64,000 bases of DNA from Thiomonas sp. FB-6. GTDB lineage: Bacteria > Pseudomonadota > Gammaproteobacteria > Burkholderiales > Burkholderiaceae_C. The stretch covers positions 567,084 to 631,083 of the forward strand of contig NZ_KB898471.1 of NCBI RefSeq assembly GCF_000377645.1, in the 5' to 3' direction. Shown one piece after another: positions 1-64,000 of the stretch (positions are counted from its first letter, which is position 1; each line of letters starts with the position of its first letter). Position numbers and translations under genes: made by a program. Below the pieces are notes generated by a model that had not been told where the DNA came from, ran no database searches, and saw only the letters and a program-made list of their open reading frames with translations.

Positions 1-733
1 ATCGCTCGCGGCTGGACTCCAGCAGGCGATGGTGGGTGAGATCGAGCTGCAGGGGCGTCAACGCGGCGAAGCCCTGCGCAATGGCATGGAAATCGGTGCC
101 GGGCTGATCGTCCAGCGCGTCGCCGGCCGAGCCGATCCAGTACACCGGCTCGTTGCGCGGATTGCGTTGCATCACCACGGGCTGGCTGGGGTGCCGCTTG
201 CCCAGGCGCGCGACCTGCACGCCGCGCAATTGCGCATGTGGCAGGTTCGGCACGTTCAGGTTGTACAGCACCGCCGGCGAGCCGGCCTCGCGCATCATGC
301 GCTCGACCACGCGCACCGCCACCTCGACGGCGGTGTCCACATGCTCCCAGCCCTTGTGCACCAGCGAAACCGCCAGCGCCGGCAATCCGAACAGGAAGCC
401 CTCGGTCGCCGCGGCCACGGTTCCGGAGTAGATGGTGTCGTCGCCCAGGTTGGCGCCGTTGTTGACCCCGCTGACCACCAGGTCCGGGCGGAAGTCCAGC
501 AGGCCGGTGAGCGCGATGTGCACGCAATCCGAGGGCGTGCCGTTGACGTAGAGAAAGCCGTTGTCGGCCCGGAACACCGAAAGGGGGCGGCTCAGCGTCA
601 GGGCGTTGGAGGCGGCGCTGGCGTTCTGTTCCGGCGCCACCACCGTGACCTCGCCCAGGCGCCGCAGCCCAGCGTACAAGGCATGCAGGCCGGGGGCCAG
701 GTAGCCGTCGTCGTTGGCGAGCAGGATGCGCAT
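1..733 (-). CDS. surE: 5'/3'-nucleotidase SurE (3' end cut by window edge)
   Basis: SurE is a cytoplasmic metal-dependent phosphatase that removes phosphate from nucleoside 5'- and 3'-monophosphates. The start ATG is at 733. The reading begins [15 protein letters not shown], the SurE metal-binding signature with D8 and D9. S39 and N92 (in [12 protein letters not shown]) complete the metal site at the family's usual positions. About 244 codons are visible against a usual length near 250, so only the last few residues lie outside the window. It follows the patatin-like gene by 34 bp on the same strand and could be co-transcribed with it. The identification is secure. Confidence 0.95.
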
Positions 734-767
734 GCCCGCAGTGTATCGGGCCGGCGCGGGGCGGGCC

Positions 768-1709
768 TCAGGCGAGCAGTTCGCGCAGCAGGGGCAAGGC
801 GTGCTCGGCGGCGCGCAGGCCCTCGGCCATGGCCAGCTCGCCGCGGTGGAAATCCAGCGGCCCGATGCCCGAGACGCGGGGGCGGATCACCACGTCGGCC
901 GGCTCGCCGGCCATGCGGCTGTTGGTGATGCGCACCTGCATGATGTTCAGGCTGGCGGTGAGCACGCCCAGCATCGAGGGCATGGGCAGCGCCGGCGGTC
1001 CGTCGCTGGCGGGCCACAGGCGGCGCCACAGCGCATCCAGGCCGCGGCGGCGCCCCGGCTCCTGCGCCGCGGCTTCGGCCTCGGCCTCGGCTTCGGGCGA
1101 CTCTGTCGGCTCGGCGTACAGCGAAGGGGACGGGCGCGAGCGCCGGCCCACCAGGTCCCAGTTGAGGTCGACCGCGATCACCACGTCGGCCCCCATGGCG
1201 CGGCACAGCGACACCGGCACCGGGTTGACCAGGCCGCCGTCGACCAGCAGGCGGCCGTCGCGCTGCGCCGGCGTGAACAACCCCGGCATCGCGATGGACG
1301 CGCGCACGGCATCGATCACCGGGCCGTCGCGCAGCCAGACCTCGCGCCCCGTGTCCAGCTCGGTGGCCACGCAGGCATAGGGCCGCGCCAGGGCCTCGAT
1401 GCCGGCGTCCTCGAAATGGGCGCGGAAATAGTCCACCAGCTTGCGCCCCTCGATCATGCCGGCCGAGAGTTTCAGGTCGATCAGGCTCATCACGCCCTGG
1501 CGGGTCAGGGAAGCGACCCAGCGTTCCATGCGGTCGATCTGCCCGGCGGCGTAGGCGGCCCCGACCAGCGCGCCGATGGAACTTCCGCATACCAGGTCCG
1601 GCTCGATGCCGGCGCGCAGCAGCGCGCGGATCACCCCCACGTGCGACCAGCCGCGCGCGGAGCCGCTGCCCAGCGCCAGCCCGATGCGAATCCTGCGATG
1701 TGGGTCCAA
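768..1709 (-). CDS. patatin-like phospholipase (RssA type)
   Basis: This is a 313-residue serine acyl hydrolase of the patatin family. Visible elements are the oxyanion motif GSGSARG (residues 14-20), the nucleophile elbow GSSIG with S44, and the second dyad residue D157 in DGG, in the usual order and spacing. No signal peptide or transmembrane segment is seen, so it is probably cytoplasmic like RssA. The start codon is TTG at 1707-1709, chosen because GGAGGA lies about 8 nt upstream and no in-frame ATG or GTG is available nearby. The residues around 220-236 are rich in Ala and Glu and look like a linker. The lipid substrate is unknown. Confidence 0.88.
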
Positions 1710-1824
1710 AGCCTGTCCTCCGCCCTGGCCCGGACCATAACAGTTCGCGCCGCTGCGCTCGGACCCTGGAGGCGACTACAGTTGACCCTTTTCCCCTGGG
1801 TGTCTCCCCGCGCCGGCTCCGCCG

Positions 1825-2283
1825 ATGAGTTATGTCGATCGCCACCTGCTGAGCAGCGAGCGCGTGCTGTACCGCGCACGCCTGAGCCGCACCGTATTCG
1901 CGCTGCCGCTGGCCATGCTGGCGGCGGCGGCTGCGCTGCCCCTGGTGGGCGGCGCCGCCGTCGGCCTGGGCGCCCTGCTGGCGCTGTTCGCGCTGGGCTA
2001 CGGCCTGCGCGCGTGGATGCGGTACGCCGGGGCCGAGTTCGCGGTCACCGACCGTCGGGTGATCATGAAACTGGGCCTGCTGAGCCGCGTGTCGCTGGAA
2101 ATCATGCTCGACCGGGTGGAAAGCCTGATCGTCGAACAGGGTCTGCTCGGACGCTTGTTCGACTTCGGCTCGGTATCCATCGTCGGCACCGGAGGCACCA
2201 AGGACCCTTTCCCGCTGATCGCCGACCCGCTGGGCTTCCGGCGCGCCGTGCAGGAACAGCTGGCGCGGCCGGCGCGCGGCTGA
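1825..2283 (+). CDS. bacterial PH-domain membrane protein (DUF304/YdbS-like)
   Basis: This 152-residue protein has two adjacent hydrophobic segments (about residues 23-65) followed by a bacterial PH-like domain. The stretch with VTDRRVIMKLGLLS, then DRVESLIVEQGLLGRLFDFG, is typical of the bPH2/DUF304 family (YdbS-like). Such proteins sit in the inner membrane with the PH domain in the cytoplasm, and their role is poorly defined. It is divergent from the patatin-like gene. The next gene on the same strand begins 20 bp after its stop. I see no good ribosome site before the ATG. Confidence 0.8.
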   Translation: MSYVDRHLLSSERVLYRARLSRTVFALPLAMLAAAAALPLVGGAAVGLGALLALFALGYGLRAWMRYAGAEFAVTDRRVIMKLGLLSRVSLEIMLDRVESLIVEQGLLGRLFDFGSVSIVGTGGTKDPFPLIADPLGFRRAVQEQLARPARG

Positions 2284-2303
2284 ACCCCGCCATCCGAGGC
2301 ACC

Positions 2304-2606
2304 ATGGACGAGGAATCGCAGATCCAGGTCCCCCCCTCCTTCATCGCCCTGTTCGTCGAGCCGGGGCGCATCAAGCCGAGGGCCTCGCGTGCGTACATCA
2401 CCGAACGCTACGAGTACTGCGAGGACCTGGCCCAGCTGCTGGCCCAGCGCGCCACCGAGATCCGCGCCGACCTGGGAATCACCGGGGCCGACGTGCTCGA
2501 GCGCATGGGCCGCGGCCTGTCCGAGGCCGCGGCCGGTGTGGACCCGGCCGAGGCGCGCTGGGTGGCCACGCGCCTGGCCGAGATCCTGGGCTGGGCTCCC
2601 GACTGA
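2304..2606 (+). CDS. small conserved hypothetical protein
   Basis: This is a 100-residue soluble protein without membrane segments. The N-terminal part (QIQVPPSFIALFVEPGRIKP) and the helical C-terminal part resemble short proteins I recall from Burkholderiales genomes, some of which carry the unsupported label 'ATPase with chaperone activity'. No Walker motif is present, so that label should not be used. It starts 20 bp after the PH-domain gene and could share its transcript. It is convergent with the MFS gene, with an 11-bp gap between the stops. Function unknown. Confidence 0.7.
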   Translation: MDEESQIQVPPSFIALFVEPGRIKPRASRAYITERYEYCEDLAQLLAQRATEIRADLGITGADVLERMGRGLSEAAAGVDPAEARWVATRLAEILGWAPD

Positions 2607-2617
2607 AATCCCCTTTT

Positions 2618-3913
2618 TCAGGAGGGCAGGACTTCGCCGCGGGTCTCCAGCGCGAAGGGGATCACCAGCAGGCCGGCCACGAAGACCACGGCGGTCCAGG
2701 CCACGGGCGTGCCCAGCGTGCCCATGTGGCTGACCGCGGCGGCCAGGATGAAGTTCACCACCGCGCCGAGAAAGCGGCCGATCGAGGTGTTGAAGGCGAA
2801 GGCCGTGGCACGCACCCGGGTCTCGTACTGCTCGGGCAGCCACAGGCTGAACATGGCGAAATTGCCCCCGAAGAAGCCCAGGAAGAACAAGGTGGCGATG
2901 AACACGCTCAGGCCGTCGGGCACGTAGAAGGCCCAGCCGAAGCTCAGCACGATGCACACGGCCATGCCCAGGAAGTACAGCGACAGGGTGCTCTTGCGCC
3001 CGAAGCGCTCGGCCAGCGGCGGCAGCGCCAGGCAGCCCAGGATGGTGCCGATGGACAGGATGCCGGTGCCGATCGAGGCCATGTGCACGGCCTGCAGGTG
3101 GCTCATGCCCTGCTTGAGCGCGAGCTGGATGATGGCCGCCGGCTCGTACACCGCGCCGGCCCACAGGCCGATGATGGCCACCGTCAGCAGGGTCGCGTTG
3201 ACCAGGGTACGGCGTCGGTACCGGGCATTGAAGATCTCCGACAGCGGGCTGCGGCGGGTGGGCTTGCCGGCATGCTGCCACTTGTCGGGCTCGCCGACCT
3301 TGAGCATGGTGTAGATGGACACCACCACCGGGAACAGGCCGCACAGGAACATGGCGCGCCAGCCGAAACGCGCGCCCACCGTGAAGTTCAGCGCGGCGGC
3401 GATGAAAAAGCCCGCGTAGTAGCCGGTCTGCAAATAGCCGGCGCCCATCTTGCGCCGGTCCTCGGGCCAGGACTCGGCCACGAAGGTTCCGGCCAGCGCC
3501 CACTCCCCTCCGATGCCGATGCCGGCCAGCAGGCGGAACAGCGCGAGTTCCCACACGTTCTGCGACAAGGCGGCCAGGCCGGTGAACAGGGCATAGCCGA
3601 AGATGGTCGCGGCCAGCACGCGGGTGCGTCCGAAGCGGTCGGCGATCGGGCCCCAGATGAAGGACAGACCCCAGCCGACCAGGAACAGGGCGAACAGGAT
3701 CGAGCCGGCCAGCCCGACGTGCGCGGGCGTGGGCGTGATGCCCGACCTGGGCAGCAGTTCGGTCAGCGCCGGCACCAGCACCAGTGCGTAGATGATGGAG
3801 TCCATGCCGTCCAGGGTCCAGCCGAACCATGCGGCCCAGAAGCCGCGGATCTGCTGGGCGTTCAACGGCGTTCGAACGGGCGGCACGGCAGCGCCCAGGG
3901 TGTTCTGATTCAT
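2618..3913 (-). CDS. MFS transporter, candidate malonate carrier
   Basis: This 431-residue inner-membrane protein has about 12 predicted segments and belongs to the sugar/aromatic-acid MFS group. The loop 2-3 signature reads GPIADRFGRTRVL, and RLLAGIGIGGEW follows in helix 4. The start is the ATG at 3913, because GGAGGAG lies 6-12 nt upstream. An ATG 15 bp earlier overlaps that ribosome site and is unlikely. The gene begins 51 bp after mdcH on the same strand. Known malonate carriers (MdcF, MdcLM, MadLM, MatC) are absent here. By position this carrier probably imports malonate with protons, which is an inference. Confidence 0.85.
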   Translation of the reverse strand: MNQNTLGAAVPPVRTPLNAQQIRGFWAAWFGWTLDGMDSIIYALVLVPALTELLPRSGITPTPAHVGLAGSILFALFLVGWGLSFIWGPIADRFGRTRVLAATIFGYALFTGLAALSQNVWELALFRLLAGIGIGGEWALAGTFVAESWPEDRRKMGAGYLQTGYYAGFFIAAALNFTVGARFGWRAMFLCGLFPVVVSIYTMLKVGEPDKWQHAGKPTRRSPLSEIFNARYRRRTLVNATLLTVAIIGLWAGAVYEPAAIIQLALKQGMSHLQAVHMASIGTGILSIGTILGCLALPPLAERFGRKSTLSLYFLGMAVCIVLSFGWAFYVPDGLSVFIATLFFLGFFGGNFAMFSLWLPEQYETRVRATAFAFNTSIGRFLGAVVNFILAAAVSHMGTLGTPVAWTAVVFVAGLLVIPFALETRGEVLPS

Positions 3914-3964
3914 CGTTGTCTCCTCCATGCGGGTGCATCCCGCTTATGCCAAGGGTCTTGCCTG

Positions 3965-4909
3965 CTATTGCCGGGATCGCGCCCGCTGCGCCCGCACGAC
4001 CAGCGAGCGCAGGCTCGACTCCTCGCTGACCAGCACTTCCACGCGGCAGCTGAGCTGCCGCACCATGCGCCCCAGCGTCTGCCCGGGCGGCATCTCGATC
4101 ACGCACTGCACGCCCAGCTCGAGCAGCAGCCGGTTGGCGTCGTTCCAGCGCACCGGTCGCATCACGCCTTCGGCCAGGTCCCGCGCGATGTCGCCGGCCG
4201 CGCGCAGCGCGCGCGCCGTGGTGTTGGCCACGTACGGCAGCCGCGCGTCGCGCAGCCGCAGGCCGCGCAGCGAATCGGCCAGCTCCCCGGCGCAGTGCGC
4301 CAGCAGCGGGCAATGCGAGGGCACGGCCACGGCCAGCCGCTCCACCTGGCGCGCCCCGGCGGCGCGCGCCGCGCCGAGGAGCTCCTCGAGCTGCGGCTCC
4401 GCGCCGGCCACGACGAATTGCGCGTCGCCGTTGAGGTTGGCCAGGTACGCCCGCTCGCGTGGATCCTCGCGCCCCGCGTTGACCTGCTCCAGCAAGGCTT
4501 CCAGCGGGCTCTGGCGCAGGCCCGAGACGGCCAGCATGCCGTAGCCCCGCGGAAAATCGTCCTCCATGCAGCGGGCGCGCAGGCGCACCAGGCGCAGCGC
4601 GTCGGCGAACTCCAGGGCACCGCAGGCCACGGCCGCGCCGAAAGCTCCCACGGAAAGCCCGGCCGCGGCATCGGGCAGCACGCCCTCGGCCTCCAGCGCG
4701 CGCGCCTGCGCCACGCCGGCCACCAGCAGGCCCAGTTGCACGCCCACGGTGGACTGCAGGGCCGGCCCGCGGTCGTAGCTCTCCACCGCTTCGCCGAGCA
4801 GATCGGACGCTTCCTGCAAGGTCTCGCGCACACGCGCATGCTCGGGCAGGCGCCGCAGATAGCCCTCGCTTTGCGCGCCCTGCCCCGGGAACAGGAAGGC
4901 CAGTTGCAT
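3965..4909 (-). CDS. mdcH: malonate decarboxylase malonyl-CoA:ACP transacylase MdcH
   Basis: MdcH loads malonyl groups from malonyl-CoA onto the acyl-carrier subunit MdcC to prime malonate decarboxylase. The 314 residues begin MQLAFLFPGQGAQ, the FabD-type N-terminus. The nucleophile is S86 in GLSVGA, and a conserved His is expected in AVPSHCPLL. The start ATG at 4909 shares its A with the mdcG stop (TGATG), which indicates translational coupling. It is the last mdc gene before the MFS carrier. Confidence 0.93.
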   Translation of the reverse strand: MQLAFLFPGQGAQSEGYLRRLPEHARVRETLQEASDLLGEAVESYDRGPALQSTVGVQLGLLVAGVAQARALEAEGVLPDAAAGLSVGAFGAAVACGALEFADALRLVRLRARCMEDDFPRGYGMLAVSGLRQSPLEALLEQVNAGREDPRERAYLANLNGDAQFVVAGAEPQLEELLGAARAAGARQVERLAVAVPSHCPLLAHCAGELADSLRGLRLRDARLPYVANTTARALRAAGDIARDLAEGVMRPVRWNDANRLLLELGVQCVIEMPPGQTLGRMVRQLSCRVEVLVSEESSLRSLVVRAQRARSRQ

Positions 4910-5553
4910 CAGGCTCTCCGCGCTGCCGGGCGCAGCAGCGCACCGCTGGGCCCGCGCAGCAGGTAGGCCCCTCCGGCGGCGAATTCGGCCAGCGCCGCGC
5001 CGCCGGCCGGCCATTCCAGCAGCACGTCGATGCGCGCCGCGCTACTTCGCGGCAAGGCCTCGAGCCAGGCGCGCGCCCGCGCGCGGGCCGGAGCGCGCGC
5101 GCAACGCACCACGATGTCCAGATCGCTGCCCGGGCGGGTGCAGGCCCAGCCGCTGGCGAGTTCGAAGCCGACGCTTCCCGCGGGCCCCCAGTCGCGCGGG
5201 CCCGCCTGTGCCCAGGCCAGCTCCAGCTGCGCCAGCGCGCGAAAGGCATCCAGCGCCGAGCGCGCCGGATCGAGGCCGGCTGCCCGAGCGCGCAGCTCGG
5301 CCGGGCGCAGCTGCTCGCCCACGTCCACCGCATCCAGCCAGGCGGCCGCGCGCTGCGTGCGCTGCGCGCCGCGCACGCCGACGGCGATGCGCCCGGCGCG
5401 CGCGGCCGCGCGCCGCGTGACCACCCAGGGGGCCGCCGCCAGCGCGGCCTGGGCCCAGGCCTGCGGAGCCTGCTCCCAGTGCAGCGCGCGCGGCGAGCGC
5501 AGGCGCAGCAGATCGTGCACCTGCACCCGCCGGTCCGGGCTCAGCGCGTCCAT
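4909..5553 (-). CDS. mdcG: phosphoribosyl-dephospho-CoA transferase MdcG
   Basis: MdcG transfers the triphosphoribosyl-dephospho-CoA group made by MdcB onto a serine of MdcC, giving the active acyl carrier. The 214-residue product starts MDALSPDRRVQVHDLL. It contains the nucleotidyltransferase motif GSDLDIVVRC in its central part, with the expected acidic metal ligands. The ATG at 5553 lies inside the end of mdcE (13-bp overlap), so the two are probably coupled. The length fits the family. The protein is very rich in Ala and Arg, in keeping with the local GC. Confidence 0.92.
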   Translation of the reverse strand: MDALSPDRRVQVHDLLRLRSPRALHWEQAPQAWAQAALAAAPWVVTRRAAARAGRIAVGVRGAQRTQRAAAWLDAVDVGEQLRPAELRARAAGLDPARSALDAFRALAQLELAWAQAGPRDWGPAGSVGFELASGWACTRPGSDLDIVVRCARAPARARARAWLEALPRSSAARIDVLLEWPAGGAALAEFAAGGAYLLRGPSGALLRPAARRA

Positions 5554-6359
5554 TGCTCGGCCATGCGCCGGCGCACCTCGGCGGAAGCGGCGCGCCCGCT
5601 GCGTGCGCGCTCCGAGTTCCAGCGCACCGACAGGTCGCGCTCCGCGGGCCCGATGTCGCGCAGCGCCTCGACCAGGGCCGCGCGCACCGCATCCACCTGC
5701 GCGGGGCTCGGCGCCTGCGCGTCCACCCCGCCGATCAGCCGGTGCAGCAAGCCCAGCCCGGCGTAGTCGGCGATGCGGTAGGACATCGGCGGCTGCGCGG
5801 CGGCGATCTCGTCGAGTTCGGCCAGGCTGCGCCGGGTGACCCGCGCCGCCGCCTCCCGTCCCATCGCATGCACGCTCACGCCGGCGTCGTCCAGCGCGAG
5901 CAGGCGATGCGCCTGGTAGCCGTGCGCCAGGAAGGCGCCCGACATCGCGGCACCCACCAGCAGTGCGAGCACCTTGTGCCCGGCCTGGCGCGCGCTGGCA
6001 TAGGCGTCCACCGCGGCCGCGCAGGCCAGGTGGATGCCCAGCATCTCCTCGCGGCGCCCGTAGGCCTGGCCCCGCACGTCGACCACCGCGACCAGCGCGC
6101 GGCGCGCGCCGTCGCGCTCCTGGTCCTGCCGGCAGGCCTCGCGCACCGCCGCGGCCAGGCCCCAGGCCTCGCGCAGCCCGACCTCGCCGTGGCGGGCCCT
6201 GGCGAAGGGGCTGGCCGGGTCGGGCACCACCGCCAGGAAACGCGCCGGTGCACCGTCCAGCGTGCCGTCGGCGGCCAGCACCGAGGGCGGCAGGCCGTCC
6301 ACGCGGGTGGCGTCCGCGGCCAGCTGCTCGAACCAGATCCTGCCGCGCGTGAGGGGCAT
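5541..6359 (-). CDS. mdcE: malonate decarboxylase gamma subunit MdcE
   Basis: MdcE is the gamma half of the biotin-independent malonyl-S-ACP decarboxylase and is related to the carboxyltransferase alpha family. The 272-residue product shows the gamma-subunit core AVVDVRGQAYGRREEMLGI and GAAMSGAFLAHGYQAHR. The ATG at 6359 is 2 bp after the mdcD stop. It works as a complex with MdcD to remove CO2 from malonyl-ACP and give acetyl-ACP. All neighbours on this strand belong to the same pathway. Confidence 0.95.
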   Translation of the reverse strand: MPLTRGRIWFEQLAADATRVDGLPPSVLAADGTLDGAPARFLAVVPDPASPFARARHGEVGLREAWGLAAAVREACRQDQERDGARRALVAVVDVRGQAYGRREEMLGIHLACAAAVDAYASARQAGHKVLALLVGAAMSGAFLAHGYQAHRLLALDDAGVSVHAMGREAAARVTRRSLAELDEIAAAQPPMSYRIADYAGLGLLHRLIGGVDAQAPSPAQVDAVRAALVEALRDIGPAERDLSVRWNSERARSGRAASAEVRRRMAEQWTR

Positions 6360-6361
6360 GT

Positions 6362-7243
6362 TCAAGGTTGGTCTCCCTGCGCCGAAAGCGGCGCCTTCCA
6401 GGCCGCGCGCAGTTCCCGCGGCCCCAGATCCTCGCAGGCCGCCAGGGCTTCGATACGCGCGCGCCAGGCGGCCACCTGGCTGCTGCGCGCCGGGCCCGGC
6501 GCCTGCGACACGAAGGACAGCCATTGCCCGCGCAGTTGCGCAGCATCGTCCTCCACCAGCGCGTCGGCCAGGCCGGTGGCCACGCGCTGCTCGCCGCCGA
6601 TCAGGCTCCACACCAGGCGGCGGTCGCCGGCGTCGAGTTCCTCCGCGCCGGCTTCCTGCTCGATCACCTCGGGCCCGTTCATGCCCAGCCGGGCCTGGCG
6701 CGTGACGATGATGTGCGAGCACAGACCGGCCACCAGCGACATGCCGCCGAAGCAGCCGACCAGGCCGGCGACGATCGCCACCACCGGCACGTGCCGGCGC
6801 AAGGCGACCACCGCCGACTGGATCTCGGCGATCACCGCCAGCCCCAGGTTGGCCTCCTGCAGGCGCACCCCTCCGGTCTCCAGCAACAGCACCGGCAGCA
6901 CGAGGCGTCCAGCCTCGCAGTCGCGCAGCGCCAGCTCCAGCGCCGCGGCGATCTTCGCGCCGCAGACCTCGCCGATGCTGCCTCCCTGGAAACGCCCTTC
7001 GAGCGCGGCGACCACCGCCTCGCGCCCGCCCAGGCTTCCCCGCAACACGACGACGCCGTCGTCGGACTGCGGCACGATGCCCTGGCGCGGCAGCCAGGGA
7101 GACTGCAGGCCGTCGAAGGGGCCGAGCAGCTCGCGCTGGCCCTGCGGGTCGAGCAGCGCGCGCGCGCGTTCGCGCGCTCCCATCTCGATGAAACTCTGGC
7201 GCGCCAGCACCTCGGGCTGGGGCGCGTGGGCTTGGGCGTTCAT
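6362..7243 (-). CDS. mdcD: malonate decarboxylase beta subunit MdcD
   Basis: MdcD is the beta half of the decarboxylase, a crotonase-fold carboxyltransferase relative. The 293 residues include the conserved blocks FIEMGARERARALLDP near the N-terminus, GGSIGEVCGAKIAAALELA and LLLETGGVRLQEANLGLA in the middle, and GCFGGMSLVAGLCSHIIVT, where the oxyanion-hole glycines sit. The ATG overlaps the mdcC stop (ATGA). Length and gene position match the mdc operons of Klebsiella, Acinetobacter and Pseudomonas. Confidence 0.95.
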   Translation of the reverse strand: MNAQAHAPQPEVLARQSFIEMGARERARALLDPQGQRELLGPFDGLQSPWLPRQGIVPQSDDGVVVLRGSLGGREAVVAALEGRFQGGSIGEVCGAKIAAALELALRDCEAGRLVLPVLLLETGGVRLQEANLGLAVIAEIQSAVVALRRHVPVVAIVAGLVGCFGGMSLVAGLCSHIIVTRQARLGMNGPEVIEQEAGAEELDAGDRRLVWSLIGGEQRVATGLADALVEDDAAQLRGQWLSFVSQAPGPARSSQVAAWRARIEALAACEDLGPRELRAAWKAPLSAQGDQP

Positions 7244-7530
7244 GGACGCGAGGCCTCCAGGGCTTGTTCCAGACGCAGCGCGACGACTCCCGGCGTGGCG
7301 CCGAAGTCGTTGATCCGCAGCGAGGCCGCGACCGGATGACGTTCGAAAAAGCGCTGCAGCACGCGGCGCCAGATCTCGCCGTAGCCGTCGACGCTGGTGC
7401 ATACGCGTACCCGCGCGCGGTCCGCGGCGGGTTCGAGGAGGATTTCCAGGTCTCCCGAGCCGACCACCCCCACGTGCGCCCTTTGCGCCACGGGGCGCTC
7501 GGCCCGGAATTCGAATTCGAGGTTTTCCAT
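7240..7530 (-). CDS. mdcC: malonate decarboxylase acyl-carrier subunit MdcC
   Basis: This small delta subunit carries the acetyl or malonyl thioester during catalysis. The 96-residue product has S25 in the motif VVGSGDLEILLEP, the known attachment site for the 2'-(5''-triphosphoribosyl)-3'-dephospho-CoA group. The rest (INDFGATPGVVALRLEQALE) matches the family. The ATG is at 7530, 2 bp after the mdcB stop, and the stop overlaps the mdcD start (ATGA). It is modified by MdcB and MdcG and charged by MdcA and MdcH. Confidence 0.95.
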   Translation of the reverse strand: MENLEFEFRAERPVAQRAHVGVVGSGDLEILLEPAADRARVRVCTSVDGYGEIWRRVLQRFFERHPVAASLRINDFGATPGVVALRLEQALEASRP

Positions 7531-7532
7531 GT

Positions 7533-8426
7533 TCAACCCTGGGTCGATGAAGAGGTGCCCGCGCTCACCGTCTGCAGGAACAGCGCGGCCGCCAGCAGGT
7601 CCGCGCTGCCGCCCGGCGAGGCATTGCGCGCCAGCAGTTCGGCGTCCAGGCGCAGCAGTCGCGCATGCCCGGCCTCGCTGGCGGCGCCGCCCAGCTGCAG
7701 CGCGTGCCGGGCACCGTGCTGCGCCAGCGCCAGCGCCTCGCGGCCTCCGCGGTGCAGCAGGCAGGTATCGTCGAGTTCGGCCATGATCGCCAGCAGCGCG
7801 TCCAGGCGTGCATGCTCGGGGCGCGCGCCCTCGGCCAGGCGCCGGCGCAACATCGGCAAGCCGGCGCCCAGCACCTGCGGGAAACCGGCGCAGGCCTGCC
7901 CGCGCGCGCCCGCCACGCCGAAACGCTGCATCGCCCGCGCGCCGTGGCTTGGGGTGCGCGGGGCCTGGGCGGCGTCGTCGTGCGCGGCGATGCGCGCGGC
8001 GGTGCGGCACAGATGCGCCGCGGCGGCGCCCGCCCCCAGCAGCGCGCGCGCGCCCAGCAGCAGGCCCAGCGCCCAGATGGCGCCGCGGTGCGCATTGCTG
8101 CCCTGCGTGGCCAGCAGCATGCGCTGTTCGGCCACGCGCCCGATGGCGGCCAGGCGCGTGCGCAGCGCGGCGTCGGGTCGCGCCTCGAAGGCCGCCAGCG
8201 CCATGTCGGCGAAGGGCCCGCGCAGGGAAGCCGCCGAGCGCAGCATGCGCGCCAGGTCCAGGTCTCGATGCGCCCCGCTGCCGCGCGTGTCGACCAGCGC
8301 CGGCTTCGGACTGAGCAGCGCCTCGTCGCGCAAGGCCTGCACCGCGCATTCCGCCAGGAAGGCGGCCTGCGCGCGCGAGCCGGTGCGCGCATCGGTCCGG
8401 ATCTGCCGCGCCGCGAGCATCGCCAT
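7533..8426 (-). CDS. mdcB: triphosphoribosyl-dephospho-CoA synthase MdcB
   Basis: MdcB (CitG family) condenses ATP with 3'-dephospho-CoA to make the precursor of the MdcC prosthetic group. The 297-residue product contains the CitG-type motif LSPKPALVDTRGSGAHRDLD, the block GSNAHRGAIWALGLL and the C-terminal HRGGREAL. The ATG at 8426 shares a base with the mdcA stop (TGATG). A second in-frame ATG lies two codons later. Identification is firm from the motifs and the operon. Confidence 0.93.
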   Translation of the reverse strand: MAMLAARQIRTDARTGSRAQAAFLAECAVQALRDEALLSPKPALVDTRGSGAHRDLDLARMLRSAASLRGPFADMALAAFEARPDAALRTRLAAIGRVAEQRMLLATQGSNAHRGAIWALGLLLGARALLGAGAAAAHLCRTAARIAAHDDAAQAPRTPSHGARAMQRFGVAGARGQACAGFPQVLGAGLPMLRRRLAEGARPEHARLDALLAIMAELDDTCLLHRGGREALALAQHGARHALQLGGAASEAGHARLLRLDAELLARNASPGGSADLLAAALFLQTVSAGTSSSTQG

Positions 8427-10093
8427 CACCAGCTGCGGAACCGCGCCGGGGGCTCGTACAGCCCACCCGACCAGGCCACCAGGTCCTCGATGCTGCGCGC
8501 GGCCAGCATCGAGCGGTTGGCCTGCAGCGGACTCACCCCCAGGTCGGAGGCGAAGGCGACCAGGCCGCGCTGCCGCAGCTGCTCGACCCGCTGCGCGTCG
8601 ACGCGCTGGCCGATGGGCGTCACGCCGGCCACCGCGGCCAGCGCGTCGCGCCGCTCCTGCTGGCCCTGCGCCTTGTACAGGTAGGCGATGCCCTCCTCGG
8701 TGACCACGTGCGTGACGTCGTCGCCGTAGATCATCACGGGCGCGATCGGCATGCCGCTGCGGCGCCCCACTTCCACCGCGTCCAGCGATTCCACCAGCGC
8801 CGGCACGCCCCCGCTCTGGAAGGTCTCGAGAAGCTGCACCACCAGCTTGCGCCCGCGCACCACCGGGCTGTCGGCCGTGATCAGCTGCAGCCAGGCCGGC
8901 GTGGCGTGGCGCCGGCCCCGCGGGTCGTGCCCCATGTTGGGCGCGCCGCCGAAACCCGTCAGGCGACCCAGCGTGACGGTGGAGGAATTGGCGTCGCCGT
9001 CCATCTGCAGCGTGGAGCCGATGAACATGTCCACGCCGTACTGCCCGGCCAGCTGGCACAGCACCCGGTTGGAGCGCAGGCTGCCGTCGCGGCCGACGAA
9101 AAAGATGTCCGGGCGCGCCTCGATGTAGCGCTCCATGCCGACCTCGCTGCCGAAGCAGTGCACGCTTTCCACCCAGCCGCTTTCGATGGCCGGAATCAGC
9201 GTGGGATGCGGGTTGAGCGCCCAGTTGCGGCAGATCTTGCCCTTCAGGCCCAGGGATTCGCCGTAGGTGGGCAGCAGCAGCTCGATGGCCGCGGTGTCGA
9301 AGCCGATGCCATGGTTCAGCGAGCTGACGCCGTAGCGCTCGTAGATGCCCCGGATGGCCATCATGCCCATCAGCACCTGCAGGTCGGTGATGTGCCGCGG
9401 GTCGCGCGTGAACAGGGGCTCGATGGCGAAGGGCCGGTCGGCGACCACCACGAAGTCCACCCACGAACCCGGGATGTCCACGCGAGGCAGCTCGTCGCAG
9501 AGCTCGTTGACCTGCGCGATGACCACGCCCTGGCGGAAGGCGGTGGCCTCGACGATGGTGGGCGTGTCCTCGGTGTTCGGTCCCGTGTACAGGTTGCCCT
9601 GCGCGTCGGCCTTGTCGGCGCACACCAGCGCCACGTCGGGCTGCAGGTCGATGAGCATGCGCGCGTACAGCTCGACGTAGGTGTGGATGGCGCCGACCTC
9701 CAGGCGTCCGTCCTCGATGAGCTGGGCCACGCGCAGGCTCTGCGGCCCGGCGAAGGAAAAGTCCAGGCGCCGCGCGATGCCGCGCTCGAACAGGTCCAGG
9801 TGCTCGGGGCGGCTGATGCTGGAGATCAGCAGATGCAGGTCGTGCACCCGCGCCGGATCGAGGCGGGCCAGGCTGCGCGACAGGAAGTCGGCCTGCTTCT
9901 GGTTGTTGCCCTCCAGGGCCACGCGGTCGCCGGGACGCAGCAGCGCGCCCAGCGCCTGCTCCAGGCTGCGAGTCGGCAGCACGCAGCCCTGCGCCAGCGG
10001 CGCCACGGCGGCCAGGCGCTCGGCCTTCGCCGCAGCACGTCGTGCCCACCGCGGGGCCTGGCCGGCAGCTGGGGCAAGGGATTCGCTGGGCAT
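8426..10093 (-). CDS. mdcA: malonate decarboxylase alpha subunit MdcA (acetyl-S-ACP:malonate ACP transferase)
   Basis: MdcA exchanges acetyl for malonyl on MdcC and so drives each turnover. The 555-residue product is the usual family length and is colinear with known MdcA, for example GNNQKQADFLSRSLARLDP near the N-terminus and GSTLQMDGDANSSTVTLGR in the middle. The start ATG at 10093 opens the leftward operon mdcABCDEGH. Upstream lie two inverted repeats shared with the divergent GntR gene, so expression is probably controlled there. Confidence 0.96.
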   Translation of the reverse strand: MPSESLAPAAGQAPRWARRAAAKAERLAAVAPLAQGCVLPTRSLEQALGALLRPGDRVALEGNNQKQADFLSRSLARLDPARVHDLHLLISSISRPEHLDLFERGIARRLDFSFAGPQSLRVAQLIEDGRLEVGAIHTYVELYARMLIDLQPDVALVCADKADAQGNLYTGPNTEDTPTIVEATAFRQGVVIAQVNELCDELPRVDIPGSWVDFVVVADRPFAIEPLFTRDPRHITDLQVLMGMMAIRGIYERYGVSSLNHGIGFDTAAIELLLPTYGESLGLKGKICRNWALNPHPTLIPAIESGWVESVHCFGSEVGMERYIEARPDIFFVGRDGSLRSNRVLCQLAGQYGVDMFIGSTLQMDGDANSSTVTLGRLTGFGGAPNMGHDPRGRRHATPAWLQLITADSPVVRGRKLVVQLLETFQSGGVPALVESLDAVEVGRRSGMPIAPVMIYGDDVTHVVTEEGIAYLYKAQGQQERRDALAAVAGVTPIGQRVDAQRVEQLRQRGLVAFASDLGVSPLQANRSMLAARSIEDLVAWSGGLYEPPARFRSW

Positions 10094-10108
10094 GGTCGGT
10101 CCGGCTCC

Positions 10109-10181
10109 AAAAATACAAAACGTCGATTTCTGTATTTTTCCAGGAAGCTTGTGTATGGGTACTACAGGGTTTTCCTGTACA
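10109..10181. promoter_or_regulatory. candidate operators between mdcA and its GntR regulator
   Basis: The AT-rich gap between the divergent genes holds two inverted repeats. The first is AAAAATACA (10109-10117) with TGTATTTTT (10131-10139), perfect 9-bp arms 13 bp apart. The second is TACAGG (10163-10168) with CCTGTA (10174-10179). Both share a TGTA/TACA core. FCD-type GntR proteins bind short palindromes of this kind, so these are likely sites for the adjacent regulator and overlap the mdcA promoter region. This is inference from position and symmetry. Confidence 0.55.
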
Positions 10182-10232
10182 TAACGGCGTAAACAGATGC
10201 AAAGCACGGCTCGAACCCCTAGCATCTGGGCC

Positions 10233-10928
10233 ATGGACAAGAATGCTTCCCTGGCCGACCAGCTGCGCGAAAGCATCGAGGAATCGATCGCCACCGGGAC
10301 CCTGGCTCCCGGTGCGCCGCTGGACGAAGTCGAACTGGCCCGCCAGTACAAGGTCTCGCGCACCCCCGTGCGCGAAGCCCTGCTGCAGCTCGCGGCTACC
10401 GGCATGGTCGACATGCGCCACCGGCGCGGCGCCGCGGTGGCCGAGCTCGGCGCGCGGCGTCTGATCGAGATGTTCGAGGTGATGGCCGAACTGGAGGCCA
10501 TGTGCGGCCGCCACGCCTCGCGGCGCATGAGCGACGAGGAGCGTGTGGCCCTGCTGGCCGCGCATCGCGCCTGCGAGGCCGCGCGCGGCGATGGCGACGC
10601 CGACCGCTACTACCACCTCAACGAACATTTCCACCACCTGATCTACGCCGGCAGCCACAGCGAATTCCTGCGCGAGCAGGCGCTGGCGCTGAGCCGCCGG
10701 CTGCGGCCCTACCGGCGCCTGCAACTGCGCGTGAAGGGCCGCCTCGGCGCCTCCTATTCCGAGCACCAGGCCGTGGTGGACGCGATCATCGCCGGCGAGG
10801 GCGACGTGGCCGCGCAGGCGCTGCGCGCCCACGTGGTCGTGCAGGGCGAACGCTTCGCCGACCTCATGGCCGCGCTGGCCCACTGGCAGGCCAGCCAGCC
10901 GGCGCTGACGGAGCCGGCCGGCGCATGA
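10233..10928 (+). CDS. FCD-family GntR regulator of the mdc operon (MdcY-like)
   Basis: This is a 231-residue transcription regulator with an N-terminal winged helix (about residues 5-70, with VSRTPVREALLQLAATGMV) and a C-terminal FCD ligand domain. Its histidines, in NEHFHHL, SEHQAVV and LRAHVV, fit the metal site of the family. It is divergent from mdcA, like the Acinetobacter repressor MdcY, and most likely responds to malonate or malonyl-CoA. I start it at the ATG at 10233, which gives the usual N-terminus. An ATG at 10197 would add 12 residues and cannot be excluded. Confidence 0.85.
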   Translation: MDKNASLADQLRESIEESIATGTLAPGAPLDEVELARQYKVSRTPVREALLQLAATGMVDMRHRRGAAVAELGARRLIEMFEVMAELEAMCGRHASRRMSDEERVALLAAHRACEAARGDGDADRYYHLNEHFHHLIYAGSHSEFLREQALALSRRLRPYRRLQLRVKGRLGASYSEHQAVVDAIIAGEGDVAAQALRAHVVVQGERFADLMAALAHWQASQPALTEPAGA

Positions 10929-11338
10929 GCGCCGCGCCCGGCGGCCTGGGCCGCGGGCACGCGCTGGGCGCCGCCTTGCTAGGGGCGGCGCTGTGCGCCT
11001 GGCCGCCCGCGGTGCCGGCGGCCCCCGGCAGGCCTTCCCCCGCCGCCGTAGGCCCGGCGCCTGCCGCGGCCTCCGCGGAACCCGGCGCGCAACCCCCGCA
11101 GAGTTGCGCCAGCGGCCCGCAGCGCGACACCTACGTGAGCCTGCGCGCGGTCAAGCCCTCCGAGCTGGCCGCGCTGGTGGCCGCATGCGAGCGCCTGGGC
11201 TACCGGCGCATCGGCGGCGTGGCGCACGCGGTGGTGGCCAACCCCGGCGCGCCCTCGGACCAGTTGTACTTCCAGGTCATGATCGTGCCGGCGGGCGCCG
11301 CCAGCGCGCCCTCGCCCGGCGCCTCCAGCTCAGGCTGA
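10925..11338 (+). CDS. hypothetical protein with signal-like N-terminus, DUF1737-like
   Basis: This 137-residue product overlaps the GntR stop (ATGA). A hydrophobic stretch at about residues 12-32 and an Ala/Pro-rich linker suggest export or a membrane anchor. The C-terminal half (YVSLRAVKPSELAALVAACE, then IGGVAHAV and YFQVMIV) resembles DUF1737, a small domain of unknown function. No catalytic motif is visible. It is convergent with the LysR gene and overlaps its end by 9 bp. Confidence 0.6.
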   Translation: MSAAPGGLGRGHALGAALLGAALCAWPPAVPAAPGRPSPAAVGPAPAAASAEPGAQPPQSCASGPQRDTYVSLRAVKPSELAALVAACERLGYRRIGGVAHAVVANPGAPSDQLYFQVMIVPAGAASAPSPGASSSG

Positions 11339-12256
11339 ACGGGTGCGCCGCGGCGGCACGCTTCGGGCCGCCGCGTCCACGGGCATGAAGGGGTGGCGCT
11401 TGATGGCGTCGGTGAACCCCATGCGCGCGTGACTGGCCCGCTCGATCAGGCCGACCCGGCGCTGCACGCTCGCGCCGGGCAGCTCCAGCACGCGCAGCGC
11501 ACGGTCCGTGCTCCAGCTCACGTTGGCCAGCCGAGGCACGATGGACACGCCGAATCCCTGGCGCACGATCTCGATGATCGCCTCCACCGAGTTGAGTTCC
11601 ATCTCGTCGCGCGTGCGCGCGCCGCCGCTGCGCAACACCTCGTCCACCAGCAATCCGGTCCAGGTGTGGCGGTCGAAGCGGATGAACGGCGCCTGCTGCA
11701 GCGCCGGCAAGGCCTGCGCGGGCAGTTCGAACTGCGGCCGGCGCGGCACGATCAGCACCATCGGCTCGGTGTACAGCTCGGTCCAGCGCAGTCCCGGACG
11801 CAGGCCCTGCGGCGGCCGCGTGACCACCGCGGCGTCGAGCTCGCCGCGCTCCACGCGGGCCACGAAATCGCTGGACAGCCCGGCGAAAATCTTCACCTGC
11901 AGGCGCGGGTGGTCGCGCTTGACGGCGCGCAGCGCGTCGGCGAAGGCCCCCATCAGCGCCGACACCAGCGCGCCCACCACCACGGTGCCCGAAAGCCGGC
12001 CGTCGTCCTCCTGCCCGGCCAGCGCCTCGTAGTCCCGCACGATCTGCTCGACACGTCCGGCCATGGCGCGCCCGGCGGGATTGAGCAGCACCGAGCGGGC
12101 GCCGCGCTCGAACAGCACCTGGCCCAGCTCCTGCTCCAGCGCGCGCATGCGCAGGCCCACGGCGGCCGCGGTCAGGCCCACCTCGGCGCCCGCGGCGGCG
12201 AAGGAACCCAGGCGTGCGACGGCCAGGAAGGTGCGCAGGCTGCGGATCGAGGACAT
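11330..12256 (-). CDS. LysR-family transcription regulator
   Basis: The 308-residue product has an N-terminal LysR helix-turn-helix (residues about 3-60, SSIRSLRTFLAVARLGSF) and a periplasmic-binding-protein-like effector domain (about 90-295). It is divergent from the iron-sulfur subunit gene at 12385, with 128 bp between the starts. It is therefore the likely activator of the dicarboxylate operon to its right. The effector is unknown; a C4-dicarboxylate would fit the context. Confidence 0.88.
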   Translation of the reverse strand: MSSIRSLRTFLAVARLGSFAAAGAEVGLTAAAVGLRMRALEQELGQVLFERGARSVLLNPAGRAMAGRVEQIVRDYEALAGQEDDGRLSGTVVVGALVSALMGAFADALRAVKRDHPRLQVKIFAGLSSDFVARVERGELDAAVVTRPPQGLRPGLRWTELYTEPMVLIVPRRPQFELPAQALPALQQAPFIRFDRHTWTGLLVDEVLRSGGARTRDEMELNSVEAIIEIVRQGFGVSIVPRLANVSWSTDRALRVLELPGASVQRRVGLIERASHARMGFTDAIKRHPFMPVDAAARSVPPRRTRSA

Positions 12257-12310
12257 GGAGAGGCCGGCGGGGGATCTGCACCCATGCTAAAGATTTTCTT
12301 GGCCTCGTAC

Positions 12311-12332
12311 AAACAAACATTCGCTTTTGTTT
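12311..12332. promoter_or_regulatory. inverted repeat in the LysR/operon divergent promoter region
   Basis: AAACAAA (12311-12317) and TTTGTTT (12326-12332) form perfect 7-bp arms 8 bp apart in an AT-rich patch of an otherwise GC-rich gap. It lies about 50 bp before each start codon, where a LysR activator would bind. The site is inferred only from symmetry and position. Confidence 0.4.
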
Positions 12333-12384
12333 TTCCTCACGTCCCCCCACAATCCTCAGGCACTCCCTTCCGACGCCTTCGCCG

Positions 12385-13119
12385 ATGCCCGCCGCCCCCG
12401 TTCCCGAATCTCCCCCGGCCGTCTTGCGCGTGTCTGTCTGGCGCGGCAAGGACCGCGGCGATTTCGTGCGCTACGAAGTACCCCGCCTGCCCAGCCAGAC
12501 GGTGCTCGACGTGGTCACCCACATCCAGCGCCGCATCGACCCCGACCTGAGCTACCGCTACGCCTGCCGCGTGGGCATGTGCGGCTCCTGCGCCATGCAG
12601 GTCAACGGCGTGGCGCGCTGGACCTGCCGCACCCACGTGGCGCGCGTGGCCACGGCCGACGGGGAACTCGAGATCGCGCCCCTGCCCAACCTGCCGGTGA
12701 TCAAGGACCTGGCCGTGGACATGCGCGAGTTCTTCGACAAATGGGCCGGCGCCATGGGGCGATTCCACGGCAGCCGGACCCGCCACGAGGAATTCGCCCG
12801 CGTCGACCCGGCCGGCGCACCGCGCCGCGCAGCCGACGCCGGCATCGAATGCATCGGCTGCGGCGTGTGCTACGGCTCCTGCGACGTGGTCTCGTGGCGC
12901 CCCGAATTCCTCGGCCCGGCCGCGCTGAACCGCGCCTGGACCCTGGTCAACGACGAACGCGACGTGCAGCGCCAGGCGCGGCTGGAGGCCGTGTCGGGCA
13001 ACCGCGGCTGCCACGCCTGCCACACCCAGGGCTCCTGCACCGAGCGCTGCCCCAAGGGCATCGCGCCCACCGCGGCCATCGCCGGGCTCAAACGCCTGAA
13101 CGCGGGGTTCGGACGATGA
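12385..13119 (+). CDS. succinate dehydrogenase/fumarate reductase iron-sulfur subunit
   Basis: The 244-residue electron-transfer subunit links the flavoprotein to the membrane quinone site. The N-terminal 2Fe-2S ferredoxin domain has CRVGMCGSC followed by WTC. The C-terminal domain has CIGCGVCYGSC and CHACHTQGSCTERCPKGI for the 4Fe-4S and 3Fe-4S clusters. The second group has extra Cys/His residues compared with the usual spacing. It is the first gene of the operon and overlaps the next by ATGA. Whether the complex runs as a succinate dehydrogenase or a fumarate reductase cannot be told from sequence. Confidence 0.88.
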   Translation: MPAAPVPESPPAVLRVSVWRGKDRGDFVRYEVPRLPSQTVLDVVTHIQRRIDPDLSYRYACRVGMCGSCAMQVNGVARWTCRTHVARVATADGELEIAPLPNLPVIKDLAVDMREFFDKWAGAMGRFHGSRTRHEEFARVDPAGAPRRAADAGIECIGCGVCYGSCDVVSWRPEFLGPAALNRAWTLVNDERDVQRQARLEAVSGNRGCHACHTQGSCTERCPKGIAPTAAIAGLKRLNAGFGR

Positions 13120-13496
13120 GCACGCCCGCCGCCGCCTCCCCCGCGTCCGCCGCGTCCGCCGCGCGCCTGCAACTGCGCCTGTGGCTGCTGCAGCGCGCCA
13201 GCGCCGCCTTGCTGGCACCGCTGGTGCTGGCGCACCTGGTGATCATCGTCTACGCCGTGCGCCAGGGGCTGAGCGCCCAGGCGATCCTGGCTCGCCTGCA
13301 CCACAGCCTGGCTTTCGGCGTCTTCTACGCCCTGTTCGTGCTGGCCTGCGCGGCGCACGTTCCGGTGGGCATGGCCCGCGTCGCCGAGGAATGGCTGGGG
13401 TGGAGCGAACGCGCCTCGCTCGTGCTGGGGGCCTTGTTCTCGCTGCTGCTGCTGGCCGGCGGCCTGCGTGCCGTCTGGGGGCTGACATGGGCCTGA
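13116..13496 (+). CDS. SDH/FRD-like membrane anchor subunit (first)
   Basis: The 126-residue protein has three predicted membrane helices. Histidines in helix 1 (LAPLVLAHLVIIVYAV) and at the start of helix 2 (LHHSLAFGVFYALF), together with AAHVPVG, are candidates for haem b ligation, as in SdhC-type anchors. It starts within the stop of the iron-sulfur subunit and overlaps the second anchor gene by 10 bp. Similarity to a specific type is weak, and the call rests on topology and operon position. Confidence 0.75.
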   Translation: MSTPAAASPASAASAARLQLRLWLLQRASAALLAPLVLAHLVIIVYAVRQGLSAQAILARLHHSLAFGVFYALFVLACAAHVPVGMARVAEEWLGWSERASLVLGALFSLLLLAGGLRAVWGLTWA

Positions 13497-13870
13497 GCAC
13501 GAACGCCCCCGGCCTGCGTCGGCGCAACGACCTGCGCGCCCACCGCCACCCCGCCTGGTGGGCCTTCTGGCTGCACCGGGTATCGGGGCTGCTGCTCGCC
13601 GTGTTCCTGCCGCTGCACTTCTGGGCCCTCGGCCAGGCGCTGCGGGGTGCCGCCGGACTGCAGGGCTTCCTGCGCTGGGCCGACCAGCCGCTGGTGCACG
13701 TGGCCGAGTGGGGGCTGGTCAGCCTGCTGGCCCTGCACATGACCGGGGGCATCCGGCTGCTGCTGATCGAGTTCGGCGACTGGTCGGGACTGCGCAAGGA
13801 CTGGATCGCCGTTTCGCTGGGGGTCGCGCTGGCCGCCGGCATGGCCTACGCGCTGGCGCTGCTGGCCTGA
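13487..13870 (+). CDS. SDH/FRD-like membrane anchor subunit (second)
   Basis: The 127-residue protein has three predicted helices. The N-terminal motif HRVSGLLLAVFLPLHFWALG is the SdhC/cytochrome b556 signature (His-Arg-x-Ser-Gly with a second His). MTGGIRLLLIEFGDW resembles the end of the second helix region. It should bind haem b and quinone together with the preceding anchor. It overlaps the upstream gene by 10 bp and is followed after 9 bp by the fumarase alpha gene. Confidence 0.8.
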   Translation: MGLSTNAPGLRRRNDLRAHRHPAWWAFWLHRVSGLLLAVFLPLHFWALGQALRGAAGLQGFLRWADQPLVHVAEWGLVSLLALHMTGGIRLLLIEFGDWSGLRKDWIAVSLGVALAAGMAYALALLA

Positions 13871-13879
13871 GCGCACCGC

Positions 13880-14770
13880 ATGGAACCCAAGGACATGGAC
13901 CTGCAACCCGAGATCATCGAGGACGTCGCGCGCGAGCTGTACATACGCGCGCTGAAGCTGCTTCCGCCCGACATCAAGCAGGGCTTCGCGCGCCTGGAGT
14001 CCACCGAGACCTCGGCGCGCGCGCAGTCGGTGCTGCGCACCATGGTGACCAACATCGAGGTGGCCGAGCGCACCGACAACCTGCTGTGCCAGGACACCGG
14101 CGTGCCCATCTACAACCTGCGCATCGGCAGCGGACTGCGCTTCGACGGGCACGCGCTGAAGGCCGCGGTGCGCCGCGGCTGCGAGCGCGCCACGCGCGAG
14201 TATCCGCTGCGCTCCTCGGTCGTGCATCCGCTGACCCGGCGCAACGAACACACATCCTGCGGCATCGAGGTGCCGGTGATCCACATCGACTTCATCGACA
14301 CCCCGGGGGTGCTGGAACTGCAGATGATCCCCAAGGGCAGCGGCTCGGAGAACAACTCCTTCCTGAAAATGGCGATCCCCGCCGAGGGCATCGACGCCAT
14401 CAAGACCTTCGTCGTCGACTGTGTGATCGCGGCCGGCGGCAAGACCTGCCCGCCCACCATCGTGGGCGTGGGCATCGGCGGCACTTCCGACCTGTGCGTG
14501 GCGCTGGCCAAGCGGGCGGCCACGCGCGCGCTGGGCACGCGCTGCGCCGACCCCGACGGCGCGGCGCTGGAGCAGCAGCTGTCGCAGGCCGTCAATGCCC
14601 TGGGCGTGGGCCCGCAGGGCCTGGGCGGCGATTCCACCTCCTTCGCCGTGCACATCGAGCTGGCCGCCACCCACATCACGATGAATCCGGTGGCCGTGAA
14701 CATGCAATGCCACTCGGCCCGCCGCGCCAGCGCGCGCCTGAGCGCGGCCGGCGTGCAATGGGGATACTGA
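13880..14770 (+). CDS. class I fumarate hydratase (fumarase/tartrate dehydratase family), alpha subunit
   Basis: This is the 4Fe-4S-binding half of a two-subunit class I hydro-lyase. It interconverts fumarate and malate, or acts on tartrate in close relatives. The 296 residues contain the three cluster cysteines C70 (LLCQDTG), C190 (GGKTCPP) and C277 (NMQCHSARR), plus the GSGSENNS loop. The operon with SDH/FRD subunits favours fumarase over tartrate dehydratase. The ATG at 13880 is used. A second ATG five codons on has AAGGA too close to be a good ribosome site. Confidence 0.9.
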   Translation: MEPKDMDLQPEIIEDVARELYIRALKLLPPDIKQGFARLESTETSARAQSVLRTMVTNIEVAERTDNLLCQDTGVPIYNLRIGSGLRFDGHALKAAVRRGCERATREYPLRSSVVHPLTRRNEHTSCGIEVPVIHIDFIDTPGVLELQMIPKGSGSENNSFLKMAIPAEGIDAIKTFVVDCVIAAGGKTCPPTIVGVGIGGTSDLCVALAKRAATRALGTRCADPDGAALEQQLSQAVNALGVGPQGLGGDSTSFAVHIELAATHITMNPVAVNMQCHSARRASARLSAAGVQWGY

Positions 14771-14775
14771 ACGCC

Positions 14776-15402
14776 ATGGCCCACCACGACATCGCCACTC
14801 CCGCCACCGAAGCCCAGGTGCGCGCGCTGCGCGTGGGCGACACGGTCACGCTGCAGCACACCCTGTTCGGCATCCGCGACGCCACCCAGATCCACATGTT
14901 CGACCGCGGGCGCAGCACGCGCTTCGACCTGCGCGGGCACGCGGTGATCCACACCGCCCCCAACGTGCGCAAGGTTGCGGTGGACTCCGAGCACCCGGCG
15001 GGCTACGCGCCGGTATGCATCGGCACCACCACCTCGGACCGCATGGAGCGCTTCACGCGGCCGTTGATGCAGCAGTACGGCGTGCGCATGATCGTGGGCA
15101 AGGGAGGCCTGCGGGAGGACTCGCTGCGCGCCTTCGGCGAACTCGGCGGTGTCTACCTGGCGATCGTCGGCGGCACGGCGGCGCTGGAGAGCACCTGGAT
15201 CGAACAGATCGAGGACGTCGACCTCGACGACCTCAACCCCGAGTCGCTGTGGAAATTCCGGATCCGCGATTTCGGCCCGCTGCTGGTGGGCATGGACAGC
15301 CACGGCGCCAGCCTGTACGACGACGTGCGCGCCCAGGTGCGCGACCGCCGTGCCGGCGTGCTGGCGGCCCTCGGCGTGGCGGAGGCCGGCCATGCGCGCT
15401 GA
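14776..15402 (+). CDS. class I fumarate hydratase, beta subunit
   Basis: The 208-residue product is the C-terminal half of class I fumarase in its two-gene form. It carries the blocks RDATQIHMFDRG, the CIGTTTSDRME loop and GKGGLREDSLRAF, all typical of the beta domain. With the alpha subunit it forms the active site around the labile 4Fe-4S cluster. The ATG at 14776 is 5 bp after the alpha stop. An in-frame ATG at 14758 would overlap the alpha gene. The end overlaps the flavoprotein gene by 11 bp. Confidence 0.9.
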   Translation: MAHHDIATPATEAQVRALRVGDTVTLQHTLFGIRDATQIHMFDRGRSTRFDLRGHAVIHTAPNVRKVAVDSEHPAGYAPVCIGTTTSDRMERFTRPLMQQYGVRMIVGKGGLREDSLRAFGELGGVYLAIVGGTAALESTWIEQIEDVDLDDLNPESLWKFRIRDFGPLLVGMDSHGASLYDDVRAQVRDRRAGVLAALGVAEAGHAR

Positions 15403-17134
15403 AGCTCCCGGCTTGCGCCGGCTGGACACCGACATCCTGATCCTCGGCTCGGGCGGCGCCGGCCTGTTCGCGGCGCTGCACGCGCACCAGGCGGCGCCCG
15501 GGCTGTCGATCACCGTGGCCGTCAAGGGCCTGCTGGGCAAATGCGGCTGCACCCGCATGGTGCAGGGCGGCTACAACGTGGCGCTGGCCCCCGGCGACTC
15601 GGTGGAGCGCCACTTCATGGACACCATCGAGGGCAGCAAGTGGCTGGCGCGCCAGGACCTGGCGTGGACCCTGGTGACCAAGGCGGTCGAGCGCATCCAC
15701 GAGCTGGAGAACGAGCTCGGCTGCTTTTTCGACCGCAACCCCGACGGCAGCGTGCACCAGAAGGCCTTCGCCGGCCAGACCTTCGACCGCACCGTGCACA
15801 AGGGAGACCTGACCGGCATCGAGATCATCAACCGCCTGGCCGAGCAGGTCTGGGCGCGCGGCATCGGCCGCCTGGAGGAGCACCGCGCGGTGGAGCTGAT
15901 CCCCGCCGCCGACGGCAGCGGCCTCGCCGGGGTGCTGATGATCGACATGCGCAGCGGGGAATTCGTGCTGGTGCGCGCCGGCGCCGTGCTGCTGGCCACC
16001 GGCGGCGGCCCCACCATGTACCGCTTCCACACTCCCTCGGGCGACAAGAGCTGCGACGGCCTGGCCATGGCGCTGCGCGCCGGCCTGCACCTGCGCGACA
16101 TGGAGATGGTGCAGTTCCACCCCACCGGGCTGCTGGCCGGCGAACACACGCGCATGACCGGCACCGTGCTCGAGGAAGGGCTGCGAGGCGCGGGAGGCTG
16201 GCTGCTCAACGGCGCGGGTGAGCGCTTCATGCAGGGCTACGACCCGCGCGGCGAACGCGCCACGCGCGACGTGGTGTCGCGCTCGATCTACGCGGAGATG
16301 CGCGCCGGACGCACGACGCCGTCGGGCGGCGTGTACATCCAGATGTCCCACCTGGGCCCCGACAAGGTGCGCAGCCAGTTCAAGGGCATGGTCGAGCGCT
16401 GCGCCGACTGCGGCTTCGACCTGGCCGGCGGACGGGTGGAGGTGGTTCCGACCGCGCATTACATGATGGGCGGCGTGGAGTTCGAGGCCGATTGCAGCAC
16501 CGCCATGCACGGCCTGTTCGCGGCCGGCGAGGATACCGGCGGGGTACACGGCGCCAACCGCCTGGGGGGCAACGGAGTGGCCAACTCCACCGTGTTCGGC
16601 GGCATCGCCGGCGAGACCATGGCCGCCTGGCTGCAGCGCAACCCGGGGCGGCGCGAACCCGACCTCGACGCCGTGGCACGGGCCGTGGCCGAGCACGAAG
16701 CTCCGCTGCACCAGCCGCCGGCCGACCTGGAGTCCATCCGCGAGCAGCTCCACGCCTGCATGTGGGACGACGTGGGCATCCTGCGCGACGCCGCCGGCCT
16801 GGCGCGCGCCGAGGCGCGCCTGCGCGAGCTGCAGCAGCGTCTGCTGGCCTCCGGCGTGAGCGCGGCCGACCGCGCCTTCAACCTGAGCTGGCACGACTGG
16901 ATGAACCTGCGCAACCTGATCCAGGTCAGCCGCGCCATCACGGCGGCGGCGCTGCAGCGCGAGAACTCGCGCGGCGCCCACTTCCGCGAGGACCATCCCG
17001 AGGCCGGCGATCTGCTGGCCTCGACCTACACGGTAGTGCGTGAAGTCGACGGCGACCCCGTGGTGCGCCACCAGCCGGTGGAGTTCTCCAAGGTGCGACC
17101 CGGCCACAGCCTGCTCGACGAGGCGGCGGCGTGA
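15392..17134 (+). CDS. succinate dehydrogenase/fumarate reductase flavoprotein subunit
   Basis: This 580-residue FAD protein carries the dicarboxylate site. The N-terminal Rossmann motif is LILGSGGAGLFAAL (about residues 16-29). FHPTGLLAGEHTRMTGTV and the FAD-binding HGANRLGGNG follow, with the catalytic arginine region in between. The C-terminal helical domain ends with the usual Trp/Asn-rich segment (NLSWHDWMNLRNL). It lies after the fumarase genes rather than next to the iron-sulfur gene, an unusual order. It starts 11 bp inside the fumarase beta gene, so the whole unit looks translationally coupled. Confidence 0.9.
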   Translation: MRAEAPGLRRLDTDILILGSGGAGLFAALHAHQAAPGLSITVAVKGLLGKCGCTRMVQGGYNVALAPGDSVERHFMDTIEGSKWLARQDLAWTLVTKAVERIHELENELGCFFDRNPDGSVHQKAFAGQTFDRTVHKGDLTGIEIINRLAEQVWARGIGRLEEHRAVELIPAADGSGLAGVLMIDMRSGEFVLVRAGAVLLATGGGPTMYRFHTPSGDKSCDGLAMALRAGLHLRDMEMVQFHPTGLLAGEHTRMTGTVLEEGLRGAGGWLLNGAGERFMQGYDPRGERATRDVVSRSIYAEMRAGRTTPSGGVYIQMSHLGPDKVRSQFKGMVERCADCGFDLAGGRVEVVPTAHYMMGGVEFEADCSTAMHGLFAAGEDTGGVHGANRLGGNGVANSTVFGGIAGETMAAWLQRNPGRREPDLDAVARAVAEHEAPLHQPPADLESIREQLHACMWDDVGILRDAAGLARAEARLRELQQRLLASGVSAADRAFNLSWHDWMNLRNLIQVSRAITAAALQRENSRGAHFREDHPEAGDLLASTYTVVREVDGDPVVRHQPVEFSKVRPGHSLLDEAAA

Positions 17135-17940
17135 ACGAGGGCGCGACCGCGCTCGCCCTGCCCACCGGCGCCCTGCCCGCCGCGCTGAGCGCCGCGCGCA
17201 GCGCCGGCCGGCAACTGCGCGAGGCGCTGGCGCAGCGCGGCAGCTGGCAGGTGCATTCCAAGGGCGCCGGGGACGTGGTCACCGACGTCGACCGCCGCGC
17301 CGAGGCCTGCATCCGTGCCGAGTTGCTGCGGGCCTTCCCGCAGCACGCGGTACTCGGCGAGGAGGGCGGGCTGGACGGCGACGCGGCGGCCGAGTACACC
17401 TGGATCGTCGACCCCATCGACGGCACGATGAACTTCGCCCACGGCTTGCCGCATTTCTGCGTGTCCATCGCGCTGGCGCGCGCGAATGAGCCCGTCTGCG
17501 CGGTGGCCTACGACCCCATGCGCGACGAGATGTTCCACGCCGCGCTGGGCGAAGGCGCCTGGCTGGGAGAGCAGCGGCTGCGGGTGAGCGGCTGCGCGCG
17601 CCTCGAGCAGGCGCTGCTCGCCGCGGTGTTCCCCAAGCCCGACTCGAAGTGGCTGGAGCGCTTCCAGCCCACGCTGCTGCGCGCGCTGCGCGAATGCGCC
17701 GGGCTGCGCCGCAGCGGCTCGATGGTGCTCGACCTGGCCTGGGTCGCCGCGGGGCGGCTGGACGGTTTCTGGCAATGGGGCATGCAGCCCTGGGACATCG
17801 CCGCAGGCAGCCTGCTGGTGCGCGAGGCCGGCGGGCATGTCGCGCCGATCGACCCTGCCGCTTCGCTGTTGCAGGCGCACAGCCTGCTGGCCTGCGCACC
17901 GGAGCTGCGCGAAGCCCTCGCGGCGATGTGCGGGCACTAG
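17131..17940 (+). CDS. inositol monophosphatase family protein
   Basis: This is a 269-residue Mg-dependent sugar or nucleotide phosphatase. It shows VLGEEGG (metal-binding Glu), the signature WIVDPIDGTMNFAHGLPHF and the C-terminal WDIAAGSLLVREAGG. The start is GTG at 17131, overlapping the flavoprotein stop (GTGA), so it is the last gene of the dicarboxylate operon. The substrate could be inositol phosphate, fructose-1,6-bisphosphate or PAP (CysQ-like). Its place after TCA-type genes does not point to one of these. Confidence 0.87.
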   Translation: MNEGATALALPTGALPAALSAARSAGRQLREALAQRGSWQVHSKGAGDVVTDVDRRAEACIRAELLRAFPQHAVLGEEGGLDGDAAAEYTWIVDPIDGTMNFAHGLPHFCVSIALARANEPVCAVAYDPMRDEMFHAALGEGAWLGEQRLRVSGCARLEQALLAAVFPKPDSKWLERFQPTLLRALRECAGLRRSGSMVLDLAWVAAGRLDGFWQWGMQPWDIAAGSLLVREAGGHVAPIDPAASLLQAHSLLACAPELREALAAMCGH

Positions 17941-18494
17941 CCGGGTGTTGACGTAGCAGGAAGTGCCACGCCGGTGCAGCGCCGGACGGAGAACCGGGTG
18001 GCCCCGTACGGCCACCGCAACAGCCAGGCCAGTCCGAGCATCGAAAGGACCACGCCCACGGACGAGAGGGTCCTGTCCAGCCAGCCGTCTTCCGCCGGTT
18101 CGAGGTCCAGGCCGAAGAGCGCCACGGCGAGCGGCAGCATGACCACGGCCATCAGCACCAGGCTGCGCCAGGTCATGCCCCACCACAGCGCCCAGCCGAT
18201 ACCGGCGGCCAGCGGGTGCGGCTCGGGCCCGCCGTCGCGCTCGACGCACAGTTCCACCGCGCCCTCGGGGGAGCGAAAGGGCTTGTGAAACACCCAGCGC
18301 TGAAAAATGAGCACCTGCGCGACCGCCATCAGCGCCATGACTGCGGGTCCCACGAACCGCAACATGGGCCAGCGGGCGGGGGCGAAGGTCAGCGTGAGGC
18401 CGAGCAGCACGAAAACCAGCAGCCCCGCCAGCAGGCTGCGCAACGTCAGGCGCCCCCAGGCCTGGAGTGCGACGAGCAAGATCAGCGTATTCAT
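17937..18494 (-). CDS. hypothetical integral membrane protein
   Basis: The 185-residue product begins at the ATG at 18494 and has about four hydrophobic helices (near residues 2-35, 43-65, 105-130 and 148-170). A polar cytoplasmic-looking stretch lies between helices 2 and 3. I do not recognise a family. It follows the TauE-like gene by 59 bp on the same strand, so it may be the last gene of the sulfolactate unit, and it overlaps the end of the phosphatase gene by 4 bp. Confidence 0.6.
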   Translation of the reverse strand: MNTLILLVALQAWGRLTLRSLLAGLLVFVLLGLTLTFAPARWPMLRFVGPAVMALMAVAQVLIFQRWVFHKPFRSPEGAVELCVERDGGPEPHPLAAGIGWALWWGMTWRSLVLMAVVMLPLAVALFGLDLEPAEDGWLDRTLSSVGVVLSMLGLAWLLRWPYGATRFSVRRCTGVALPATSTPG

Positions 18495-18553
18495 GCGCCA
18501 TTGTGAGCCGCGCTCGATACCTGGGTGACCCGGGGGGACAAGCGCTTCGAGCG

Positions 18554-19303
18554 CTACAGATTGCGCAGCAGCAGGCTGGTACCCGCCGCCAGCAGCACCC
18601 CCCACACCGCCTGCACCACGCGGTGCGCGGGCAGGCGCCGGTTCAGGTGCGTGCCCAGCCACAGCCCCGCGAGCATGCAGGGAAACAGCAGCAGCGCCCG
18701 CGGCAGCACGCTCGGCTGGTGATACAGCCCGGCCGAGGAGAACAGCAGCAGGCGCACCAGCCCGCTGCCGAAGACCAGGGTGCTGATGGTCGCGCGCAAG
18801 GCCTGCGGCTGCTCGATGCGCCGCGCCAGGTAGATCACGTACACCGGCCCGCCGGTGCCGAACATGGCCGTGAACAGGCCGCCGGCGAAGGCCAGGGGCA
18901 TCGCCCAGGCCGCGCGCAGCGGACGCACGGGCGGACGCAGCACCAGGGTCCACAGCGCGTAGGCGAAGATGAAGCCCCCCAGCGCCAGCAGCAGCGTCCT
19001 TTGCGGCGCGTACAGCAGCAGGCTCAGCCCCAGCACCATGCCCGCGGCCATGAACGGGGCCATGCGCCCGATTTCGCGCCACTGCACCTGGCTGCGGTTG
19101 CGCAGCCCCACCAGGATGCCCCCGGTGAGGTCGAACAGCAGCATCATCGGCACCACCTCGCGCAAGGGCAGGAATTGCGTGAGCAGGGGGACCGCGGTGA
19201 TGGACGATCCGAATCCGGTGAGCCCGTAGACCGTGTAGGCGAGCAGGATGACCGCGCCGGCGGCGGCCAGCGCGGCATCGGGCGCCGGCCAGGCGATCAG
19301 CAT
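18554..19303 (-). CDS. TauE/SafE-family exporter, likely sulfite efflux
   Basis: This 249-residue protein has about eight membrane segments and belongs to the TauE/SafE (DUF81) family. The N-terminal repeat carries LTGFGSSITAVPLL and the second repeat GGLFTAMFGTGGPVYVIYL, the paired glycine-rich motifs of the family. It is downstream of comC by 16 bp. Members next to sulfonate-degrading genes are proposed to export sulfite, and this one follows SuyAB, which releases sulfite from sulfolactate. The role is inferred from context. ATG at 19303 chosen because the longer reading would run into comC. Confidence 0.85.
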   Translation of the reverse strand: MLIAWPAPDAALAAAGAVILLAYTVYGLTGFGSSITAVPLLTQFLPLREVVPMMLLFDLTGGILVGLRNRSQVQWREIGRMAPFMAAGMVLGLSLLLYAPQRTLLLALGGFIFAYALWTLVLRPPVRPLRAAWAMPLAFAGGLFTAMFGTGGPVYVIYLARRIEQPQALRATISTLVFGSGLVRLLLFSSAGLYHQPSVLPRALLLFPCMLAGLWLGTHLNRRLPAHRVVQAVWGVLLAAGTSLLLRNL

Positions 19304-19319
19304 CGCCGGCGGGCGCGCG

Positions 19320-20330
19320 TCATGCGCCGGTCCCGGCGAGTTCGCGCAGCTGGCGCTCCAGCGCATCCGGCACGTTCAGGCCGTCGCGCTGCGCGCGGGC
19401 GGCCAGGTCGAAGCGGCGCCGGCCCGGCAGGCGCACGCCCTCGTCCGCGCACATCGCAGCCAGCAGGGTCTCGATGCGCTCGTGGAACACGTCGGCTCCC
19501 GCCAGCGCTCCGGGGTCGATGGCCAGGAAGGCCTGGCCGATGCGCGGCCGGTTGCCCTCGTCGACGAAAAAGGAATCGGCCTCGAAACCGAAGGAAGCCC
19601 CGGTCAGCGCGCAGCACAGCAGCTCGACGATCAGCGCGAGCATGGCGCCCTTGACGCCTCCCGCCGGCAGCATCGAGCCTTCCAGCCCGGCCTGCGGGTC
19701 GGTGGTCGGCCGGCCCTCGCGGTCCACCGCCCAACCCAGCGGAATGCTGCGCCCCTCCTTGGCCGCCACCATCAGCTTGCCGCGCGCCACCTCCGACAGC
19801 GACAGGTCGATGACCAGCGGCTGGGCGTCGCGACGCGGAAATACCGCGGCGATGGGATTGGTCCCGAACAGCGCGCGCTTGCCCCCCCAGGCCGGCATGG
19901 CTGCGGGCGAATTGCCGAAACCCAGGCCCACCATGCCGGCCTCGGCCAGGGGCATCAGGTGGTGCGCGGCGGCCCCGAAGTGATGGCTGCGGGTCACCGC
20001 GGCGAAGGCGCTGCCGCACTCCAGGGCCCGGCGCCGCGCCTCGCCCACCGCCAGCTCGCAGGCGGGGAAGGCCAGCCCGTCGTCGGCGTCGACCAGGCAG
20101 GCCGCCGCGCGGGCGTGGATGACCCGTGCCTGCGCGGCCCCGTTGACCCGCCCCAGGCGCAGATGGGCGGCGTACTGGGGCACGCGCGACAGGCCGTGCG
20201 AGGCCAGGCCCTGCGCCTCGGCGGCGACCAGCGCCTGCGCGGTCGACTGCGCCATCGCGGCGCCGGCACCGGCGCCGCGCAAGGCGGCCGCGGCGAGTTC
20301 GGTGGCTTGGGAAAGACTCAGGACGGACAT
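19320..20330 (-). CDS. comC: (R)-sulfolactate dehydrogenase ComC (malate/lactate dehydrogenase type II family)
   Basis: This 336-residue NAD(P)H-dependent oxidoreductase of the Ldh2/ComC family shows QGLASHGLSRVPQYA (catalytic His), VTRSHHFGAAAHHL, GTNPIAAVFPRR and PAGGVKGAMLALIVELL. Family members reduce 2-oxoacids such as pyruvate, 2-oxoglutarate or sulfopyruvate. Next to slcC and suyAB the likely reaction is sulfopyruvate to (R)-sulfolactate, as in Chromohalobacter. The ATG at 20330 is preferred over one 48 bp upstream that gives an atypical N-terminus. By itself the sequence would only say malate/lactate dehydrogenase family. Confidence 0.82.
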   Translation of the reverse strand: MSVLSLSQATELAAAALRGAGAGAAMAQSTAQALVAAEAQGLASHGLSRVPQYAAHLRLGRVNGAAQARVIHARAAACLVDADDGLAFPACELAVGEARRRALECGSAFAAVTRSHHFGAAAHHLMPLAEAGMVGLGFGNSPAAMPAWGGKRALFGTNPIAAVFPRRDAQPLVIDLSLSEVARGKLMVAAKEGRSIPLGWAVDREGRPTTDPQAGLEGSMLPAGGVKGAMLALIVELLCCALTGASFGFEADSFFVDEGNRPRIGQAFLAIDPGALAGADVFHERIETLLAAMCADEGVRLPGRRRFDLAARAQRDGLNVPDALERQLRELAGTGA

Positions 20331-20390
20331 GGAAGGAAGGCCAGGAAATCGAGGGGAATCGAGGAAAGGCTCGGGCATTTCCGACGCGGC

Positions 20391-21320
20391 TCAGCCGCGC
20401 AGGAAGGCCCCCACCTGTTCGGCAATCAGGCTGCTCACGCGCAGGTTGGACTCGCGCGTGAGCCCGGCGATGTGCGGGGTCAGCAGCAGCCTGGGCACGC
20501 CGGCCAGCGCCGAGCCGGCGGGCAGCGGCTCGTGCTCGAACACATCCAGCGCGGCGCCGCCGAGCCGCCCCGCGCGCAGCGCGTCGGCCAGCGCGGCCTC
20601 GTCGACCACGCCACCGCGCGCGGTGTTGATCAGCACCGCGCCCTCGCGCATGCGCGCCAGGCGCGGCGCGTCCAGCAGGCCGCGGGTGGACTCGGTCAGG
20701 GGTACGTGCAGGCTGAGCACGTCGCATTCCCGCAGCAGCGCATCCAGCTCCCGGCGCTGCACGCCGGTTTCGCGCCACACCGGCGCGTGCGCCGCCACCA
20801 CGGGGTCGTAGGCCAGCACCTGCATGCCCAGCGCCTGCCCCAGCCGGGCGGTGCGCCGGCCGATGTCGCCGAAGCCGAGCAGCCCCAGGGTCTTGCCGCC
20901 GATTTCGCGCCCCTCGGACAAGGCCGGACGCGGCCAGGCCCCGCCGGCCACCTGCGCGCTGCTCGCGTAGGCCCCGCGCAGCAGCAGCATGGCGGTGGCG
21001 ATCACGTATTCGGCCACGGCCTGCGCGTTGGCCCCCAGCGCCGGGATCACGCGGATGCCGCGCCGCGCGCACAAGTCCATGTCGATGTTGTCCAGGCCCA
21101 CGCCCAGGCGCCCCACCACCCGCAGCCCGGGCGCATGGTCCAGCAGCTCGGCGCGTACCTGGGTGCGGTTGCGCACGATCAGCGCCTGCGCGCCGGCCAG
21201 CGCCTGGCGCAGCGCCGGGGCGTCGTCCACCAGCCCGGGTTCGTAGCGCAGGTCGAACCGGGCCCGCAGGTCCTCTACCGCCTGCGCATCCATGAATTCG
21301 CTGATGACGATGCTGCTCAC
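20391..21320 (-). CDS. slcC: (S)-sulfolactate dehydrogenase SlcC (D-2-hydroxyacid dehydrogenase family)
   Basis: This 309-residue NAD-dependent 2-hydroxyacid dehydrogenase has the nucleotide fold GLLGFGDIGRRTARLGQALG and the catalytic triad Arg (NTARGG), Glu (DVFEHEPLP) and His (TPHIAG). The start is GTG at 21320, overlapping the permease stop (GTGA). In the suy context the expected job is oxidation of (S)-sulfolactate to sulfopyruvate, which ComC then reduces to the (R)-form that SuyAB can cleave. Phosphoglycerate dehydrogenase is unlikely because there is no ACT domain. Confidence 0.83.
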   Translation of the reverse strand: MSSIVISEFMDAQAVEDLRARFDLRYEPGLVDDAPALRQALAGAQALIVRNRTQVRAELLDHAPGLRVVGRLGVGLDNIDMDLCARRGIRVIPALGANAQAVAEYVIATAMLLLRGAYASSAQVAGGAWPRPALSEGREIGGKTLGLLGFGDIGRRTARLGQALGMQVLAYDPVVAAHAPVWRETGVQRRELDALLRECDVLSLHVPLTESTRGLLDAPRLARMREGAVLINTARGGVVDEAALADALRAGRLGGAALDVFEHEPLPAGSALAGVPRLLLTPHIAGLTRESNLRVSSLIAEQVGAFLRG

Positions 21321-22177
21321 GCCTGCATCCCCCACTTGCGAACGGTGTGGCGCTCGATGGTGTGGAAGATCAGGTTCTCCACGATCAGCCCGATGATGAT
21401 GATGGTGAGCAGCCCGGCGAATACCTTCGAGATCTCCAGCAGATTCTTGCTTTCGTAGATGTACCAGCCCAGGCCGCCGGAACCCGAGCTGACCCCGAAC
21501 ACCAGCTCGGAGGCGATCAGGGTGCGCCAGGCGAAGGCCCAGCCCACCTTGAGCCCGGTGAGGATGCTGGGGAAGGCCGCGGGAATGAGGATCTTGCCGA
21601 TGTACGGCAGGCCGCGCAGTCCGTAGTTGCGCCCGACCATGCGCATGGTGTTGGACACCGCCATGAAACCCGACTGGGTGTTCAGCGACACCGCCCACAC
21701 CACCGAGTGCACCAGCACGAACACCAGGCTGCCGTCGCCCAGCCCGAACCAGATCAGCGCGATGGGCAGCAGCGCGATGGCCGGCAGCGGGTTGAACATG
21801 GCCGTCAGGGTCTCCAGCAGGTCGGCGCCCACGCGCGTGGCCACACCGAAGCCGGTGAGCACGGCGGCCAGCGCCACCCCCACGCCGTAGCCCAGCAGCA
21901 GCACCTTCAGCGACACCCAGATCTTGCCCAGCAACTCGCCGCTCCACAACCCGCGCACCAGCTCCACCACGGTGGAGGAGAAGGTCGGCAGCAGCAGGTC
22001 GTTGTGCAGGGCGCGCGCGCCGATCTCCCAGGCCAGCGCGAGCAGCACGATGATCACGGTCTTGCGCAGCGCCACGCTGTTGAAACAGGTCTCCAGGCGC
22101 GACAGGGGCTTTTCCACCACGCCGAACTGGCTGGAATCGGTGGGTTCCCGATGGATCTCGGGACGCTGCAGGTTCAT
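21317..22177 (-). CDS. sulfonate-type ABC transporter permease
   Basis: The 286-residue inner-membrane protein has about six helices and resembles SsuC/TauC permeases. The cytoplasmic loop (MRMVGRNYGLRGLPYIGKIL, then IPAAFPSILTGLKVGWAFAW) holds the coupling-helix signature for the ATPase. The ATG at 22177 is chosen because GAGGGA lies about 9 nt upstream. The alternative at 22195 overlaps the ATPase gene. With the neighbouring ATPase and binding protein it should import a sulfonate, most likely sulfolactate. Confidence 0.88.
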   Translation of the reverse strand: MNLQRPEIHREPTDSSQFGVVEKPLSRLETCFNSVALRKTVIIVLLALAWEIGARALHNDLLLPTFSSTVVELVRGLWSGELLGKIWVSLKVLLLGYGVGVALAAVLTGFGVATRVGADLLETLTAMFNPLPAIALLPIALIWFGLGDGSLVFVLVHSVVWAVSLNTQSGFMAVSNTMRMVGRNYGLRGLPYIGKILIPAAFPSILTGLKVGWAFAWRTLIASELVFGVSSGSGGLGWYIYESKNLLEISKVFAGLLTIIIIGLIVENLIFHTIERHTVRKWGMQA

Positions 22178-22187
22178 GCTCGTTCCC

Positions 22188-23003
22188 TCAGCCATGCTGG
22201 CCCTCCTGGTGCAGGCTCTCGCCCTCGAACAGCAAGTGGTTGATGCGCGCCTCGAGCGCCTCGGCGGCGGCGCGGTCATGGTGCCCGCGCGGCAGGCCCT
22301 CGAGCTCGGCGCGGACCTGGCCCGGATGCGGGGACAGCAGCAGGATGCGGTTGCCCAGCTTGATCGCCTCGGGGATCGAGTGGGTCACGAAAATCACCGT
22401 GAATCGCGTGTCGTCCCACAGCTGCAGCAGTTCGTCCTGCATCTTGCGCCGCGTCAGCGCGTCCAGCGCCGCGTAGGGCTCGTCCATCAGCAGCACGTCC
22501 GGCTCCATGGCCATGCCGCGCGCGATGGCCACGCGCTGCTTCATGCCTCCGGACAGCATGTGGGGATGGTGGTCGGCGAACTTGGTCAGGCCGACCTTGT
22601 CCAGGTAGTACATCGCCTTGGCCGCGGCCTCGGCGCCGCGCACCTTGCCGGAGGACACCAGCGGGAACATCACGTTGCCCTTCACGGTCTTCCAGGGCAG
22701 CAGCTGGTCGAATTCCTGGAACACCATCATGCGGTCGCTGCCCGGCTTGCTCACCCGCCGGTCCTTCAGCCGGATCTCGCCCTCGGTGGGGGTGAGGAAG
22801 CCGCCGATGGCCTTGAGCAGCGTGGACTTGCCGCAGCCCGAGGGGCCGAGCAGGATGTAGCGGTCGGAGCGGCACACCTGGAAGTCCACCCGGTAGGTGG
22901 CGGTGACCAGGTGGTCCGTCGTCTTGTATTGCAGGGTCACGCCGCGCACGTCCACCAGGACCTGCGCGGCAGCTTCGGATTGCGGGACACTCACAGCGTT
23001 CAT
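22188..23003 (-). CDS. sulfonate-type ABC transporter ATP-binding protein
   Basis: The 271-residue ATPase has Walker A GPSGCGKST, a Q-loop in VFQEFDQLLPWKTV, the ABC signature LSGGMKQRVAIARG, Walker B VLLMDEP and the switch VTHSIPEA. The pattern matches the SsuB/TauB group. It lies between the binding-protein gene (86 bp upstream) and the permease gene (10 bp downstream). It powers uptake through the partner permease. Confidence 0.92.
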   Translation of the reverse strand: MNAVSVPQSEAAAQVLVDVRGVTLQYKTTDHLVTATYRVDFQVCRSDRYILLGPSGCGKSTLLKAIGGFLTPTEGEIRLKDRRVSKPGSDRMMVFQEFDQLLPWKTVKGNVMFPLVSSGKVRGAEAAAKAMYYLDKVGLTKFADHHPHMLSGGMKQRVAIARGMAMEPDVLLMDEPYAALDALTRRKMQDELLQLWDDTRFTVIFVTHSIPEAIKLGNRILLLSPHPGQVRAELEGLPRGHHDRAAAEALEARINHLLFEGESLHQEGQHG

Positions 23004-23089
23004 CGTCACCACGCGAGTCGTTGGGACGCCGGCGCTCGCCGGCCCAAGGGCCGCGGCGATCCCTGCCGCGGCCCGCCTGCCAGGACGGC

Positions 23090-24094
23090 TCAGCTGCCGG
23101 CCAGCTTGTCCACGTTGGGGAAGAACAGTTCCTTCCACGACTTCGGCAGCACCTTGATGGTGCCCACCTCGTGCATGAAGCGCACGTACTTCATCACGTG
23201 CTGCGGCGTGGTGGTGTAGACCAGTTGCGGATCGTCGAGCATCTTCAGGATGAAGTCGACCGAGTCCTTCTTGTCGTGGGTGTCCTTCAGGTACTGCTCG
23301 GCGGCGGCCTTCTTGTCGTGGTTGATCTCCTCGATCGCCTGGTCCAGCGCGGCGACGAAGGCCGCGTACACCTTCGGGTTGTCCTTGTAGAACTTGCTCG
23401 TGGTCCACACCAGGTTGAAGCTGGCCGGGCCGCCGAGCACGTCATAGGAGTTCAGCACCGTGTGCACGCCCGGCATCTGCAGTTCCTGGTACTCGAAGGG
23501 CGGAGCGCCGAAGTGCGCCGTGATGGCATGCGAGGCCAGCGCGGCCATCGCGTCGGGGTGGCTCATGGTCACGGTCAGCGGGTCCAGCTTGTGCTCCTGG
23601 CCGGGGCCGAAGGCCTTTTCCGCCGCCATCTGCAGGGTCACCGCCTGGATCGACACCTTCACCGCCGGCAGCCCGATCCTGTCCTTCGAGGTGAAGTCCT
23701 TGATGGTCTTGACGTCGGGGTTGTCGGTGTTCAGGAGCAGCGGCATGGCGTTCAGCGCCGCCACCCCCTTGATGCCGTAGTTTTCCCGCGTGCGCGCCCA
23801 GGCGATGACCATCGGCGCCACGCCTCCGGAGGCGAACTGCAGGCTGCCCGAAAGCAGCGCCTCGTTCATGACGTTGCCGCCGGCGAACTTGATCCATTCG
23901 ACCTTCAGGTCCTTGACCCCGAGGGCGGCGGCCTGTTTCTCGATCAGGTGGTGGTCCTGCATGATCATCAGCGGCAGATAGCTGATGCCGTATTCGCGCG
24001 CCACCGCGATCTTGCTCACTTCGGCGTGCGCGGCAGCAGCCGCGCCCAGGCTCAGGCCGGCGCACAGGGCGGCGGCGATCAGGCGATGCTTCAT
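23090..24094 (-). CDS. sulfonate-type ABC transporter substrate-binding protein
   Basis: The 334-residue periplasmic protein has a Sec signal peptide (MKHRLIAAALCAGLSLGAAAAAHA, cleavage near residue 24). A NitT/TauT-type binding fold follows (KIAVAREYGISYLPLMIMQD, AGGNVMNEALLSGSLQFASG). GAGGAG stands 6 nt before the ATG. It follows suyB by 131 bp. The ligand is inferred to be sulfolactate or a related short sulfonate. A nitrate or hydroxymethylpyrimidine ligand is less likely given the neighbours. Confidence 0.88.
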   Translation of the reverse strand: MKHRLIAAALCAGLSLGAAAAAHAEVSKIAVAREYGISYLPLMIMQDHHLIEKQAAALGVKDLKVEWIKFAGGNVMNEALLSGSLQFASGGVAPMVIAWARTRENYGIKGVAALNAMPLLLNTDNPDVKTIKDFTSKDRIGLPAVKVSIQAVTLQMAAEKAFGPGQEHKLDPLTVTMSHPDAMAALASHAITAHFGAPPFEYQELQMPGVHTVLNSYDVLGGPASFNLVWTTSKFYKDNPKVYAAFVAALDQAIEEINHDKKAAAEQYLKDTHDKKDSVDFILKMLDDPQLVYTTTPQHVMKYVRFMHEVGTIKVLPKSWKELFFPNVDKLAGS

Positions 24095-24225
24095 GTTGTC
24101 TCCTCATCCGTGAAAGGCGAAGATAGGGACGGCGTGGTCGCCGCCTCCTGGTACATGCCGGGCCGTTTCGCCGGCGGCCCCCGCGCCGGCCCACGGGGGC
24201 CGGCGCAACGCAATCATGGCGCCGA

Positions 24226-25401
24226 TCAGGCGCTTTCGTACAGCCGGGTCAACACGAATTCGCGGTGGCCCAGAGCCTCGGCCGAACTCAGGCGGCCGTT
24301 GGCGGTGCGCAGCATGCTTTCCAGCAGCTTGTCGCCGGCCTGGTCCAGGTTGATCTCGCGCTGCAGCAGCCCGCTGACGTCCACGTCGATGTGCTCGCTC
24401 ATCAGGCGCACGGTACGCGGGTTGGCACAGATCTTGATCACCGGCAGGATCGGGTTGCCGATCACGTTGCCCTGCCCGGTCGGGAAGAAGTGCACCACGT
24501 AGCCCGAGGCCGCGCACAGCGTGACCATCTCGGCCGCGGCGGAGGAGGAATCCATGAACCACAGGCCAGGGTGGGTGGGCGCCTCCGCCTTGTCCAGCAC
24601 GCCGTCGACCACGCACTTCTTGCCGATCTTCTGGATGTTGCCCAGCGCCTTTTCCTCGATGGTGGTCAGGCCCCCGGCGATGTTGCCCTTGGTCGGCTGG
24701 CTCTCCGACAGGTCGGTGGTCTTGTGCCGGTTGATCATGTCCTGGTAACGGTTGAACATGAACATGAAGCGTTCGCGCACCGCGTCGTTGGCGCAGCGCG
24801 CCGCCACGATGCTCTCGCCGCCGGTGATCTCGGAGGTCTCGCCGAACACCAGCGTGCTGCCCAGGCCGTAGAGCTTGTCGAAGGCGTTGCCCACGCTGGG
24901 GTTGGAGCCGCAGCCCGAGGTGGTGTCGCTCTCGCCGCACTTGGTCGACACCCACAGCTCGTGGATCGGGCAGGCCTCGCGCTGCTTCTCGCTGGCCCAC
25001 TGCACGAATTCCTTGGCCGCCTTGCTGGCGCGCTGGATGGTGTCGTGGTCGCCGTGGCCCTCGATGCCGAAACCCACCACCGGCTTGCCGGTGGCCTGGA
25101 TGCCCTGGACCACCTTCTGGGTCCAGCCGTCCTCGATGCCGATCACCACCACCGCCGCGACGTTGGGGTTGCAGCCGGTGCCGATGAGGGTGCGGAAGTG
25201 CAGTTCGAGGTCCTCGCCGAATTGCAGCCGCCCGTAGGGGTGCGGGATGGCCAGCGCGCCCTTGATGTTGTGGGCCACGGCCTCGGCCGCCGCGTTGGAC
25301 AGGTCGTCCAGCGGCAGGATGATGACGTGATTGCGTACCCCGACGCGGCCGTTCTCGCGGCGATAGCCGAGGAAAGTGGTGTCTTTGGAAATGACGGACA
25401 T
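24226..25401 (-). CDS. suyB: (2R)-sulfolactate sulfo-lyase large subunit SuyB
   Basis: SuyB with SuyA cleaves (R)-sulfolactate to pyruvate and sulfite. It belongs to the UxaA/altronate dehydratase family and is often misnamed for that reason. The 391 residues begin [20 protein letters not shown], continue with [20 protein letters not shown] and contain the Cys/Gly-rich [17 protein letters not shown], all close to the SuyB sequences I recall. GGAGAC lies 7 nt before the ATG. It is 34 bp after suyA. Neighbouring slcC, comC and tauE-like genes support sulfolactate over altronate or galactarate. Confidence 0.88.
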
Positions 25402-25435
25402 GGAAGGTCTCCGGGACGTTTGCGAAGCAGGCGGC

Positions 25436-25717
25436 TTACCAGCGCTTGGTCTTGATGTTCTGCACGTGGGCGTGCTCGCCGGCGCGGATCGGCGCGACCA
25501 CCTTGCCGATGTCCACCGCGTATTTCCAGACCGTGTCGCCGGGCGCCATGTCCTTGAGCGCGACCTTGTGGCCGATCGGGATGTCCTGAACGGCCTTCAC
25601 GCTGGTCATGCGATCCTCGTCCATGATCCAGCCACTGAGTTCCATGCCCGCCTTGACGCCCTCGACGACGACGACGGCCACGGAATCCTTTGCATCGTGC
25701 AGCACGAAGTGAATCAT
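25436..25717 (-). CDS. suyA: (2R)-sulfolactate sulfo-lyase small subunit SuyA
   Basis: The 93-residue product is a SAF-domain subunit, matching the N-terminal part of altronate dehydratases. [20 protein letters not shown] and [17 protein letters not shown] are characteristic. In SuyAB it completes the active site. GGAGGA lies 6 nt before the ATG at 25717. It is the first gene of the leftward suy/slc operon, downstream of the palindrome at 25796-25816. Confidence 0.88.
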
Positions 25718-25795
25718 TTTTGTCCTCCGGGTGGGATCAACCGCGGCGTGCTCGTGCCGATCCGCGGTCGTCAGGTCGCAGCATAGGCATCCAGA

Positions 25796-25816
25796 TCATC
25801 TAGGTCAACTAGATGA
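25796..25816. promoter_or_regulatory. palindromic operator candidate between suyA and its GntR gene
   Basis: TCATCTAG (25796-25803) and CTAGATGA (25809-25816) form perfect 8-bp arms around a 5-bp spacer. The site lies between the divergent suyA (start 25717) and GntR (start 25925) genes. HutC-type GntR dimers bind palindromes of this size, so it probably lets the regulator control both promoters. Inference from symmetry and position. Confidence 0.6.
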
Positions 25817-25924
25817 CATGGATGACTTCCCGGGTAGAATGCGAAGCATGGATTTCGGGACGCCCGCTCGGGCCCCCGGCGCTGTGCCACCCCTTCGCGA
25901 GCTGCCTGCCTCCTTCTGCCCGTC

Positions 25925-26677
25925 ATGAGCGACACCCTCTCCGCTGGTCAGGCCCTCGGCAACCACCTGTACAAGGAGGTCAAGCACAAGATGCTCGAGT
26001 CGCTGCGCACCGGCGAGTGGAAGCCCGGGGAGGTGATCCCCTCCGAGAAGAAGCTCGGCGAACGCTTCGCCGTGAGCATCGGCACGGTGCGCAAGGCGGT
26101 CGACGAGCTCAGCGCCGAGAACGTGCTGATCCGCCAGCAGGGGCGCGGAACCTTCGTCGCCTCGCACGGGCGCGGGAAGTACTTCTTTTCCTTTTTCCAC
26201 ATCGTGCGCCAGGACGGGCTGCGCGAATTTCCCAGCGTGGAGCTCATCGATTTCACGCGCGCCCAGGCCGACGCGCCCACCGCGGCCGCGCTGGAAATCG
26301 ACCCCGGCGACAAGGTGTGGCGCTATACCAATCGGCTGAGTCTGCAGGACCACGCGGTGATCCTGGACGAGATCACCGTGCCGGTGGAGCTGTTCCCGCG
26401 CCTGAGCGAACGCGTGCTGCGCGAACGCCGAAGCACGGTCTACCAGCTATACCAGGAACACGCGGGGGTCAACGTGATCCACACCCGCGAACGCGTGCGC
26501 GCGACCAAGGCGGACGCGGCCCGCGCACGCCTGCTGCAGGTATCCCCGGGGCACCCGCTGCTGCTGCTCGTGCGCATCGCGCGCTCCTTCAAGGAGCGCG
26601 CCGTGGAACTGCGCCACTCCTACGTCAACACCGACCGCCACGAATACGCGGTCGACCTGCTGGGCGACGGCGGCTAG
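25925..26677 (+). CDS. suyR: GntR/UTRA-family regulator of sulfolactate genes (SuyR-like)
   Basis: The 250-residue regulator has an N-terminal GntR winged helix (about residues 15-80, PGEVIPSEKKLGERFAVSIG then TVRKAVDEL) and a UTRA effector domain (about 100-240). It is divergent from suyA, as suyR is in other sulfolactate clusters. By family it should be a repressor released by sulfolactate or a pathway intermediate. It ends 21 bp before the convergent TauD-like gene. Confidence 0.83.
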   Translation: MSDTLSAGQALGNHLYKEVKHKMLESLRTGEWKPGEVIPSEKKLGERFAVSIGTVRKAVDELSAENVLIRQQGRGTFVASHGRGKYFFSFFHIVRQDGLREFPSVELIDFTRAQADAPTAAALEIDPGDKVWRYTNRLSLQDHAVILDEITVPVELFPRLSERVLRERRSTVYQLYQEHAGVNVIHTRERVRATKADAARARLLQVSPGHPLLLLVRIARSFKERAVELRHSYVNTDRHEYAVDLLGDGG

Positions 26678-26697
26678 AAGCCCAGGAGCGCACGCGC

Positions 26698-27645
26698 CTA
26701 GCGTCCGGGCGGACGCAGCGCGCGCTCGGCGCTGAACATGCCCGGCGCCGGGCTGCCGGCGAAATTGCCCAGCGCAATCAGCGACTGGCGCCAGTACACG
26801 CGCAAGGCTCGCCATGCCCCCTGGGGGGCGCGCCAGGCATGCAGCACGCGGTGGTTGCGCAGGAACAGCACGTCGCCGGGCTGCAGCTGCAGCCACACCG
26901 CACGGCGGCGCGCGGCCGCGTCGATCTCCTGCAGCACCCGCAGGGCCGCGGCGTCGCCGGCACGCGCGGGACGCGTGCCGGCGAGATCCACGGCGGCCAG
27001 CACCCCGTCGTCCAGCTTGCGCACCAGGCTGCGCGCCTCGCTGCTGAGCGCGCAGGACGGCCCCAGCGACGCGCCCACGTCGTGGCAAAAGCGCTCCTGT
27101 TGCGCGCACTCGCGCAATGCCGGAGGCAGCGCGTCGAACAGTTCAGCAGCGTCGACCACGCCGACGCCGCCGCGCACGCGGTTCGCGCAACAGCTCAGCG
27201 ACACGAGTTCCGGCTGGAAGGCCGGACGAAACGCGGCCAGCTCCGTGTGGAAGCTGCCCTCTCCCGCGCCCTGCGCGCCGGCCCCCGCGCGGCCTCCAGG
27301 CTCCACCGGCTGGAACACCCCCGGGCCCTGCTCGAGCAGGCCGTAGGCCTGGCCGGCGCCCAGCCAGTGCGCGGCCACGCTGGTCAGCACGCAACGATGG
27401 AACTCCAGGGCCGGCCAGGCGTCCGGATCGAAGCGCACCAGGCAGGCGCGCTGCGCGAGTTCGGGACGCGGCGCCACCGCCAGTTCGCGGACCGCCTCGC
27501 GCGCGGCCTGCTGCACGGCGCGCAGCGGCACCGGATGCGCGGCCAGCGCTTGCGGTGCGACACGCGCGGCGTCCAGGGCGCGACGCAGCAATTCGGCACC
27601 CACTTCCAACGTGGGAACGCTCAACGAGCAGGACACGGAAGACAT
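26698..27645 (-). CDS. TauD/TfdA- or clavaminate-synthase-like Fe(II)/2-oxoglutarate oxygenase
   Basis: The 315-residue product looks like a non-haem iron oxygenase of the TauD/CAS group. GSFHTELAAF gives the first His with Glu as carboxylate ligand (HxE, as in clavaminate synthase, in place of HxD). VLFLRNHRVLHAWRAP gives the distal His and the cosubstrate-binding Arg region. The ATG at 27645 has GAGG about 6 nt upstream. It is convergent with suyR. The substrate is unknown. Its place beside a sulfonate cluster suggests, but does not show, a sulfonate or amino-acid substrate. Confidence 0.7.
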   Translation of the reverse strand: MSSVSCSLSVPTLEVGAELLRRALDAARVAPQALAAHPVPLRAVQQAAREAVRELAVAPRPELAQRACLVRFDPDAWPALEFHRCVLTSVAAHWLGAGQAYGLLEQGPGVFQPVEPGGRAGAGAQGAGEGSFHTELAAFRPAFQPELVSLSCCANRVRGGVGVVDAAELFDALPPALRECAQQERFCHDVGASLGPSCALSSEARSLVRKLDDGVLAAVDLAGTRPARAGDAAALRVLQEIDAAARRRAVWLQLQPGDVLFLRNHRVLHAWRAPQGAWRALRVYWRQSLIALGNFAGSPAPGMFSAERALRPPGR

Positions 27646-27958
27646 CGCCACCTCGGGACCGGATCAGGGAAAAAGAGCAATATTCGCACTCCCAACCAAC
27701 CATTTTCAAAAAATGGTAATACAGCCCATTCGGCAAAACCTGTTAATCGCCCATGATTCTCGATCGCTTCGCAGCCACTCGTGTGAATCGAAGCACTGCC
27801 CGGCCCTGCATTTGCTCGCACCAGAAGGTCGGAAGCCCTGGTCAACAAAGGACTTTTCCAAGAATTTCGGAAATTTCCGAGGATTCCACAATAACTCTCG
27901 GGTCAAGGTTTTCTACTAAGCTGCAAATCCTGACGACCGGGCCCATGCGAGACTTCCG
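27646..27958. other. AT-richer intergenic region with palindromes
   Basis: No gene is supported here. The region is clearly richer in A+T than its flanks. It contains a CCATTTT/AAAATGG inverted repeat (about 27700-27716) and a perfect 14-bp palindrome TCGGAAATTTCCGA (27867-27880). It separates two divergent genes, so it probably carries both promoters. I cannot assign specific -35/-10 boxes with confidence. Confidence 0.45.
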
Positions 27959-28354
27959 ATGCACGACTCCCTGTGGAATGAGATTGCCGCGTTCCTGTGC
28001 CGCCATGTGGTGATTCCGCGCGGCCACCAGCTCGGCCCCGACTCCCGGCTGCTGCGGGATCTGCGCCTGAGCAGCGCGGAGGCGCGCGAGCTGATGGAGC
28101 GCTATTTCGCCTTCTTCCGCGTACGCGCCGAAGGCTTCGACCCCGCGCGCGCCCTGCCGCGGCCCAGGCGCCGCTGGCCCTGGGCGAAGCGCCCCGCGGC
28201 GGCCGACGCCGACGTCAGCGCCTCGATGCTGCTGAGCGCGGCACGCCAGGGCCGCTGGCCCGCCCCGCAGGCCCGTCGGGCCGAAGCGGCTCGCTCCGTG
28301 TCGGCGCCGGCGCCAGGGCGGCAGGCGCGCCCCCACGGCTCGCACGGAGCCTGA
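27959..28354 (+). CDS. DUF1493-family small protein
   Basis: The 131-residue product has an acyl-carrier-like N-terminal part (PDSRLLRDLRLSSAEARELM, then YFAFFRV) and the block LLSAARQGRWP. Both fit DUF1493, a family of small proteins related in fold to acyl carrier proteins but lacking a clear phosphopantetheine motif. The C-terminal 35 residues are low-complexity and rich in Ala, Arg and Pro. It is convergent with the membrane protein gene. Function unknown. Confidence 0.65.
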   Translation: MHDSLWNEIAAFLCRHVVIPRGHQLGPDSRLLRDLRLSSAEARELMERYFAFFRVRAEGFDPARALPRPRRRWPWAKRPAAADADVSASMLLSAARQGRWPAPQARRAEAARSVSAPAPGRQARPHGSHGA

Positions 28355-28408
28355 GGGCCCGCCTGGGCCCGCGATCACGCCATCGAGGCTGGCTGCGCCA
28401 CCGAAGGC

Positions 28409-29945
28409 TCAGCGCAGGGGCGGTGTCCACCGCAGAAGCTGCCGGCCGGCCACGGTGCTCGAGCTCGCCTGCGGCATCATCCGGCGCAAGCCCGCGGCCA
28501 GCGCGGCGCTCTCGGCATCGCTCACCAGCAGCCCGCGCGCCGCCGCGGCGATCTGCCGCAACCGGGCATCGCTCCAGGGCCCCGGGGGGATCTGGCGCAC
28601 CTGCCAGCCGGTCAGGAACTGCACCATCATCGGCCGCTGGCACAACACCACGCCCTCCACCGCGGGTACGCTGACCGGGCGGATGTTCTGATAGACCAGC
28701 AGCGTATTCATGGGCCAGTCCGGTGACCTGGATTGACGCCAGGCATGCCAGGCTGCGTCCCCCTTCCCGACGGCTCTCCCCAGGGAGAGCACCAACAGGA
28801 CCACGAACGGCACGGCCAGTACGGTGCGCTCCAAGGCACCGTGGCGCGGCGAGCGCACATTCGCCACGAGTGCCGCGCAGATGGCCACGCCGAGCAGGAA
28901 CACCGCCGGGCTCATCAGGCGCGTATCCAGTCGATCGAAATGCACCAGCGTGCGCAGCACCACCATGCCCGCCGCGTAGACCAACGCCAGCACCAGCGCC
29001 AGGCGCGCCAGCCAGGCGGCCGGATCGGCGCGCTCGCCGGCGTCCGCGCGGGGCGCGCCGCGCACGCGACCTAGAAGCGCCACGCCCCCCCACGACCAGC
29101 GCCGCCACCACGGCCAGCACGAACACCGCCGTCCATGGCGATGCCACGGCGAAGGCCGAGGCCGCGGCCAGCACCGCGTCGCTCAGGTTGGCCGCCAGGC
29201 CGCGGCCCGACATCGCGCGCGCCGCGCCGGTGAGCTGCTGGCTCTGCGACAGGTTGTGCAGCAACAGCGGCGCGAACAGCACCGCGACGGCCAGGGGCGT
29301 GAGCAGCGCCAGGCTCCGGCGGCGTGCGCGGGACTCCAGCGGCGCCATCCACAGCGCGAGCATCAGGCCCGGAACCAGCAGGGCCATGGCGTAGCGCGCA
29401 TAGATCGCCAGCGCGCACGACACCACGCCCAGTCCCCAGCGCCGCCAGGCGTTGGATGCGTCGATTCCCGCCAGCGACCACAACATCGAGGCCGCCAGCG
29501 CCAGCGCCAGCACCTCGCTCCACACATAGGTGGCGTCCACCAGCAGGGGCAGCGACAAGGCGCAGGCCCATGCGAGCAGCACCGCGGCCAGCGCGTTCAC
29601 GCGCAGCGTGGTGGCGAACATCAGGAACACCACCGCCCCCAGCGTGCCCAGCGCGGCGGCCTGGATCCAGATCGGCGACAGGCCCGTGGCCAGCAGCAGC
29701 GGGAACAAGGGCGGCCAGGTCGTGAAGGAAGCGCTCGCCTTCCCGAACAAGGCGAAGGTGGGCATGCTCAGGCCCTTGCCGGCGGCGATCTGGCCGGCCA
29801 CCGTCAGGTAGGCGATCGAGTCCGGGGAGATGGCCAGCCGGCCCGCGGCGGGCAGGCTCAGCACGATCACCGCCGGCAGCAGCAGCGCCAGCGCGGCGCC
29901 CAGGATCATGGAATCGATCGAAGCAGCTCGGGGCGTTGCGCGCAT
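28409..29945 (-). pseudogene. GT-C-like polytopic membrane protein, frameshifted in a G7 run
   Basis: The N-terminal frame (from the ATG at 29945) and the C-terminal frame (ending at 28409) join near 29085-29092, where the coding strand has seven G in a row. The span is 3x512+1 bases, so removing one G restores a single 511-residue protein. The product would have about ten helices and an N-terminal loop SPDSIAYLTVAGQIAAGKG, as in GT-C glycosyltransferases or ArnT-like proteins. No specific family is certain. A sequencing error, a phase-variable tract and a recent mutation are all possible. Confidence 0.7.
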
Positions 29946-29970
29946 GCGTGGGCCTGGCGTGGGGGAAAGC

Positions 29971-30750
29971 TCAGAGCGTACCGGGAAAGGCCCCGCCGTC
30001 CAGCAGGAGGTTCTGGCCCGTCACGAAACCCGCAGTGGATGCGCACAGGAAGGCGCAGGCCGCCCCGAATTCCCGCGGATCGCCGAAGCGCCCGGCGGGG
30101 TTCTCGGCGGCCCGCCGCGCCAGCACCTCCTCGACCGGGATTCCCTGCGACGCGGCCTGCCCCCTGGCGGTCGCGGCCAGGCGGTCGGTCGCGAAGGGCC
30201 CGGGGAGCAGGTTGTTGATGGTGACGTTGCGGCGCACGGTCTTGCGCGCCAGCCCGGCCACGAAACCCGTCAGGCCGCTGCGGGCCCCGTTGGACAGGCC
30301 CAGGATGTCGATGGGCGCCTTCACCGCGGCCGAGGTGATGTTGACGACGCGCCCGAAGCCGCGCTCCATCATGCCGTCCACCGTCGCCTTGATCAGCTCG
30401 ATCGGCGTGAGCATGTTCGCGTCCAGCGCCCGGATCCAGTCCTCCCGGCTCCAGTCCCGGAAGTCGCCCGGCGGCGGGCCGCCGGCATTGTTGACCAGGA
30501 TGTCGACGGGCCCGGCCGCGGCCAGCGCGGCCTGCCTGCCCTGCGGCGTGGTGATGTCGCCCACCACCTCCCGCACCTCCACGCCGTAGGTGCCGCGGAT
30601 GTGCGCCGCGGTCTCGGCCAGCGCCTGCGCGCCGCGAGCCGTCACCGTCAGATGCACCCCTTCCGCGGCCAGCGCCAGTGCGCAGGCACGGCCCAGCCCC
30701 TTGCTCGATGCGCACACCAGCGCCCTGCGCCCGGCGATCCCCAGATCCAT
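29971..30750 (-). CDS. short-chain dehydrogenase/reductase with altered catalytic residues
   Basis: The 259-residue Rossmann protein has the SDR features GRRALVCASSKGLGRACALAL (cofactor Gly motif), VDILVNNAGG (NNAG) and a C-terminal LLLDGGAFPGTL. The catalytic Ser is in NITSAAV. At the positions of the usual Tyr and Lys (Ser+13 and Ser+17) the sequence has Ser and Arg in GLSNGARSG. I recall similar SNGAR forms in other SDRs, so this may be a real subgroup. Substrate unknown. It starts 25 bp from the end of the membrane protein gene on the same strand order. Confidence 0.82.
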   Translation of the reverse strand: MDLGIAGRRALVCASSKGLGRACALALAAEGVHLTVTARGAQALAETAAHIRGTYGVEVREVVGDITTPQGRQAALAAAGPVDILVNNAGGPPPGDFRDWSREDWIRALDANMLTPIELIKATVDGMMERGFGRVVNITSAAVKAPIDILGLSNGARSGLTGFVAGLARKTVRRNVTINNLLPGPFATDRLAATARGQAASQGIPVEEVLARRAAENPAGRFGDPREFGAACAFLCASTAGFVTGQNLLLDGGAFPGTL

Positions 30751-30882
30751 GAACGTTTCCTCGCGAGTCGGCCCGAAGCCGCGAAGGCGAGCGGGCAGGA
30801 TGGAACAGCACCAGGCCGATAGTACGGATTCCCGCGCCCGGAAGCCGGGCAGCGCGCCGCGCCGGCCCTGCCCTGAGCCGGC

Positions 30883-31599
30883 TCAGGCGGGCCGGAGCAG
30901 CGCGAGCTCGGCCTCGCCCAGGTAGCACCAGCTTCCCTCGGCCAGGCCCAGCGCCTCGAGGCGCAGACCGCCGATGGCCACGCGGCGCAGCGCGGCGCAA
31001 TGGCTGCCGGCGGCAGCCAGCATGCGCTTGACCTGGTGGTATTTGCCTTGCTCGAGCACGATGGCCAGTTCCCGGGGCGCAAGCTGTTCGCAGCGCAGCG
31101 CGGCCAGCGGCTCCGGCTCGTCGTGCAGTCGCACCCCCTGCAGCAGGCTCGCGACCAGGGCGGGCGTGACCGCCTCCTGCGTCGTGGCCACGTACAGCTT
31201 GGGCACCTTGCGCCGGGGCGAGGATTGGGCATGGATGAAGGCGCCGTCGTCGGACAGCAGCAGCAGCCCGGTGGTGTCGTGGTCCAGGCGCCCGACCGCC
31301 TGCACCCCGCGCAGCCGCAGCGCCTCGGGCAGCAGGCTCAGGACGCCGGGATGGTGGCTGGGCCGGCGCGAGCACTCGTAGTTCGGCGGCTTGTTCAAGG
31401 CCAGGTACACATGCTCGCGATACAGCCAGGACTGGCCCGACACCTCGAAACGCAGGCCCGCCGTGTCCACCGGCATGGCCGGGTCGTCCACCAGCGTGCC
31501 GGCCACGCGCAGATGGCCGCCCTCGATCAGCTGCCGGCACTGCCTGCGGGTTCCGAAACCCTGCGACTGCAGCACCCGCTCCAGCGCGAGACGGCTCAT
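30883..31599 (-). CDS. rsuA: 16S rRNA pseudouridine synthase, RsuA family
   Basis: The 238-residue enzyme has an N-terminal S4 RNA-binding domain (about residues 1-55, LERVLQSQGFGTRRQCRQLI) and a TruD/RsuA-type catalytic domain with GRLDHDTTGLLLLSDDG. The Asp in GRLD is the nucleophile. The sequence GKYHQVKRMLAAAGSH is the conserved C-terminal motif. RsuA makes pseudouridine 516 in 16S rRNA; the related RluB/E/F act on 23S, but the overall length fits RsuA better. Moderate certainty on the exact paralogue. Confidence 0.82.
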   Translation of the reverse strand: MSRLALERVLQSQGFGTRRQCRQLIEGGHLRVAGTLVDDPAMPVDTAGLRFEVSGQSWLYREHVYLALNKPPNYECSRRPSHHPGVLSLLPEALRLRGVQAVGRLDHDTTGLLLLSDDGAFIHAQSSPRRKVPKLYVATTQEAVTPALVASLLQGVRLHDEPEPLAALRCEQLAPRELAIVLEQGKYHQVKRMLAAAGSHCAALRRVAIGGLRLEALGLAEGSWCYLGEAELALLRPA

Positions 31600-31630
31600 G
31601 GCCCGCGCGGCGAGACGGCTCGACGGGCCG

Positions 31631-31765
31631 TCAAGACGTCTGGGGAGGAGTGGACTCCGGCGCGGCCGGCGCGGGTTGAAGCTTGCGCTGGGCTTTTTCC
31701 GCCTTCTTCTGCTTCTTCTGCTGCTCGCGCTGGCGCTTTTCGAACTGGTAATTGGGCTTGGCCAT
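31631..31765 (-). CDS. small basic conserved protein (44 aa)
   Basis: This short product begins MAKPNYQFEKRQREQQKKQK and ends with an Ala/Pro-rich tail. AAGGAAG lies 6 nt before the ATG, a good ribosome site. Short Lys/Gln-rich proteins with the start MAKPNYQ-EKRQRE are common in Burkholderiales as far as I recall. It may bind RNA or ribosomes, but no function is known. Confidence 0.7.
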   Translation of the reverse strand: MAKPNYQFEKRQREQQKKQKKAEKAQRKLQPAPAAPESTPPQTS

Positions 31766-31878
31766 GGGGCTTCCTTTCCGAGGGTCGGGATCTCACCTGA
31801 GCACCGGGAGCGAGGGACTCCTGGGCGGCGAGAACTCGTGTGTGAGGGTGGGCAGGACGACCGCGCACCAGGCGCGGG

Positions 31879-32265
31879 TCAGTCCCGGGGATTCATCGCG
31901 CGGGTTGCCGCCGCGACTGCGCGTGCACATGCCCGTCGAATGTACACCCACCGGCGATTCGTGGTGATCAGCGGCGTGCCGGCCGCGGCCGGCACGGCCC
32001 CGGCCGCTCCGGGCGCGGCGAGCCCCAGAAACAAGGCCCGGTTGCGCGCGACATCCCGCTCGAAGGACGCCAGCACGAGGTCCGAGATGTCGGCGTACAA
32101 CATGGCCGTGCGCGCCGCTTCGGCGTGCTCGTCGAACGAGACCAGCCATTTCGCGCGAGACGCCGCGGACAGGCCTTCGATCAGCGCGGGCACGAGTGCC
32201 TCGAGCGCGATCTGGCTGCCCTTGAGTTCGCAGATGCGCTCGGTGGCTTCCTGCAGATTCTTCAT
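31879..32265 (-). CDS. hypothetical protein, helical
   Basis: The 128-residue product starts at the ATG at 32265 with GAGGG about 9 nt upstream. It looks mostly alpha-helical (KNLQEATERICELKGSQIAL) with a basic tail (RRWVYIRRACARA). The N-terminal helices recall phasin-like or histidine-kinase-like coils, but no family can be named. It is downstream of the cold-shock gene, separated by that gene's terminator. Confidence 0.55.
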   Translation of the reverse strand: MKNLQEATERICELKGSQIALEALVPALIEGLSAASRAKWLVSFDEHAEAARTAMLYADISDLVLASFERDVARNRALFLGLAAPGAAGAVPAAAGTPLITTNRRWVYIRRACARAVAAATRAMNPRD

Positions 32266-32281
32266 GCGAGCGTCCCTCGGC

Positions 32282-32314
32282 AAAAAAGAAAGCGCGGCAG
32301 TGCCGCGCTTTCTT
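32282..32314 (-). terminator. rho-independent terminator of the leftward csp gene
   Basis: Perfect 14-bp arms (32286-32299 and 32301-32314) enclose a one-base loop. On the minus strand the stem is followed by a T6 run (32287-32282). The stem core GCGCGGCA matches the terminator of the second csp gene at 35779. It ends the 32360-32572 transcript. Confidence 0.85.
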
Positions 32315-32359
32315 CGGGAGAGGTCGGGGCAAGCCCGACATCCGGCGGTGCGATCTGGA

Positions 32360-32572
32360 TCAGTCCAGGGCTCGAATGTTCGACGCCTGCGGGCCCTTTT
32401 GGCCCTGGGTCACCTCGAACTGCACGCGCTGGTTCTCGGTCAGCGTCTTGAAGCCGCTGCCCTGGATTTCCTTGAAATGCGCGAACAGGTCCTTGCCGCC
32501 GCCATCAGGAGCGATGAAGCCAAAGCCCTTGCCTTCGTTGAACCACTTCACGGTACCGGTTTCGGTCGTCAT
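32360..32572 (-). CDS. cold-shock protein (CspA family)
   Basis: The 70-residue single cold-shock domain begins [20 protein letters not shown]. It includes RNP1 (KGFGFI) and RNP2 (DLFAHF), which bind single-stranded RNA and DNA. It differs from the second csp product (35517-35729) at only a few positions in the C-terminal half. Such proteins act as RNA chaperones. The long shared leader upstream suggests post-transcriptional control. Confidence 0.97.
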
Positions 32573-32731
32573 GTCGAATTCCTTTCAAAGTTTTCGGATG
32601 CAAAAGCGCACCCAGCGAAGAGACGCCAAGAAGATCTTCAAAAGGGTATTCAACTCGGCCGCCGGCAGAACCGGAGCGGGTAGAAAGACCTAAAGGCGAA
32701 CGGTCTTGTGCATATCAGCCACTCCATGCTA
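32573..32731 (-). promoter_or_regulatory. promoter and long 5' leader of the leftward csp gene
   Basis: About 140 nt upstream of this csp gene align with the leader of the other csp gene (35353-35516). They share GCACAAGACC near the start, AGGTCTTTC, a GAAGATCTTCTT segment, GCGTCTCTTCGC and the AAAGGAATTCGA ribosome-site region. TAGCAT (32731-32726 on the minus strand) lies at the same distance (14 nt) from GCACAAGACC as TACACT does in the other copy, so both may be -10 boxes. Conserved csp leaders are known temperature-responsive RNA elements. Confidence 0.6.
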
Positions 32732-32875
32732 CACGAAAACGGCCGCGCGTGCAGCGCTCGGCGAAAACGCATCTCCGGCGCACCGCCTCGGCCCCGCCGC
32801 TCCTGACGCTATCGCTGCCTTCAAAAGTAGCGCATGATGAAGGAAGGGAACCCCCCGTTTCCACGGAGATGTGCC

Positions 32876-33316
32876 ATGAATGGAACCTGGGAATCAGCGC
32901 TGCCGGTTGGCGCGCTGACGATCGGCATGCCGGTCAGGGAGTACATGTGCGAGGACCAGCTTGCGTTCTTCCGCGGAATCCTCGAGCGCGAACGCGAGGT
33001 GCTGCTGAACGCGGCGCAGTCCACCGCCTCGGAACTCAAGGAAATCGAGGCAACGCCGGACCCCTCGGACCGTGCTTCGCTGGAAGAGGACCACGCGCTG
33101 GAGTTGCGCATTCGCGGCCGTGAACTGGGGCAATTGCACGCCATCGAGCAAGCCCTGCTGCGCATCCGCGACGGAAGCTATGGCTGGTGCGCGGAGAGCG
33201 GCGATCCGATCGGCCTCGCCCGCCTCGTCGCGCGACCCACCGCGACCCTGTCCGTTGCAGCCCAGCAGCGCCACGAATCCCAGGACCGGTTCAAACGCGG
33301 GGCCCGGCTTCGCTGA
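32876..33316 (+). CDS. DksA/TraR-family protein without a complete zinc finger
   Basis: The 146-residue product has the DksA layout. A long coiled-coil region carries the tip motif DPSDRASLEEDHALELR, where the two Asp and the Ala match the residues DksA uses in the RNA polymerase secondary channel. A degenerate globular end follows (YGWCAESGDPIGLARLVARP, TATLSV). Only one of the four zinc cysteines remains, so it is a zinc-independent type. It probably binds RNA polymerase with or without ppGpp. The ATG at 32876 has GGAG upstream. An ATG 42 bp earlier is less likely. Confidence 0.82.
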   Translation: MNGTWESALPVGALTIGMPVREYMCEDQLAFFRGILEREREVLLNAAQSTASELKEIEATPDPSDRASLEEDHALELRIRGRELGQLHAIEQALLRIRDGSYGWCAESGDPIGLARLVARPTATLSVAAQQRHESQDRFKRGARLR

Positions 33317-33382
33317 ACCCGGATGGCCGCCGCGCGCGGCGTGCACAATGGGCTTGCTGTCCCGGTTTTCACCTCCAAGACC

Positions 33383-33730
33383 ATGACGACCCCGATGCAC
33401 ACCGCCCTGCAGGCCTGGGGCCGGGCCGAATTCGCGCCGCTGCTGCGCGACGCCCTGCTGGCCGAGGACGCCCTGTTCGGTCCGCTGCAGAAGGCGATGG
33501 CCCACGGCAGCTGCGCGCTGGTCGACCAGGCCACCTTGATGCTGCTGCGCGGGCATGAGACCGCCGAGGCCCTCGAGGTCGAGCTCGGCGTCGGCTATGC
33601 CAGCATCATCCCGGGCTGCGCCTGCGAGGGGGACCCGACGCCGATGAGCGAACTGCCGGAGTACGCGAGGCTGCGGGTGCGCATCGACCGCGCCAGCGGC
33701 AGCGCCACGGTCACGCCGGTGCCCGATTGA
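33383..33730 (+). CDS. hypothetical protein
   Basis: The 115-residue product starts at the ATG at 33383 and has no membrane segment. It is acidic in the middle (LLAEDALFGPLQKAMAHGSC) with a beta-rich end (YARLRVRIDRASGSATVTPV). I do not recognise a family. An upstream in-frame ATG at 33323 lies close to the end of the DksA-like gene and lacks a better ribosome site. It is convergent with the flavin oxidase. Confidence 0.55.
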   Translation: MTTPMHTALQAWGRAEFAPLLRDALLAEDALFGPLQKAMAHGSCALVDQATLMLLRGHETAEALEVELGVGYASIIPGCACEGDPTPMSELPEYARLRVRIDRASGSATVTPVPD

Positions 33731-33809
33731 GCTTCGGGCGCTGCCCGCGCAGCGCCCGGACATGCGCATCGCCGGCGGCGCTCGACGAACTCGATCTGGC
33801 CCGGGCGGC

Positions 33810-34985
33810 TCAGCTGCAGGGCTCGGTAGCGGGGCTTCCTGGCGCGGCCTCCGCGACAGGCCCCAGGGCGGCCGCCGCCTCCAGCGCGCCGCGGGCGGCG
33901 GCGTCCACCGCACCCGCGAGATAGCCCGGAAACGCCCGCGACCATTCGCTGCCGATGCCCCTCAGGCACGCGCTCCAAGGGCCGCTGGCCGGGCGGCATG
34001 GCGGAGCTTCGGCGTGGTGGCCGCCGGCGTCCTGGTCCTCGGCGGTGGCGGTCAGCGGATCGGCGGCCCAGTCCTTCAGCGCATCCGCCACCACCGACGC
34101 GGCGCGTTCGCCGAACAGGCGCGCGAGCTGCGCACGGCAATGCGCGCGCAGCAGCTCCTCGGGCACACCTCGCCGCACCCGCGCGGGCACGCCGAGGAAG
34201 CCGAACAATGCGGCGTGTCCGCCGGGCATGGAGACGTCGTGGATTTCCACCATCGGCCCATGCGCGCTTTGCGCGGCGCCGGACAGGCCCTGCTCGCGCC
34301 AGAACGGGGTTTCGTAGACGGCCACGTACTTGGCGTGCGGCGCCATCCAGGTCGGCGTGGCGAGCCAGCTGCGCGCGAGTTCCGGGGGCAGCGCAGGCTG
34401 GAACTCCAAGCGGGCCGCCGCCAGGCGCGGCGGCAGGGCCAACAGCACCTGCGCGGCACGCCAGGTCATGGTGCGTCCGTCGGCGTGTTCGATGTCGAGT
34501 TCGACCTGCGAGCCCGCGTGACGCAGTCGACGCACCGTGTGGGCCGGCAGAACGCGCCCGGGGTCGAGCCGGCCGCGCAGCGCCGCGATCAGGGCGCCGG
34601 TACCTCCGAGCAGGCGCATGGACGCAGGCGAACTGGCGTATCCCCGCATGCGCCGCGGCGCCTCGTGGGGCGAGCGCTCCACCAGCATGTCGCCGGCTTC
34701 GAAGGACTCGAAGCGCCGCAGGGCGAGTGCGTCCACCAGTTGGTCGAGCTGGGGCTGGTAGTCGGGCCAGAACCAGGTCGGGCCCAGGTCGAAGCGGTCG
34801 AGCGCGGGGACGCTGTCGTCCGCCACGCAGCCGCCTGCATCCACCGACTGGATGCGCCCGCCGAGTACGTCGCGCGCCTCGAACAACACGAAGTCATCCA
34901 CCCCCTGCTGCTGCAGCAGCCGCGCCGCCACGAGTCCGCTGAGGCCGCCGCCGACAATGGCGACGCGGATGCTTGGAAGGGGCAT
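33810..34985 (-). CDS. FAD-dependent amine oxidase family protein
   Basis: The 391-residue flavoprotein begins with the Rossmann motif VAIVGGGLSGLVAARLLQQ, followed by VLFEARDVLGGRIQSV, the hallmark of monoamine oxidase/phytoene desaturase-type enzymes. FDLGPTWFWPDYQPQL and the C-terminal SEWSRAFPGYLAGAV complete the FAD site. The substrate amine is not clear. The ATG at 34985 is preferred over one 60 bp upstream. A degraded copy of its N-terminal part lies at 36385-36490. Confidence 0.87.
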   Translation of the reverse strand: MPLPSIRVAIVGGGLSGLVAARLLQQQGVDDFVLFEARDVLGGRIQSVDAGGCVADDSVPALDRFDLGPTWFWPDYQPQLDQLVDALALRRFESFEAGDMLVERSPHEAPRRMRGYASSPASMRLLGGTGALIAALRGRLDPGRVLPAHTVRRLRHAGSQVELDIEHADGRTMTWRAAQVLLALPPRLAAARLEFQPALPPELARSWLATPTWMAPHAKYVAVYETPFWREQGLSGAAQSAHGPMVEIHDVSMPGGHAALFGFLGVPARVRRGVPEELLRAHCRAQLARLFGERAASVVADALKDWAADPLTATAEDQDAGGHHAEAPPCRPASGPWSACLRGIGSEWSRAFPGYLAGAVDAAARGALEAAAALGPVAEAAPGSPATEPCS

Positions 34986-35086
34986 GGGCAGGTCGTCGGG
35001 GACAGGGGTAGCCGGGTATCGTAGACGCCGAAACAGCCTGACCAAGCCGCCGGCCCCGTCAGCGGGGACATGGCGGCGCCACCGTG

Positions 35087-35230
35087 CTACTTCTTCTTGC
35101 GTCGGTCCGGCACGAGCGGAGCAGGCGGGCGCACGACAGCATCGCTCCCAGTTCCCGGGGCTTTGGGCGCCGAATGATCCTTCTTCGGCTTCTTGGCTTC
35201 TCGGTTGCCGCGTTGCATTCCCTTGGGCAT
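35087..35230 (-). CDS. small Lys-rich conserved protein (47 aa)
   Basis: This short product begins MPKGMQRGNREAKKPKKD and ends with DRRKKK. GGAGG lies about 10 nt before the ATG at 35230. Proteins starting MPKG-(x)n-NREAKKPKK are common small basic proteins in Proteobacteria as far as I recall. No function is known. Confidence 0.72.
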   Translation of the reverse strand: MPKGMQRGNREAKKPKKDHSAPKAPGTGSDAVVRPPAPLVPDRRKKK

Positions 35231-35352
35231 GGTGCTGCGCCTCCAGTCAATGTCTGCGAGGGGCAGCCACTTTGCCGAGTGTACGCCTGCAGCGGTGGTG
35301 GGGATGGCGAACGCCCGAACGACGCGCCTGTGCGTGTTCCGCGCAATTCGCT

Positions 35353-35516
35353 TACACTCGGACGGCTGACATGCACAAGACCATCCGCTCCTAGGTCTTT
35401 CTTCCCGCTCCAGCAGCATGCTGGCGGTCGAGTCGAATCCCCTTCTGAAGATCTTCTTTGCGTCTCTTCGCCAGGCGCGCTCTTGCGCCCGGCAACTTCT
35501 AAAGGAATTCGATAAT
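35353..35516 (+). promoter_or_regulatory. promoter and long 5' leader of the rightward csp gene
   Basis: TACACT at 35353-35358 is a possible -10 box. About 150 nt of leader follow, strongly similar to the leader of the other csp gene (see 32573-32731). The ribosome site is AAAGGAATTCGA at the 3' end. Similarity spans the whole leader, not just the ribosome site, and suggests a conserved RNA structure that controls translation with temperature. Confidence 0.6.
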
Positions 35517-35729
35517 ATGACGACCGAAACCGGTACCGTGAAATGGTTCAACGAAGGCAAGGGCTTTGGCTTCATCGCGCCTGATGGCGGTGGCAAGGAC
35601 CTCTTCGCCCACTTCAAGGAAATTCAGGGCAGCGGCTTCAAGACCTTGGCCGAGAACCAGCGCGTTGAATTCGAGGTGGCCCAAGGCCAGAAGGGCCCGC
35701 AGGCTACCAGGATCCGGACTCTGGGCTGA
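35517..35729 (+). CDS. cold-shock protein (CspA family), second copy
   Basis: This 70-residue cold-shock domain protein is nearly identical to the product of 32360-32572 (same first 44 residues, [20 protein letters not shown] and on). RNP1 and RNP2 are intact. It ends in a clear terminator at 35779. The two copies are in opposite orientation about 3 kb apart. Confidence 0.97.
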
Positions 35730-35778
35730 TTCGCCGTAGAAATGGCGGTGGCCGGGCTCGCCCTGCCATCCGTCGATC

Positions 35779-35805
35779 AAAGCGCGGCCTTGCCGCGCTT
35801 TTTTT
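35779..35805 (+). terminator. rho-independent terminator of the rightward csp gene
   Basis: AAAGCGCGGC (35779-35788) and GCCGCGCTTT (35792-35801) form a perfect 10-bp stem with a 3-nt loop, followed by a T run (35799-35805). The stem core resembles the terminator of the other csp gene. Confidence 0.88.
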
Positions 35806-36030
35806 CTACTGGGGGCCCCGACCGTGCGGAGCCTGCAAGAACCAGTTCGACAAAGCGCCACCACGAACATCGGAACACGCAAACGTGCGCGCGTCGACTT
35901 GAAAACAGCGTAGTCTGACGCTGTTTCCTTCGCCCAGGCAGAGGCAGGGCGAAGAATTCGCAGTATTGCGTGACCAGGCCGGCGCTCCGAGAGGGAATGG
36001 ACCGCATGCCGCGCGACCAGGGGAACTGCC

Positions 36031-36369
36031 GTGAGCGTGTATGCAAGCAATCCGCACTACCTCAGCGAAGCCTCCACGAGGCTAATCGGGCTTCTTCCGC
36101 GCAAGGGCAAGTTGCCGGATTGGTTCACTCGGTCGATCGACGTCCAGCGCTACGCGCGCGGTGGTGACGGGCGCATCTACGCGCTTCTGAACATCGAGCT
36201 GACTCGCTCATGGGCGGACGTGGTCACGGGCACGCTGTTTCGCGCCACGGATGGTGGAAGCTGGTCCAGCATGAGGACCCTCGACCTCGACACCATGGTC
36301 AACGTGACCCCTGAAGACGTCGCGCAATGGTCTCTGGCGGCCTTCGAGCGCGGTCGCCGGCGGCATTGA
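36031..36369 (+). CDS. hypothetical protein
   Basis: The 112-residue product starts at GTG 36031 with GGGGAA upstream. It contains LPDWFTRSIDVQRYARGGDG and a beta-rich C-terminal part (GRIYALLNIELTRSW, TGTLFRATDGG). No family is recognised. It sits at the left edge of the accessory region, just before the degraded flavin oxidase fragment. Confidence 0.5.
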   Translation: MSVYASNPHYLSEASTRLIGLLPRKGKLPDWFTRSIDVQRYARGGDGRIYALLNIELTRSWADVVTGTLFRATDGGSWSSMRTLDLDTMVNVTPEDVAQWSLAAFERGRRRH

Positions 36370-36384
36370 ACTCCGGCCCTTGGG

Positions 36385-36490
36385 CCGCCGAGTACGTCGC
36401 GCGACTCGAACAGCACGAAGTCGTGAACGCACGGCAGTAGCAGCAGGGCCGCCACGAGTCCGCTGAGGCCGCCGCCGGCCATGGCGACGG
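36385..36490 (-). pseudogene. fragment duplicated from the FAD amine oxidase gene
   Basis: About 105 bp match 34857-34964, the part coding for the FAD motif. On the minus strand one can read VAMAGGGLSGLVAALLL then FVLFESRDVLGG. The central part has diverged and the rest of the gene is missing. It is a remnant of a local duplication. From 36491 to 36714 I see nothing I can name. Confidence 0.75.
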
Positions 36491-36714
36491 CCGTCGCGAC
36501 AATGGCGCGATTGGAGAGTTCCTCGGCAGCTCCGCAGGGCACGCGCGTGGGCACCTGAGCCCGGGCGCCCGTTCGATCGTTGTCCGAGGCACGGTGCGAT
36601 CCTGCACCGCGGACCACGGCGCCACATGGAGCGCCGCGCAAAGGGGTCTGGCCACGCATGTGGCGATGCCATGCGTGATCATTCGGAACCCTCGCATGCT
36701 CGCTTTTGTTCAGG

Positions 36715-36755
36715 AATGCTTGGGGTGCGGTGCGCGACGAAGATGCGAACTGGAC
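36715..36755. repeat. short repeat shared with 41695-41734
   Basis: AATGCTTGGGGTGCG and GACGAAGATGCGAACTGGA are shared with a second copy at 41695-41734 with a few changes between them. The TTGGGGTG core is also the 3' end of tRNA-His (minus strand) with its flanking base. The two copies bracket most of the toxin-antitoxin island. They may be remnants of an attachment site or a tRNA end. Confidence 0.5.
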
Positions 36756-36849
36756 AGCCACGCTGCTGCCTTGATCGATCTCGGCGCACTCTGCCGCATT
36801 TACCCGGCACACGGCTCAGGACGATGCGATGCGATGGGATGCGATTTCA

Positions 36850-36863
36850 TACAGAAATCTGTA
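36850..36863. promoter_or_regulatory. operator candidate upstream of the first vapBC
   Basis: TACAGA (36850-36855) and TCTGTA (36858-36863) form an inverted repeat with a 2-bp spacer, 10 bp before the antitoxin ATG. It overlaps a second inverted repeat GATTTC/GAAATC (36842-36847 and 36854-36859). Toxin-antitoxin complexes repress their own promoters through such sites. Inference. Confidence 0.5.
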
Positions 36864-36873
36864 CACTGAGCAC

Positions 36874-37122
36874 ATGAAGACCACCCTCGACCTCAACGAC
36901 CAATTGCTGGCCAGCGCAAAGGCACTTGCGGCGCAGCAGCGGACCAGCCTGACCCGCGTGATCGAGGAGGGATTGCAGTTGCGGCTGCGAGCCAGGCCCC
37001 CTGGAGAGGCCGGCACCCGCCGCAGGCGCCTGCCGGTCTTCGACGGGCATGGCGGGCTTGTGCCGGGGGTCGAACCGACCAGCAACAAGGCTCTCCTGGC
37101 AGCACTCGGCGATGACGCCTGA
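36874..37122 (+). CDS. VapB-type antitoxin (ribbon-helix-helix)
   Basis: The 82-residue protein begins MKTTLDLNDQLLASAKALAA, a ribbon-helix-helix DNA-binding unit (VapB type). The C-terminal part should wrap and inhibit the toxin. It overlaps the PIN toxin gene by 11 bp. The upstream palindrome suggests autoregulation. Confidence 0.8.
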   Translation: MKTTLDLNDQLLASAKALAAQQRTSLTRVIEEGLQLRLRARPPGEAGTRRRRLPVFDGHGGLVPGVEPTSNKALLAALGDDA

Positions 37123-37546
37123 CGTCAACGTTCTGGTTGCAGCCTCGCGCAGCGACCATCCGCATCACCAGGCCGCGCGCGCCTGGCTGGAGCAAGCGCT
37201 CGTTTCGGCCGAGAACGGTGGCACACTCACCCTGATGCCCATGGTGCTTGCCAGCTTGTTGCGTCTGGTCACCAGCGCGAGGATCTTCGTGCGACCAACA
37301 CCGACGGCCGATGCCGTGGCCTTCGTGGACGCGCTGCTTGCATTCCCGGGCGTCGAACTGGCATCGCTGGGACCCGAGTGGGCCAGGTTGCGCCAGTTGT
37401 GCCTGGACAAGCAACTCGTCGGCAACGACCTTCCCGACGCCTGGCTGGCGGCTGCGGTGGAGCAACTGGGAGAGCACCTGGTGAGCTTCGACCGCGACTT
37501 CAGGAAGCTGTTGTCACGCTCGCGCTTCACACACCTGAAGACCTGA
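37112..37546 (+). CDS. VapC-type PIN-domain toxin
   Basis: The 144-residue PIN ribonuclease begins MTPDVNVLVAASRSDHPHH, with D4 as the first acidic metal ligand. LVGNDLPDAWLAAAV and SFDRDFRKL give the later conserved Asp residues. PIN toxins usually cut tRNA or rRNA. The start ATG lies in the end of the antitoxin gene. It forms a type II toxin-antitoxin pair with it. Confidence 0.83.
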   Translation: MTPDVNVLVAASRSDHPHHQAARAWLEQALVSAENGGTLTLMPMVLASLLRLVTSARIFVRPTPTADAVAFVDALLAFPGVELASLGPEWARLRQLCLDKQLVGNDLPDAWLAAAVEQLGEHLVSFDRDFRKLLSRSRFTHLKT

Positions 37547-37614
37547 GCGCCAGCGTGGTGCTTTGAAAAACGCCCTGGCCCCGGGAAGGGCGGCCGCCTG
37601 CAGCGCCCGCACAG

Positions 37615-37643
37615 ATGACTGCACGGATGTAAAATGCAGTCAT
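37615..37643. promoter_or_regulatory. operator candidate upstream of the second vapBC
   Basis: ATGACTGCA (37615-37623) and TGCAGTCAT (37635-37643) are perfect 9-bp arms 11 bp apart. A TAAAAT box (37630-37635) lies inside and reads as a -10 element. It is 30 bp before the antitoxin ATG at 37673. This is the layout of an autoregulated FitAB/VapBC operator. Confidence 0.65.
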
Positions 37644-37672
37644 TGTTTTTCTGGCAAGGAAAAGTTCAAGCC

Positions 37673-37930
37673 ATGCCGATCCTCACGGTCCGGAACCTCC
37701 CGGAAGACGTGCATCGAGCCTTGCGGGCTCGCGCAGCCCAGCACGGACGCAGCACCGAGGCCGAGGTGCGTGACATCCTGGAACAGGCCACGAAGCCCGA
37801 GGGGCGCCTGAAGCTCGGGGCGCTCCTGGGGTCGATTGCCCGCGAAGCCGGCGGCTTGACCGACTCGGAAGCGCGACACTTCGATCAGCTGCGCGACCAC
37901 ACGCCTGCCGAGCCGATGAACCTGGAATGA
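37673..37930 (+). CDS. FitA/VapB-type antitoxin
   Basis: The 85-residue product carries the motif LPEDVHRALRARAAQHGRST, then EAEVRDILEQA, the ribbon-helix-helix domain of FitA/StbC antitoxins. The C-terminal tail should bind the toxin. It overlaps the toxin gene by ATGA. The ATG at 37673 is preferred over one at 37634, which lies inside the operator. Confidence 0.86.
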   Translation: MPILTVRNLPEDVHRALRARAAQHGRSTEAEVRDILEQATKPEGRLKLGALLGSIAREAGGLTDSEARHFDQLRDHTPAEPMNLE

Positions 37931-38346
37931 TCCTCGTCGATACCAACGTCATTTCCGAGTTGTGGCGCATCTCACCCGACCCGGGTGTTCTGGCGTGGGT
38001 GGATGCGCAAGCCATCGAAACCCTCTACCTGTCGGCCGTTACCGTCGCGGAATTGCGCTTCGGCGTGGCAAGCATGCGCCAAGGCCGTCGGCGCACGGTC
38101 TATCAGGAGCGTCTGGAACGCGAGGTCCTGCCCGCCTTCACGGGCCGCGTCCTGCCCTTCGATCTCGATGCCTCGCAAGCCTATGCGAGCCTGATGGCTC
38201 GCGCCCGACGCGACGGCCAAGCCATCGGCATGGCGGACGGCTACATCGCCGCCACGGCAAGCTCGCGCGCCTTGATGGTCGCCACGCGCGATGTGGCCCC
38301 GTACCTGGCGGCCCGCGTCAAGGTGATCAACCCCTGGGAAACCTGA
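37927..38346 (+). CDS. FitB/VapC-type PIN-domain toxin
   Basis: The 139-residue PIN ribonuclease begins MILVDTNVISELWRISPDP (first Asp ligand D5). Further conserved acids are in VTVAELRFGV and GMADGYIAATA. ATRDVAPY gives the last ligand region. It is translationally coupled to the antitoxin by ATGA. It is a typical FitB-like toxin. Confidence 0.9.
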   Translation: MILVDTNVISELWRISPDPGVLAWVDAQAIETLYLSAVTVAELRFGVASMRQGRRRTVYQERLEREVLPAFTGRVLPFDLDASQAYASLMARARRDGQAIGMADGYIAATASSRALMVATRDVAPYLAARVKVINPWET

Positions 38347-38423
38347 GCCTTGAAGCCCTCCGCCCGGGCGACGCACGGGGCGGGTAGGCGCCGGGTGAGC
38401 GGTAGAACCGGGCTTGGTGTTCG

Positions 38424-38608
38424 AACATCGTGGTGCTCCTGTTGCCCGGCGGGAGCAAGTCCACGCAAAGCGCCGATATCCGGCGCGCCGTGAAGATGGC
38501 CAGGGAGATCTGAACCATGAACCTGAAATTCGTCCCCTTCGACATCGTCAGCGAACTCGACTCGGACGAAGCCGTCGCCGAGTACCTGCGCCAGGTGTTC
38601 ACCGATGC
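38424..38608 (+). pseudogene. truncated duplicate of the HigBA-like module
   Basis: This stretch is nearly identical to 42057-42236: the last 80 bp or so of the toxin gene, the short gap with the ribosome site, and the first 30 codons of the antitoxin (MNLKFVPFDIVSELDSDEAV). It has no toxin start and the antitoxin reading is lost after ATCACCGATG-like sequence, so it cannot work. From 38609 to 38873 I see no recognisable gene. Confidence 0.85.
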
Positions 38609-38873
38609 AATTTCCAGCGCCGCAACCCGCCACCTTGCTGCCACAATCCCCACAGCGGCATAGGCTTCGACCGCCGCTGCCACACGCGCCGCGATTTCCT
38701 CCCTGGAGCTTTGTCCAACGCCTACCCTCACGCCGAGGATGCGCGAGGCCGTCTGCGCGCACGGGCAGGCATCGGACAAACCTAAACCAAAGCGGGCACT
38801 CGACGTCGCGGGTGGCCGCGGCCGCAATGCAGCACACAAAGGTCGCTGACATCAGCGGCATCCTGCGACCACG

Positions 38874-39200
38874 TTAGCCCTTGTCGTCGCGCTGATCGTC
38901 ACTCAGGCGACTCTCATAGTCCCGACCGCCGTAGAACACGCCGAGAATGGGCACGACGTCGTCCTCAACCGCGAAGGCGATCACAGTGCGCTTGCGGTAG
39001 TGGGTGATTCGCAGTCCCGGGCGCACGTCGTCGCGACAGTTTCCTCGCGCAGGAAACAGGCTCAGGCTCTCGCAATACGCCACGATGGCGTCCGTGTAGC
39101 GCGCCGCAACAGCAGGCGAAGCGGCTGAGGCGATGTACCGGTACAAGTCAACGATCTGATCCTGCGCCTCGGGGCTGAAAACGACCCGATGACGCATCAT
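38874..39200 (-). CDS. ParE/RelE-family toxin
   Basis: The 108-residue product reads VVFSPEAQDQIVDLYRYIA, ARYTDAIVAYCESLSLFPAR, and ITHYRKRTVIAFAVEDDVV, a clear ParE pattern. ParE proteins poison DNA gyrase. It starts within the antitoxin stop (ATGA at 39200). A second ATG follows directly. It forms a pair with the ParD gene upstream. Confidence 0.9.
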   Translation of the reverse strand: MMRHRVVFSPEAQDQIVDLYRYIASAASPAVAARYTDAIVAYCESLSLFPARGNCRDDVRPGLRITHYRKRTVIAFAVEDDVVPILGVFYGGRDYESRLSDDQRDDKG

Positions 39201-39463
39201 CCTTTCGCTTGTTCCTCGGCCAGGCGCGCACGCACCTGCGCGGGCGTCACTGCGCGACTCGGATCGGCCTTCAGTGCGTCATAGGCCGGACCGACCTGGT
39301 CCTGCAGCCATGTCTCGACCGCCCGGTCTCGCGCCAGCAGTGCTCGAAGGCCGTCTCGAATCACTTCGCTCTCGCTGGCGTACTCGCCGGCGCGCACCTT
39401 GGTTCTTACCGCTTCCGCCATCTCGTTGGGTAACGTGATGCTCATCTGCTGGGTCGTCCGCAT
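39197..39463 (-). CDS. ParD-family antitoxin
   Basis: The 88-residue antitoxin carries MSITLPNEMAEAVRTKVRAG and YASESEVIRDGLRALLARD, the ParD ribbon-helix-helix domain, and a C-terminal helix that would bind ParE. GGAG lies 8 nt before the ATG at 39463, which decides that start over the one at 39493. A palindrome lies just upstream. Confidence 0.9.
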   Translation of the reverse strand: MRTTQQMSITLPNEMAEAVRTKVRAGEYASESEVIRDGLRALLARDRAVETWLQDQVGPAYDALKADPSRAVTPAQVRARLAEEQAKG

Positions 39464-39481
39464 GGCAACTCCGTACATGCA

Positions 39482-39500
39482 AGTAGGATTCAATCCTACT
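39482..39500. promoter_or_regulatory. palindromic operator candidate of parDE
   Basis: AGTAGGATT (39482-39490) and AATCCTACT (39492-39500) form a perfect 19-bp palindrome about 20 bp upstream of the parD start. ParD dimers bind such sites for autoregulation. A direct repeat CGGCGACATA follows at about 39513 and 39528. Confidence 0.65.
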
Positions 39501-39588
39501 CGAAAATGCCGTCGGCGACATATCCGCCGGCGACATAGGGTTCAATTTCCCTCTTCCGTTCACTGGGATTGAATGCGCGCATAGCGAG

Positions 39589-39785
39589 CAGTCAGCGAAC
39601 TCGACTCGGACGACTTGGTCAAGGCCATGGGCATGAGCGGCGTGTCCAAGAGCCAGGTGTCGCGGCTGTGCGGCGAGCTCGACGAACAGGTCGGCGCCTT
39701 CCTCAACCGCCAGATCGAGGGCGACTGGCCCTACCTGTGGATCGACGCCACCTACGTCAAGACCCGCGAAGCCGGCCGTATTGAA
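39589..39785 (+). pseudogene. IS256-family transposase fragment joined to a HigA-like scrap
   Basis: The first 23 bp (about 39589-39611) repeat the antitoxin sequence VSELDSD of the HigBA-like modules. From 39612 the reading is LVKAMGMSGVSKSQVSRLCG, ELDEQVGAFLNRQIEGDWPY and LWIDATYVKTREAGRI, a piece of an IS256/Mutator transposase that includes the DATY catalytic Asp. Both ends of the transposase and its inverted repeats are missing. It marks a past insertion and deletion. Confidence 0.85.
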
Positions 39786-40342
39786 CCGCCTACGACGCCG
39801 AGTCCGACGTCTCGACTTCCCGCATCGTCCCCGAAGCGCGCCTGCGTCTGAATTCCCGTACTGCAGCCGCAGGCGCTGCCACCAAGCTGAGCCTGAAGCC
39901 GAGCATCGGAGCTGGGATGGCCAATGGCCGCAAGGCCCAGCACCACCGCGGAGGTAGCTGCCCCCAGCGGACATCGCGCCTCCTCCTGAGCGCCAACGCC
40001 CTGGGTCGCCAGATGCTGTAGGCCCTGCGCCATGGATATTCGTGGAGCGCGCCCGACAAAGACCTGTGTTTCCGCCGAACGCCTAAGGTCTTGCCCGCGT
40101 GCACCTGCGACTTCCGACATTCTCCGGCACGATAGGTATCCCCACGCGCTTGAAGGCTCATTTCTTCGCCATGCCGCGCCTGAACGTACCGAATGGACAC
40201 ACTGGTCCTCTGCTGTGTACAGCATGCAATTCCGGGGCGGAATCCACACCATTGGGAACCAGAAAAGCAATCGATGATCTCGCCGAGAATCCATCGTTTT
40301 AAGAACTCTTGCGCAAAATATTTTTGACAGGATCATTTCCGC
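39786..40342. other. unassigned region in the accessory island
   Basis: About 550 bp between the IS256 fragment and the orphan toxin gene. Short readings exist on both strands, but none has codon use, a ribosome site or motifs that I trust. GC falls toward the right end. TTGACA at 40324-40329 may be a -35 box, or a partial one, for the toxin gene that follows. Confidence 0.4.
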
Positions 40343-41017
40343 ATGAACACCACGCAGTATTCCGGAATGGAGCCTGGGATATTCCTTCCGTACCTCCCGT
40401 CGAACATCGTCGGCGATGCATTTGCGGTGGAAATACCATCACTTCCATACGGTGCGCGCCCCATCATCGACGAGCGGAACAACGACTGCGTGGGGTTCGT
40501 GGAGGAAAGTACGTCAAAAGTCTGGCGAATCTTTGGTCTTTCCGGTGAACTGCTCAGAATCGAGGAGGCGCCGCTAGAACCACCTACCATTGACCCCTAT
40601 GATTTGATTTTAGTGGCTCCCGCGGCACTGAAATTCGTTCGCGCCGGGTTCGCGCCAATGGTCCGAATTGCCACCGGGCAGGCCAGTGACTTTGCCACAG
40701 CGAGGATCACAAGCGACATACTCTCAATGCTACGCAGCAGGGTGCGTGGGCTTTCAGTCCAGCGACTGCAGTTTACCGATAAGACTGCCAATCATATGGC
40801 AAACCCAGGTCGATTCGTACCTGTACACATGCTTCATCTGGCGATAAAATATGGTCGTAGGGTGCCCGACCCGCAGAAGATCCCCGGCGTATTTCGTTAC
40901 GAAATCCGCATGACACGCTTCGTGAGAAGAGGCGATGGCTATGCTCGAGTTCCGAAAACCTTAGAGGTCGTGGTCCGGGAGGCGGATTGGACCATCCTTC
41001 ATTTCATGTATTACTGA
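40343..41017 (+). CDS. orphan polymorphic-toxin-like protein (Rhs/CDI C-terminal type)
   Basis: The 224-residue protein has lower GC than its neighbours. Residues about 10-85 read like the pre-toxin part of Rhs or CDI tips, with VGFVEESTSKVWRIFGLSGE. A hydrophobic patch DLILVAPAALKFV follows. The C-terminal 85 residues have FTDKTANHM, GRFVPVHMLHLAIKYG, PDPQKIPG and TLEVVV-DWTILHFMYY. This pattern resembles C-terminal toxin domains I recall from Rhs and CdiA proteins. No delivery domain is present, so it is an orphan tip or a free-standing toxin. Function is inferred, and the nuclease or other activity is unknown. Confidence 0.6.
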   Translation: MNTTQYSGMEPGIFLPYLPSNIVGDAFAVEIPSLPYGARPIIDERNNDCVGFVEESTSKVWRIFGLSGELLRIEEAPLEPPTIDPYDLILVAPAALKFVRAGFAPMVRIATGQASDFATARITSDILSMLRSRVRGLSVQRLQFTDKTANHMANPGRFVPVHMLHLAIKYGRRVPDPQKIPGVFRYEIRMTRFVRRGDGYARVPKTLEVVVREADWTILHFMYY

Positions 41018-41018
41018 A

Positions 41019-41450
41019 ATGCTATCCATTGACACCGCCGATTTTCAACTTCAGATGCGCCCCGTTGCGACGCAGCGCGAGGAGCCTGGTGGCCCGTATC
41101 TTGAGTGGCTCGATGTGTGGATCAAGATCGAAGTGCCGGGGATCCAGGCGGAGGGGGCATGGAGCGTGATGCCCGGCGAGTTGCGGGGCTTTCTGCAACA
41201 GATCCAGTCGATGCATGCGCAGCTTCGGCCGGGACAGCATGCGGAACTCGCAGGCGTTGAGGCTGGCTTCAACCTGCGAGTGCAAGTACTGGACAGAGGT
41301 GCGATCATCGGCGATTGGCGCTTTCAGCCCTCCCCCCCCGATGGAGCATGCATTACGGGGCATTGTGGTCTGGACCAGTCTCATCTGCCGGGATGGATGC
41401 AAGGAATCGAGTCTCTTCTGGCATACATCCCATCGAACAACTCGGCGTAG
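41019..41450 (+). CDS. probable immunity protein for the upstream toxin
   Basis: The 143-residue soluble protein starts 1 bp after the toxin stop, a spacing typical of toxin-immunity pairs. It is rich in Trp and acidic residues (YLEWLDVWIKIEVPGIQ, AEGAWSVMPGELRGFL) and looks like an alpha/beta immunity fold. No family can be named with certainty. It has no signal peptide, as expected for protection inside the cell. Confidence 0.55.
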   Translation: MLSIDTADFQLQMRPVATQREEPGGPYLEWLDVWIKIEVPGIQAEGAWSVMPGELRGFLQQIQSMHAQLRPGQHAELAGVEAGFNLRVQVLDRGAIIGDWRFQPSPPDGACITGHCGLDQSHLPGWMQGIESLLAYIPSNNSA

Positions 41451-41655
41451 TTGATCCGCCCCCTGCAGGCGTACCAGCGCTACGGCAGAAGCCGGCAGCC
41501 CTGCACCATTTCCGCGCCTTCGGCCGCGGATGGCAGGCAGGGCTGAACGCCCGCTGGAAGATTGGGGCAGCACCCTGTCACCAACGGAGCGGTACGGCAC
41601 GCTTAGTGCCTCGACACGAGCCAGGCTCACAACCCCAAGGAAACCGCAATGCGCA

Positions 41656-41735
41656 AACGACGAAGCCCGGCACTTGGCCGGGCTTCGTCGTTCAATGCTT
41701 GGGGTGCGACACGGGACGAAGATGCGAACTGGAGC
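41656..41735. repeat. hairpin plus degenerate copy of the tRNA-His 3' region
   Basis: Perfect 15-bp arms AACGACGAAGCCCGG (41656-41670) and its complement (41678-41692) form a strong hairpin. TTCAATGCTTGGGGTGCG and GGGAC follow. The order hairpin, CGTTCA, TTGGGGTG, GGGAC is the same as at 42975-43030, where it is the terminator and 3' end of tRNA-His. I read this as a decayed copy of that region, and possibly one end of an integrated element. It also matches 36715-36755. Confidence 0.5.
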
Positions 41736-41824
41736 ATGTTGCTGGCGCCGTGACGAACACGCCATCCATGACGCAGAAGACGGAACCAGGCTGCCCATGC
41801 GCGCGTAACGGACATTCGCCACTA

Positions 41825-41840
41825 GTATCGTATTCGATAC
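41825..41840. promoter_or_regulatory. operator candidate of the HigBA-like module
   Basis: GTATCG (41825-41830) and CGATAC (41835-41840) form a perfect inverted repeat with a 4-bp spacer, 9 bp before the toxin start. The site is AT-rich and would be the autoregulatory operator of the module. Confidence 0.6.
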
Positions 41841-41849
41841 AATTGGCTC

Positions 41850-42143
41850 GTGAGTTACGTCATCCAGCAGACCGTGACCTTCGCCAAGTGGCGTGCAAGC
41901 CTCAAGGATCTGCGGGCGGCGACGGCGATACGGCGTCGCCTCGAGCGCGCCCAGGCAGGCAATCTCGGAGACTTCAAGCCGGTCCAGGGCGACGTATCCG
42001 AAATGCGCATCGACGTCGGGCCCGGCTACCGCCTGTACTTCACGATCCGGGACGGGATCGTGGTGTTCCTGTTGACGGGCGGGAGCAAGTCCACGCAATG
42101 CGCCGATATCCGGCGCGCAGTGAAGATGGCCAGGGAGATCTGA
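41850..42143 (+). CDS. HigB-like addiction toxin (phage Gp49/HI1419 type)
   Basis: The 97-residue product starts at GTG 41850. It reads FAKWRASLKDLRAATAIRRR, GDFKPVQGDVSEMRIDVGPG, YRLYFTIRDG and LTGGSKSTQ, the RelE-superfamily type with the toxin gene first (COG3657). Such toxins cut mRNA on the ribosome. The antitoxin starts 3 bp after its stop. Confidence 0.88.
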   Translation: MSYVIQQTVTFAKWRASLKDLRAATAIRRRLERAQAGNLGDFKPVQGDVSEMRIDVGPGYRLYFTIRDGIVVFLLTGGSKSTQCADIRRAVKMAREI

Positions 42144-42146
42144 ACC

Positions 42147-42449
42147 ATGAACCTGAAATTCGTCCCCTTCGACATCGTCAGCGAACTCGACTCCGACGAG
42201 GCCATCGCCGAGTACCTGCGCCAGGTGTTCACCGACGGCGACTCCGACGAGATCATCCGCGCCCTGGGGCATGTGGCACGTGCCCGCGGAATGGCGAAGC
42301 TGGCCGCCGACAGCGGGCTTGGCCGGGAGAATCTCTACAACGCGCTGAAGCCGGGGGCCAAGCCGCGCTTCGACACCATCCTGCGCGTGTGCCGGGCACT
42401 GGGCGTCGACCTGGTCACGCAGCCGCACGATGCTCGGACGACGGCCTGA
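42147..42449 (+). CDS. HigA-like antitoxin (HI1420/COG3636 type)
   Basis: The 100-residue product has an N-terminal arm (FDIVSELDSDEAIAEYLRQV) and a helix-turn-helix (GMAKLAADSGLGRENLYNAL, FDTILRVCRALGVDL). This is the COG3636 antitoxin partner of COG3657 toxins. AGGGAG lies upstream. The truncated copy at 38424 and the scrap at 39589 come from this type of gene. Confidence 0.9.
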   Translation: MNLKFVPFDIVSELDSDEAIAEYLRQVFTDGDSDEIIRALGHVARARGMAKLAADSGLGRENLYNALKPGAKPRFDTILRVCRALGVDLVTQPHDARTTA

Positions 42450-42467
42450 CGGCCGGGGAGCACGCCG

Positions 42468-42956
42468 ATGAAGCGCAACCTGGCCGCTGAGCTCGCCGAA
42501 GGCTGCGAAGCACTCGCCGTCAACCGTCTCAGCCAACGCGCACTGCCGCCGCCCGAAGTCGAATCGATGACGCCGCCTTCCGATCCGATGGAAGACCTCG
42601 CCGCGCTGGAGAGGGAGCTTCACGATCCGGCCGTCCGCCGCGATCGCGCCCGCGTCGACGCGCTGCTGCACCAGGGTTTCGAGGAGGTGGGGCGTTCGGG
42701 CATCCGGTACACGCGCGCCGAGACGATCGCCGCCCTGGCATCCGAAGGACCGTCACGCGCCGCGATCACGTCCGACGCCTTCGCGCTCACGGCGCTGGGC
42801 GCCGACGCTGCGCTGCTGACCTATCGCACGGCCGAACGTTTGGCGGACGGCTCGGATATCAGGCATGCGCACCGCTGCTCGCTGTGGCTGCGCGTCGAAG
42901 GGCGATGGCAAGTCCGCTACCACCAGGCCACGCCCACGACCGAAAGCCCTGGATGA
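42468..42956 (+). CDS. DUF4440/SnoaL-like protein with an antitoxin-like N-terminal extension
   Basis: The 162-residue reading starts at ATG 42468 with GGGAG about 9 nt upstream. Residues 1-33 (MKRNLAAELAEGCEALAVNR, then LSQRAL) resemble the start of XRE-type antitoxins. Residues 34-162 (MTPPSDPMEDLAALERELHD; VDALLHQGFEEVGRSG; WQVRYHQATP) form a DUF4440 domain of the NTF2 fold. An internal ATG at 42567 would give the domain alone but lacks a ribosome site. It is probably a fusion made by recombination. The domain's substrate is unknown. Confidence 0.7.
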   Translation: MKRNLAAELAEGCEALAVNRLSQRALPPPEVESMTPPSDPMEDLAALERELHDPAVRRDRARVDALLHQGFEEVGRSGIRYTRAETIAALASEGPSRAAITSDAFALTALGADAALLTYRTAERLADGSDIRHAHRCSLWLRVEGRWQVRYHQATPTTESPG

Positions 42957-42961
42957 GGCGG

Positions 42962-42994
42962 CAAAAAGCGCGAAAGCCCAGCGCTGGCTGGGCT
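42962..42994 (-). terminator. terminator of tRNA-His
   Basis: AGCCCAGC (42975-42982) and GCTGGGCT (42987-42994) form a hairpin 17 nt after the tRNA CCA end. On the minus strand it is followed by CGCGCT and a T5 run (42967-42963). It is a likely rho-independent terminator for the tRNA-His transcript. Confidence 0.65.
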
Positions 42995-43010
42995 CTCGGC
43001 GTTCATTCGT

Positions 43011-43087
43011 TGGGGTGGCTGATGGGACTCGAACCCACGACAACAGGAATCACAATCCTGGACTCTACCAACTGAGCTACAGCCACC
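43011..43087 (-). tRNA. tRNA-His (anticodon GTG)
   Basis: This 77-nt minus-strand gene starts GGTGGCTGTAGCTCAGTTGG and has anticodon GTG in GGATTGTGATTCC. It has the T-arm GTGGGTTCGAGTCCCAT, ends in GCCACC and has an encoded CCA (43013-43011). The extra 5' G (G-1) facing C73 is the tRNA-His identity mark. The 3' end faces the accessory island. Confidence 0.97.
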
Positions 43088-43121
43088 ACCGGAAACCGGC
43101 CATTATAGGCATGTTCCTGGC

Positions 43122-45047
43122 TCAGCCGGAAGTGTTGTCCCCCGGCTTGTAGAAGATCTTCACGCCGTACTCCTTCTTGAGGGAGTCGACGTAGGCCTGT
43201 TCGTAGGCCTGGCCCAGGATCTGGTTCAGCGTGCCCTGCTGGGCGGCGAGTTCCTCGGCGCCGGGCTTGGCGTGGGTGACGGCGTCGACGGATACGAGCT
43301 CGTAGCCCTGGCCCGGCAGCGCCACGCCCATCAGCTGCGGCAGCTTGGCGGGGTTGGCGCGGAACACGGCTTGAAGCACCGGCTGGGGCACGCTCGATGG
43401 CTCCTGCGCCAGCGACACCTGCTGGCTCGCGCCCCACTGCGGCTGGGCCTTGCCGGCGCGCGCCTGCGCCAGCGCCTGCTCGCCGGCCTGGACGGCGCGC
43501 TTCGCGGCGAGTTCCTGCGTCAGCATCTGGCGCGCGCGGTCCTGCGCCTGCTCGAAGCTCAGCGTGGTGGCCGGCTGCAATTGGACGATGCGTCCGGAGG
43601 CGAGCACGTTGGGCGCGATCCGCACCGCGGGGATGTTGCGGCGGTCGCGCACGCTGAGCTTGCCGAACAAGGCCTTGAGGAAGGCGGGGCTGGCCAGCGG
43701 GTCGGCCGAGGGGTCCCCGGCGCGCGGCTGCGAGGTCACGTCGGCGGCGGTCCGGACCTGCAGGTGCAGCCTGGCGGCCACCTTGTCGTAGTTGCGGCTG
43801 TCCTCGTAGACCATGGAGCTGAACTTGTCGGACTCGTCGTGGAACAGCTTGGTGGCCTGCTGCTTGCGCAGCGCGGTGTCGATGTCGGCCCTGGCCTGGG
43901 CCAGGGTCTTGGTCTCGGCGGGGCGGATGCCGGTGAGTTCGACCACGTGGAAGCCGAACTGGGAGCGCACGGGCCCGGCGACCTCGCCGACCTTGTGCAG
44001 CGCGAACACCGCGTCGGCCACGGGCTTGACCATGGCGTCGGGCGTGAACCAGCCCAGGTCGCCGCCGGCGGGGGCGGTGCCGGGATCCTGCGAATCCTTG
44101 CGCGCCAGCTCGGCGAACCCGGCCGGATCCTTGCGCAGCTGCGCGGCGATCGCCTCGGCCCTGGCCTGAGCCTGGGCCACCTGCGCCGGCGTGGCTTTCG
44201 GAGGCAGGGTGATCAGGATGTGGCTGGCGCGGCGCTGCTCGGGGCTGTTGAACTCGGCCTTGTGGGCGTCGTAATAGGCCTGCTCCTGCTGGGGCGCGAC
44301 CTGCACGCCGGCCTCGAGCTGGGCGGCGCTGAACACCACGTACTGGACCTGGGCCTTCTCGGGAACCTGGAACTGCTCGGGATGGGCCTTGTAGTAGGCC
44401 TGCACCTGCGCCGCGTCGGGCTGCACGTCCTTGGCGAAATCGGCCGCCTGGAACTGCGCCACGCGCACGCTGCGGGTCTGCGTGCGCCAGTCGGCCAGCT
44501 GGGCGGCGACGGCGCGGCTGCCCAGCGCGTTGTCGGCCAGGCCGCCCTGCGCCTGCTGCAGCAGCAGCTGGGCGCGCACGCTGGACTCGAACTGGCCGGT
44601 GGTCATGCCCTGTTCCTGGATCAGCTTGCGGAAGGCGGCGACGTCGAAGCGGCCGTCCTTGTCGCGCAGCGCGGCGATCTGCGGGATCTGCAGGATGGCC
44701 TGCTGCAGCGCGCTGTCGTCGACTTGAAGGTGCTGCTTGTTCACGGCCACCTGCAGCAACGCCTCGCGCACCATGGCGTCGAGGGTGCGCATGCGCATCT
44801 GCGGCGTGTCCAGCGCGGCCGCGTCGGCGTTGCCGCCCAGTGCCTGCTGCATGCGCGCCACCTGGTCGCGCTCGGCGGAGTCGAGCTGTTCGCGCGAAAT
44901 CGGGATGCCGTCGACCTTGGCCGCCAGGTTGCCGTCGCCCGTGAAGTGGTTGTAGCCCTGGATGCCGAACAGCACGAAGGACGGGACGATCAGCAGGAAC
45001 AGCACCACCTGCAGGAGCTTGTTGTGCTTGCGGACGAATTCGAACAT
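43122..45047 (-). CDS. ppiD: periplasmic folding factor PpiD
   Basis: The 641-residue membrane-anchored chaperone/PPIase helps newly exported proteins fold at the Sec translocon. The N-terminus MFEFVRKHNKLLQVVLFLLI has a cytoplasmic tip and one transmembrane helix (about residues 11-33). A SurA-N-like region and a parvulin domain (about 265-365, with RRASHILI, GGDLGWFTPDAMVKPVADAV and GFHVVELTGI) follow in the periplasm. The ATG at 45047 gives the normal N-terminus. It lies between two tRNA genes, a known Burkholderiales arrangement with hupB. Confidence 0.93.
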   Translation of the reverse strand: MFEFVRKHNKLLQVVLFLLIVPSFVLFGIQGYNHFTGDGNLAAKVDGIPISREQLDSAERDQVARMQQALGGNADAAALDTPQMRMRTLDAMVREALLQVAVNKQHLQVDDSALQQAILQIPQIAALRDKDGRFDVAAFRKLIQEQGMTTGQFESSVRAQLLLQQAQGGLADNALGSRAVAAQLADWRTQTRSVRVAQFQAADFAKDVQPDAAQVQAYYKAHPEQFQVPEKAQVQYVVFSAAQLEAGVQVAPQQEQAYYDAHKAEFNSPEQRRASHILITLPPKATPAQVAQAQARAEAIAAQLRKDPAGFAELARKDSQDPGTAPAGGDLGWFTPDAMVKPVADAVFALHKVGEVAGPVRSQFGFHVVELTGIRPAETKTLAQARADIDTALRKQQATKLFHDESDKFSSMVYEDSRNYDKVAARLHLQVRTAADVTSQPRAGDPSADPLASPAFLKALFGKLSVRDRRNIPAVRIAPNVLASGRIVQLQPATTLSFEQAQDRARQMLTQELAAKRAVQAGEQALAQARAGKAQPQWGASQQVSLAQEPSSVPQPVLQAVFRANPAKLPQLMGVALPGQGYELVSVDAVTHAKPGAEELAAQQGTLNQILGQAYEQAYVDSLKKEYGVKIFYKPGDNTSG

Positions 45048-45109
45048 GGCGGCTGGGGACGGCTCCGGCTCGGCGGCCGGACGCGCGGATAGCGAAATCG
45101 GGAGGCACC

Positions 45110-45138
45110 AAAACAAAAGGCGAACCGAGGTTCGCCTT
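45110..45138 (-). terminator. terminator of tRNA-Val
   Basis: AAGGCGAACC (45117-45126) and GGTTCGCCTT (45129-45138) form a 10-bp stem with a 2-nt loop. On the minus strand it is followed by TTTTGTTTT (45118-45110). It lies 33 nt after the tRNA-Val CCA end and before ppiD. Confidence 0.8.
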
Positions 45139-45170
45139 CGTGTGCCCCAGCGTGGGGCGCGGCTTGCAGG

Positions 45171-45246
45171 TGGTGGGTGCTGAGGGGTTCGAACCCCCGA
45201 CCTACGCCTTGTAAGGGCGCCGCTCTACCAACTGAGCTAAGCACCC
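45171..45246 (-). tRNA. tRNA-Val (anticodon TAC)
   Basis: This 76-nt minus-strand gene starts GGGTGCTTAGCTCAGTTGG and has anticodon TAC in CCCTTACAAGGC. It has T-arm GGGGGTTCGAACCCC and ends in CACCC-A-CCA with the CCA encoded. It lies between hupB and ppiD. Confidence 0.97.
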
Positions 45247-45293
45247 CGACGTGCTCCGGCAAACCGCGCGAGCCTGGCGCGCAGTTTAGTGCA

Positions 45294-45566
45294 TCAGTTC
45301 AGCGCGTCCTTCAGACCCTTGCCGGCGCGGAACTTCGGCACCTTGGCGGCCTTGATCTTGATGGTCGCGCCGGTGCGGGGGTTGCGGCCGGTACGCGCCG
45401 GGCGCTTGGTCACGGCGAAGGTGCCGAAACCGATCAGCGTGACACTGCCGCCCTTCTTCAGGGTGACCTTGACGCCTTCGATCATCGAATCCAGAGCGCG
45501 CGCAGCGGCGGCCTTGGAGATCTCGCTCTTCTTCGCGATGTGTTCGATCAGTTCTGTTTTATTCAC
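45294..45566 (-). CDS. hupB: nucleoid protein HU (HupB type)
   Basis: This 90-residue DNA-binding protein starts at GTG 45566 with GGGGG about 7 nt upstream. It reads [20 protein letters not shown] and has [20 protein letters not shown], the HU arm with the DNA-intercalating Pro region. HU bends and packs DNA. It has its own strong promoter about 270 bp upstream. Confidence 0.97.
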
Positions 45567-45831
45567 TCTGGCCCCCTGCATGAGGATGGTGTGGTTGAAC
45601 GAGTTGACGACGACACGACGCCACGGAACTTGCGCCCGCCCGCGGACACGTCGCGATGCCTCCGGAGAATTGCGCGTACGCCCCAGGCCGAGGTTCAGCC
45701 GTTGCGCCCGGTTCGTGATGCGCGCGGACCCGAGGTCCGGAAGCGCACCGGGGGTCTTTCGAGGCCCGGCTCGCATCACCGCGATCACGCCGAGCGCCGC
45801 GGATTACAAGGCTTGCGGCGCCAGCCCACGC

Positions 45832-45860
45832 ATTAGAGCGAGCACCGCTGCGCGTGTCAA
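45832..45860 (-). promoter_or_regulatory. sigma-70 promoter for hupB
   Basis: On the minus strand TTGACA (45860-45855) and TCTAAT (45837-45832) are 17 bp apart, a near-consensus sigma-70 promoter. Transcription would start near 45825 and give a leader of about 260 nt before hupB. The 370-bp gap 45567-45936 holds this promoter and no gene that I can support. Confidence 0.75.
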
Positions 45861-45936
45861 TCAAGGGAAGTGCCAGCGCGCGGCCCGCGTGGTGGGAACG
45901 CCGCGGAGCCGGCGCCGGCGCGGGCTGGCGGGCCGA

Positions 45937-47055
45937 TCAGGCCCGGGCTACCTGGGCGGCGATGGCCCGGCCGAGCTCGCTGGTGCTGGCCTGGCCGCCC
46001 AGGTCGGGGGTGCGCGGCGCCTGGGAATCGGGCTGCAGCGCGGCCTCGATGGCGCCCAGCATGGCGTCGTGGGCGTCGCGGTGCCCGAGGAAGTCCAGCA
46101 TCATCGCGGCGCACCAGATCTGGCCGATGGGGTTCGCCAGGCCCTTGCCGGCGATGTCCGGCGCCGAGCCGTGCACCGGTTCGAACAGGGACGGAGCGCT
46201 GCGCGTGGGATTCAGGTTGGCGGAGGGGCCGATGCCCAGGGTTCCGCACAGCGCCGGTGCGAGGTCGCTGAGAATGTCGCCGAACAGGTTGGAGCCGACG
46301 ATGACGTCGAAGTCCTGCGGGCGCTGCACCAGGCGCGCGCACAGTGCGTCGATGTGGAACTGGTTCCAGCGCACCTGGGTGTGCGCCTGGGACACCGCGC
46401 GCACGCGTTCGTCCCAGTAGGGCATGGTGATGGAAATGCCGTTGGACTTGGTGGCCGAGCTCAGCAGGCGCCGCGGGCGGCGTTCGGCCTGCTCGAAGGC
46501 GAAGTGCAGCACGCGGTCGACGCCGATGCGGGTCATGATGGAGTCCTGCACCACCATCTCGCGCTCGGTGCCGGCGAACATGCGCCCGCCGGCGTCGGAA
46601 TATTCGCCCTCGGTGTTCTCGCGCACGATCAGCAGGTCGATGTCCCCCGGCACGCGTCCGGCCAGCGGGGAGCGCACGCCAGGCATCAGGCGCGCCGGGC
46701 GCAGGTTGACGTACTGGTCGAAGGTGCGGCGGAACTGCAGCAGCGAGCCCCACAGCGAGACGTGGTCGGGCACCTTGTCGGGCCAGCCGACGGCACCGAA
46801 CAGGATGGCGTCGAAGTCGCCCAGGGTCTGTTCCCAGTTCTTCGGCAGCATGCTGCCGTGGCGCAGGTAGTAGTCGCAGGAGGCGAAGTCGAATTCCTCC
46901 AGCTGCAGCGCGATGCCGAAGCGGCTGGCGGCGGCCTGCAGCACCCGCACCCCCTCGGGCATGACCTCCTGGCCGATGCCGTCGCCGGGAATCACGGCGA
47001 TGCGCCACGGGCGCGCCTGGGCGGGCGCGGCGGAGGAGGACGATTCCTGGCTCAT
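45937..47055 (-). CDS. tartrate/D-malate dehydrogenase (decarboxylating), TtuC/DmlA family
   Basis: This 372-residue NAD-dependent enzyme belongs to the isopropylmalate/isocitrate dehydrogenase superfamily. RIAVIPGDGIGQEVMPEGV opens the fold, IVRENTEGEYSDAGG is the signature of the TtuC/DmlA branch, and GSNLFGDILSDLAPALCG binds metal and NAD. It converts D-malate to pyruvate and CO2, or tartrate to oxaloglycolate and glycerate. Which substrate is used cannot be settled from sequence. The nearest same-strand neighbour, pgsA, is 7 bp upstream. Confidence 0.9.
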   Translation of the reverse strand: MSQESSSSAAPAQARPWRIAVIPGDGIGQEVMPEGVRVLQAAASRFGIALQLEEFDFASCDYYLRHGSMLPKNWEQTLGDFDAILFGAVGWPDKVPDHVSLWGSLLQFRRTFDQYVNLRPARLMPGVRSPLAGRVPGDIDLLIVRENTEGEYSDAGGRMFAGTEREMVVQDSIMTRIGVDRVLHFAFEQAERRPRRLLSSATKSNGISITMPYWDERVRAVSQAHTQVRWNQFHIDALCARLVQRPQDFDVIVGSNLFGDILSDLAPALCGTLGIGPSANLNPTRSAPSLFEPVHGSAPDIAGKGLANPIGQIWCAAMMLDFLGHRDAHDAMLGAIEAALQPDSQAPRTPDLGGQASTSELGRAIAAQVARA

Positions 47056-47062
47056 GAGGACC

Positions 47063-47629
47063 TCATTCGGAGAGTTTGATGCCCGCCAGCGCGAGCTTGA
47101 AGTAATACAGCATGGACCACAGGGTCAGCGCGGCGGCCACGTCGAGCAGCCAGCCGCCCCACCAGGCCGCCGACAGCACGCCGAACAGGCGCCCGTCGTA
47201 CAGCAGCAGCGGGATGGCCACCATCTGGGTGGCGGTCTTGACCTTGCCCAGCCAGTTCACGGCCACGGCGCGCGAGCGGCCGATGCGCGCCATCCACTCG
47301 CGCAAGGCCGAGATGGCGATTTCGCGGCCGATGATGATCAGCGCCACCAGCGAGCCGATGCGCCCGAGCTGCAACAGCACGAGCAGCGCGGCCGAGACCA
47401 TCAGCTTGTCGGCCACCGGGTCCAGGAAGGCGCCGAAGGCGGAGGTCTGGTTCCAGCGTCGCGCCAGGAAACCGTCGAACCAGTCGGTGAGCCCGGCCAG
47501 CACGAACAGCAGGGCGGCCGCGAGGTTGCGCTCGGGCAGGCTCAGCCAGTGCTGCGGCAGCGCGTACACGCCGACGACCAGCGGGATGGCCGCCACGCGA
47601 AGCCAGGTCAGGAGGGTCGGCACGTTCAT
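47063..47629 (-). CDS. pgsA: CDP-diacylglycerol-glycerol-3-phosphate 3-phosphatidyltransferase PgsA
   Basis: The 188-residue inner-membrane enzyme makes phosphatidylglycerolphosphate, the step toward phosphatidylglycerol and cardiolipin. It has the CDP-alcohol phosphotransferase motif DWFDGFLARRWNQTSAFGAF then LDPVADK, with the catalytic Asp residues. Four to six helices are visible. The ATG at 47629 gives the normal N-terminus MNVPTLLTWLRV. It lies downstream of uvrC, as often seen. Confidence 0.94.
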   Translation of the reverse strand: MNVPTLLTWLRVAAIPLVVGVYALPQHWLSLPERNLAAALLFVLAGLTDWFDGFLARRWNQTSAFGAFLDPVADKLMVSAALLVLLQLGRIGSLVALIIIGREIAISALREWMARIGRSRAVAVNWLGKVKTATQMVAIPLLLYDGRLFGVLSAAWWGGWLLDVAAALTLWSMLYYFKLALAGIKLSE

Positions 47630-47704
47630 GGTGCCCAGCATTATTCCATCGCCGGGCGCGAAACCCCATGCGGGCAAGCCCGGCGCCCGTCCGGACCGGC
47701 CGGT

Positions 47705-49552
47705 TCAATGCAGCGCGGAGTAGATGGCCTGCGCAAGTTCCCGCGAGATGCCCTCGACGCTCATCAGGTCCTCCACGCTGGCCTGTTCCACGCCGCGCAG
47801 GCCGCCGAAGCGGGCGAGCAGGCGGGAGCGCCGCTTCGGGCCGATGCTGGCGATGTCCTCCAGGCGCGAGCCCCCGGTGCGCGCCTTGGCGCGCCGCGCG
47901 CGCATGCCCGTGATCGCGAAGCGGTGCGCCTCGTCGCGGATCTGCGCCACCAGCAGCAGCGCCGGGCTGTCGGGCGGCAGGCTCAGCTTGGGCCGCGAGT
48001 CGGCGAACACCAGTTCCTCGAGCCCGACCTTGCGGCCTTCGCCCTTTTCCACGCCGACGATGCGGGCGATGTCCAGCCCGAGCTCCTCGAACACCGAGCG
48101 GGCCACCCCCACCTGGCCGCGCCCGCCGTCGATGAGCACGATGTCGGGCAGTCCCTCGCCGCTGTTCTCGGCCACGCGGGAATAACGCCGCGTCAACACC
48201 TGGCGCATGGCCGCGTAATCGTCGCCGGGGGTGATGCCCTCCACGGTGTAGCGGCGGTAGCGCGAAGGCTGCATCGCGTGCTGCTGGAACACCACGCAGG
48301 AGCCCTGCGTGGCCTCGCCCGCGGTGTGGCTGATGTCGAAGCACTCCACGCTCAGCGCGCCCAGGTCGTCGAGCTGCAGGCCCAGGGCCTGGGCCAGCGC
48401 GTCGGTGCGCAGGTGTTGCGCGCCCTCGTCGGCCAGCAGCCGCGCCAGCGCCAGGCGCGCGCCCTGCTCGGCCTGCTCCAGCCAGCGCCGGCGCGTGCCG
48501 CGGGGGTTGAGCACGACGCGGCAGCGCTGGCCGCGGTGCTGCTCCAGGGCCTCCATCAGCTCGGAGGACAGCGCGCAGCCGCTGACCAGCACGGGAGGCA
48601 GCGGCAGGTCCAGGTAATGCTGCGCGACGAAGGCCTCCAGCACGGCCTGCTCGGGCGGCATGCCCTCGGGCGCGTCGTCCAGCCCGGCGAGCTGGCTGGG
48701 GTAGTAGGCGCGGTCGCCCAGGTGGCGCCCGCCGCGCACCATCGCCAGGTTCACGCAGGCGCGCGCGCCCTGCAGCGCCACGCAGAGGATGTCGGCGTCC
48801 TGGTCGGCGTCGACTTCCATGCTCTGCTGTTGCAGCACCCGCGACAGCGCGCCGATCTGGTCGCGCAGCACCGCCGCTTCCTCGAAGCGCAGCTCGGAGG
48901 ACAGCTGCTCCATGCGCTGCTGCAGATCGCCCAGCACGCCGTCGTGCTCGCCGCGCAGGAAGCGGGTGGCGGCCTCGACGTCGGCGGCGTAGTCCTGCTG
49001 CGAGATCAGCCCCACGCAGGGGCCCGAGCAGCGCTGGATCTGGTGCAGCAGGCAGGGCCGGCTGCGGTTGGAAAACACCGTGTCCTCGCAGGTGCGCAGC
49101 CGGAACACCTTCTGCAGCACGGTGATGCTTTCCTTGACCGCCCAGGCGCTCGGATAGGGGCCGAAGTAGCGGTTGCGCCGGTCCACCGCGCCCCGGAAGT
49201 AGGCCATGCGGGCAAAGGCGTGGCTGGTGCCCAGCTTGAGGTAGGGGTAGGACTTGTCGTCGCGGAACAGGATGTTGAACCGCGGGTTCTGGGTCTTGAT
49301 GAGGTTGTTCTCGAGCAGCAGCGCTTCCGCCTCGGAGGCGGTGACCGTGGTCTCCATGCGCTCGATGCGCGAGACCATGTGGCCGATGCGGGTGCCGCCG
49401 TGGTCCTTCTGGAAATAGCTGGACACGCGCTTTTTCAGGTCGCGCGCCTTGCCGACGTACAGCAGCGTGCCGTCGGCGGCGAAGTAGCGGTAGACCCCCG
49501 GCAGGTGGGGCAGCGCGGCGACCTGCCGGGCCAGCGCGTCGTCGGCGGCCAT
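47705..49552 (-). CDS. uvrC: excinuclease ABC subunit C
   Basis: The 615-residue UvrC makes both cuts in nucleotide excision repair. It has the GIY-YIG nuclease domain at the N-terminus ([20 protein letters not shown]), the UVR motif in the middle ([21 protein letters not shown]), the RNase H-like endonuclease domain with ECFDISH and [10 protein letters not shown], and a C-terminal HhH pair. The ATG at 49552 is 1 bp after the UDG stop. It ends 75 bp before pgsA. Confidence 0.96.
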
Positions 49553-49553
49553 C

Positions 49554-50270
49554 TCAGGTTCCCGCGGCGCGCGCATCCGCCGCGGCGCGCTCGAACACGC
49601 CCCGGAACATGCCGGCGGTCAGGCGCCCGGTGTTCTGGTTGTAGCGGCTGCAGTGGTAGCTGTCGTACAGACGCAGCCCGCCCAGTTCGTGGCGCGCGCC
49701 GTGCGCGAAGCGCGCCGCGGAGGCCTTGAGTCCCAGCGCCTGCAGCACCGCGCCGTGGGCCACCGTGCCCAGCGCCAGCACCACCGCCAGGCGCGGCATG
49801 CTGGCAAGCTCGGCGCGCAGGTAGGCGTTGCATTCGCGCACCTCCGCCGGCAGCGGCTTGTTGCCGGGGGGCAGGCACTTGACGCTGTTGCAGATGCGGC
49901 AGTCGAGCATGCGCATGCCGTCGTCGGCGCGGATGCTGGCCGGCGGGTCGCCCGCCAGCACCGGGGGCTCGCGCGTGGCCAGGCCCAGCTCGTTCAGCGT
50001 GCCGTAGAGCAGCGGGCCGGCGCCGTCGCCGGTGAAGGGGCGGTTGGTGGCGTTGGCGCCGTGCAGCCCGGGCGCCAGCCCCACCACCAGCAGGCTCGCC
50101 GACAAGGGGCCGAAGGAAGGCACCGGCAGGCAGGCGTACTGGGGGTGGCGCTCGTGCACCTCGTCGCGGAAGCCCGCCAGGCGGGAACAACGGCGACAAT
50201 GGGGGTCGTACACCGGATGTCCGGTCGGCGCGCCCGCGCGCTCCCGTGTGGATTGCTTGTGATGAACCAT
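49554..50270 (-). CDS. uracil-DNA glycosylase, family 5 (UdgB type) with Fe-S cluster
   Basis: The 238-residue enzyme removes uracil and some deaminated bases from DNA. The Fe-S cysteines are C25 and C28 in CRRCSRL and two more in [35 protein letters not shown] is the family 5 motif, in which the usual catalytic Asp is replaced. HGARHEL and [12 protein letters not shown] form the C-terminal uracil-binding part. The start ATG at 50270 overlaps, head to head, the earP start at 50262. A GTG at 50213 would avoid the overlap but shorten the N-terminus. Confidence 0.88.
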
Positions 50271-51446
50271 CCCCTGAACTGCGATCTGTTTTGCCATGTC
50301 GTGGACAATTTCGGCGACATCGGCGTGGCCTGGCGCCTGGCGAGGCAGCTGGCGCACGAGCACGGCTGTGTCGTCCGGTTGTTCGTCGACGATTTGAACA
50401 CTTTCGCGGCCATCTGCCCGCAGATCCAGCCGCGCATGGGCCAGCAGACCATCGACTCGGTGAGCATTCTGCCGTGGTCACGCCAGCAGCAGCTCGACCC
50501 CGCGGACGTGGTGGTCGAATTGTTCGGCTGCCACCTGCTGCCGGGCTTCGTCGAACGCATCCAGCGCCTGGGCTCGCGCCGGGTGCGCTGGGTGAACCTG
50601 GAACACCTCAGCGCCGAGGCCTGGGTGGAGGGCGCGCACCTGCGCCCCTCGCCGCAGCCCGGGGGCATCGACAAGCTGTTTTTCTTCCCCGGATTCGGCG
50701 CCGGCACCGGCGGACTGTTGCGCGAGCGCGACTTGCTGGCGCGCCGTGCCTCCTGGGAACGCCTGCCCAGCGCGCGGCGCATCGCGCTGCGCTCGCTGGG
50801 CCTGCCGCCGCCGCCGGAACACGCACTGACCGTGCTGCTGTTCAGCTACGCGCGCGCCGGCGTGGCGGGCTGGCTGCAGGCCATGGCCTCGGCCAGCCGG
50901 CCCACCACCCTGTGGATCTGCCCCGGCCCCATGCGCGCCGAGGTGGACGCCTGGCTGCATATGCAGCTGGGCACGGGCCAGAGCACCGTGCGCGGCAGCC
51001 TCACGCTATGCGCCCTGCCCTTCGTCGCGCAGGAGCGCTTCGACGAGCTGCTGTGGTCGGCCGACGTGTGCATCGTGCGCGGCGAGGATTCCTTCGTGCG
51101 CGCCCAGTGGGCGGCGCGCCCCATGGTCTGGCACGCCTATCCGCAGCAGGACCAGGCGCACCTGGAGAAGATCGACGCCTTCCTGCGCCGCTACCTGCGC
51201 GACGCGGATCCGCGGGTGCGCGACGCGGTCACCGCGATGTCCGAGGCCTGGAACGACGGCGGGGAACTGGTGCCGTCCTGGCAGGCCTTCTGCGCGGCGC
51301 TGCCGGACATCCGCGCCCATGCACGTTCCTGGTGCGAAGGCCTGGCCGCGCAGCCCGACCTGGCGCGCCAACTGCTGCAGGCGCTGGGCGTGGCGGTGGC
51401 GCAGGACGCGCCGGCCGGATCCGACCCTCGGGCGCAGCCGGTCTGA
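50262..51446 (+). CDS. earP: EF-P arginine rhamnosyltransferase EarP
   Basis: EarP adds rhamnose from dTDP-rhamnose to Arg32 of EF-P. The 394-residue GT-B-type enzyme has NFGDIGVAWRLARQLAHE near the N-terminus, with the catalytic Asp. WVNLEHLSAEAWVEGAH and GEDSFVRAQWAARPMVWHAY form the nucleotide-sugar site. It is followed by efp, the usual partner. The start codon overlaps that of the divergent glycosylase gene. Confidence 0.94.
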   Translation: MNHPLNCDLFCHVVDNFGDIGVAWRLARQLAHEHGCVVRLFVDDLNTFAAICPQIQPRMGQQTIDSVSILPWSRQQQLDPADVVVELFGCHLLPGFVERIQRLGSRRVRWVNLEHLSAEAWVEGAHLRPSPQPGGIDKLFFFPGFGAGTGGLLRERDLLARRASWERLPSARRIALRSLGLPPPPEHALTVLLFSYARAGVAGWLQAMASASRPTTLWICPGPMRAEVDAWLHMQLGTGQSTVRGSLTLCALPFVAQERFDELLWSADVCIVRGEDSFVRAQWAARPMVWHAYPQQDQAHLEKIDAFLRRYLRDADPRVRDAVTAMSEAWNDGGELVPSWQAFCAALPDIRAHARSWCEGLAAQPDLARQLLQALGVAVAQDAPAGSDPRAQPV

Positions 51447-51502
51447 GCCGGCGCCGCGCACGGGGCGACCCGGGGCCGTGCGCGATGCGAAGCCCGGCGG
51501 CC

Positions 51503-51511
51503 TGTTAAAAT
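51503..51511 (+). promoter_or_regulatory. extended -10 promoter for efp
   Basis: TGTTAAAAT gives an extended -10 element (TG, one base, TAAAAT at 51506-51511) in the earP-efp gap. Transcription would start near 51518, about 30 nt before the efp ATG at 51548. No clear -35 is seen, which an extended -10 can tolerate. Confidence 0.5.
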
Positions 51512-51547
51512 CAGCGATTGACTTTTCCCGGAACTTATTCAAAGTCT

Positions 51548-52102
51548 ATGAAACTCGCTCAAGAAATCCGTGCCGGCAATGTGATCATGGTCGGCAAGGA
51601 TCCCATGGTCGTGCAGAAGACCGAGTACAGCCGCGGCGGGCGCAATGCCGCCACGGTCAAGATGAAGCTCAAGAACCTGCTGACCAGCGGGGGCACCGAG
51701 CTCGTGTACAAGGCCGACGACAAGCTCGATCCGATCGTGCTCGAGCGCAAGGAGTGCACCTACTCCTACTTCGCCGACCCCATGTACGTGTTCATGGACA
51801 CCGAGTACAACCAGTACGAGGTCGAGAAGGACAACCTGGGCGACGCGCTGCTGTACCTCGAGGACGGCATGCCGGTGGAAGTCGTGTTCTACGACGGCAA
51901 GGCGATTTCCCTGGAAATGCCCACCACCGTGGTGCGCGAAGTCATCTACACCGAGCCCGCCGTGAAGGGCGATACCTCCGGCAAGGTGCTCAAGCCTGCC
52001 AAGATCTCCACCGGCGCGGAAATCCCCGTGCCCATCTTCGTGGCCATCGGCGACAAGATCGAGATCGACACCCGCACCGGCGAGTACAAGGGCCGCGTGT
52101 AA
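51548..52102 (+). CDS. efp: translation elongation factor P
   Basis: EF-P rescues ribosomes stalled at proline runs. The 184-residue protein has the three OB-like domains of the family. R32 in [17 protein letters not shown] is the loop tip residue, which marks the EarP-modified class rather than the lysyl-modified one. The ATG at 51548 gives the usual start [13 protein letters not shown]. It follows earP. Confidence 0.97.
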
Positions 52103-52138
52103 GGCTTGACGGTCCCGGCGCCGCCGGGGCCCCAGGGT

Positions 52139-52684
52139 TCAGTAGGGATCGCCGGGAATCGGGCGCACGCGGCGCGAGCCGCCGGCGCGCCGGTTCGCGC
52201 GCACTTCCGGCTCGGTGCTGATGCCCAGTTCGTCGGCGCGCACGGTGAGTGCGCGCAAGGCGCGGTCCAGCGCCAGCACGAGCTCGTCGTCGATCGCCTC
52301 CAGCAGCCGCGCGTTGAGCCGGGCGATCTGCGGAAACACTTCCTCGAACAAGGCCCGCCCGCTCGGAGTCAGCGACACCGTGGCGCGCCGCGCGTCGTCG
52401 GCGGTCACCGCGCGCTGCGCGAGTCCCTTGGCCACCAGGCTGGAGATCGCGCGCGAGGTGCGCGGGCGATCCAGGTGCGAGCGCTCGGCCAGTTCCGAGG
52501 GCGATGAGCGGCCGACCGCCGCCAGCACGGCGAGCAGGCGCCATTCCCGGCGCGAAATGCCCCATTTGCCCTCCATCAGGCGGGTGACCGGGGACGTCGC
52601 CGATGCATACAGCCGGAACAGGCGGTAGTTCAGCAGATCATCCAGGTTCTCGGGATTTCGCAGTCGGCGGATCTCGGGGGACAT
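52139..52684 (-). CDS. MarR-family transcription regulator
   Basis: The 181-residue regulator has the winged helix ISRREWRLLAVLAAVGRSSP then SELAERSHLDRPRTSRAISS and the wing DDARRATVSLTPSG. It is convergent with efp and divergent from the amino-acid ABC operon, with 215 bp between the starts. It may control that operon. The ligand is unknown; MarR proteins often sense aromatic acids, which would fit the hpd gene downstream. Confidence 0.87.
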   Translation of the reverse strand: MSPEIRRLRNPENLDDLLNYRLFRLYASATSPVTRLMEGKWGISRREWRLLAVLAAVGRSSPSELAERSHLDRPRTSRAISSLVAKGLAQRAVTADDARRATVSLTPSGRALFEEVFPQIARLNARLLEAIDDELVLALDRALRALTVRADELGISTEPEVRANRRAGGSRRVRPIPGDPY

Positions 52685-52899
52685 GGCGTGCACGGGTACT
52701 GGCCCCCGCGGCGGCGGCGGCTACGGCCCTATTTCATCACGACTGCACACCACCGTGGTACCCACCCGGTCTCGTTTCGGGCAGACCCTGATGCATTTCC
52801 GGGATTGATTCGAACAACGCATGGGTCCTCCCTAGAATCGTCCGACAGGAGCCGGCGCGCGACGCGGCACGGCTCCACACCAGAACCCAGGAGGAGACC

Positions 52900-53730
52900 A
52901 TGAACAACCCCGGAACACTTCGCGCCGCGCTGGCGGCCTCGCTGCTGGCGCTGGGCGCCTGGCATGCGGGCAACGCCGCCGCCGCCCGGCCGATCATCGC
53001 CGGCACCCTGACCAACGGGCCGCCGATGGTCGCCTACGCCGACGACGGCAAGACCCTGCAGGGGGTCATCGTCGATCTGGCCGCCGCGATGAGCAAGCAC
53101 CTGCCGGCGCCCATCGAGTTCAAGCCCGAGGCCTTCCCGAACCTGTTTCCGGCGATGAAGTCGCACCAGATCGACGTGGCCTTCACCATCATGAACGACA
53201 CCGCGCAGCGCGAGAAGCTGGTGGATTTCGTCGACTTCTTCAACCTCGGCACCAAGCTGCTGGTGCGCAAGGGCAACCCCGACAAGGTGTCCGACCTGCA
53301 CAGCCTGTGCGGCAAGGCGGTGTCGACCGTGCAGGGTTCGACCCAGATCCAGCTGGCCCAGCAGGCCGACGCCTGGTGCGTCGCCCACGGCAAACCGGCG
53401 GTGACCAACATGCAGTACGCGCAACCGTCCGACGCGCGCATGCAGGTGCAGATCGGCCGCGTGGCCGCCTTCCTGGGCAACTCCCCGGTCATGGTCTACC
53501 TGGCCAAGACCGCCGATGGCGGCAAGCTGTTCGACGTGGCCGGCCCCGAATACCAGCCGGTTCCGCTGGGCATCGCGGTGCCCAAGGACCAGCCCCAGCT
53601 GCGTGACGCGCTGCAAAAGGCGCTGCAGGCGACCATCGACGACGGCAGCTACCTGAAGGTGCTGAGCAAGTACGGCGTGCAGGGGGGCGCGGTGAAATCG
53701 GCCACGGTCAACGCCGGCGCGAAGATCTGA
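52900..53730 (+). CDS. polar amino-acid ABC transporter, substrate-binding protein
   Basis: The 276-residue periplasmic protein has a signal peptide (residues about 1-28, ending AGNAAAA) and a type II binding fold with LQGVIVDLAAAMSKHL and QIDVAFTIMNDTAQREKLVDF. GGAGGAG lies just before the ATG. It is the first gene of a transporter operon that also contains a permease, an ATPase and a sulfatase-type hydrolase. The ligand is unknown. Confidence 0.88.
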   Translation: MNNPGTLRAALAASLLALGAWHAGNAAAARPIIAGTLTNGPPMVAYADDGKTLQGVIVDLAAAMSKHLPAPIEFKPEAFPNLFPAMKSHQIDVAFTIMNDTAQREKLVDFVDFFNLGTKLLVRKGNPDKVSDLHSLCGKAVSTVQGSTQIQLAQQADAWCVAHGKPAVTNMQYAQPSDARMQVQIGRVAAFLGNSPVMVYLAKTADGGKLFDVAGPEYQPVPLGIAVPKDQPQLRDALQKALQATIDDGSYLKVLSKYGVQGGAVKSATVNAGAKI

Positions 53731-53779
53731 GCCCGATGATCCCCGGAGGCCACGGCGCGCCCGCGCGCCGCGCAAACTG

Positions 53780-54607
53780 ATGGAAACCGTCGATCTCGCC
53801 CGCATGCGGGTGGTGCCCCTGCGCCGCCCCGGCCTTTGGACCGCCAGCACCGTCGCCGCCGTGGCCTTCGTGCTGCTGGCGGTGTCGGTCTGGCGCAACC
53901 CCAACATCGACCACGCCGCGATCGCGCAGTACCAGTTCGCACCGGCCATCCTGGCCGGGTTGCGCACGACGCTGCTGATCGCGCTGGCCTCCGAGCTGGT
54001 CGGGCTGGTGCTCGGCACCCTGCTGGCGGTGGGGCTGCTGTCGGACAGCTGGGTGCTGCGCATGGGCAGCCGGCTGTACGTGTGGCTGCTGCGCGGCACC
54101 CCGCTGCTGGTGCAGATCATCGTCTGGGGCAACCTGGCGCTGCTGTTCCCGCATCTGGGGCCTTTTTCCACCAATGCGGTGCTCACGCCCCTGGTCGCCT
54201 CCATCGTCGCGCTGGGCCTGAACGAAGGCGCCTACATGGCCGAGGCGGTGCGCGCCGGGCTGCTGTCGGTGGACCGTGGGCAGTACGAAGCCTCGACCGC
54301 GCTGGGCATGGGCCGCGGCCTGGCGCTGCGGCGCATCATCCTGCCGCAGGCGCTGCGGGTCATCGTGCCGCCGGCGGGCAACCAGTTCATCTCCCTGCTC
54401 AAGGCCACCTCGCTGGTGTCGGTGATTGCCGGCGGTGACCTGCTGACCGCGGCGGAGAACATCTCCTCGGCCAACCTGCACACCCTCGAACTGATGCTGG
54501 TGGCCACCTTCTGGTACCTGCTGGTCACCACCGTGGCCAGCGCGGGCCAGCACCTGCTGGAGCGCCGGCTCGGCCGCGCCCACCGGAGCCTGCATGAAGC
54601 CGCATGA
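53780..54607 (+). CDS. polar amino-acid ABC transporter, permease
   Basis: The 275-residue HisMQ-type permease has an N-terminal cytoplasmic stretch, about five helices and the motif [20 protein letters not shown] then [16 protein letters not shown], the coupling region typical of amino-acid uptake systems. It starts 49 bp after the binding-protein gene and overlaps the ATPase gene by 14 bp. Confidence 0.9.
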
Positions 54608-55412
54608 GTCCGCCGCGTCGCGCCCGATGGTGCAGGCGCAGGGAGTCCACAAGCGCTACGGGCATCTGGAAGTGCTCAAGGGCATCGACCTCGAGGTGGC
54701 CGCCGGCGAGGTGGTGTGCCTGATCGGACCCTCGGGCTCGGGCAAGAGCACCTTCCTGCGCTGCATCAACCACCTGGAAACCATCCAGGCCGGCGCCATC
54801 CGCGTGGACGGGGCGCTGATCGGCTGCCGCGCGCACAACGGGCGCCTGTACGAGCTGCCCGAAAGCGAGGTCTGCCGCCAGCGAGCCGACATCGGCATGG
54901 TGTTCCAGCGCTTCAACCTGTTCCCGCACATGACGGCGCTGCAGAACATCGTCGAGGCGCCGATGCGCGTGCGCGGGCAGACGGCCGCGCAGGCACGCGC
55001 GCGCGCGCTGGAACTGCTGGAGCGCGTGGGGCTGTCGGCCAAGGCGCATGCCTATCCGGGCCAGCTCTCGGGCGGGCAGCAGCAGCGCATCGCCATCGCG
55101 CGCGCGCTGGCCATGCAGCCCAAGCTGATGCTGTTCGACGAGCCTACCTCGGCACTGGACCCGGAACTGGTCGACGAAGTGCTGGCCGTGATGCGCCAGC
55201 TGGCCGGCGAAGGCATGACCATGATCGTGGTCACGCACGAGATCGGCTTCGCGCGCGACGTCGGCCACCGCGTGGCCTTCATGGACGGCGGCGTGATCGT
55301 CGAGCAGGGCCCGCCGCAGGACATCCTGGTGCAGCCGCGGCACGAGCGCACCCGTACTTTCCTGGCGCGGGTCATCGGGGCGCGCCAGGAGCAGGAATCC
55401 GGCGGAGCCTAG
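54594..55412 (+). CDS. polar amino-acid ABC transporter, ATP-binding protein
   Basis: The 272-residue ATPase has Walker [10 protein letters not shown], the Q-loop in [18 protein letters not shown], signature [17 protein letters not shown], Walker [17 protein letters not shown] and the switch VTHEIGFA. It belongs to the GlnQ/HisP group. It overlaps the permease gene and is 57 bp before the sulfatase gene. Confidence 0.93.
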
Positions 55413-55469
55413 CCCGATCGCGCCGAGGCGCGACGCGCGCATCCCCAGAACCCCAAACGGAGCCCGATC

Positions 55470-57035
55470 GTGGTCCGCAACGTACTGTTCATCATGGCCG
55501 ACCAGCTGCGCCGGGACCACCTGGCCTGCTACGGACACCCCTACATCCGCACCCCGAACATCGATGCGCTGGCACGCCGCGGCGTGCGCTTCGACCAGGC
55601 CTACGTCAACTCCGGCGTCTGCGGGCCCTCTCGCATGAGCTACTACACGGGGCGCTACGCCGCCAGCCACGGCGCCACGTGGAACCGCGTGCCCTTGTCG
55701 GTGGGCGAGCTCACGCTGGGCGAATACCTGCGCGACGCCGGCATGGAGCTGGCGCTGGCCGGCAAGACCCACGTGATGCCCGACCACGACGGCCTGCGGC
55801 GCCTGCACCTGGACGGGCAGAGCGAACTCGGCCACCTGCTCGAGCGCGGCGGCTTCAGCGAACTCGACCGCTACGACGGGCACCACACCCCCGGCGACGA
55901 GTCGGGCTACCCCGCCTTCCTTCGCGCGCACGGCTACGACAGCGCCGACCCGTGGACCGACTTCGTCATCTCCGGACTCGACGCGCAGGGGCGGGTGTGC
56001 TCGGGCTGGCACATGCGCAACGTGCACCTGCCGGCGCGGGTGCGCGAGGAGCATTCCGAGACCGCGTACATGACCGACCAGGCCATGCGCTTCATCGGGG
56101 ACATGGCCGAGCGCCCCTGGGTGCTGCACCTGAGCTACGTCAAGCCGCACTGGCCCTACATGGCGCCGGCGCCCTACCACGCCGCATACACGGCCGACCA
56201 GTGCCTGCCGGTGCTGCGCACGCAGCAGGAACTGCGCGGCGCCCACCCGGTCGTCGAGGCCTACCGCGCCAGCGAGGAAAGCCGCAGCTTCTCGCTGGAC
56301 GAATGCGTGCGCGTGGTGCGCCCGGCCTACCAGGGCCTGATCGAGCAGCTGGACACCCACCTGGGGCGCCTGTTCGAACACATGGACCGCCTGGGCGTGC
56401 TGCGCGACACGCTGGTGATCCTGTGTTCCGACCACGGCGACTTCCTCGGCGACCACTGGCTGGGCGAGAAGGAACTGTTCTACGACATGATCCAGCGCGT
56501 GCCGCTGATCGTGGTCGACCCCTCGGCCGAGGCCGACGTCAGCCGCGGGCGCGTGGAACAGCGCATGGTGGAGAGCGTGGACGTGGTGCCCACCATCCTG
56601 CGCGCGCTGGGCCTGGCCGTTCCCCAGCATCGCATCGAGGGCCGCTGCCTGCAGGATCTGCTGTTCGACGCGGGCGGGCAGGCGCCGGCGTGGCGCGACG
56701 CGGTGTTCTCCGAGCTCGACTACAGTTTCAAGGACGCTCGACGCCTGCTGGGCAAGAACCCGCAAAACGCCAAGGGTTTCTCCTGCCGGAACGGGCGCTG
56801 GCGCTACGTGTACTGGCTCGACGAGCCGGAACAGCTGTACGACCTGCAGGAAGACCCGCAGGAAATGTTCGACCTGGGGCGCGACGCCTCGACCGCGGCG
56901 GTGCGCGAAGCCATGCGCAGCCGCCTGCTCGACTGGCTGGCGCGGCGCAAGCGGCGCACCACCATCAGCGACGACATGGTCGAGCGCGGCACGGCGGCGC
57001 ACAAGCGGGCGGGAGTGTTTTTCGGACAGTGGTAA
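55470..57035 (+). CDS. sulfatase-superfamily hydrolase (sulfatase or phosphonate monoester hydrolase)
   Basis: The 521-residue alkaline-phosphatase-fold enzyme begins MVRNVLFIMADQLRRDHLAC (metal-binding D11). It has the formylglycine motif CGPSR with C51, and the later metal site SDHGDFLGDHWLGEKELFYD. The C-x-P-S-R form implies maturation to formylglycine. No signal peptide is seen, so it is probably cytoplasmic. Substrates in the family include sulfate esters and phosphonate monoesters. Its place after an amino-acid transporter suggests a small imported ester. The start is GTG 55470, with GGAG upstream. Confidence 0.85.
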   Translation: MVRNVLFIMADQLRRDHLACYGHPYIRTPNIDALARRGVRFDQAYVNSGVCGPSRMSYYTGRYAASHGATWNRVPLSVGELTLGEYLRDAGMELALAGKTHVMPDHDGLRRLHLDGQSELGHLLERGGFSELDRYDGHHTPGDESGYPAFLRAHGYDSADPWTDFVISGLDAQGRVCSGWHMRNVHLPARVREEHSETAYMTDQAMRFIGDMAERPWVLHLSYVKPHWPYMAPAPYHAAYTADQCLPVLRTQQELRGAHPVVEAYRASEESRSFSLDECVRVVRPAYQGLIEQLDTHLGRLFEHMDRLGVLRDTLVILCSDHGDFLGDHWLGEKELFYDMIQRVPLIVVDPSAEADVSRGRVEQRMVESVDVVPTILRALGLAVPQHRIEGRCLQDLLFDAGGQAPAWRDAVFSELDYSFKDARRLLGKNPQNAKGFSCRNGRWRYVYWLDEPEQLYDLQEDPQEMFDLGRDASTAAVREAMRSRLLDWLARRKRRTTISDDMVERGTAAHKRAGVFFGQW

Positions 57036-57234
57036 TCTCGCCTCTGGACGTATCACACATTCATGAGCATTCAGGCCTTGATCGTCGGAATCCACCTGGC
57101 GCGCAGCGTGCGCGGCAGGCCGGGCGCGCCCCCTCGGGCCGCGCGCTGATTCCCCGCGGCGCGCGGTCGCGCGCCGGGGTAGCACGCCGCGCGTGCGCGT
57201 GCATGATCTTCTTGAGCTTTCGCAGGAGCCTGCA

Positions 57235-58317
57235 ATGCCTGACCTGTTCGACAATCCCATGGGATTGTGCGGATTCGAGTTCGTCGAATTCGCCTCCCCC
57301 ACCCCCGGCGTCCTCGAGCCCCTGTTCCAGAACATGGGTTTCTCACGCGTGGCCCGCCACCGCAGCAAGGACGTGGAGCTGTGGCGCCAGGGCGACATCA
57401 ACTTCATCATCAACCGCGAGCCGCGCAGCCAGGCGGCCTATTTCGCCGCCGAGCACGGCCCCAGCGCCTGCGGCCTGGCTTTTCGCGTGCGCGACGCGCA
57501 CAAGGCCTACGCGCGCGCGCTGGACCTCGGCGCGCAGCCCATGGAGATCCCCACGGGCCCGATGGAACTGCGCCTGCCGGCGATCAAGGGCATCGGCGGC
57601 GCGCCGCTGTACCTGATCGACCGCTTCGAGGACGGCAAGAGCATCTACGACATCGACTTCGAATGGGTCGACGGCTGCGAGCGCCACCCGCGCGGCGTCG
57701 GGCTGAAGTTCATCGACCACCTCACCCACAACGTCTACCGCGGTCGCATGGCCTTCTGGGCCGGTTTCTACGAGAAGATCTTCAATTTCCGCGAAATCCG
57801 CTATTTCGACATCAAGGGCGAATACACCGGGCTGACCAGCCGCGCCATGTCGGCTCCGGACGGGCGCATCCGCATTCCCCTGAACGAGGAAGCGGGGGGC
57901 AACGGGCAGATCGAGGAATTCCTCATGCAGTTCAACGGCGAGGGCATCCAGCACGTGGCGCTGCTCACCGACGACCTGATGGCCACCGTCGACGCGCTGC
58001 GCGCCGGCGGCGTGCCGCTGATGACCGCGCCCAACGAGGTGTACTACGAGATGCTGGAGGAGCGCCTGCCCGGGCACGGCGAGCCGGTGGGCGAGCTGCG
58101 CGCACGCGGCATCCTGCTCGACGGCTCCACCGCCGGCGGGGACAAGCGCCTGCTGCTGCAGATCTTCTCGCAGACCCTGCTCGGCCCGGTGTTCTTCGAG
58201 TTCATCCAGCGCAAGGCCGACGAGGGTTTCGGCGAAGGCAACTTCAAGGCCTTGTTCGAGTCCATCGAACGCGACCAGGTCCGCCGCGGCGTGCTGGGCG
58301 CAGCCAAGGCCGGCTGA
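57235..58317 (+). CDS. hpd: 4-hydroxyphenylpyruvate dioxygenase
   Basis: This Fe(II) dioxygenase converts 4-hydroxyphenylpyruvate to homogentisate in tyrosine breakdown. The 360 residues have the two-domain VOC fold. The iron ligands are H162 (IDHLTHNV), H240 (GIQHVALLT) and E322 (VFFEFIQRK), in the expected spacing. AGGAG lies 8 nt before the ATG at 57235. The 199-bp gap before it is very GC-rich and holds no gene I can support. Confidence 0.95.
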
Positions 58318-58350
58318 GGCCGGCGCCCCGCCGTCGCCGGGCCCCGCCGT

Positions 58351-58665
58351 TCAGCGGGGTTCGGCGCGGGCGGCGCCGCAGTTCCAGCATTGGGCGAACT
58401 GCGGGCCATGGCGCTCGCCGCAGGATTCGCAGCGCCACCACGCCCCCCGCACGGGGCGCTGCAACTCGGCCAGCAACTGGCGGGCGCGCTCCAGGTCGCT
58501 GTCGTCGAGCACCCAGACCGTAGGTTCGGCCTCGCTGGGCGGAATCTCGCCGGCGATGCTGGACAGGTAGCGCGAGAACACCCGGGCCTCGATGCCCGCG
58601 GCGCTCAGCGCATCCGCCCACAGGGTGGCGATCACCAGGTTCGGGGCGGATTCGACGCGGCGCAT
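58351..58665 (-). CDS. DUF2007 protein with a zinc ribbon
   Basis: The 104-residue protein has a DUF2007 domain (about residues 9-70, SAAGIEARVFSRYLSSIAGE then TVWVLDDSDLERARQLL) and a C-terminal zinc ribbon (CESCG and CWNCG). DUF2007 is related to the PII-like fold and may sense a small ligand. No partner is evident. It is convergent with hpd. Confidence 0.8.
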   Translation of the reverse strand: MRRVESAPNLVIATLWADALSAAGIEARVFSRYLSSIAGEIPPSEAEPTVWVLDDSDLERARQLLAELQRPVRGAWWRCESCGERHGPQFAQCWNCGAARAEPR

Positions 58666-58738
58666 GCAGCGAGCATAGCTCCACGCCGTGCCCGGCCCGC
58701 GCGCGGCCGCCTGATGCCCGCGCACGGCTGCCCTTGCC

Positions 58739-60145
58739 TCATGTGCCGCCACCCGCCACCGGCGGCGCCCGGCGCAGGCGCTCGCGCAGCAGGTAGGCCA
58801 GCCACAGCACCAGCAGCCACACCGGAATGGCCCACACCGATGCGCGCGTGGTTTCGGACGCGAACAGCACCCCCGCCACGAGCACGATGAAGCCCAGGCA
58901 GGCGTAGTTGCTCCAGGGGCTGAACAGGGCCGGAAAGCCGGTGCGCACGCGCTGCTCGCGCATGGCGCGGCGGAAGTACAGATGGGTGAGCACGATCACC
59001 GCCCACAGCAACAGCAGCGCCGCGGTCACCAGGGACATCAGCACCTCGATCACGCGCTGGGGAATCAGGTAGTTCATCAGCACGCAGCCCGCGGTGGCGA
59101 GGGTCATGATGCCCAGCGCGCGCACCGGCACGCCGCGGCGGTCGGCCACGCCCAGCCAGCCGGGGGCATGGCCCTGGCGGGCCATGCCGTAGAGCAGCCG
59201 GCTGGTCGAATAGACGATGCCGTTGTACACCGACAGCGCGGCACTGAGGATCACCAGGTTCAGCAGGTTGGCGGCGAGCCGGTCGCCGAGCACCGAGAAG
59301 ATCAGCGCGAAGGGGCTGCTGCTGTACGTTCCGCCGCCTTCCTGGAGGTGGCGCAGCAGGCCCTGCCAGGGGTACAGCGACAGCAGCACCACGCTGGAGG
59401 CGACGTAGAACAGCAGCACGCGATAGACGATCTGGTTGATGGCCTTGGGAATCACCCTGGAGGGGTCGTGGGTCTCGGCCGCGGCGAAGCCGATGATCTC
59501 GATGCCCCCGAAGGCGAAGGCGACCAGGCCCAGGGACATGAGCAGGCCCGACCAGCCGTGCGGCAGGAAGCCGCCCTGCGACCAGAGGTTGGACAGGCCC
59601 ACGCCCGGGCTTTCGCGGTGCGCCAGCAGCAGCCAGGCGCCGAAGCCGATCATGGCCAGCACCGCGAGCACCTTGAACAGGGCGAACCAGAACTCCGACT
59701 CGCCGTAGGCGCGCACGCTCGTCAGGTTCAGCGCGGTGATCGCCAGCAGGCCCAGCGCCGCGGTGAGCCAGCCGGGAACCCAGGGCCACCAGAACTGCAC
59801 GAACTTGCCGGCGGCGCTGAGCTCGACCATGGCCACCAGCACGTACAGCACCACGGTGTTCCAGCCGGAGAAATAGCCGGCGAAACGCCCCCAGTAGCGG
59901 TCGGCGAAATAGCTGAAGGAACTGGAAACCGGGGTCTCGACCAGCATTTCCCCGAGGAATCGCATGATCAGGAACACCATGGCCCCGGCCAGGGCGTAGG
60001 CCAGCAGCATCGAGGGACCGGCGCGTTCGAGCACCCCCGCGGAGCCGAGGAACAGGCCGGTGCCGATGGAGCCGCCCAGTGCGATGAGCTGGATGTGGCG
60101 GTTGCGCAGTCGCTGCTGCAGGCCGTGGATTCCGGTGGGGTCCAT
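58739..60145 (-). CDS. amino-acid permease (APC superfamily, AAT family)
   Basis: The 468-residue protein has about 12 helices. It starts with IQLIALGGSIGTGLFLGSAG, the consensus amphipathic region of the AAT family (AroP, PheP, ProY). FGGIEIIGFAAAETHDPSRV lies in the middle. GAGG lies upstream of the ATG at 60145. The substrate is an amino acid but cannot be told from sequence. An aromatic one would fit hpd. Confidence 0.88.
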   Translation of the reverse strand: MDPTGIHGLQQRLRNRHIQLIALGGSIGTGLFLGSAGVLERAGPSMLLAYALAGAMVFLIMRFLGEMLVETPVSSSFSYFADRYWGRFAGYFSGWNTVVLYVLVAMVELSAAGKFVQFWWPWVPGWLTAALGLLAITALNLTSVRAYGESEFWFALFKVLAVLAMIGFGAWLLLAHRESPGVGLSNLWSQGGFLPHGWSGLLMSLGLVAFAFGGIEIIGFAAAETHDPSRVIPKAINQIVYRVLLFYVASSVVLLSLYPWQGLLRHLQEGGGTYSSSPFALIFSVLGDRLAANLLNLVILSAALSVYNGIVYSTSRLLYGMARQGHAPGWLGVADRRGVPVRALGIMTLATAGCVLMNYLIPQRVIEVLMSLVTAALLLLWAVIVLTHLYFRRAMREQRVRTGFPALFSPWSNYACLGFIVLVAGVLFASETTRASVWAIPVWLLVLWLAYLLRERLRRAPPVAGGGT

Positions 60146-60314
60146 GAGGGAGCCTCGCGGCCGGGCCATCCCGGCACTGGCGGACGATTATGGGTGGGCC
60201 GCTGCCTTTTCGCGGGCGCCGGCGCGGATTCCCGGAATAACCTGAATAGCCCCCTGCGCAGTGTGGGCGAGTGGCTCCCGCCGTGCACCGCTCGGGCCGG
60301 CGCCACCCACGGCC

Positions 60315-60956
60315 CTACGAGCCGATCACGCCCTTGAGGAACACCTGCAGGCTGGCCAGCATCATCTCCACGGCGATGGCGGCCAGGATCATGCCCATCA
60401 GGCGCTTGGTGATCGCGATGGCCCTGGGCGAAAGCCGGTGGCCGATGGCGGGCGCCGCGAACATGCTGGCGCCCAGCAGCAGCAGGAACAGCACCAGGCC
60501 GGCGACGAGGCTGGCGATGCGCTGCTGCGCCACCGCCGTCTGGCCGAACACGATCAGCGTGGCGATGGTGCCGGGCCCCACCAGCAGCGGCACGGTCAGC
60601 GGGTACACCGCGACGTCCTGCTCCGCCGCCGCGTCCCCCAGCTCGTGCTCACCGGGCTGATGCTGCGCGCTGGCCGAGCCGTGCAGCATGTCCAGCGCGA
60701 TCAGCAGCACCAGCAGGCCGCCGGCGAGCCGGAAGTCGTTGATGGTGATGCCGAACAGGTGCAGGATCGCCGCGCCCGCCACCAGCGAGACCACGCAGCC
60801 GATGGTCACGCCGATCATCGCCACGCCGGCGATGCGCCGCTTCGCGGCATCGCTGCTGCCGGCGGTGAGGGACAGGAACACGGGGACGTTGGCGATCGGG
60901 TTCATGATCGCGAACATCGCGGCGAACACCTTCAGCGCGAATGCAAGGTCCAGCAT
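60315..60956 (-). CDS. MarC/UPF0056-family membrane protein
   Basis: The 213-residue protein has six predicted helices and the blocks FAIMNPIANVPVFLSLTAGS and PLTVPLLVGPGTIATLIVFG, the signature of the MarC family. The function is unknown; the early link to antibiotic resistance was not upheld. The ATG at 60956 gives the normal N-terminus MLDLAFALKVFAAMF. Confidence 0.88.
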   Translation of the reverse strand: MLDLAFALKVFAAMFAIMNPIANVPVFLSLTAGSSDAAKRRIAGVAMIGVTIGCVVSLVAGAAILHLFGITINDFRLAGGLLVLLIALDMLHGSASAQHQPGEHELGDAAAEQDVAVYPLTVPLLVGPGTIATLIVFGQTAVAQQRIASLVAGLVLFLLLLGASMFAAPAIGHRLSPRAIAITKRLMGMILAAIAVEMMLASLQVFLKGVIGS

Positions 60957-61046
60957 CTCGATCCTCCCACGGCTTGCGCACGGGGCCCGCGCCCCTGGGC
61001 ATCCCATGGTACGCAGCATGCGGCGCCGGGCCGGCAGCCTGGAGGA

Positions 61047-61484
61047 TCAGTAGCCGTAGGCCATCAAGGCGCCGAACAGCGGCAGCAGCACCATCACGTG
61101 GGCCTGCCACATCAGCCACTTCCGCTGCACGGCGATCTCGGGCTCGGGCGCCTGGCCCAGCTCCACCCAGCGCCTGCAGGCGCGGCTCGAGGGCAGCCCC
61201 ATCAGCACCATGGCCGCGAACAGCACGAGCTTGGTCCACAGCAGCGGGTTGTGCAGGTACCAGCCCGCGCCCTTGACGCCCAGCAGCACGCGCGCCGCTC
61301 CGCTCATCGCCACCGCGGCGAAGGCGCCCCAGCACCACAGGTCCAGGCGCAGCAGGCGCCGCAGCAGCGCGGGACGCTGCTCCAGCACTTCCGGGCGCAG
61401 CAGCGCCACGCGCGCGGTCAGGAACACGGCCAGGCCGAGGATGGCGGAGATGTGCAGGTAGGCGAGCAGGCTTTCCAGGATCAT
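61047..61484 (-). CDS. DUF2214-family membrane protein
   Basis: The 145-residue protein has four helices and begins MILESLLAYLHISAILGLAV. YLHNPLLWTKLVLFAAMVLM and LMWQAHVMVLLPLFGALMA follow. This matches DUF2214 as I recall it. The His residues might bind haem or metal, but that is not known. It lies just downstream of the nar operon and could be read from it. Confidence 0.75.
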   Translation of the reverse strand: MILESLLAYLHISAILGLAVFLTARVALLRPEVLEQRPALLRRLLRLDLWCWGAFAAVAMSGAARVLLGVKGAGWYLHNPLLWTKLVLFAAMVLMGLPSSRACRRWVELGQAPEPEIAVQRKWLMWQAHVMVLLPLFGALMAYGY

Positions 61485-61542
61485 GGCGCGGGGGCAGGTG
61501 CTGGCGGGCGGGTGCTGGCGGGCAGTCGGTCGCCGGCGCGGG

Positions 61543-62214
61543 TCAGGCCGCGGCGGGCTCGGCATCGAGCTGGCGCCGCAGGTCCTCAGCGTACAACGCC
61601 AGCGCGCGCACCAGGGATTGCCGGCGCAGACGCCCGGCCAGCGCCTCGTGCAGGTCCTCGAAGGGCGGCAGGCGCCCGGGATCGAAGCGGTGCACGCGCA
61701 CCACGTGCAGGCCGAAGCGCGTGGTCACCAGGCGCGGCAGCAGCCCGGGTTGCCCGTGCTGCGCCAGCGCGGCCCAGAACTCGGGAACGCACTGTTCGCG
61801 CGAGAGCTGGCCCAGGTTTCCGCCGACCTGCGCCGACGGGCAGTTGGACTCGGCCCGCGCCAGTTGCTCGAAGTCCGCCTGGCCGGCGAGCAGCGCGTTG
61901 AGCACCCCCTCCGCATGGCGGCGCAGCGCCTCGATGGGCGTGGTGTCGGTGACGGCGAACAGGATGTGGTCCGCCTTGGCCAGCGCGCCCTGGCGCAGCT
62001 CGTCGGCGTGGGCCTCGTGGTAGCGGCGGCACTCCTCCTCGGAAGGTTCCGGCACACGCAGATCGTGCTCGAGCAGGGCTTCGAGCAGTTGCTCTTCGCC
62101 CGCGGGCTCGCCGCCGGCGTCCGCCTCGCACAGGCCGAGGGAGCGCGCGCGTTCGCGCAGGTGGCGCAGCAGGCGCTGCTGCATCACGGCATGGGGGTCC
62201 TGGGAAGCATCCAT
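61543..62214 (-). CDS. PpiC-type peptidyl-prolyl isomerase of the nar operon
   Basis: The 223-residue product has a helical N-terminal part and a parvulin domain (about 80-185, with KADHILFAVTD, VGGNLGQLSREQCVPEFWAA and RFGLHVVRVHRFDPG). There is no signal peptide, so it acts in the cytoplasm, like NifM. It starts 17 bp after narI. A PpiC gene in this place is typical of betaproteobacterial narGHJI operons and probably helps assemble nitrate reductase. Confidence 0.88.
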   Translation of the reverse strand: MDASQDPHAVMQQRLLRHLRERARSLGLCEADAGGEPAGEEQLLEALLEHDLRVPEPSEEECRRYHEAHADELRQGALAKADHILFAVTDTTPIEALRRHAEGVLNALLAGQADFEQLARAESNCPSAQVGGNLGQLSREQCVPEFWAALAQHGQPGLLPRLVTTRFGLHVVRVHRFDPGRLPPFEDLHEALAGRLRRQSLVRALALYAEDLRRQLDAEPAAA

Positions 62215-62231
62215 GGTCTTTTCTCCTCGAT

Positions 62232-62912
62232 TCAGCGCCGCGTGCGCACCAGTTGCCAGGGGCGTGCCAGGTAGGCCACCGAGGCGATGCCGCTCCAGAT
62301 GTGCACCAGGCGGGTGAAGGGAAACAGCAGGAACAGCGTCAGGCCGAACACGATGTGCACCTTGAACACCGGCGAGGCGCCGGCGATGAAGGCGGCGGCC
62401 GAGGCGCCCTGGAAGGTCACCACACCCTTGGCCCAGGACATGAGCAGCAGCATCTCGGCGCCGTCCAGGTGGTGCGCCGAGACGGCAATCGTGCTCAGGC
62501 CCAGCAGCAGCGTGGCCAGCAGCCACAGCAGCGTGACCCAGTCCATCGGGCGCGTGGTGGCCTTCAGGCGCGGCTCGCCCAGGCGCCGCGCGATCAGCAG
62601 CAGCAGCCCGACGAGGATCAGGATCCCCAGCGTTCCGCCGGTGCCCATGGCCATGAGCTGCTTGTCCTGCGGCGTCAGGCCCAGTGCCTCGAACACCGCC
62701 AGCGGGGTCAGCAGGCCCACCAGATGGCCGAAGAACAGGCCGATGATGCCGACGTGGAACAGGTTGGAGCCCCAGCGCAGGGTGCCGGTGCGCAGCATCT
62801 GGCTGGATTCGCTGCGCCACAGGTATTGCTCGCGGTCGAAGCGCACCAGGCTGCCGAGCAGGAACACCGTGCCGGCGATGTACGGGTAGATGCCGAAGAA
62901 GAACAGGTTCAT
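62232..62912 (-). CDS. narI: respiratory nitrate reductase gamma subunit NarI
   Basis: The 226-residue membrane cytochrome b takes electrons from quinol. It has five helices. The haem histidines are in LFHVGIIGLFFGHLVG and in KVHIVFGLTLFLLFPFTRLV followed by HIWSG. It starts MNLFFFGIYPYIAGTVFLLG, the NarI norm. It follows narJ by 4 bp. Confidence 0.95.
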   Translation of the reverse strand: MNLFFFGIYPYIAGTVFLLGSLVRFDREQYLWRSESSQMLRTGTLRWGSNLFHVGIIGLFFGHLVGLLTPLAVFEALGLTPQDKQLMAMGTGGTLGILILVGLLLLIARRLGEPRLKATTRPMDWVTLLWLLATLLLGLSTIAVSAHHLDGAEMLLLMSWAKGVVTFQGASAAAFIAGASPVFKVHIVFGLTLFLLFPFTRLVHIWSGIASVAYLARPWQLVRTRR

Positions 62913-62916
62913 GGCC

Positions 62917-63687
62917 TCAAGCTCCGGATGCGCGCGCCTGGGCGGCGCGCGGATGGAATTGCACCGCCTGCACCGCGCCCGCCGTGCCCTGCGGGCTGCA
63001 GGCGCCGAGGAAACTCACCGGCTCCTCGGCCCAGGCGGCATCCAGCGCCGCCGCGCTCCAGTCGGCGCCCTGCCCTTCGCCCGCCGCGTCGCGCGGGCCC
63101 GGCGTGGGCGAGCGCGCCTGGGCCGCGCGCGCCGCCTCGGCGGCGCGGCGCGCGCTGGCGCGCCAGTCGCGCTCGCCGGCCAGCGCGCACAGCGCGGCCG
63201 CCGCGGCCAGCCAGGGCGATTCACGGCGCTCCAGCGCCGCGGCCAGGTTGACCAGCAGCGGCGCGATCTCGCCCAGTGCGTCCAGGCTCGCCTGCGGCTC
63301 GAGCAGGGAACAGTATTCGAGGTAGACGGGAAGGTAGTCCGGCAGCTCGCGGCTGTGGAGTTCCAGCCCGGCCTCGCGGTATTGCCCGAGCAGGTCCACC
63401 ATCGCCTGTCCGCGCTCGCGCGCGTCGCCGTGCACATGCTCGAACAGGTTCAGCGAGGTGCTGCGGCCGCGGTCGAACACGTCGACGTATTCGGCCTGCA
63501 GCTCCAGCAGATCGGCGTCGCACAGGTGCCGCAGCAGGTCCCCCATGCCGGAGGGGGCGGCCCGCGCGGCGCCGAGGCCCTCCAGTTCGGCCGCGATCTC
63601 GCCGGCATGGCGCTGCAGGGCCTCGCCGGGGTAGTCGAACAGCAGCGCGAAGGCGCGCAGCCGGCGTTGCAAGGTGGTGGCGTCCAT
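62917..63687 (-). CDS. narJ: nitrate reductase assembly chaperone NarJ
   Basis: The 256-residue chaperone is needed to insert the molybdenum cofactor in NarG. It has FALLFDYPGEALQRHAGEIA, YVDVFDRGRSTSLNLFEHVH and RELPDYLPVYLEYCSLL, the NarJ core. The C-terminal part is low-complexity and Ala-rich. The ATG overlaps the narH stop (TGATG). Confidence 0.94.
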   Translation of the reverse strand: MDATTLQRRLRAFALLFDYPGEALQRHAGEIAAELEGLGAARAAPSGMGDLLRHLCDADLLELQAEYVDVFDRGRSTSLNLFEHVHGDARERGQAMVDLLGQYREAGLELHSRELPDYLPVYLEYCSLLEPQASLDALGEIAPLLVNLAAALERRESPWLAAAAALCALAGERDWRASARRAAEAARAAQARSPTPGPRDAAGEGQGADWSAAALDAAWAEEPVSFLGACSPQGTAGAVQAVQFHPRAAQARASGA

Positions 63688-64000
63688 CAGCGTTGCTCCT
63701 GGATGGAAATGGTGCGCCGCTTGCGGGCGCTGAACAGCGAAGGCGCGCTCTCGCCGTCGGAACAGCCGTTGCCGAAGCTGAAGCCGCAGGAGCCCTTGAG
63801 GTCGTAAGCGTTCTCGGCGTATTCGCGGTGGCTGGTGGGAATGACGAAGCGGTCCTCGTAGTTGGCGATGGCCAGGATGCGGTACATGTCCTCCACCACG
63901 TCCGGGGACATGTCCACCTGGGCCACCGCCGCCAGGTCGGGCCGGCCGTCGAGCTGCTTGCCGCGCATGTACGAGCGCATGGCGAGCATGCGCTCGAGCG
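63687..64000 (-). CDS. narH: respiratory nitrate reductase beta subunit NarH (C-terminal part)
   Basis: Only the last 104 residues are in the window; the start lies beyond the right edge. The visible part (LAMRSYMRGKQLDG, DVVEDMYRILAIANYEDRFV, IPTSHREYAENAYDLKGSCG, FSFGNGCSDG) is the C-terminal end of NarH, the Fe-S subunit that passes electrons from NarI to NarG. The narG gene should lie further right. Confidence 0.95.
   Translation of the reverse strand, partial: LERMLAMRSYMRGKQLDGRPDLAAVAQVDMSPDVVEDMYRILAIANYEDRFVIPTSHREYAENAYDLKGSCGFSFGNGCSDGESAPSLFSARKRRTISIQEQR

Follow-up and report, generated by a model that had tools for sequence, protein, structure and literature searches.

The window, a stretch of 64,000 nucleotides from Thiomonas sp. 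FB-6 (host genome assembly of 4.20 Mb in 79 contigs, 99.7% complete), was found to contain a probable C3-sulfonate catabolic island at 11.3-26.7 kb, composed of two convergent arms. The first arm, on the minus strand, contained SuyA, SuyB, a substrate-binding protein, an ATPase, a permease, SlcC, ComC and TauE in this order, with a GntR-UTRA regulator on the opposite strand.

25925..26677, plus strand: GntR-UTRA regulator, 250 aa (PF00392, PF07702), divergent from suyA
25804..25817, minus strand: candidate operator GTCATCTAGTTGAC between suyA and gntR, one base from TCATNNNNATGA
25436..25717, minus strand: suyA, predicted small subunit of (R)-sulfolactate sulfo-lyase, 93 aa, adjoining suyB; 71% identity with Cupriavidus pinatubonensis SuyA (hps-suy locus)
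24226..25401, minus strand: suyB, predicted large subunit of (R)-sulfolactate sulfo-lyase, 391 aa, GD_AH domains (PF20629, 287.6 bits; PF04295, 120 bits)
23090..24094, minus strand: substrate-binding protein of the ABC importer, 334 aa; NMT1 and NMT1_2 over the Pfam cut-off, SsuA_fam below cut-off
22188..23003, minus strand: ATPase of the ABC importer, 271 aa, TauB/NtrCD-like, below the equivalog cut-offs
21317..22177, minus strand: permease of the ABC importer, 286 aa (PF00528), SaoP/NtrB/SsuC-like, below the cut-offs
20391..21320, minus strand: slcC, (S)-sulfolactate dehydrogenase candidate, 309 aa, D-2-hydroxyacid dehydrogenase (2-Hacid_dh, 2-Hacid_dh_C)
19320..20378, minus strand: comC, (R)-sulfolactate dehydrogenase candidate, 352 aa, Ldh_2 family (PF02615, 328.6 bits)
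18554..19303, minus strand: tauE/safE-family exporter, sulfite candidate (PF01925, 110.2 bits against a cut-off of 32.6); start picked by eye

This gene set, given in the sequence-only reading, was confirmed by Pfam, NCBIfam and the coordinates, and the order from SuyA to TauE was also found in L008, L012 and L075, so that it is not regarded as a matter of chance. The second arm was found to contain a plus-strand set at 12385-17134, related to succinate dehydrogenase and fumarase and hereafter called the module, followed by an inositol-monophosphatase-family gene.

11330..12256, minus strand: LysR-type regulator (PF00126, PF03466), divergent from the module
12385..13119, plus strand: SdhB-like iron-sulfur subunit (TIGR00384, 183.5 bits, over the cut-off of 88)
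13116..13496, plus strand: SdhC-like membrane subunit (PF01127, 34.8 bits)
13487..13870, plus strand: SdhD-like membrane subunit (PF01127, 46.3 bits)
13880..14770, plus strand: class-I fumarase-type hydratase alpha subunit (PF05681), candidate sulfoacrylate hydratase
14758..15402, plus strand: class-I fumarase/TtdB-type hydratase beta subunit (TIGR00723, 136 bits, below the cut-off of 145.15)
15392..17134, plus strand: SdhA-like flavoprotein, candidate 3-sulfopropanoate dehydrogenase
17131..17940, plus strand: gene of the inositol-monophosphatase family that overlaps the stop codon of the SdhA-like gene; best NCBIfam match inositol-1-monophosphatase, below cut-off; L008 counterpart 72%

The sulfolactate operon earlier bounded at 17937-26677 was found to be real, but those bounds omitted the module, whose link to suyAB has statistical support, and the lower bound took in an open reading frame (17937-18494) without a recognised relative. 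This frame was without a Pfam match, a longer frame across it was without a Pfam or NCBIfam match, and no relative was found among the loci compared from other genomes. In L008, the closest relative, the TauE and inositol-monophosphatase matches meet, seemingly with no space for a counterpart.

The separate small suyA gene was found 34 bases upstream of suyB, as expected for the two-subunit SuyAB. SuyB shared 84.7% identity with its counterpart in the hps-suy cluster of C. pinatubonensis, PF04295 was matched only once in the host genome, and among 316 matched plasmid records 13 were at 63-85% identity followed by the next at 39.8%. In a 33-row SuyB tree, the window was placed in a 24-row clade (100/100) with the C. 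pinatubonensis and Paracoccus rows, whereas UxaA and GarD of E. coli fell outside. The phylogeny thus bore out the earlier identification of the UxaA-like pair: SuyB is placed firmly in the Suy clade, and the pair is predicted to be the Fe2+-dependent (R)-sulfolactate sulfo-lyase. An altronate/galactarate-type dehydratase, to which the shared PF04295 and PF20629 domains might point, is contradicted by the tree, by the identity to SuyB of a DHPS cluster and by the sulfonate neighbours, and is held to be extremely improbable. The automatic label "UxaA family hydrolase" was found to be misleading and to hide the pathway, as had been foreseen.

Among the 56 related suy loci that extend 5 kb or more to each side, 39 contained a SlcC-like gene close to suyB. 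The slcC product, whose activity is predicted from its 2-hydroxyacid dehydrogenase domains inside the suy cluster, had phosphoglycerate dehydrogenase 1wwk as its best PDB match. ComC scored 201.5 bits against the NCBIfam L-sulfolactate dehydrogenase NF040650, the best of five families listed, and since the cut-off is 500 its assignment rests on context; its PDB matches included 2x06 (165.8 bits) and, higher, 1wtj (190.6 bits).

The ABC importer was found inside the operon, as reported earlier, in the slot where many relatives contain a TTT-type binding protein; TctA/B/C-type (SlcHFG-like TTT) genes were not found in the operon by Pfam and NCBIfam. The transporter slot was variable across the Burkholderiales suy loci, and the ABC type of the window recurs among them. 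The earlier description as SsuABC/TauABC-like holds for the permease and the ATPase, but the binding protein was only a distant relative of SsuA (62.8 bits against the TIGR01728 cut-off of 163.5; 23.3 against the TIGR01729 cut-off of 304.25), and its AlphaFold model was poor (pLDDT 55). The same importer family was found to adjoin the module in L241 and L263, where suyAB is not adjacent (SuyB on another contig in L241 and more than 20 kb away in L263), so 3-sulfopropanoate fits the neighbourhood of the importer at least as well as sulfolactate.

A GntR relative was found near suyB in 47 of the 56 relatives. The TCATNNNNATGA sequence occurred in 52 of the 84 gaps between suyA and gntR, where simulations gave a mean of 0.3, and when the pattern was widened the candidate operator was its sole match without a mismatch in the genome. 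Relatives of the LysR-type regulator (49-68%) were found near the module in L060, L064, L070, L079, L082, L250, L251, L252 and L255.

The SdhA of the module formed its own clade (100/100), apart from the SdhA, FrdA and NadB-like rows of the tree. The fold family, the FAD and iron-sulfur subunits, the two membrane anchors and the substrate-site His/Arg were common to the module and SDH/FRD. The substrate-site Thr of E. coli SdhA, FrdA and the host's own SdhA was found to be Glu in 52/52 module SdhAs. RGEGG was changed to RG[A/S/V]GG. Relative to the same three proteins, a six-residue insertion with Arg/Lys was present in 29/29 module SdhAs. The Thr of the TEGxRGEGG substrate loop, which marks SDH/FRD, was absent. 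The protein scored below the SDH/FRD cut-offs (TIGR01812, 432.5 of 567.3 bits; TIGR01816, 330.1 of 727.35 bits), and its best NCBIfam match, the fumarate reductase model TfrA, was also below cut-off (503.4 of 718). The Thr to Glu change brings a further negative charge close to an anionic substrate, and it is not evident that a sulfonate would require this.

The hydratase alpha subunit was over the NCBI fumarate hydratase cut-off (296.5 against 276), and the beta subunit was nearest to the TtdB and fumarase models. The motifs which we take to be the catalytic ones of fumarase were conserved in hydratases of the window's type (type I), with CQDTG, CPP and C-x-R in 43/43 alpha segments, TTSxR-type and GKGG in 48/48 beta segments and MDSHG-type in 45/48; these include the three Fe-S cysteines of class I fumarase/TtdAB. 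Separate copies of both were found in the host: an SdhA that is 35% identical to the module SdhA and groups with its E. coli counterpart, and a further class-I fumarase. The module is not the housekeeping SDH/fumarase. On the annotated plasmids examined, the module genes appear as succinate dehydrogenase, FAD-binding protein or fumarate reductase, and as fumarate hydratase.

Across 399 genomes of the order, with the module SdhA counted at 70% identity or more and both module types included, the module SdhA was found in 51 and SuyB in 72. SuyB was present in 50 of the 51 (Fisher p 5.7e-45), and at genus level all 25 genera with the module carried it (p 3.5e-23). The two genes were within 15 kb in 39 of the 50 pairs, followed by nine on different contigs, one at 18.5 kb and one at 1.9 Mb. 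In the sole exception (G211), ComC adjoined the module in L249. At two loci, L167 and L168, suy genes were interleaved with those of the module and of the ABC importer. The module was missing in 22 of the 72 SuyB genomes, and sulfolactate use therefore does not need it. In the draw across the phylum, 6 of 11 module genomes were without SuyB, and all six contained the second module type (type II) with different hydratase subunits; in a representative, MPC6, these were 36% and 27% identical to those of the window. The type II hydratases contained altered contact residues (C[G/A]DTG, TASFR), and MDSHG was absent in the five aligned. The type II loci L264 and L266 contained TauE, SuyZ and SorA-type genes with suyAB not in the stretch, and a CoA-acylating semialdehyde dehydrogenase was encoded at three of the 18 type II loci. 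A plasmid of NT-25 contained the module with TRAP, SuyZ, TauE, gabD and a gene annotated as sulfolactaldehyde 3-reductase (324.3 bits, just below the cut-off of 348).

The earlier statement that sulfite is exported rather than oxidised by a local gene was found to hold for the operon only. Elsewhere the host genome contained a SorA orthologue (2BLF, 413.6 bits), adjoined by a small CxxCH protein, SorB-like by eye and without a Pfam match, as well as a SuyZ-family exporter; sulfite-oxidase-type genes were carried by the host genome and by two named module-bearing plasmids. Some 51 kb outside the window lie relatives of hpsNOP (dihydroxypropanesulfonate to sulfolactate), accompanied by genes for an MFS protein and a LacI regulator; since they could supply sulfolactate from dihydroxypropanesulfonate, it need not be imported. 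The sequence-only reading as a whole was partly supported: it was right on SuyAB, the ABC slot and the labels, and incomplete on the fate of sulfite, the need for import, the substrate of the importer and the extent of the island.

3-Sulfopropanoate is the sulfonate isostere of succinate. The SDH/fumarase relatives beside suyAB probably convert it to sulfolactate, and the island as a whole would lead from 3-sulfopropanoate through sulfoacrylate and sulfolactate to pyruvate and sulfite, mimicking the succinate-fumarate-malate sequence. The genes present, their order and homologies, the near-exclusive co-occurrence within the order and the changed active-site positions were observed, whereas the substrates, reactions, direction, stereochemistry, importer specificity and regulator binding are inferred; the scheme as a whole is given a probability of about two in three. 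The ABC importer would take up 3-sulfopropanoate and/or sulfolactate; the SdhABCD-like membrane complex would oxidise 3-sulfopropanoate to 3-sulfoacrylate, passing electrons to quinone, and the class-I fumarase-like enzyme would hydrate this to 3-sulfolactate, feeding the first arm. There, (S)-sulfolactate would be oxidised by SlcC to sulfopyruvate, which ComC would reduce to (R)-sulfolactate, and SuyAB would split the latter into pyruvate and sulfite. The sulfite would leave through TauE to the periplasm, where the SorAB-type enzyme encoded elsewhere may oxidise it, and the first arm would be under GntR control through the palindrome ahead of suyA.

The operon at 18.5-26.7 kb could instead be a sulfolactate pathway complete in itself and equipped with an ABC importer for sulfolactate, as in the sequence-only reading, the SDH/fumarase-like genes being unrelated neighbours or spare TCA enzymes. 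SuyAB, SlcC, ComC and TauE would suffice for racemic sulfolactate, and the 22 SuyB genomes without the module agree with this; the 50/51 co-occurrence, the 39 pairs within 15 kb, the interleaving in L167 and L168, the distinct SdhA clade with its altered substrate site and the separate SDH and fumarase copies do not, and make it unlikely. A carbon dicarboxylate as substrate of the module, such as methylsuccinate (with mesaconate and citramalate) or tartrate in a linked sulfonate-free pathway, would involve the same chemistry and suit the hydratase model matches, but explains neither why the module is linked almost exclusively to suyAB within the order nor the sulfite genes (TauE, SuyZ, SorA-type) of L264 and L266, and is considered quite unlikely. 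SDH and FRD are reversible, and the module might run the other way, dehydrating sulfolactate to sulfoacrylate and disposing of electrons by reducing this to 3-sulfopropanoate, much as fumarate reductase does. The TfrA match is in keeping with this direction; the sulfite-oxidase-type genes of the host and the plasmids, and those type II loci that have uptake systems but lack suyAB, which fit oxidation of an imported substrate, render it improbable.

Within the preferred oxidation of 3-sulfopropanoate, a broader scheme is tentatively offered as possible, in which the succinate-fumarate-malate arm of the TCA cycle has a sulfonate copy. The quinone-linked SDH paralogue (Thr to Glu, Arg/Lys insertion) would be joined by a type I hydratase adding water at C2, giving sulfolactate for SuyAB, or by a type II hydratase adding water at C3, giving 3-hydroxy-3-sulfopropanoate. 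The latter, the bisulfite adduct of malonate semialdehyde, would break down with release of sulfite, and the CoA-acylating semialdehyde dehydrogenase would act on the malonate semialdehyde that is left. This would explain the type II loci containing sulfite export/oxidation genes without SuyAB, including a conjugative Pseudomonas plasmid.

In the Chromohalobacter salexigens sulfolactate cluster SlcC/ComC/SuyAB (Denger and Cook 2010), as described in PMC5812351, the importer is the TTT system SlcHFG; suyAB, slcC, comC, import and sulfite release are common to both, whereas the window contains the ABC importer, GntR-UTRA and the SDH/fumarase-like arm alongside. The C. pinatubonensis cluster hpsRNOUPsuyAB, as described in PMC11382572, joins hps and suy in one cluster with an MFS carrier, whereas the hps genes of the host (HpsN 78%; SuyA 71% and SuyB 85% in the window) lie outside the window, the match of their MFS gene was a Rhodococcus MFS (42%) and not HpsU, and the suy genes of the window are joined to slcC-comC and the ABC genes. 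An ABC transporter was also proposed for a C3 sulfonate, as a candidate for DHPS, in the SuyAB-containing Desulfovibrio sp. DF1, where by the description in PMC6278857, on which the likeness rests, it is encoded with DHPS genes on a different contig from suyAB. Plasmid pTAV3 of Paracoccus versutus (L005, L263) was found to contain suyAB, slcC, comC, hpsNOP, TauE, ABC genes and SdhBCD-SdhA-Fum-Fum within about 40 kb, with the module of the second type and a different ABC importer adjoining suyAB. In Paracoccus wurundjeri, likened by description only, nine "fumarate and tartrate metabolism" proteins were up on sulfofucose, and their cluster also has a TauE homologue (PMC12421959).

Enterococcus gilvus forms 3-sulfopropanoate out of sulfoquinovose or DHPS, Cupriavidus necator forms it out of homotaurine, and Bilophila wadsworthia respires it by an unknown route; according to the same source, its degradation by bacteria was previously unreported except in a Roseovarius nubinhibens thesis (PMC11489063). 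That thesis, as cited there, proposes the same route from 3-sulfopropanoate through sulfoacrylate to sulfolactate, with no genes named where it is cited; a published gene assignment was not found in searches of the open-licence literature. The window and its relatives provide a concrete candidate gene set for 3-sulfopropanoate degradation, carried, with both module types counted, by 51 of the 399 genomes from the order. If the reading is true, an SDH-family complex and a class-I fumarase would have been retuned to a sulfonate, an ABC candidate for sulfolactate or 3-sulfopropanoate uptake would be added to that for DHPS already described in Desulfovibrio DF1, and the module would serve as a sequence marker for metagenomes.

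The region at 12.4-17.1 kb was found to contain a tightly packed set of SdhB, SdhC, SdhD, class-I fumarase alpha, fumarase beta and SdhA genes (the module), convergent with the sulfolactate operon and accompanied by a divergent LysR gene. The module adjoins suyAB in many relatives' loci, and is interleaved with suy and ABC genes in two of them (L167 and L168). The SdhA-like protein and SuyB were both searched in one draw of 399 genomes of the host's order, made with no selection by SuyB. The SdhA-like protein was found in 51 of the 399 genomes, every one at least 70% identical, and the other SdhA relatives of the host genome were 27-37% identical to the module SdhA. SuyB was found in 72 genomes and the two proteins together in 50 (Fisher p 5.7e-45), with a genus-level co-occurrence of 25/25 vs 32/159 (p 3.5e-23), these p-values being descriptive because the genomes are not independent. 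The 50 pairs comprised 39 within 15 kb, one at 18.5 kb, one at 1.9 Mb and nine split across contigs. In the lone genome with the SdhA-like protein and without SuyB (G211), a ComC gene adjoins the module (locus L249). The SDH/fumarase-like arm is tied almost exclusively to the sulfolactate lyase in this order.

All genes of the sulfolactate operon named in the sequence-only reading were confirmed at the same position and strand. The UxaA-type domain PF04295 was matched once in the whole genome, so that no second family member is open to confusion with SuyB. In the plasmid collection, SuyB matched 316 records, of which 13 were at 63-85% identity, followed by the next at 39.8%. The top match was found in Cupriavidus pinatubonensis HN-2, where the gene comes after hpsN, hpsO, an MFS gene and a dehydrogenase gene, which is the gene order hpsRNOUPsuyAB that the cited part of PMC11382572 reports for C. 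pinatubonensis. The maximum-likelihood tree of SuyB contained 33 rows, taken from 131 segments after removal of own copies and of near-copies of at least 84% (18 chosen loci excepted). The window protein was placed within a 24-row clade (support 100/100) containing Cupriavidus, Paracoccus, Methylobacterium and Rhodococcus rows, and E. coli UxaA, GarD and other UxaA-like rows were found outside it. By this tree and the identity gap, the pair does not group with altronate or galactarate dehydratases, and its earlier assignment as SuyAB was upheld. The sulfolactate operon of the window is real, a known kind of pathway with a less common importer.

Two loci with other UxaA/Suy-like pairs were also observed. 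Plasmid 3 of Variovorax sp. PBL-E5 (L089) contained a UxaA-like pair, 38% to SuyB and outside the Suy clade, in the layout of the suy clusters, alongside genes for GntR, a hydroxyacid dehydrogenase, a TTT binding protein and an Ldh-family enzyme. Locus L169 (G338:C20:44000-56357) contained two UxaA/Suy-like pairs that differ from each other, one at 39% and one at 63% to SuyB of the window, together with two binding proteins, an ATPase, a permease, and ComC-like and SlcC-like genes, and is perhaps a related 2-hydroxyacid lyase system.

The SdhA tree was built from 29 selected module SdhAs plus four further rows. The 29 formed a single clade (100/100), and E. coli SdhA and FrdA, as well as the SdhA and NadB-like rows of the host genome, lay outside it. 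His and Arg of the substrate site were conserved in 54/54 SdhA rows, whereas the Thr of TEGxRGEGG, which we take to contact the substrate carboxylate, was replaced by Glu in 52/52 module rows. A six-residue insertion with a conserved Arg/Lys ahead of this Glu was present in 29/29 module SdhAs, as compared with E. coli SdhA, FrdA and the host's own SdhA; the NadB-like row contained a shorter insertion carrying Lys. The window SdhA scores under the curated SDH/FRD cut-offs. The fumarase-like subunits of the window's kind retained the Fe-S cysteines and the catalytic motifs, the motif counts taking in overlapping loci. An inositol-monophosphatase-family gene (17131-17940, plus strand) overlaps the SdhA stop, and several further suy loci have relatives of it (34-47%) close to GntR or ComC.

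Two kinds of module were found, two of the 43 loci (L023 and L061) being not typable. Type I, as in the window, has the order SdhBCD-FumAB-SdhA and goes with SuyB, and type II has the order SdhBCD-SdhA-FumAB, with alpha and beta subunits 33-37% and 26-30% identical to those of the window. In the SdhA tree, type I was nested inside type II. Type II was found in 18 of the loci examined, of which 12 additionally carried a relative of TauE, SorA, SuyZ or SuyB in the examined stretch, the TauE and SorA assignments reaching down to about 30% identity. The phylum draw of 393 genomes contained the module SdhA in 11, SuyB in 15 and both in five, and the six genomes with a module and without SuyB were all type II. 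A hand tally of type I and type II against SuyB (counts 22,1 / 6,6; p 0.003) is biased because many type I loci were fetched for holding SuyB, the unbiased module-SuyB test being the order draw of 399 genomes. Five aligned type II hydratases retained the cysteines and were without CQDTG, TTSxR and MDSHG. In the broader motif counts, the type II class comprised 28 alpha and 19 beta segments at 20-45% and may include other fumarase relatives. A conjugative plasmid of Pseudomonas sp. MPC6 was found to contain TTT, TauE, porin, the module, a CoA-acylating methylmalonate-semialdehyde dehydrogenase (NCBIfam TIGR01722, 695.3 vs a cut-off of 448.5 bits), SuyZ, sulfite oxidase and cytochrome c together in one plasmid stretch, in which suyAB was absent. 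The hydratase residues, the MPC6 gene set and the loci without SuyB are the basis for a bolder reading of the type II hydratase, which applies to the relatives and not to the window, and in which the regiochemistry is speculation. A region of about 40 kb in Paracoccus versutus pTAV3 (L005/L263) was observed to contain two ABC systems, TTT, hpsNOP, suyAB, slcC and comC, as well as a type II module, SuyZ-type exporters, TauE and a sulfite oxidase gene.

3-Sulfopropanoate is the sulfonate isostere of succinate, and sulfoacrylate and sulfolactate correspond in the same way to fumarate and malate. By this correspondence, an SDH-like enzyme and a fumarase-like pair feeding SuyAB would be chemically direct. 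The quinone-linked SDH-like enzyme would desaturate 3-sulfopropanoate to sulfoacrylate, a quinone link being what this desaturation should need, and the fumarase-like pair would then hydrate sulfoacrylate to sulfolactate, supplying SuyAB. On the NT-25 plasmid, the genes after the module were those for a SuyZ-type exporter, TauE and TRAP, one annotated as sulfolactaldehyde 3-reductase, and gabD; from its gene content, this set reads as a putative route from 3-hydroxypropanesulfonate through 3-sulfopropanoate to the module. According to the cited part of PMC11489063, 3-sulfopropionate degradation was unpublished before that paper, in which a thesis on Roseovarius nubinhibens is cited as proposing sulfoacrylate and sulfolactate as intermediates. 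The cited part of PMC12421959 describes nine 'fumarate and tartrate metabolism' proteins as increased in Paracoccus wurundjeri on sulfofucose, in a cluster with a TauE homologue.

The suy loci were surveyed in the best 80 of 582 relatives, of which 24 with less than 5 kb on one side were excluded. The remaining 56 loci contained ComC-like genes in 51, SlcC-like genes in 39, both in 39 and GntR in 47. Within 9 kb, a TTT-type binding protein alone was found in 26, the query reaching down to about 26% identity so that orphan Bug proteins may be included, followed by no detected transporter in 11, the dicarboxylate symporter DAACS in six, Hps-type ABC in four, the window ABC alone in three, the window ABC with DAACS in three, the window ABC with TTT in two and TTT with Hps-type ABC in one. 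The window's ABC type was therefore a recurring minority solution, present in 8/56 loci (Thiomonas, Paralcaligenes, Candidimonas, three Paraburkholderia and two MAG loci); the binding protein was not matched in the Candidimonas locus (L062), and in a ninth locus (L014) this ABC lies slightly outside the 9 kb limit.

The position of the window importer between suyB and slcC argues for sulfolactate as its substrate. In L241 and L263, the same importer family is found immediately next to a type II module that is not close to suyAB, which argues for a substrate that precedes sulfolactate in the pathway. In the binding-protein tree, a weakly supported fork of 29 rows (91/75) contained 28 of the 29 unlinked rows, L130 being the sole unlinked row outside it, and 17 of the 18 module- or suy-linked rows were found outside the fork, the exception being L108; rows L102, L103, L104 and L108 come from suy loci L167, L168, L169 and L174 and were counted as linked. 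An AlphaFold model of the binding protein from eight sequences gave a pLDDT of 55 and was set aside as poor. Homology of the binding protein by itself is no proof of a sulfonate substrate, as distant relatives at about 47-50% adjoin acyl-CoA carboxylase-type genes (L170, L172, L173 and L178; read from ORFs, with a Pfam run for L172 only). Sulfonates are thus probably not the only substrates across the wider importer family.

Elsewhere in the genome, HpsN (78%), HpsO and HpsP relatives, an MFS gene and a LacI regulator were found about 51 kb past the window end, and DHPS can probably supply sulfolactate from inside the cell through these hpsNOP relatives. A SorA orthologue (413.6 bits to 2BLF) on another contig is adjoined by a small CxxCH protein without a Pfam match, and a PF03601 exporter likewise lies on a different contig. 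The host organism is thus probably able to oxidise sulfite.

The operator-like palindrome TCATNNNNATGA was found in 52/84 suyA-gntR gaps (90 rows minus six duplicate locus copies, some of the 84 being near-copies), compared with 0.3 gaps on average, and never more than 2, in 200 simulations under a first-order Markov model. The exact palindrome was absent from the window, where a one-base variant at 25804-25817 is the candidate operator. The uniqueness of a widened pattern in the genome is not independent, because the widening (A/T at one base) was chosen after the window and L012, a Thiomonas delicata locus arranged like that of the window, had been viewed. A loose search gave no excess in the 64 kb window (3 matches vs 2.84 expected).

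The following features were also found in the window.

17937-18494, minus strand: membrane-like ORF without a Pfam match
26698-27651, minus strand: TauD/TfdA-family protein (PF02668, 40.8 bits), adjoining the GntR gene
37634-38346, plus strand: FitAB-like pair of a ribbon-helix-helix antitoxin and a PIN-domain toxin
52900-57035, plus strand: family-3 binding protein, permease and ATPase, then a sulfatase-family enzyme

The membrane-like ORF had no relative among the compared loci from other genomes and may not be a gene. Among other genomes' loci, the TauD/TfdA-family protein had matches (86%) only in L007 and L008, the two MAG loci nearest to the window's. The FitAB-like pair lies within a 36-42 kb stretch of weaker third-position GC, which is perhaps an island, and the set at 52900-57035 is possibly a second sulfur or phosphonate ester system.

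As a whole, the island of sulfolactate operon and SDH/fumarase-like module is a new variant, and it renders the 3-sulfopropanoate degradation step testable.
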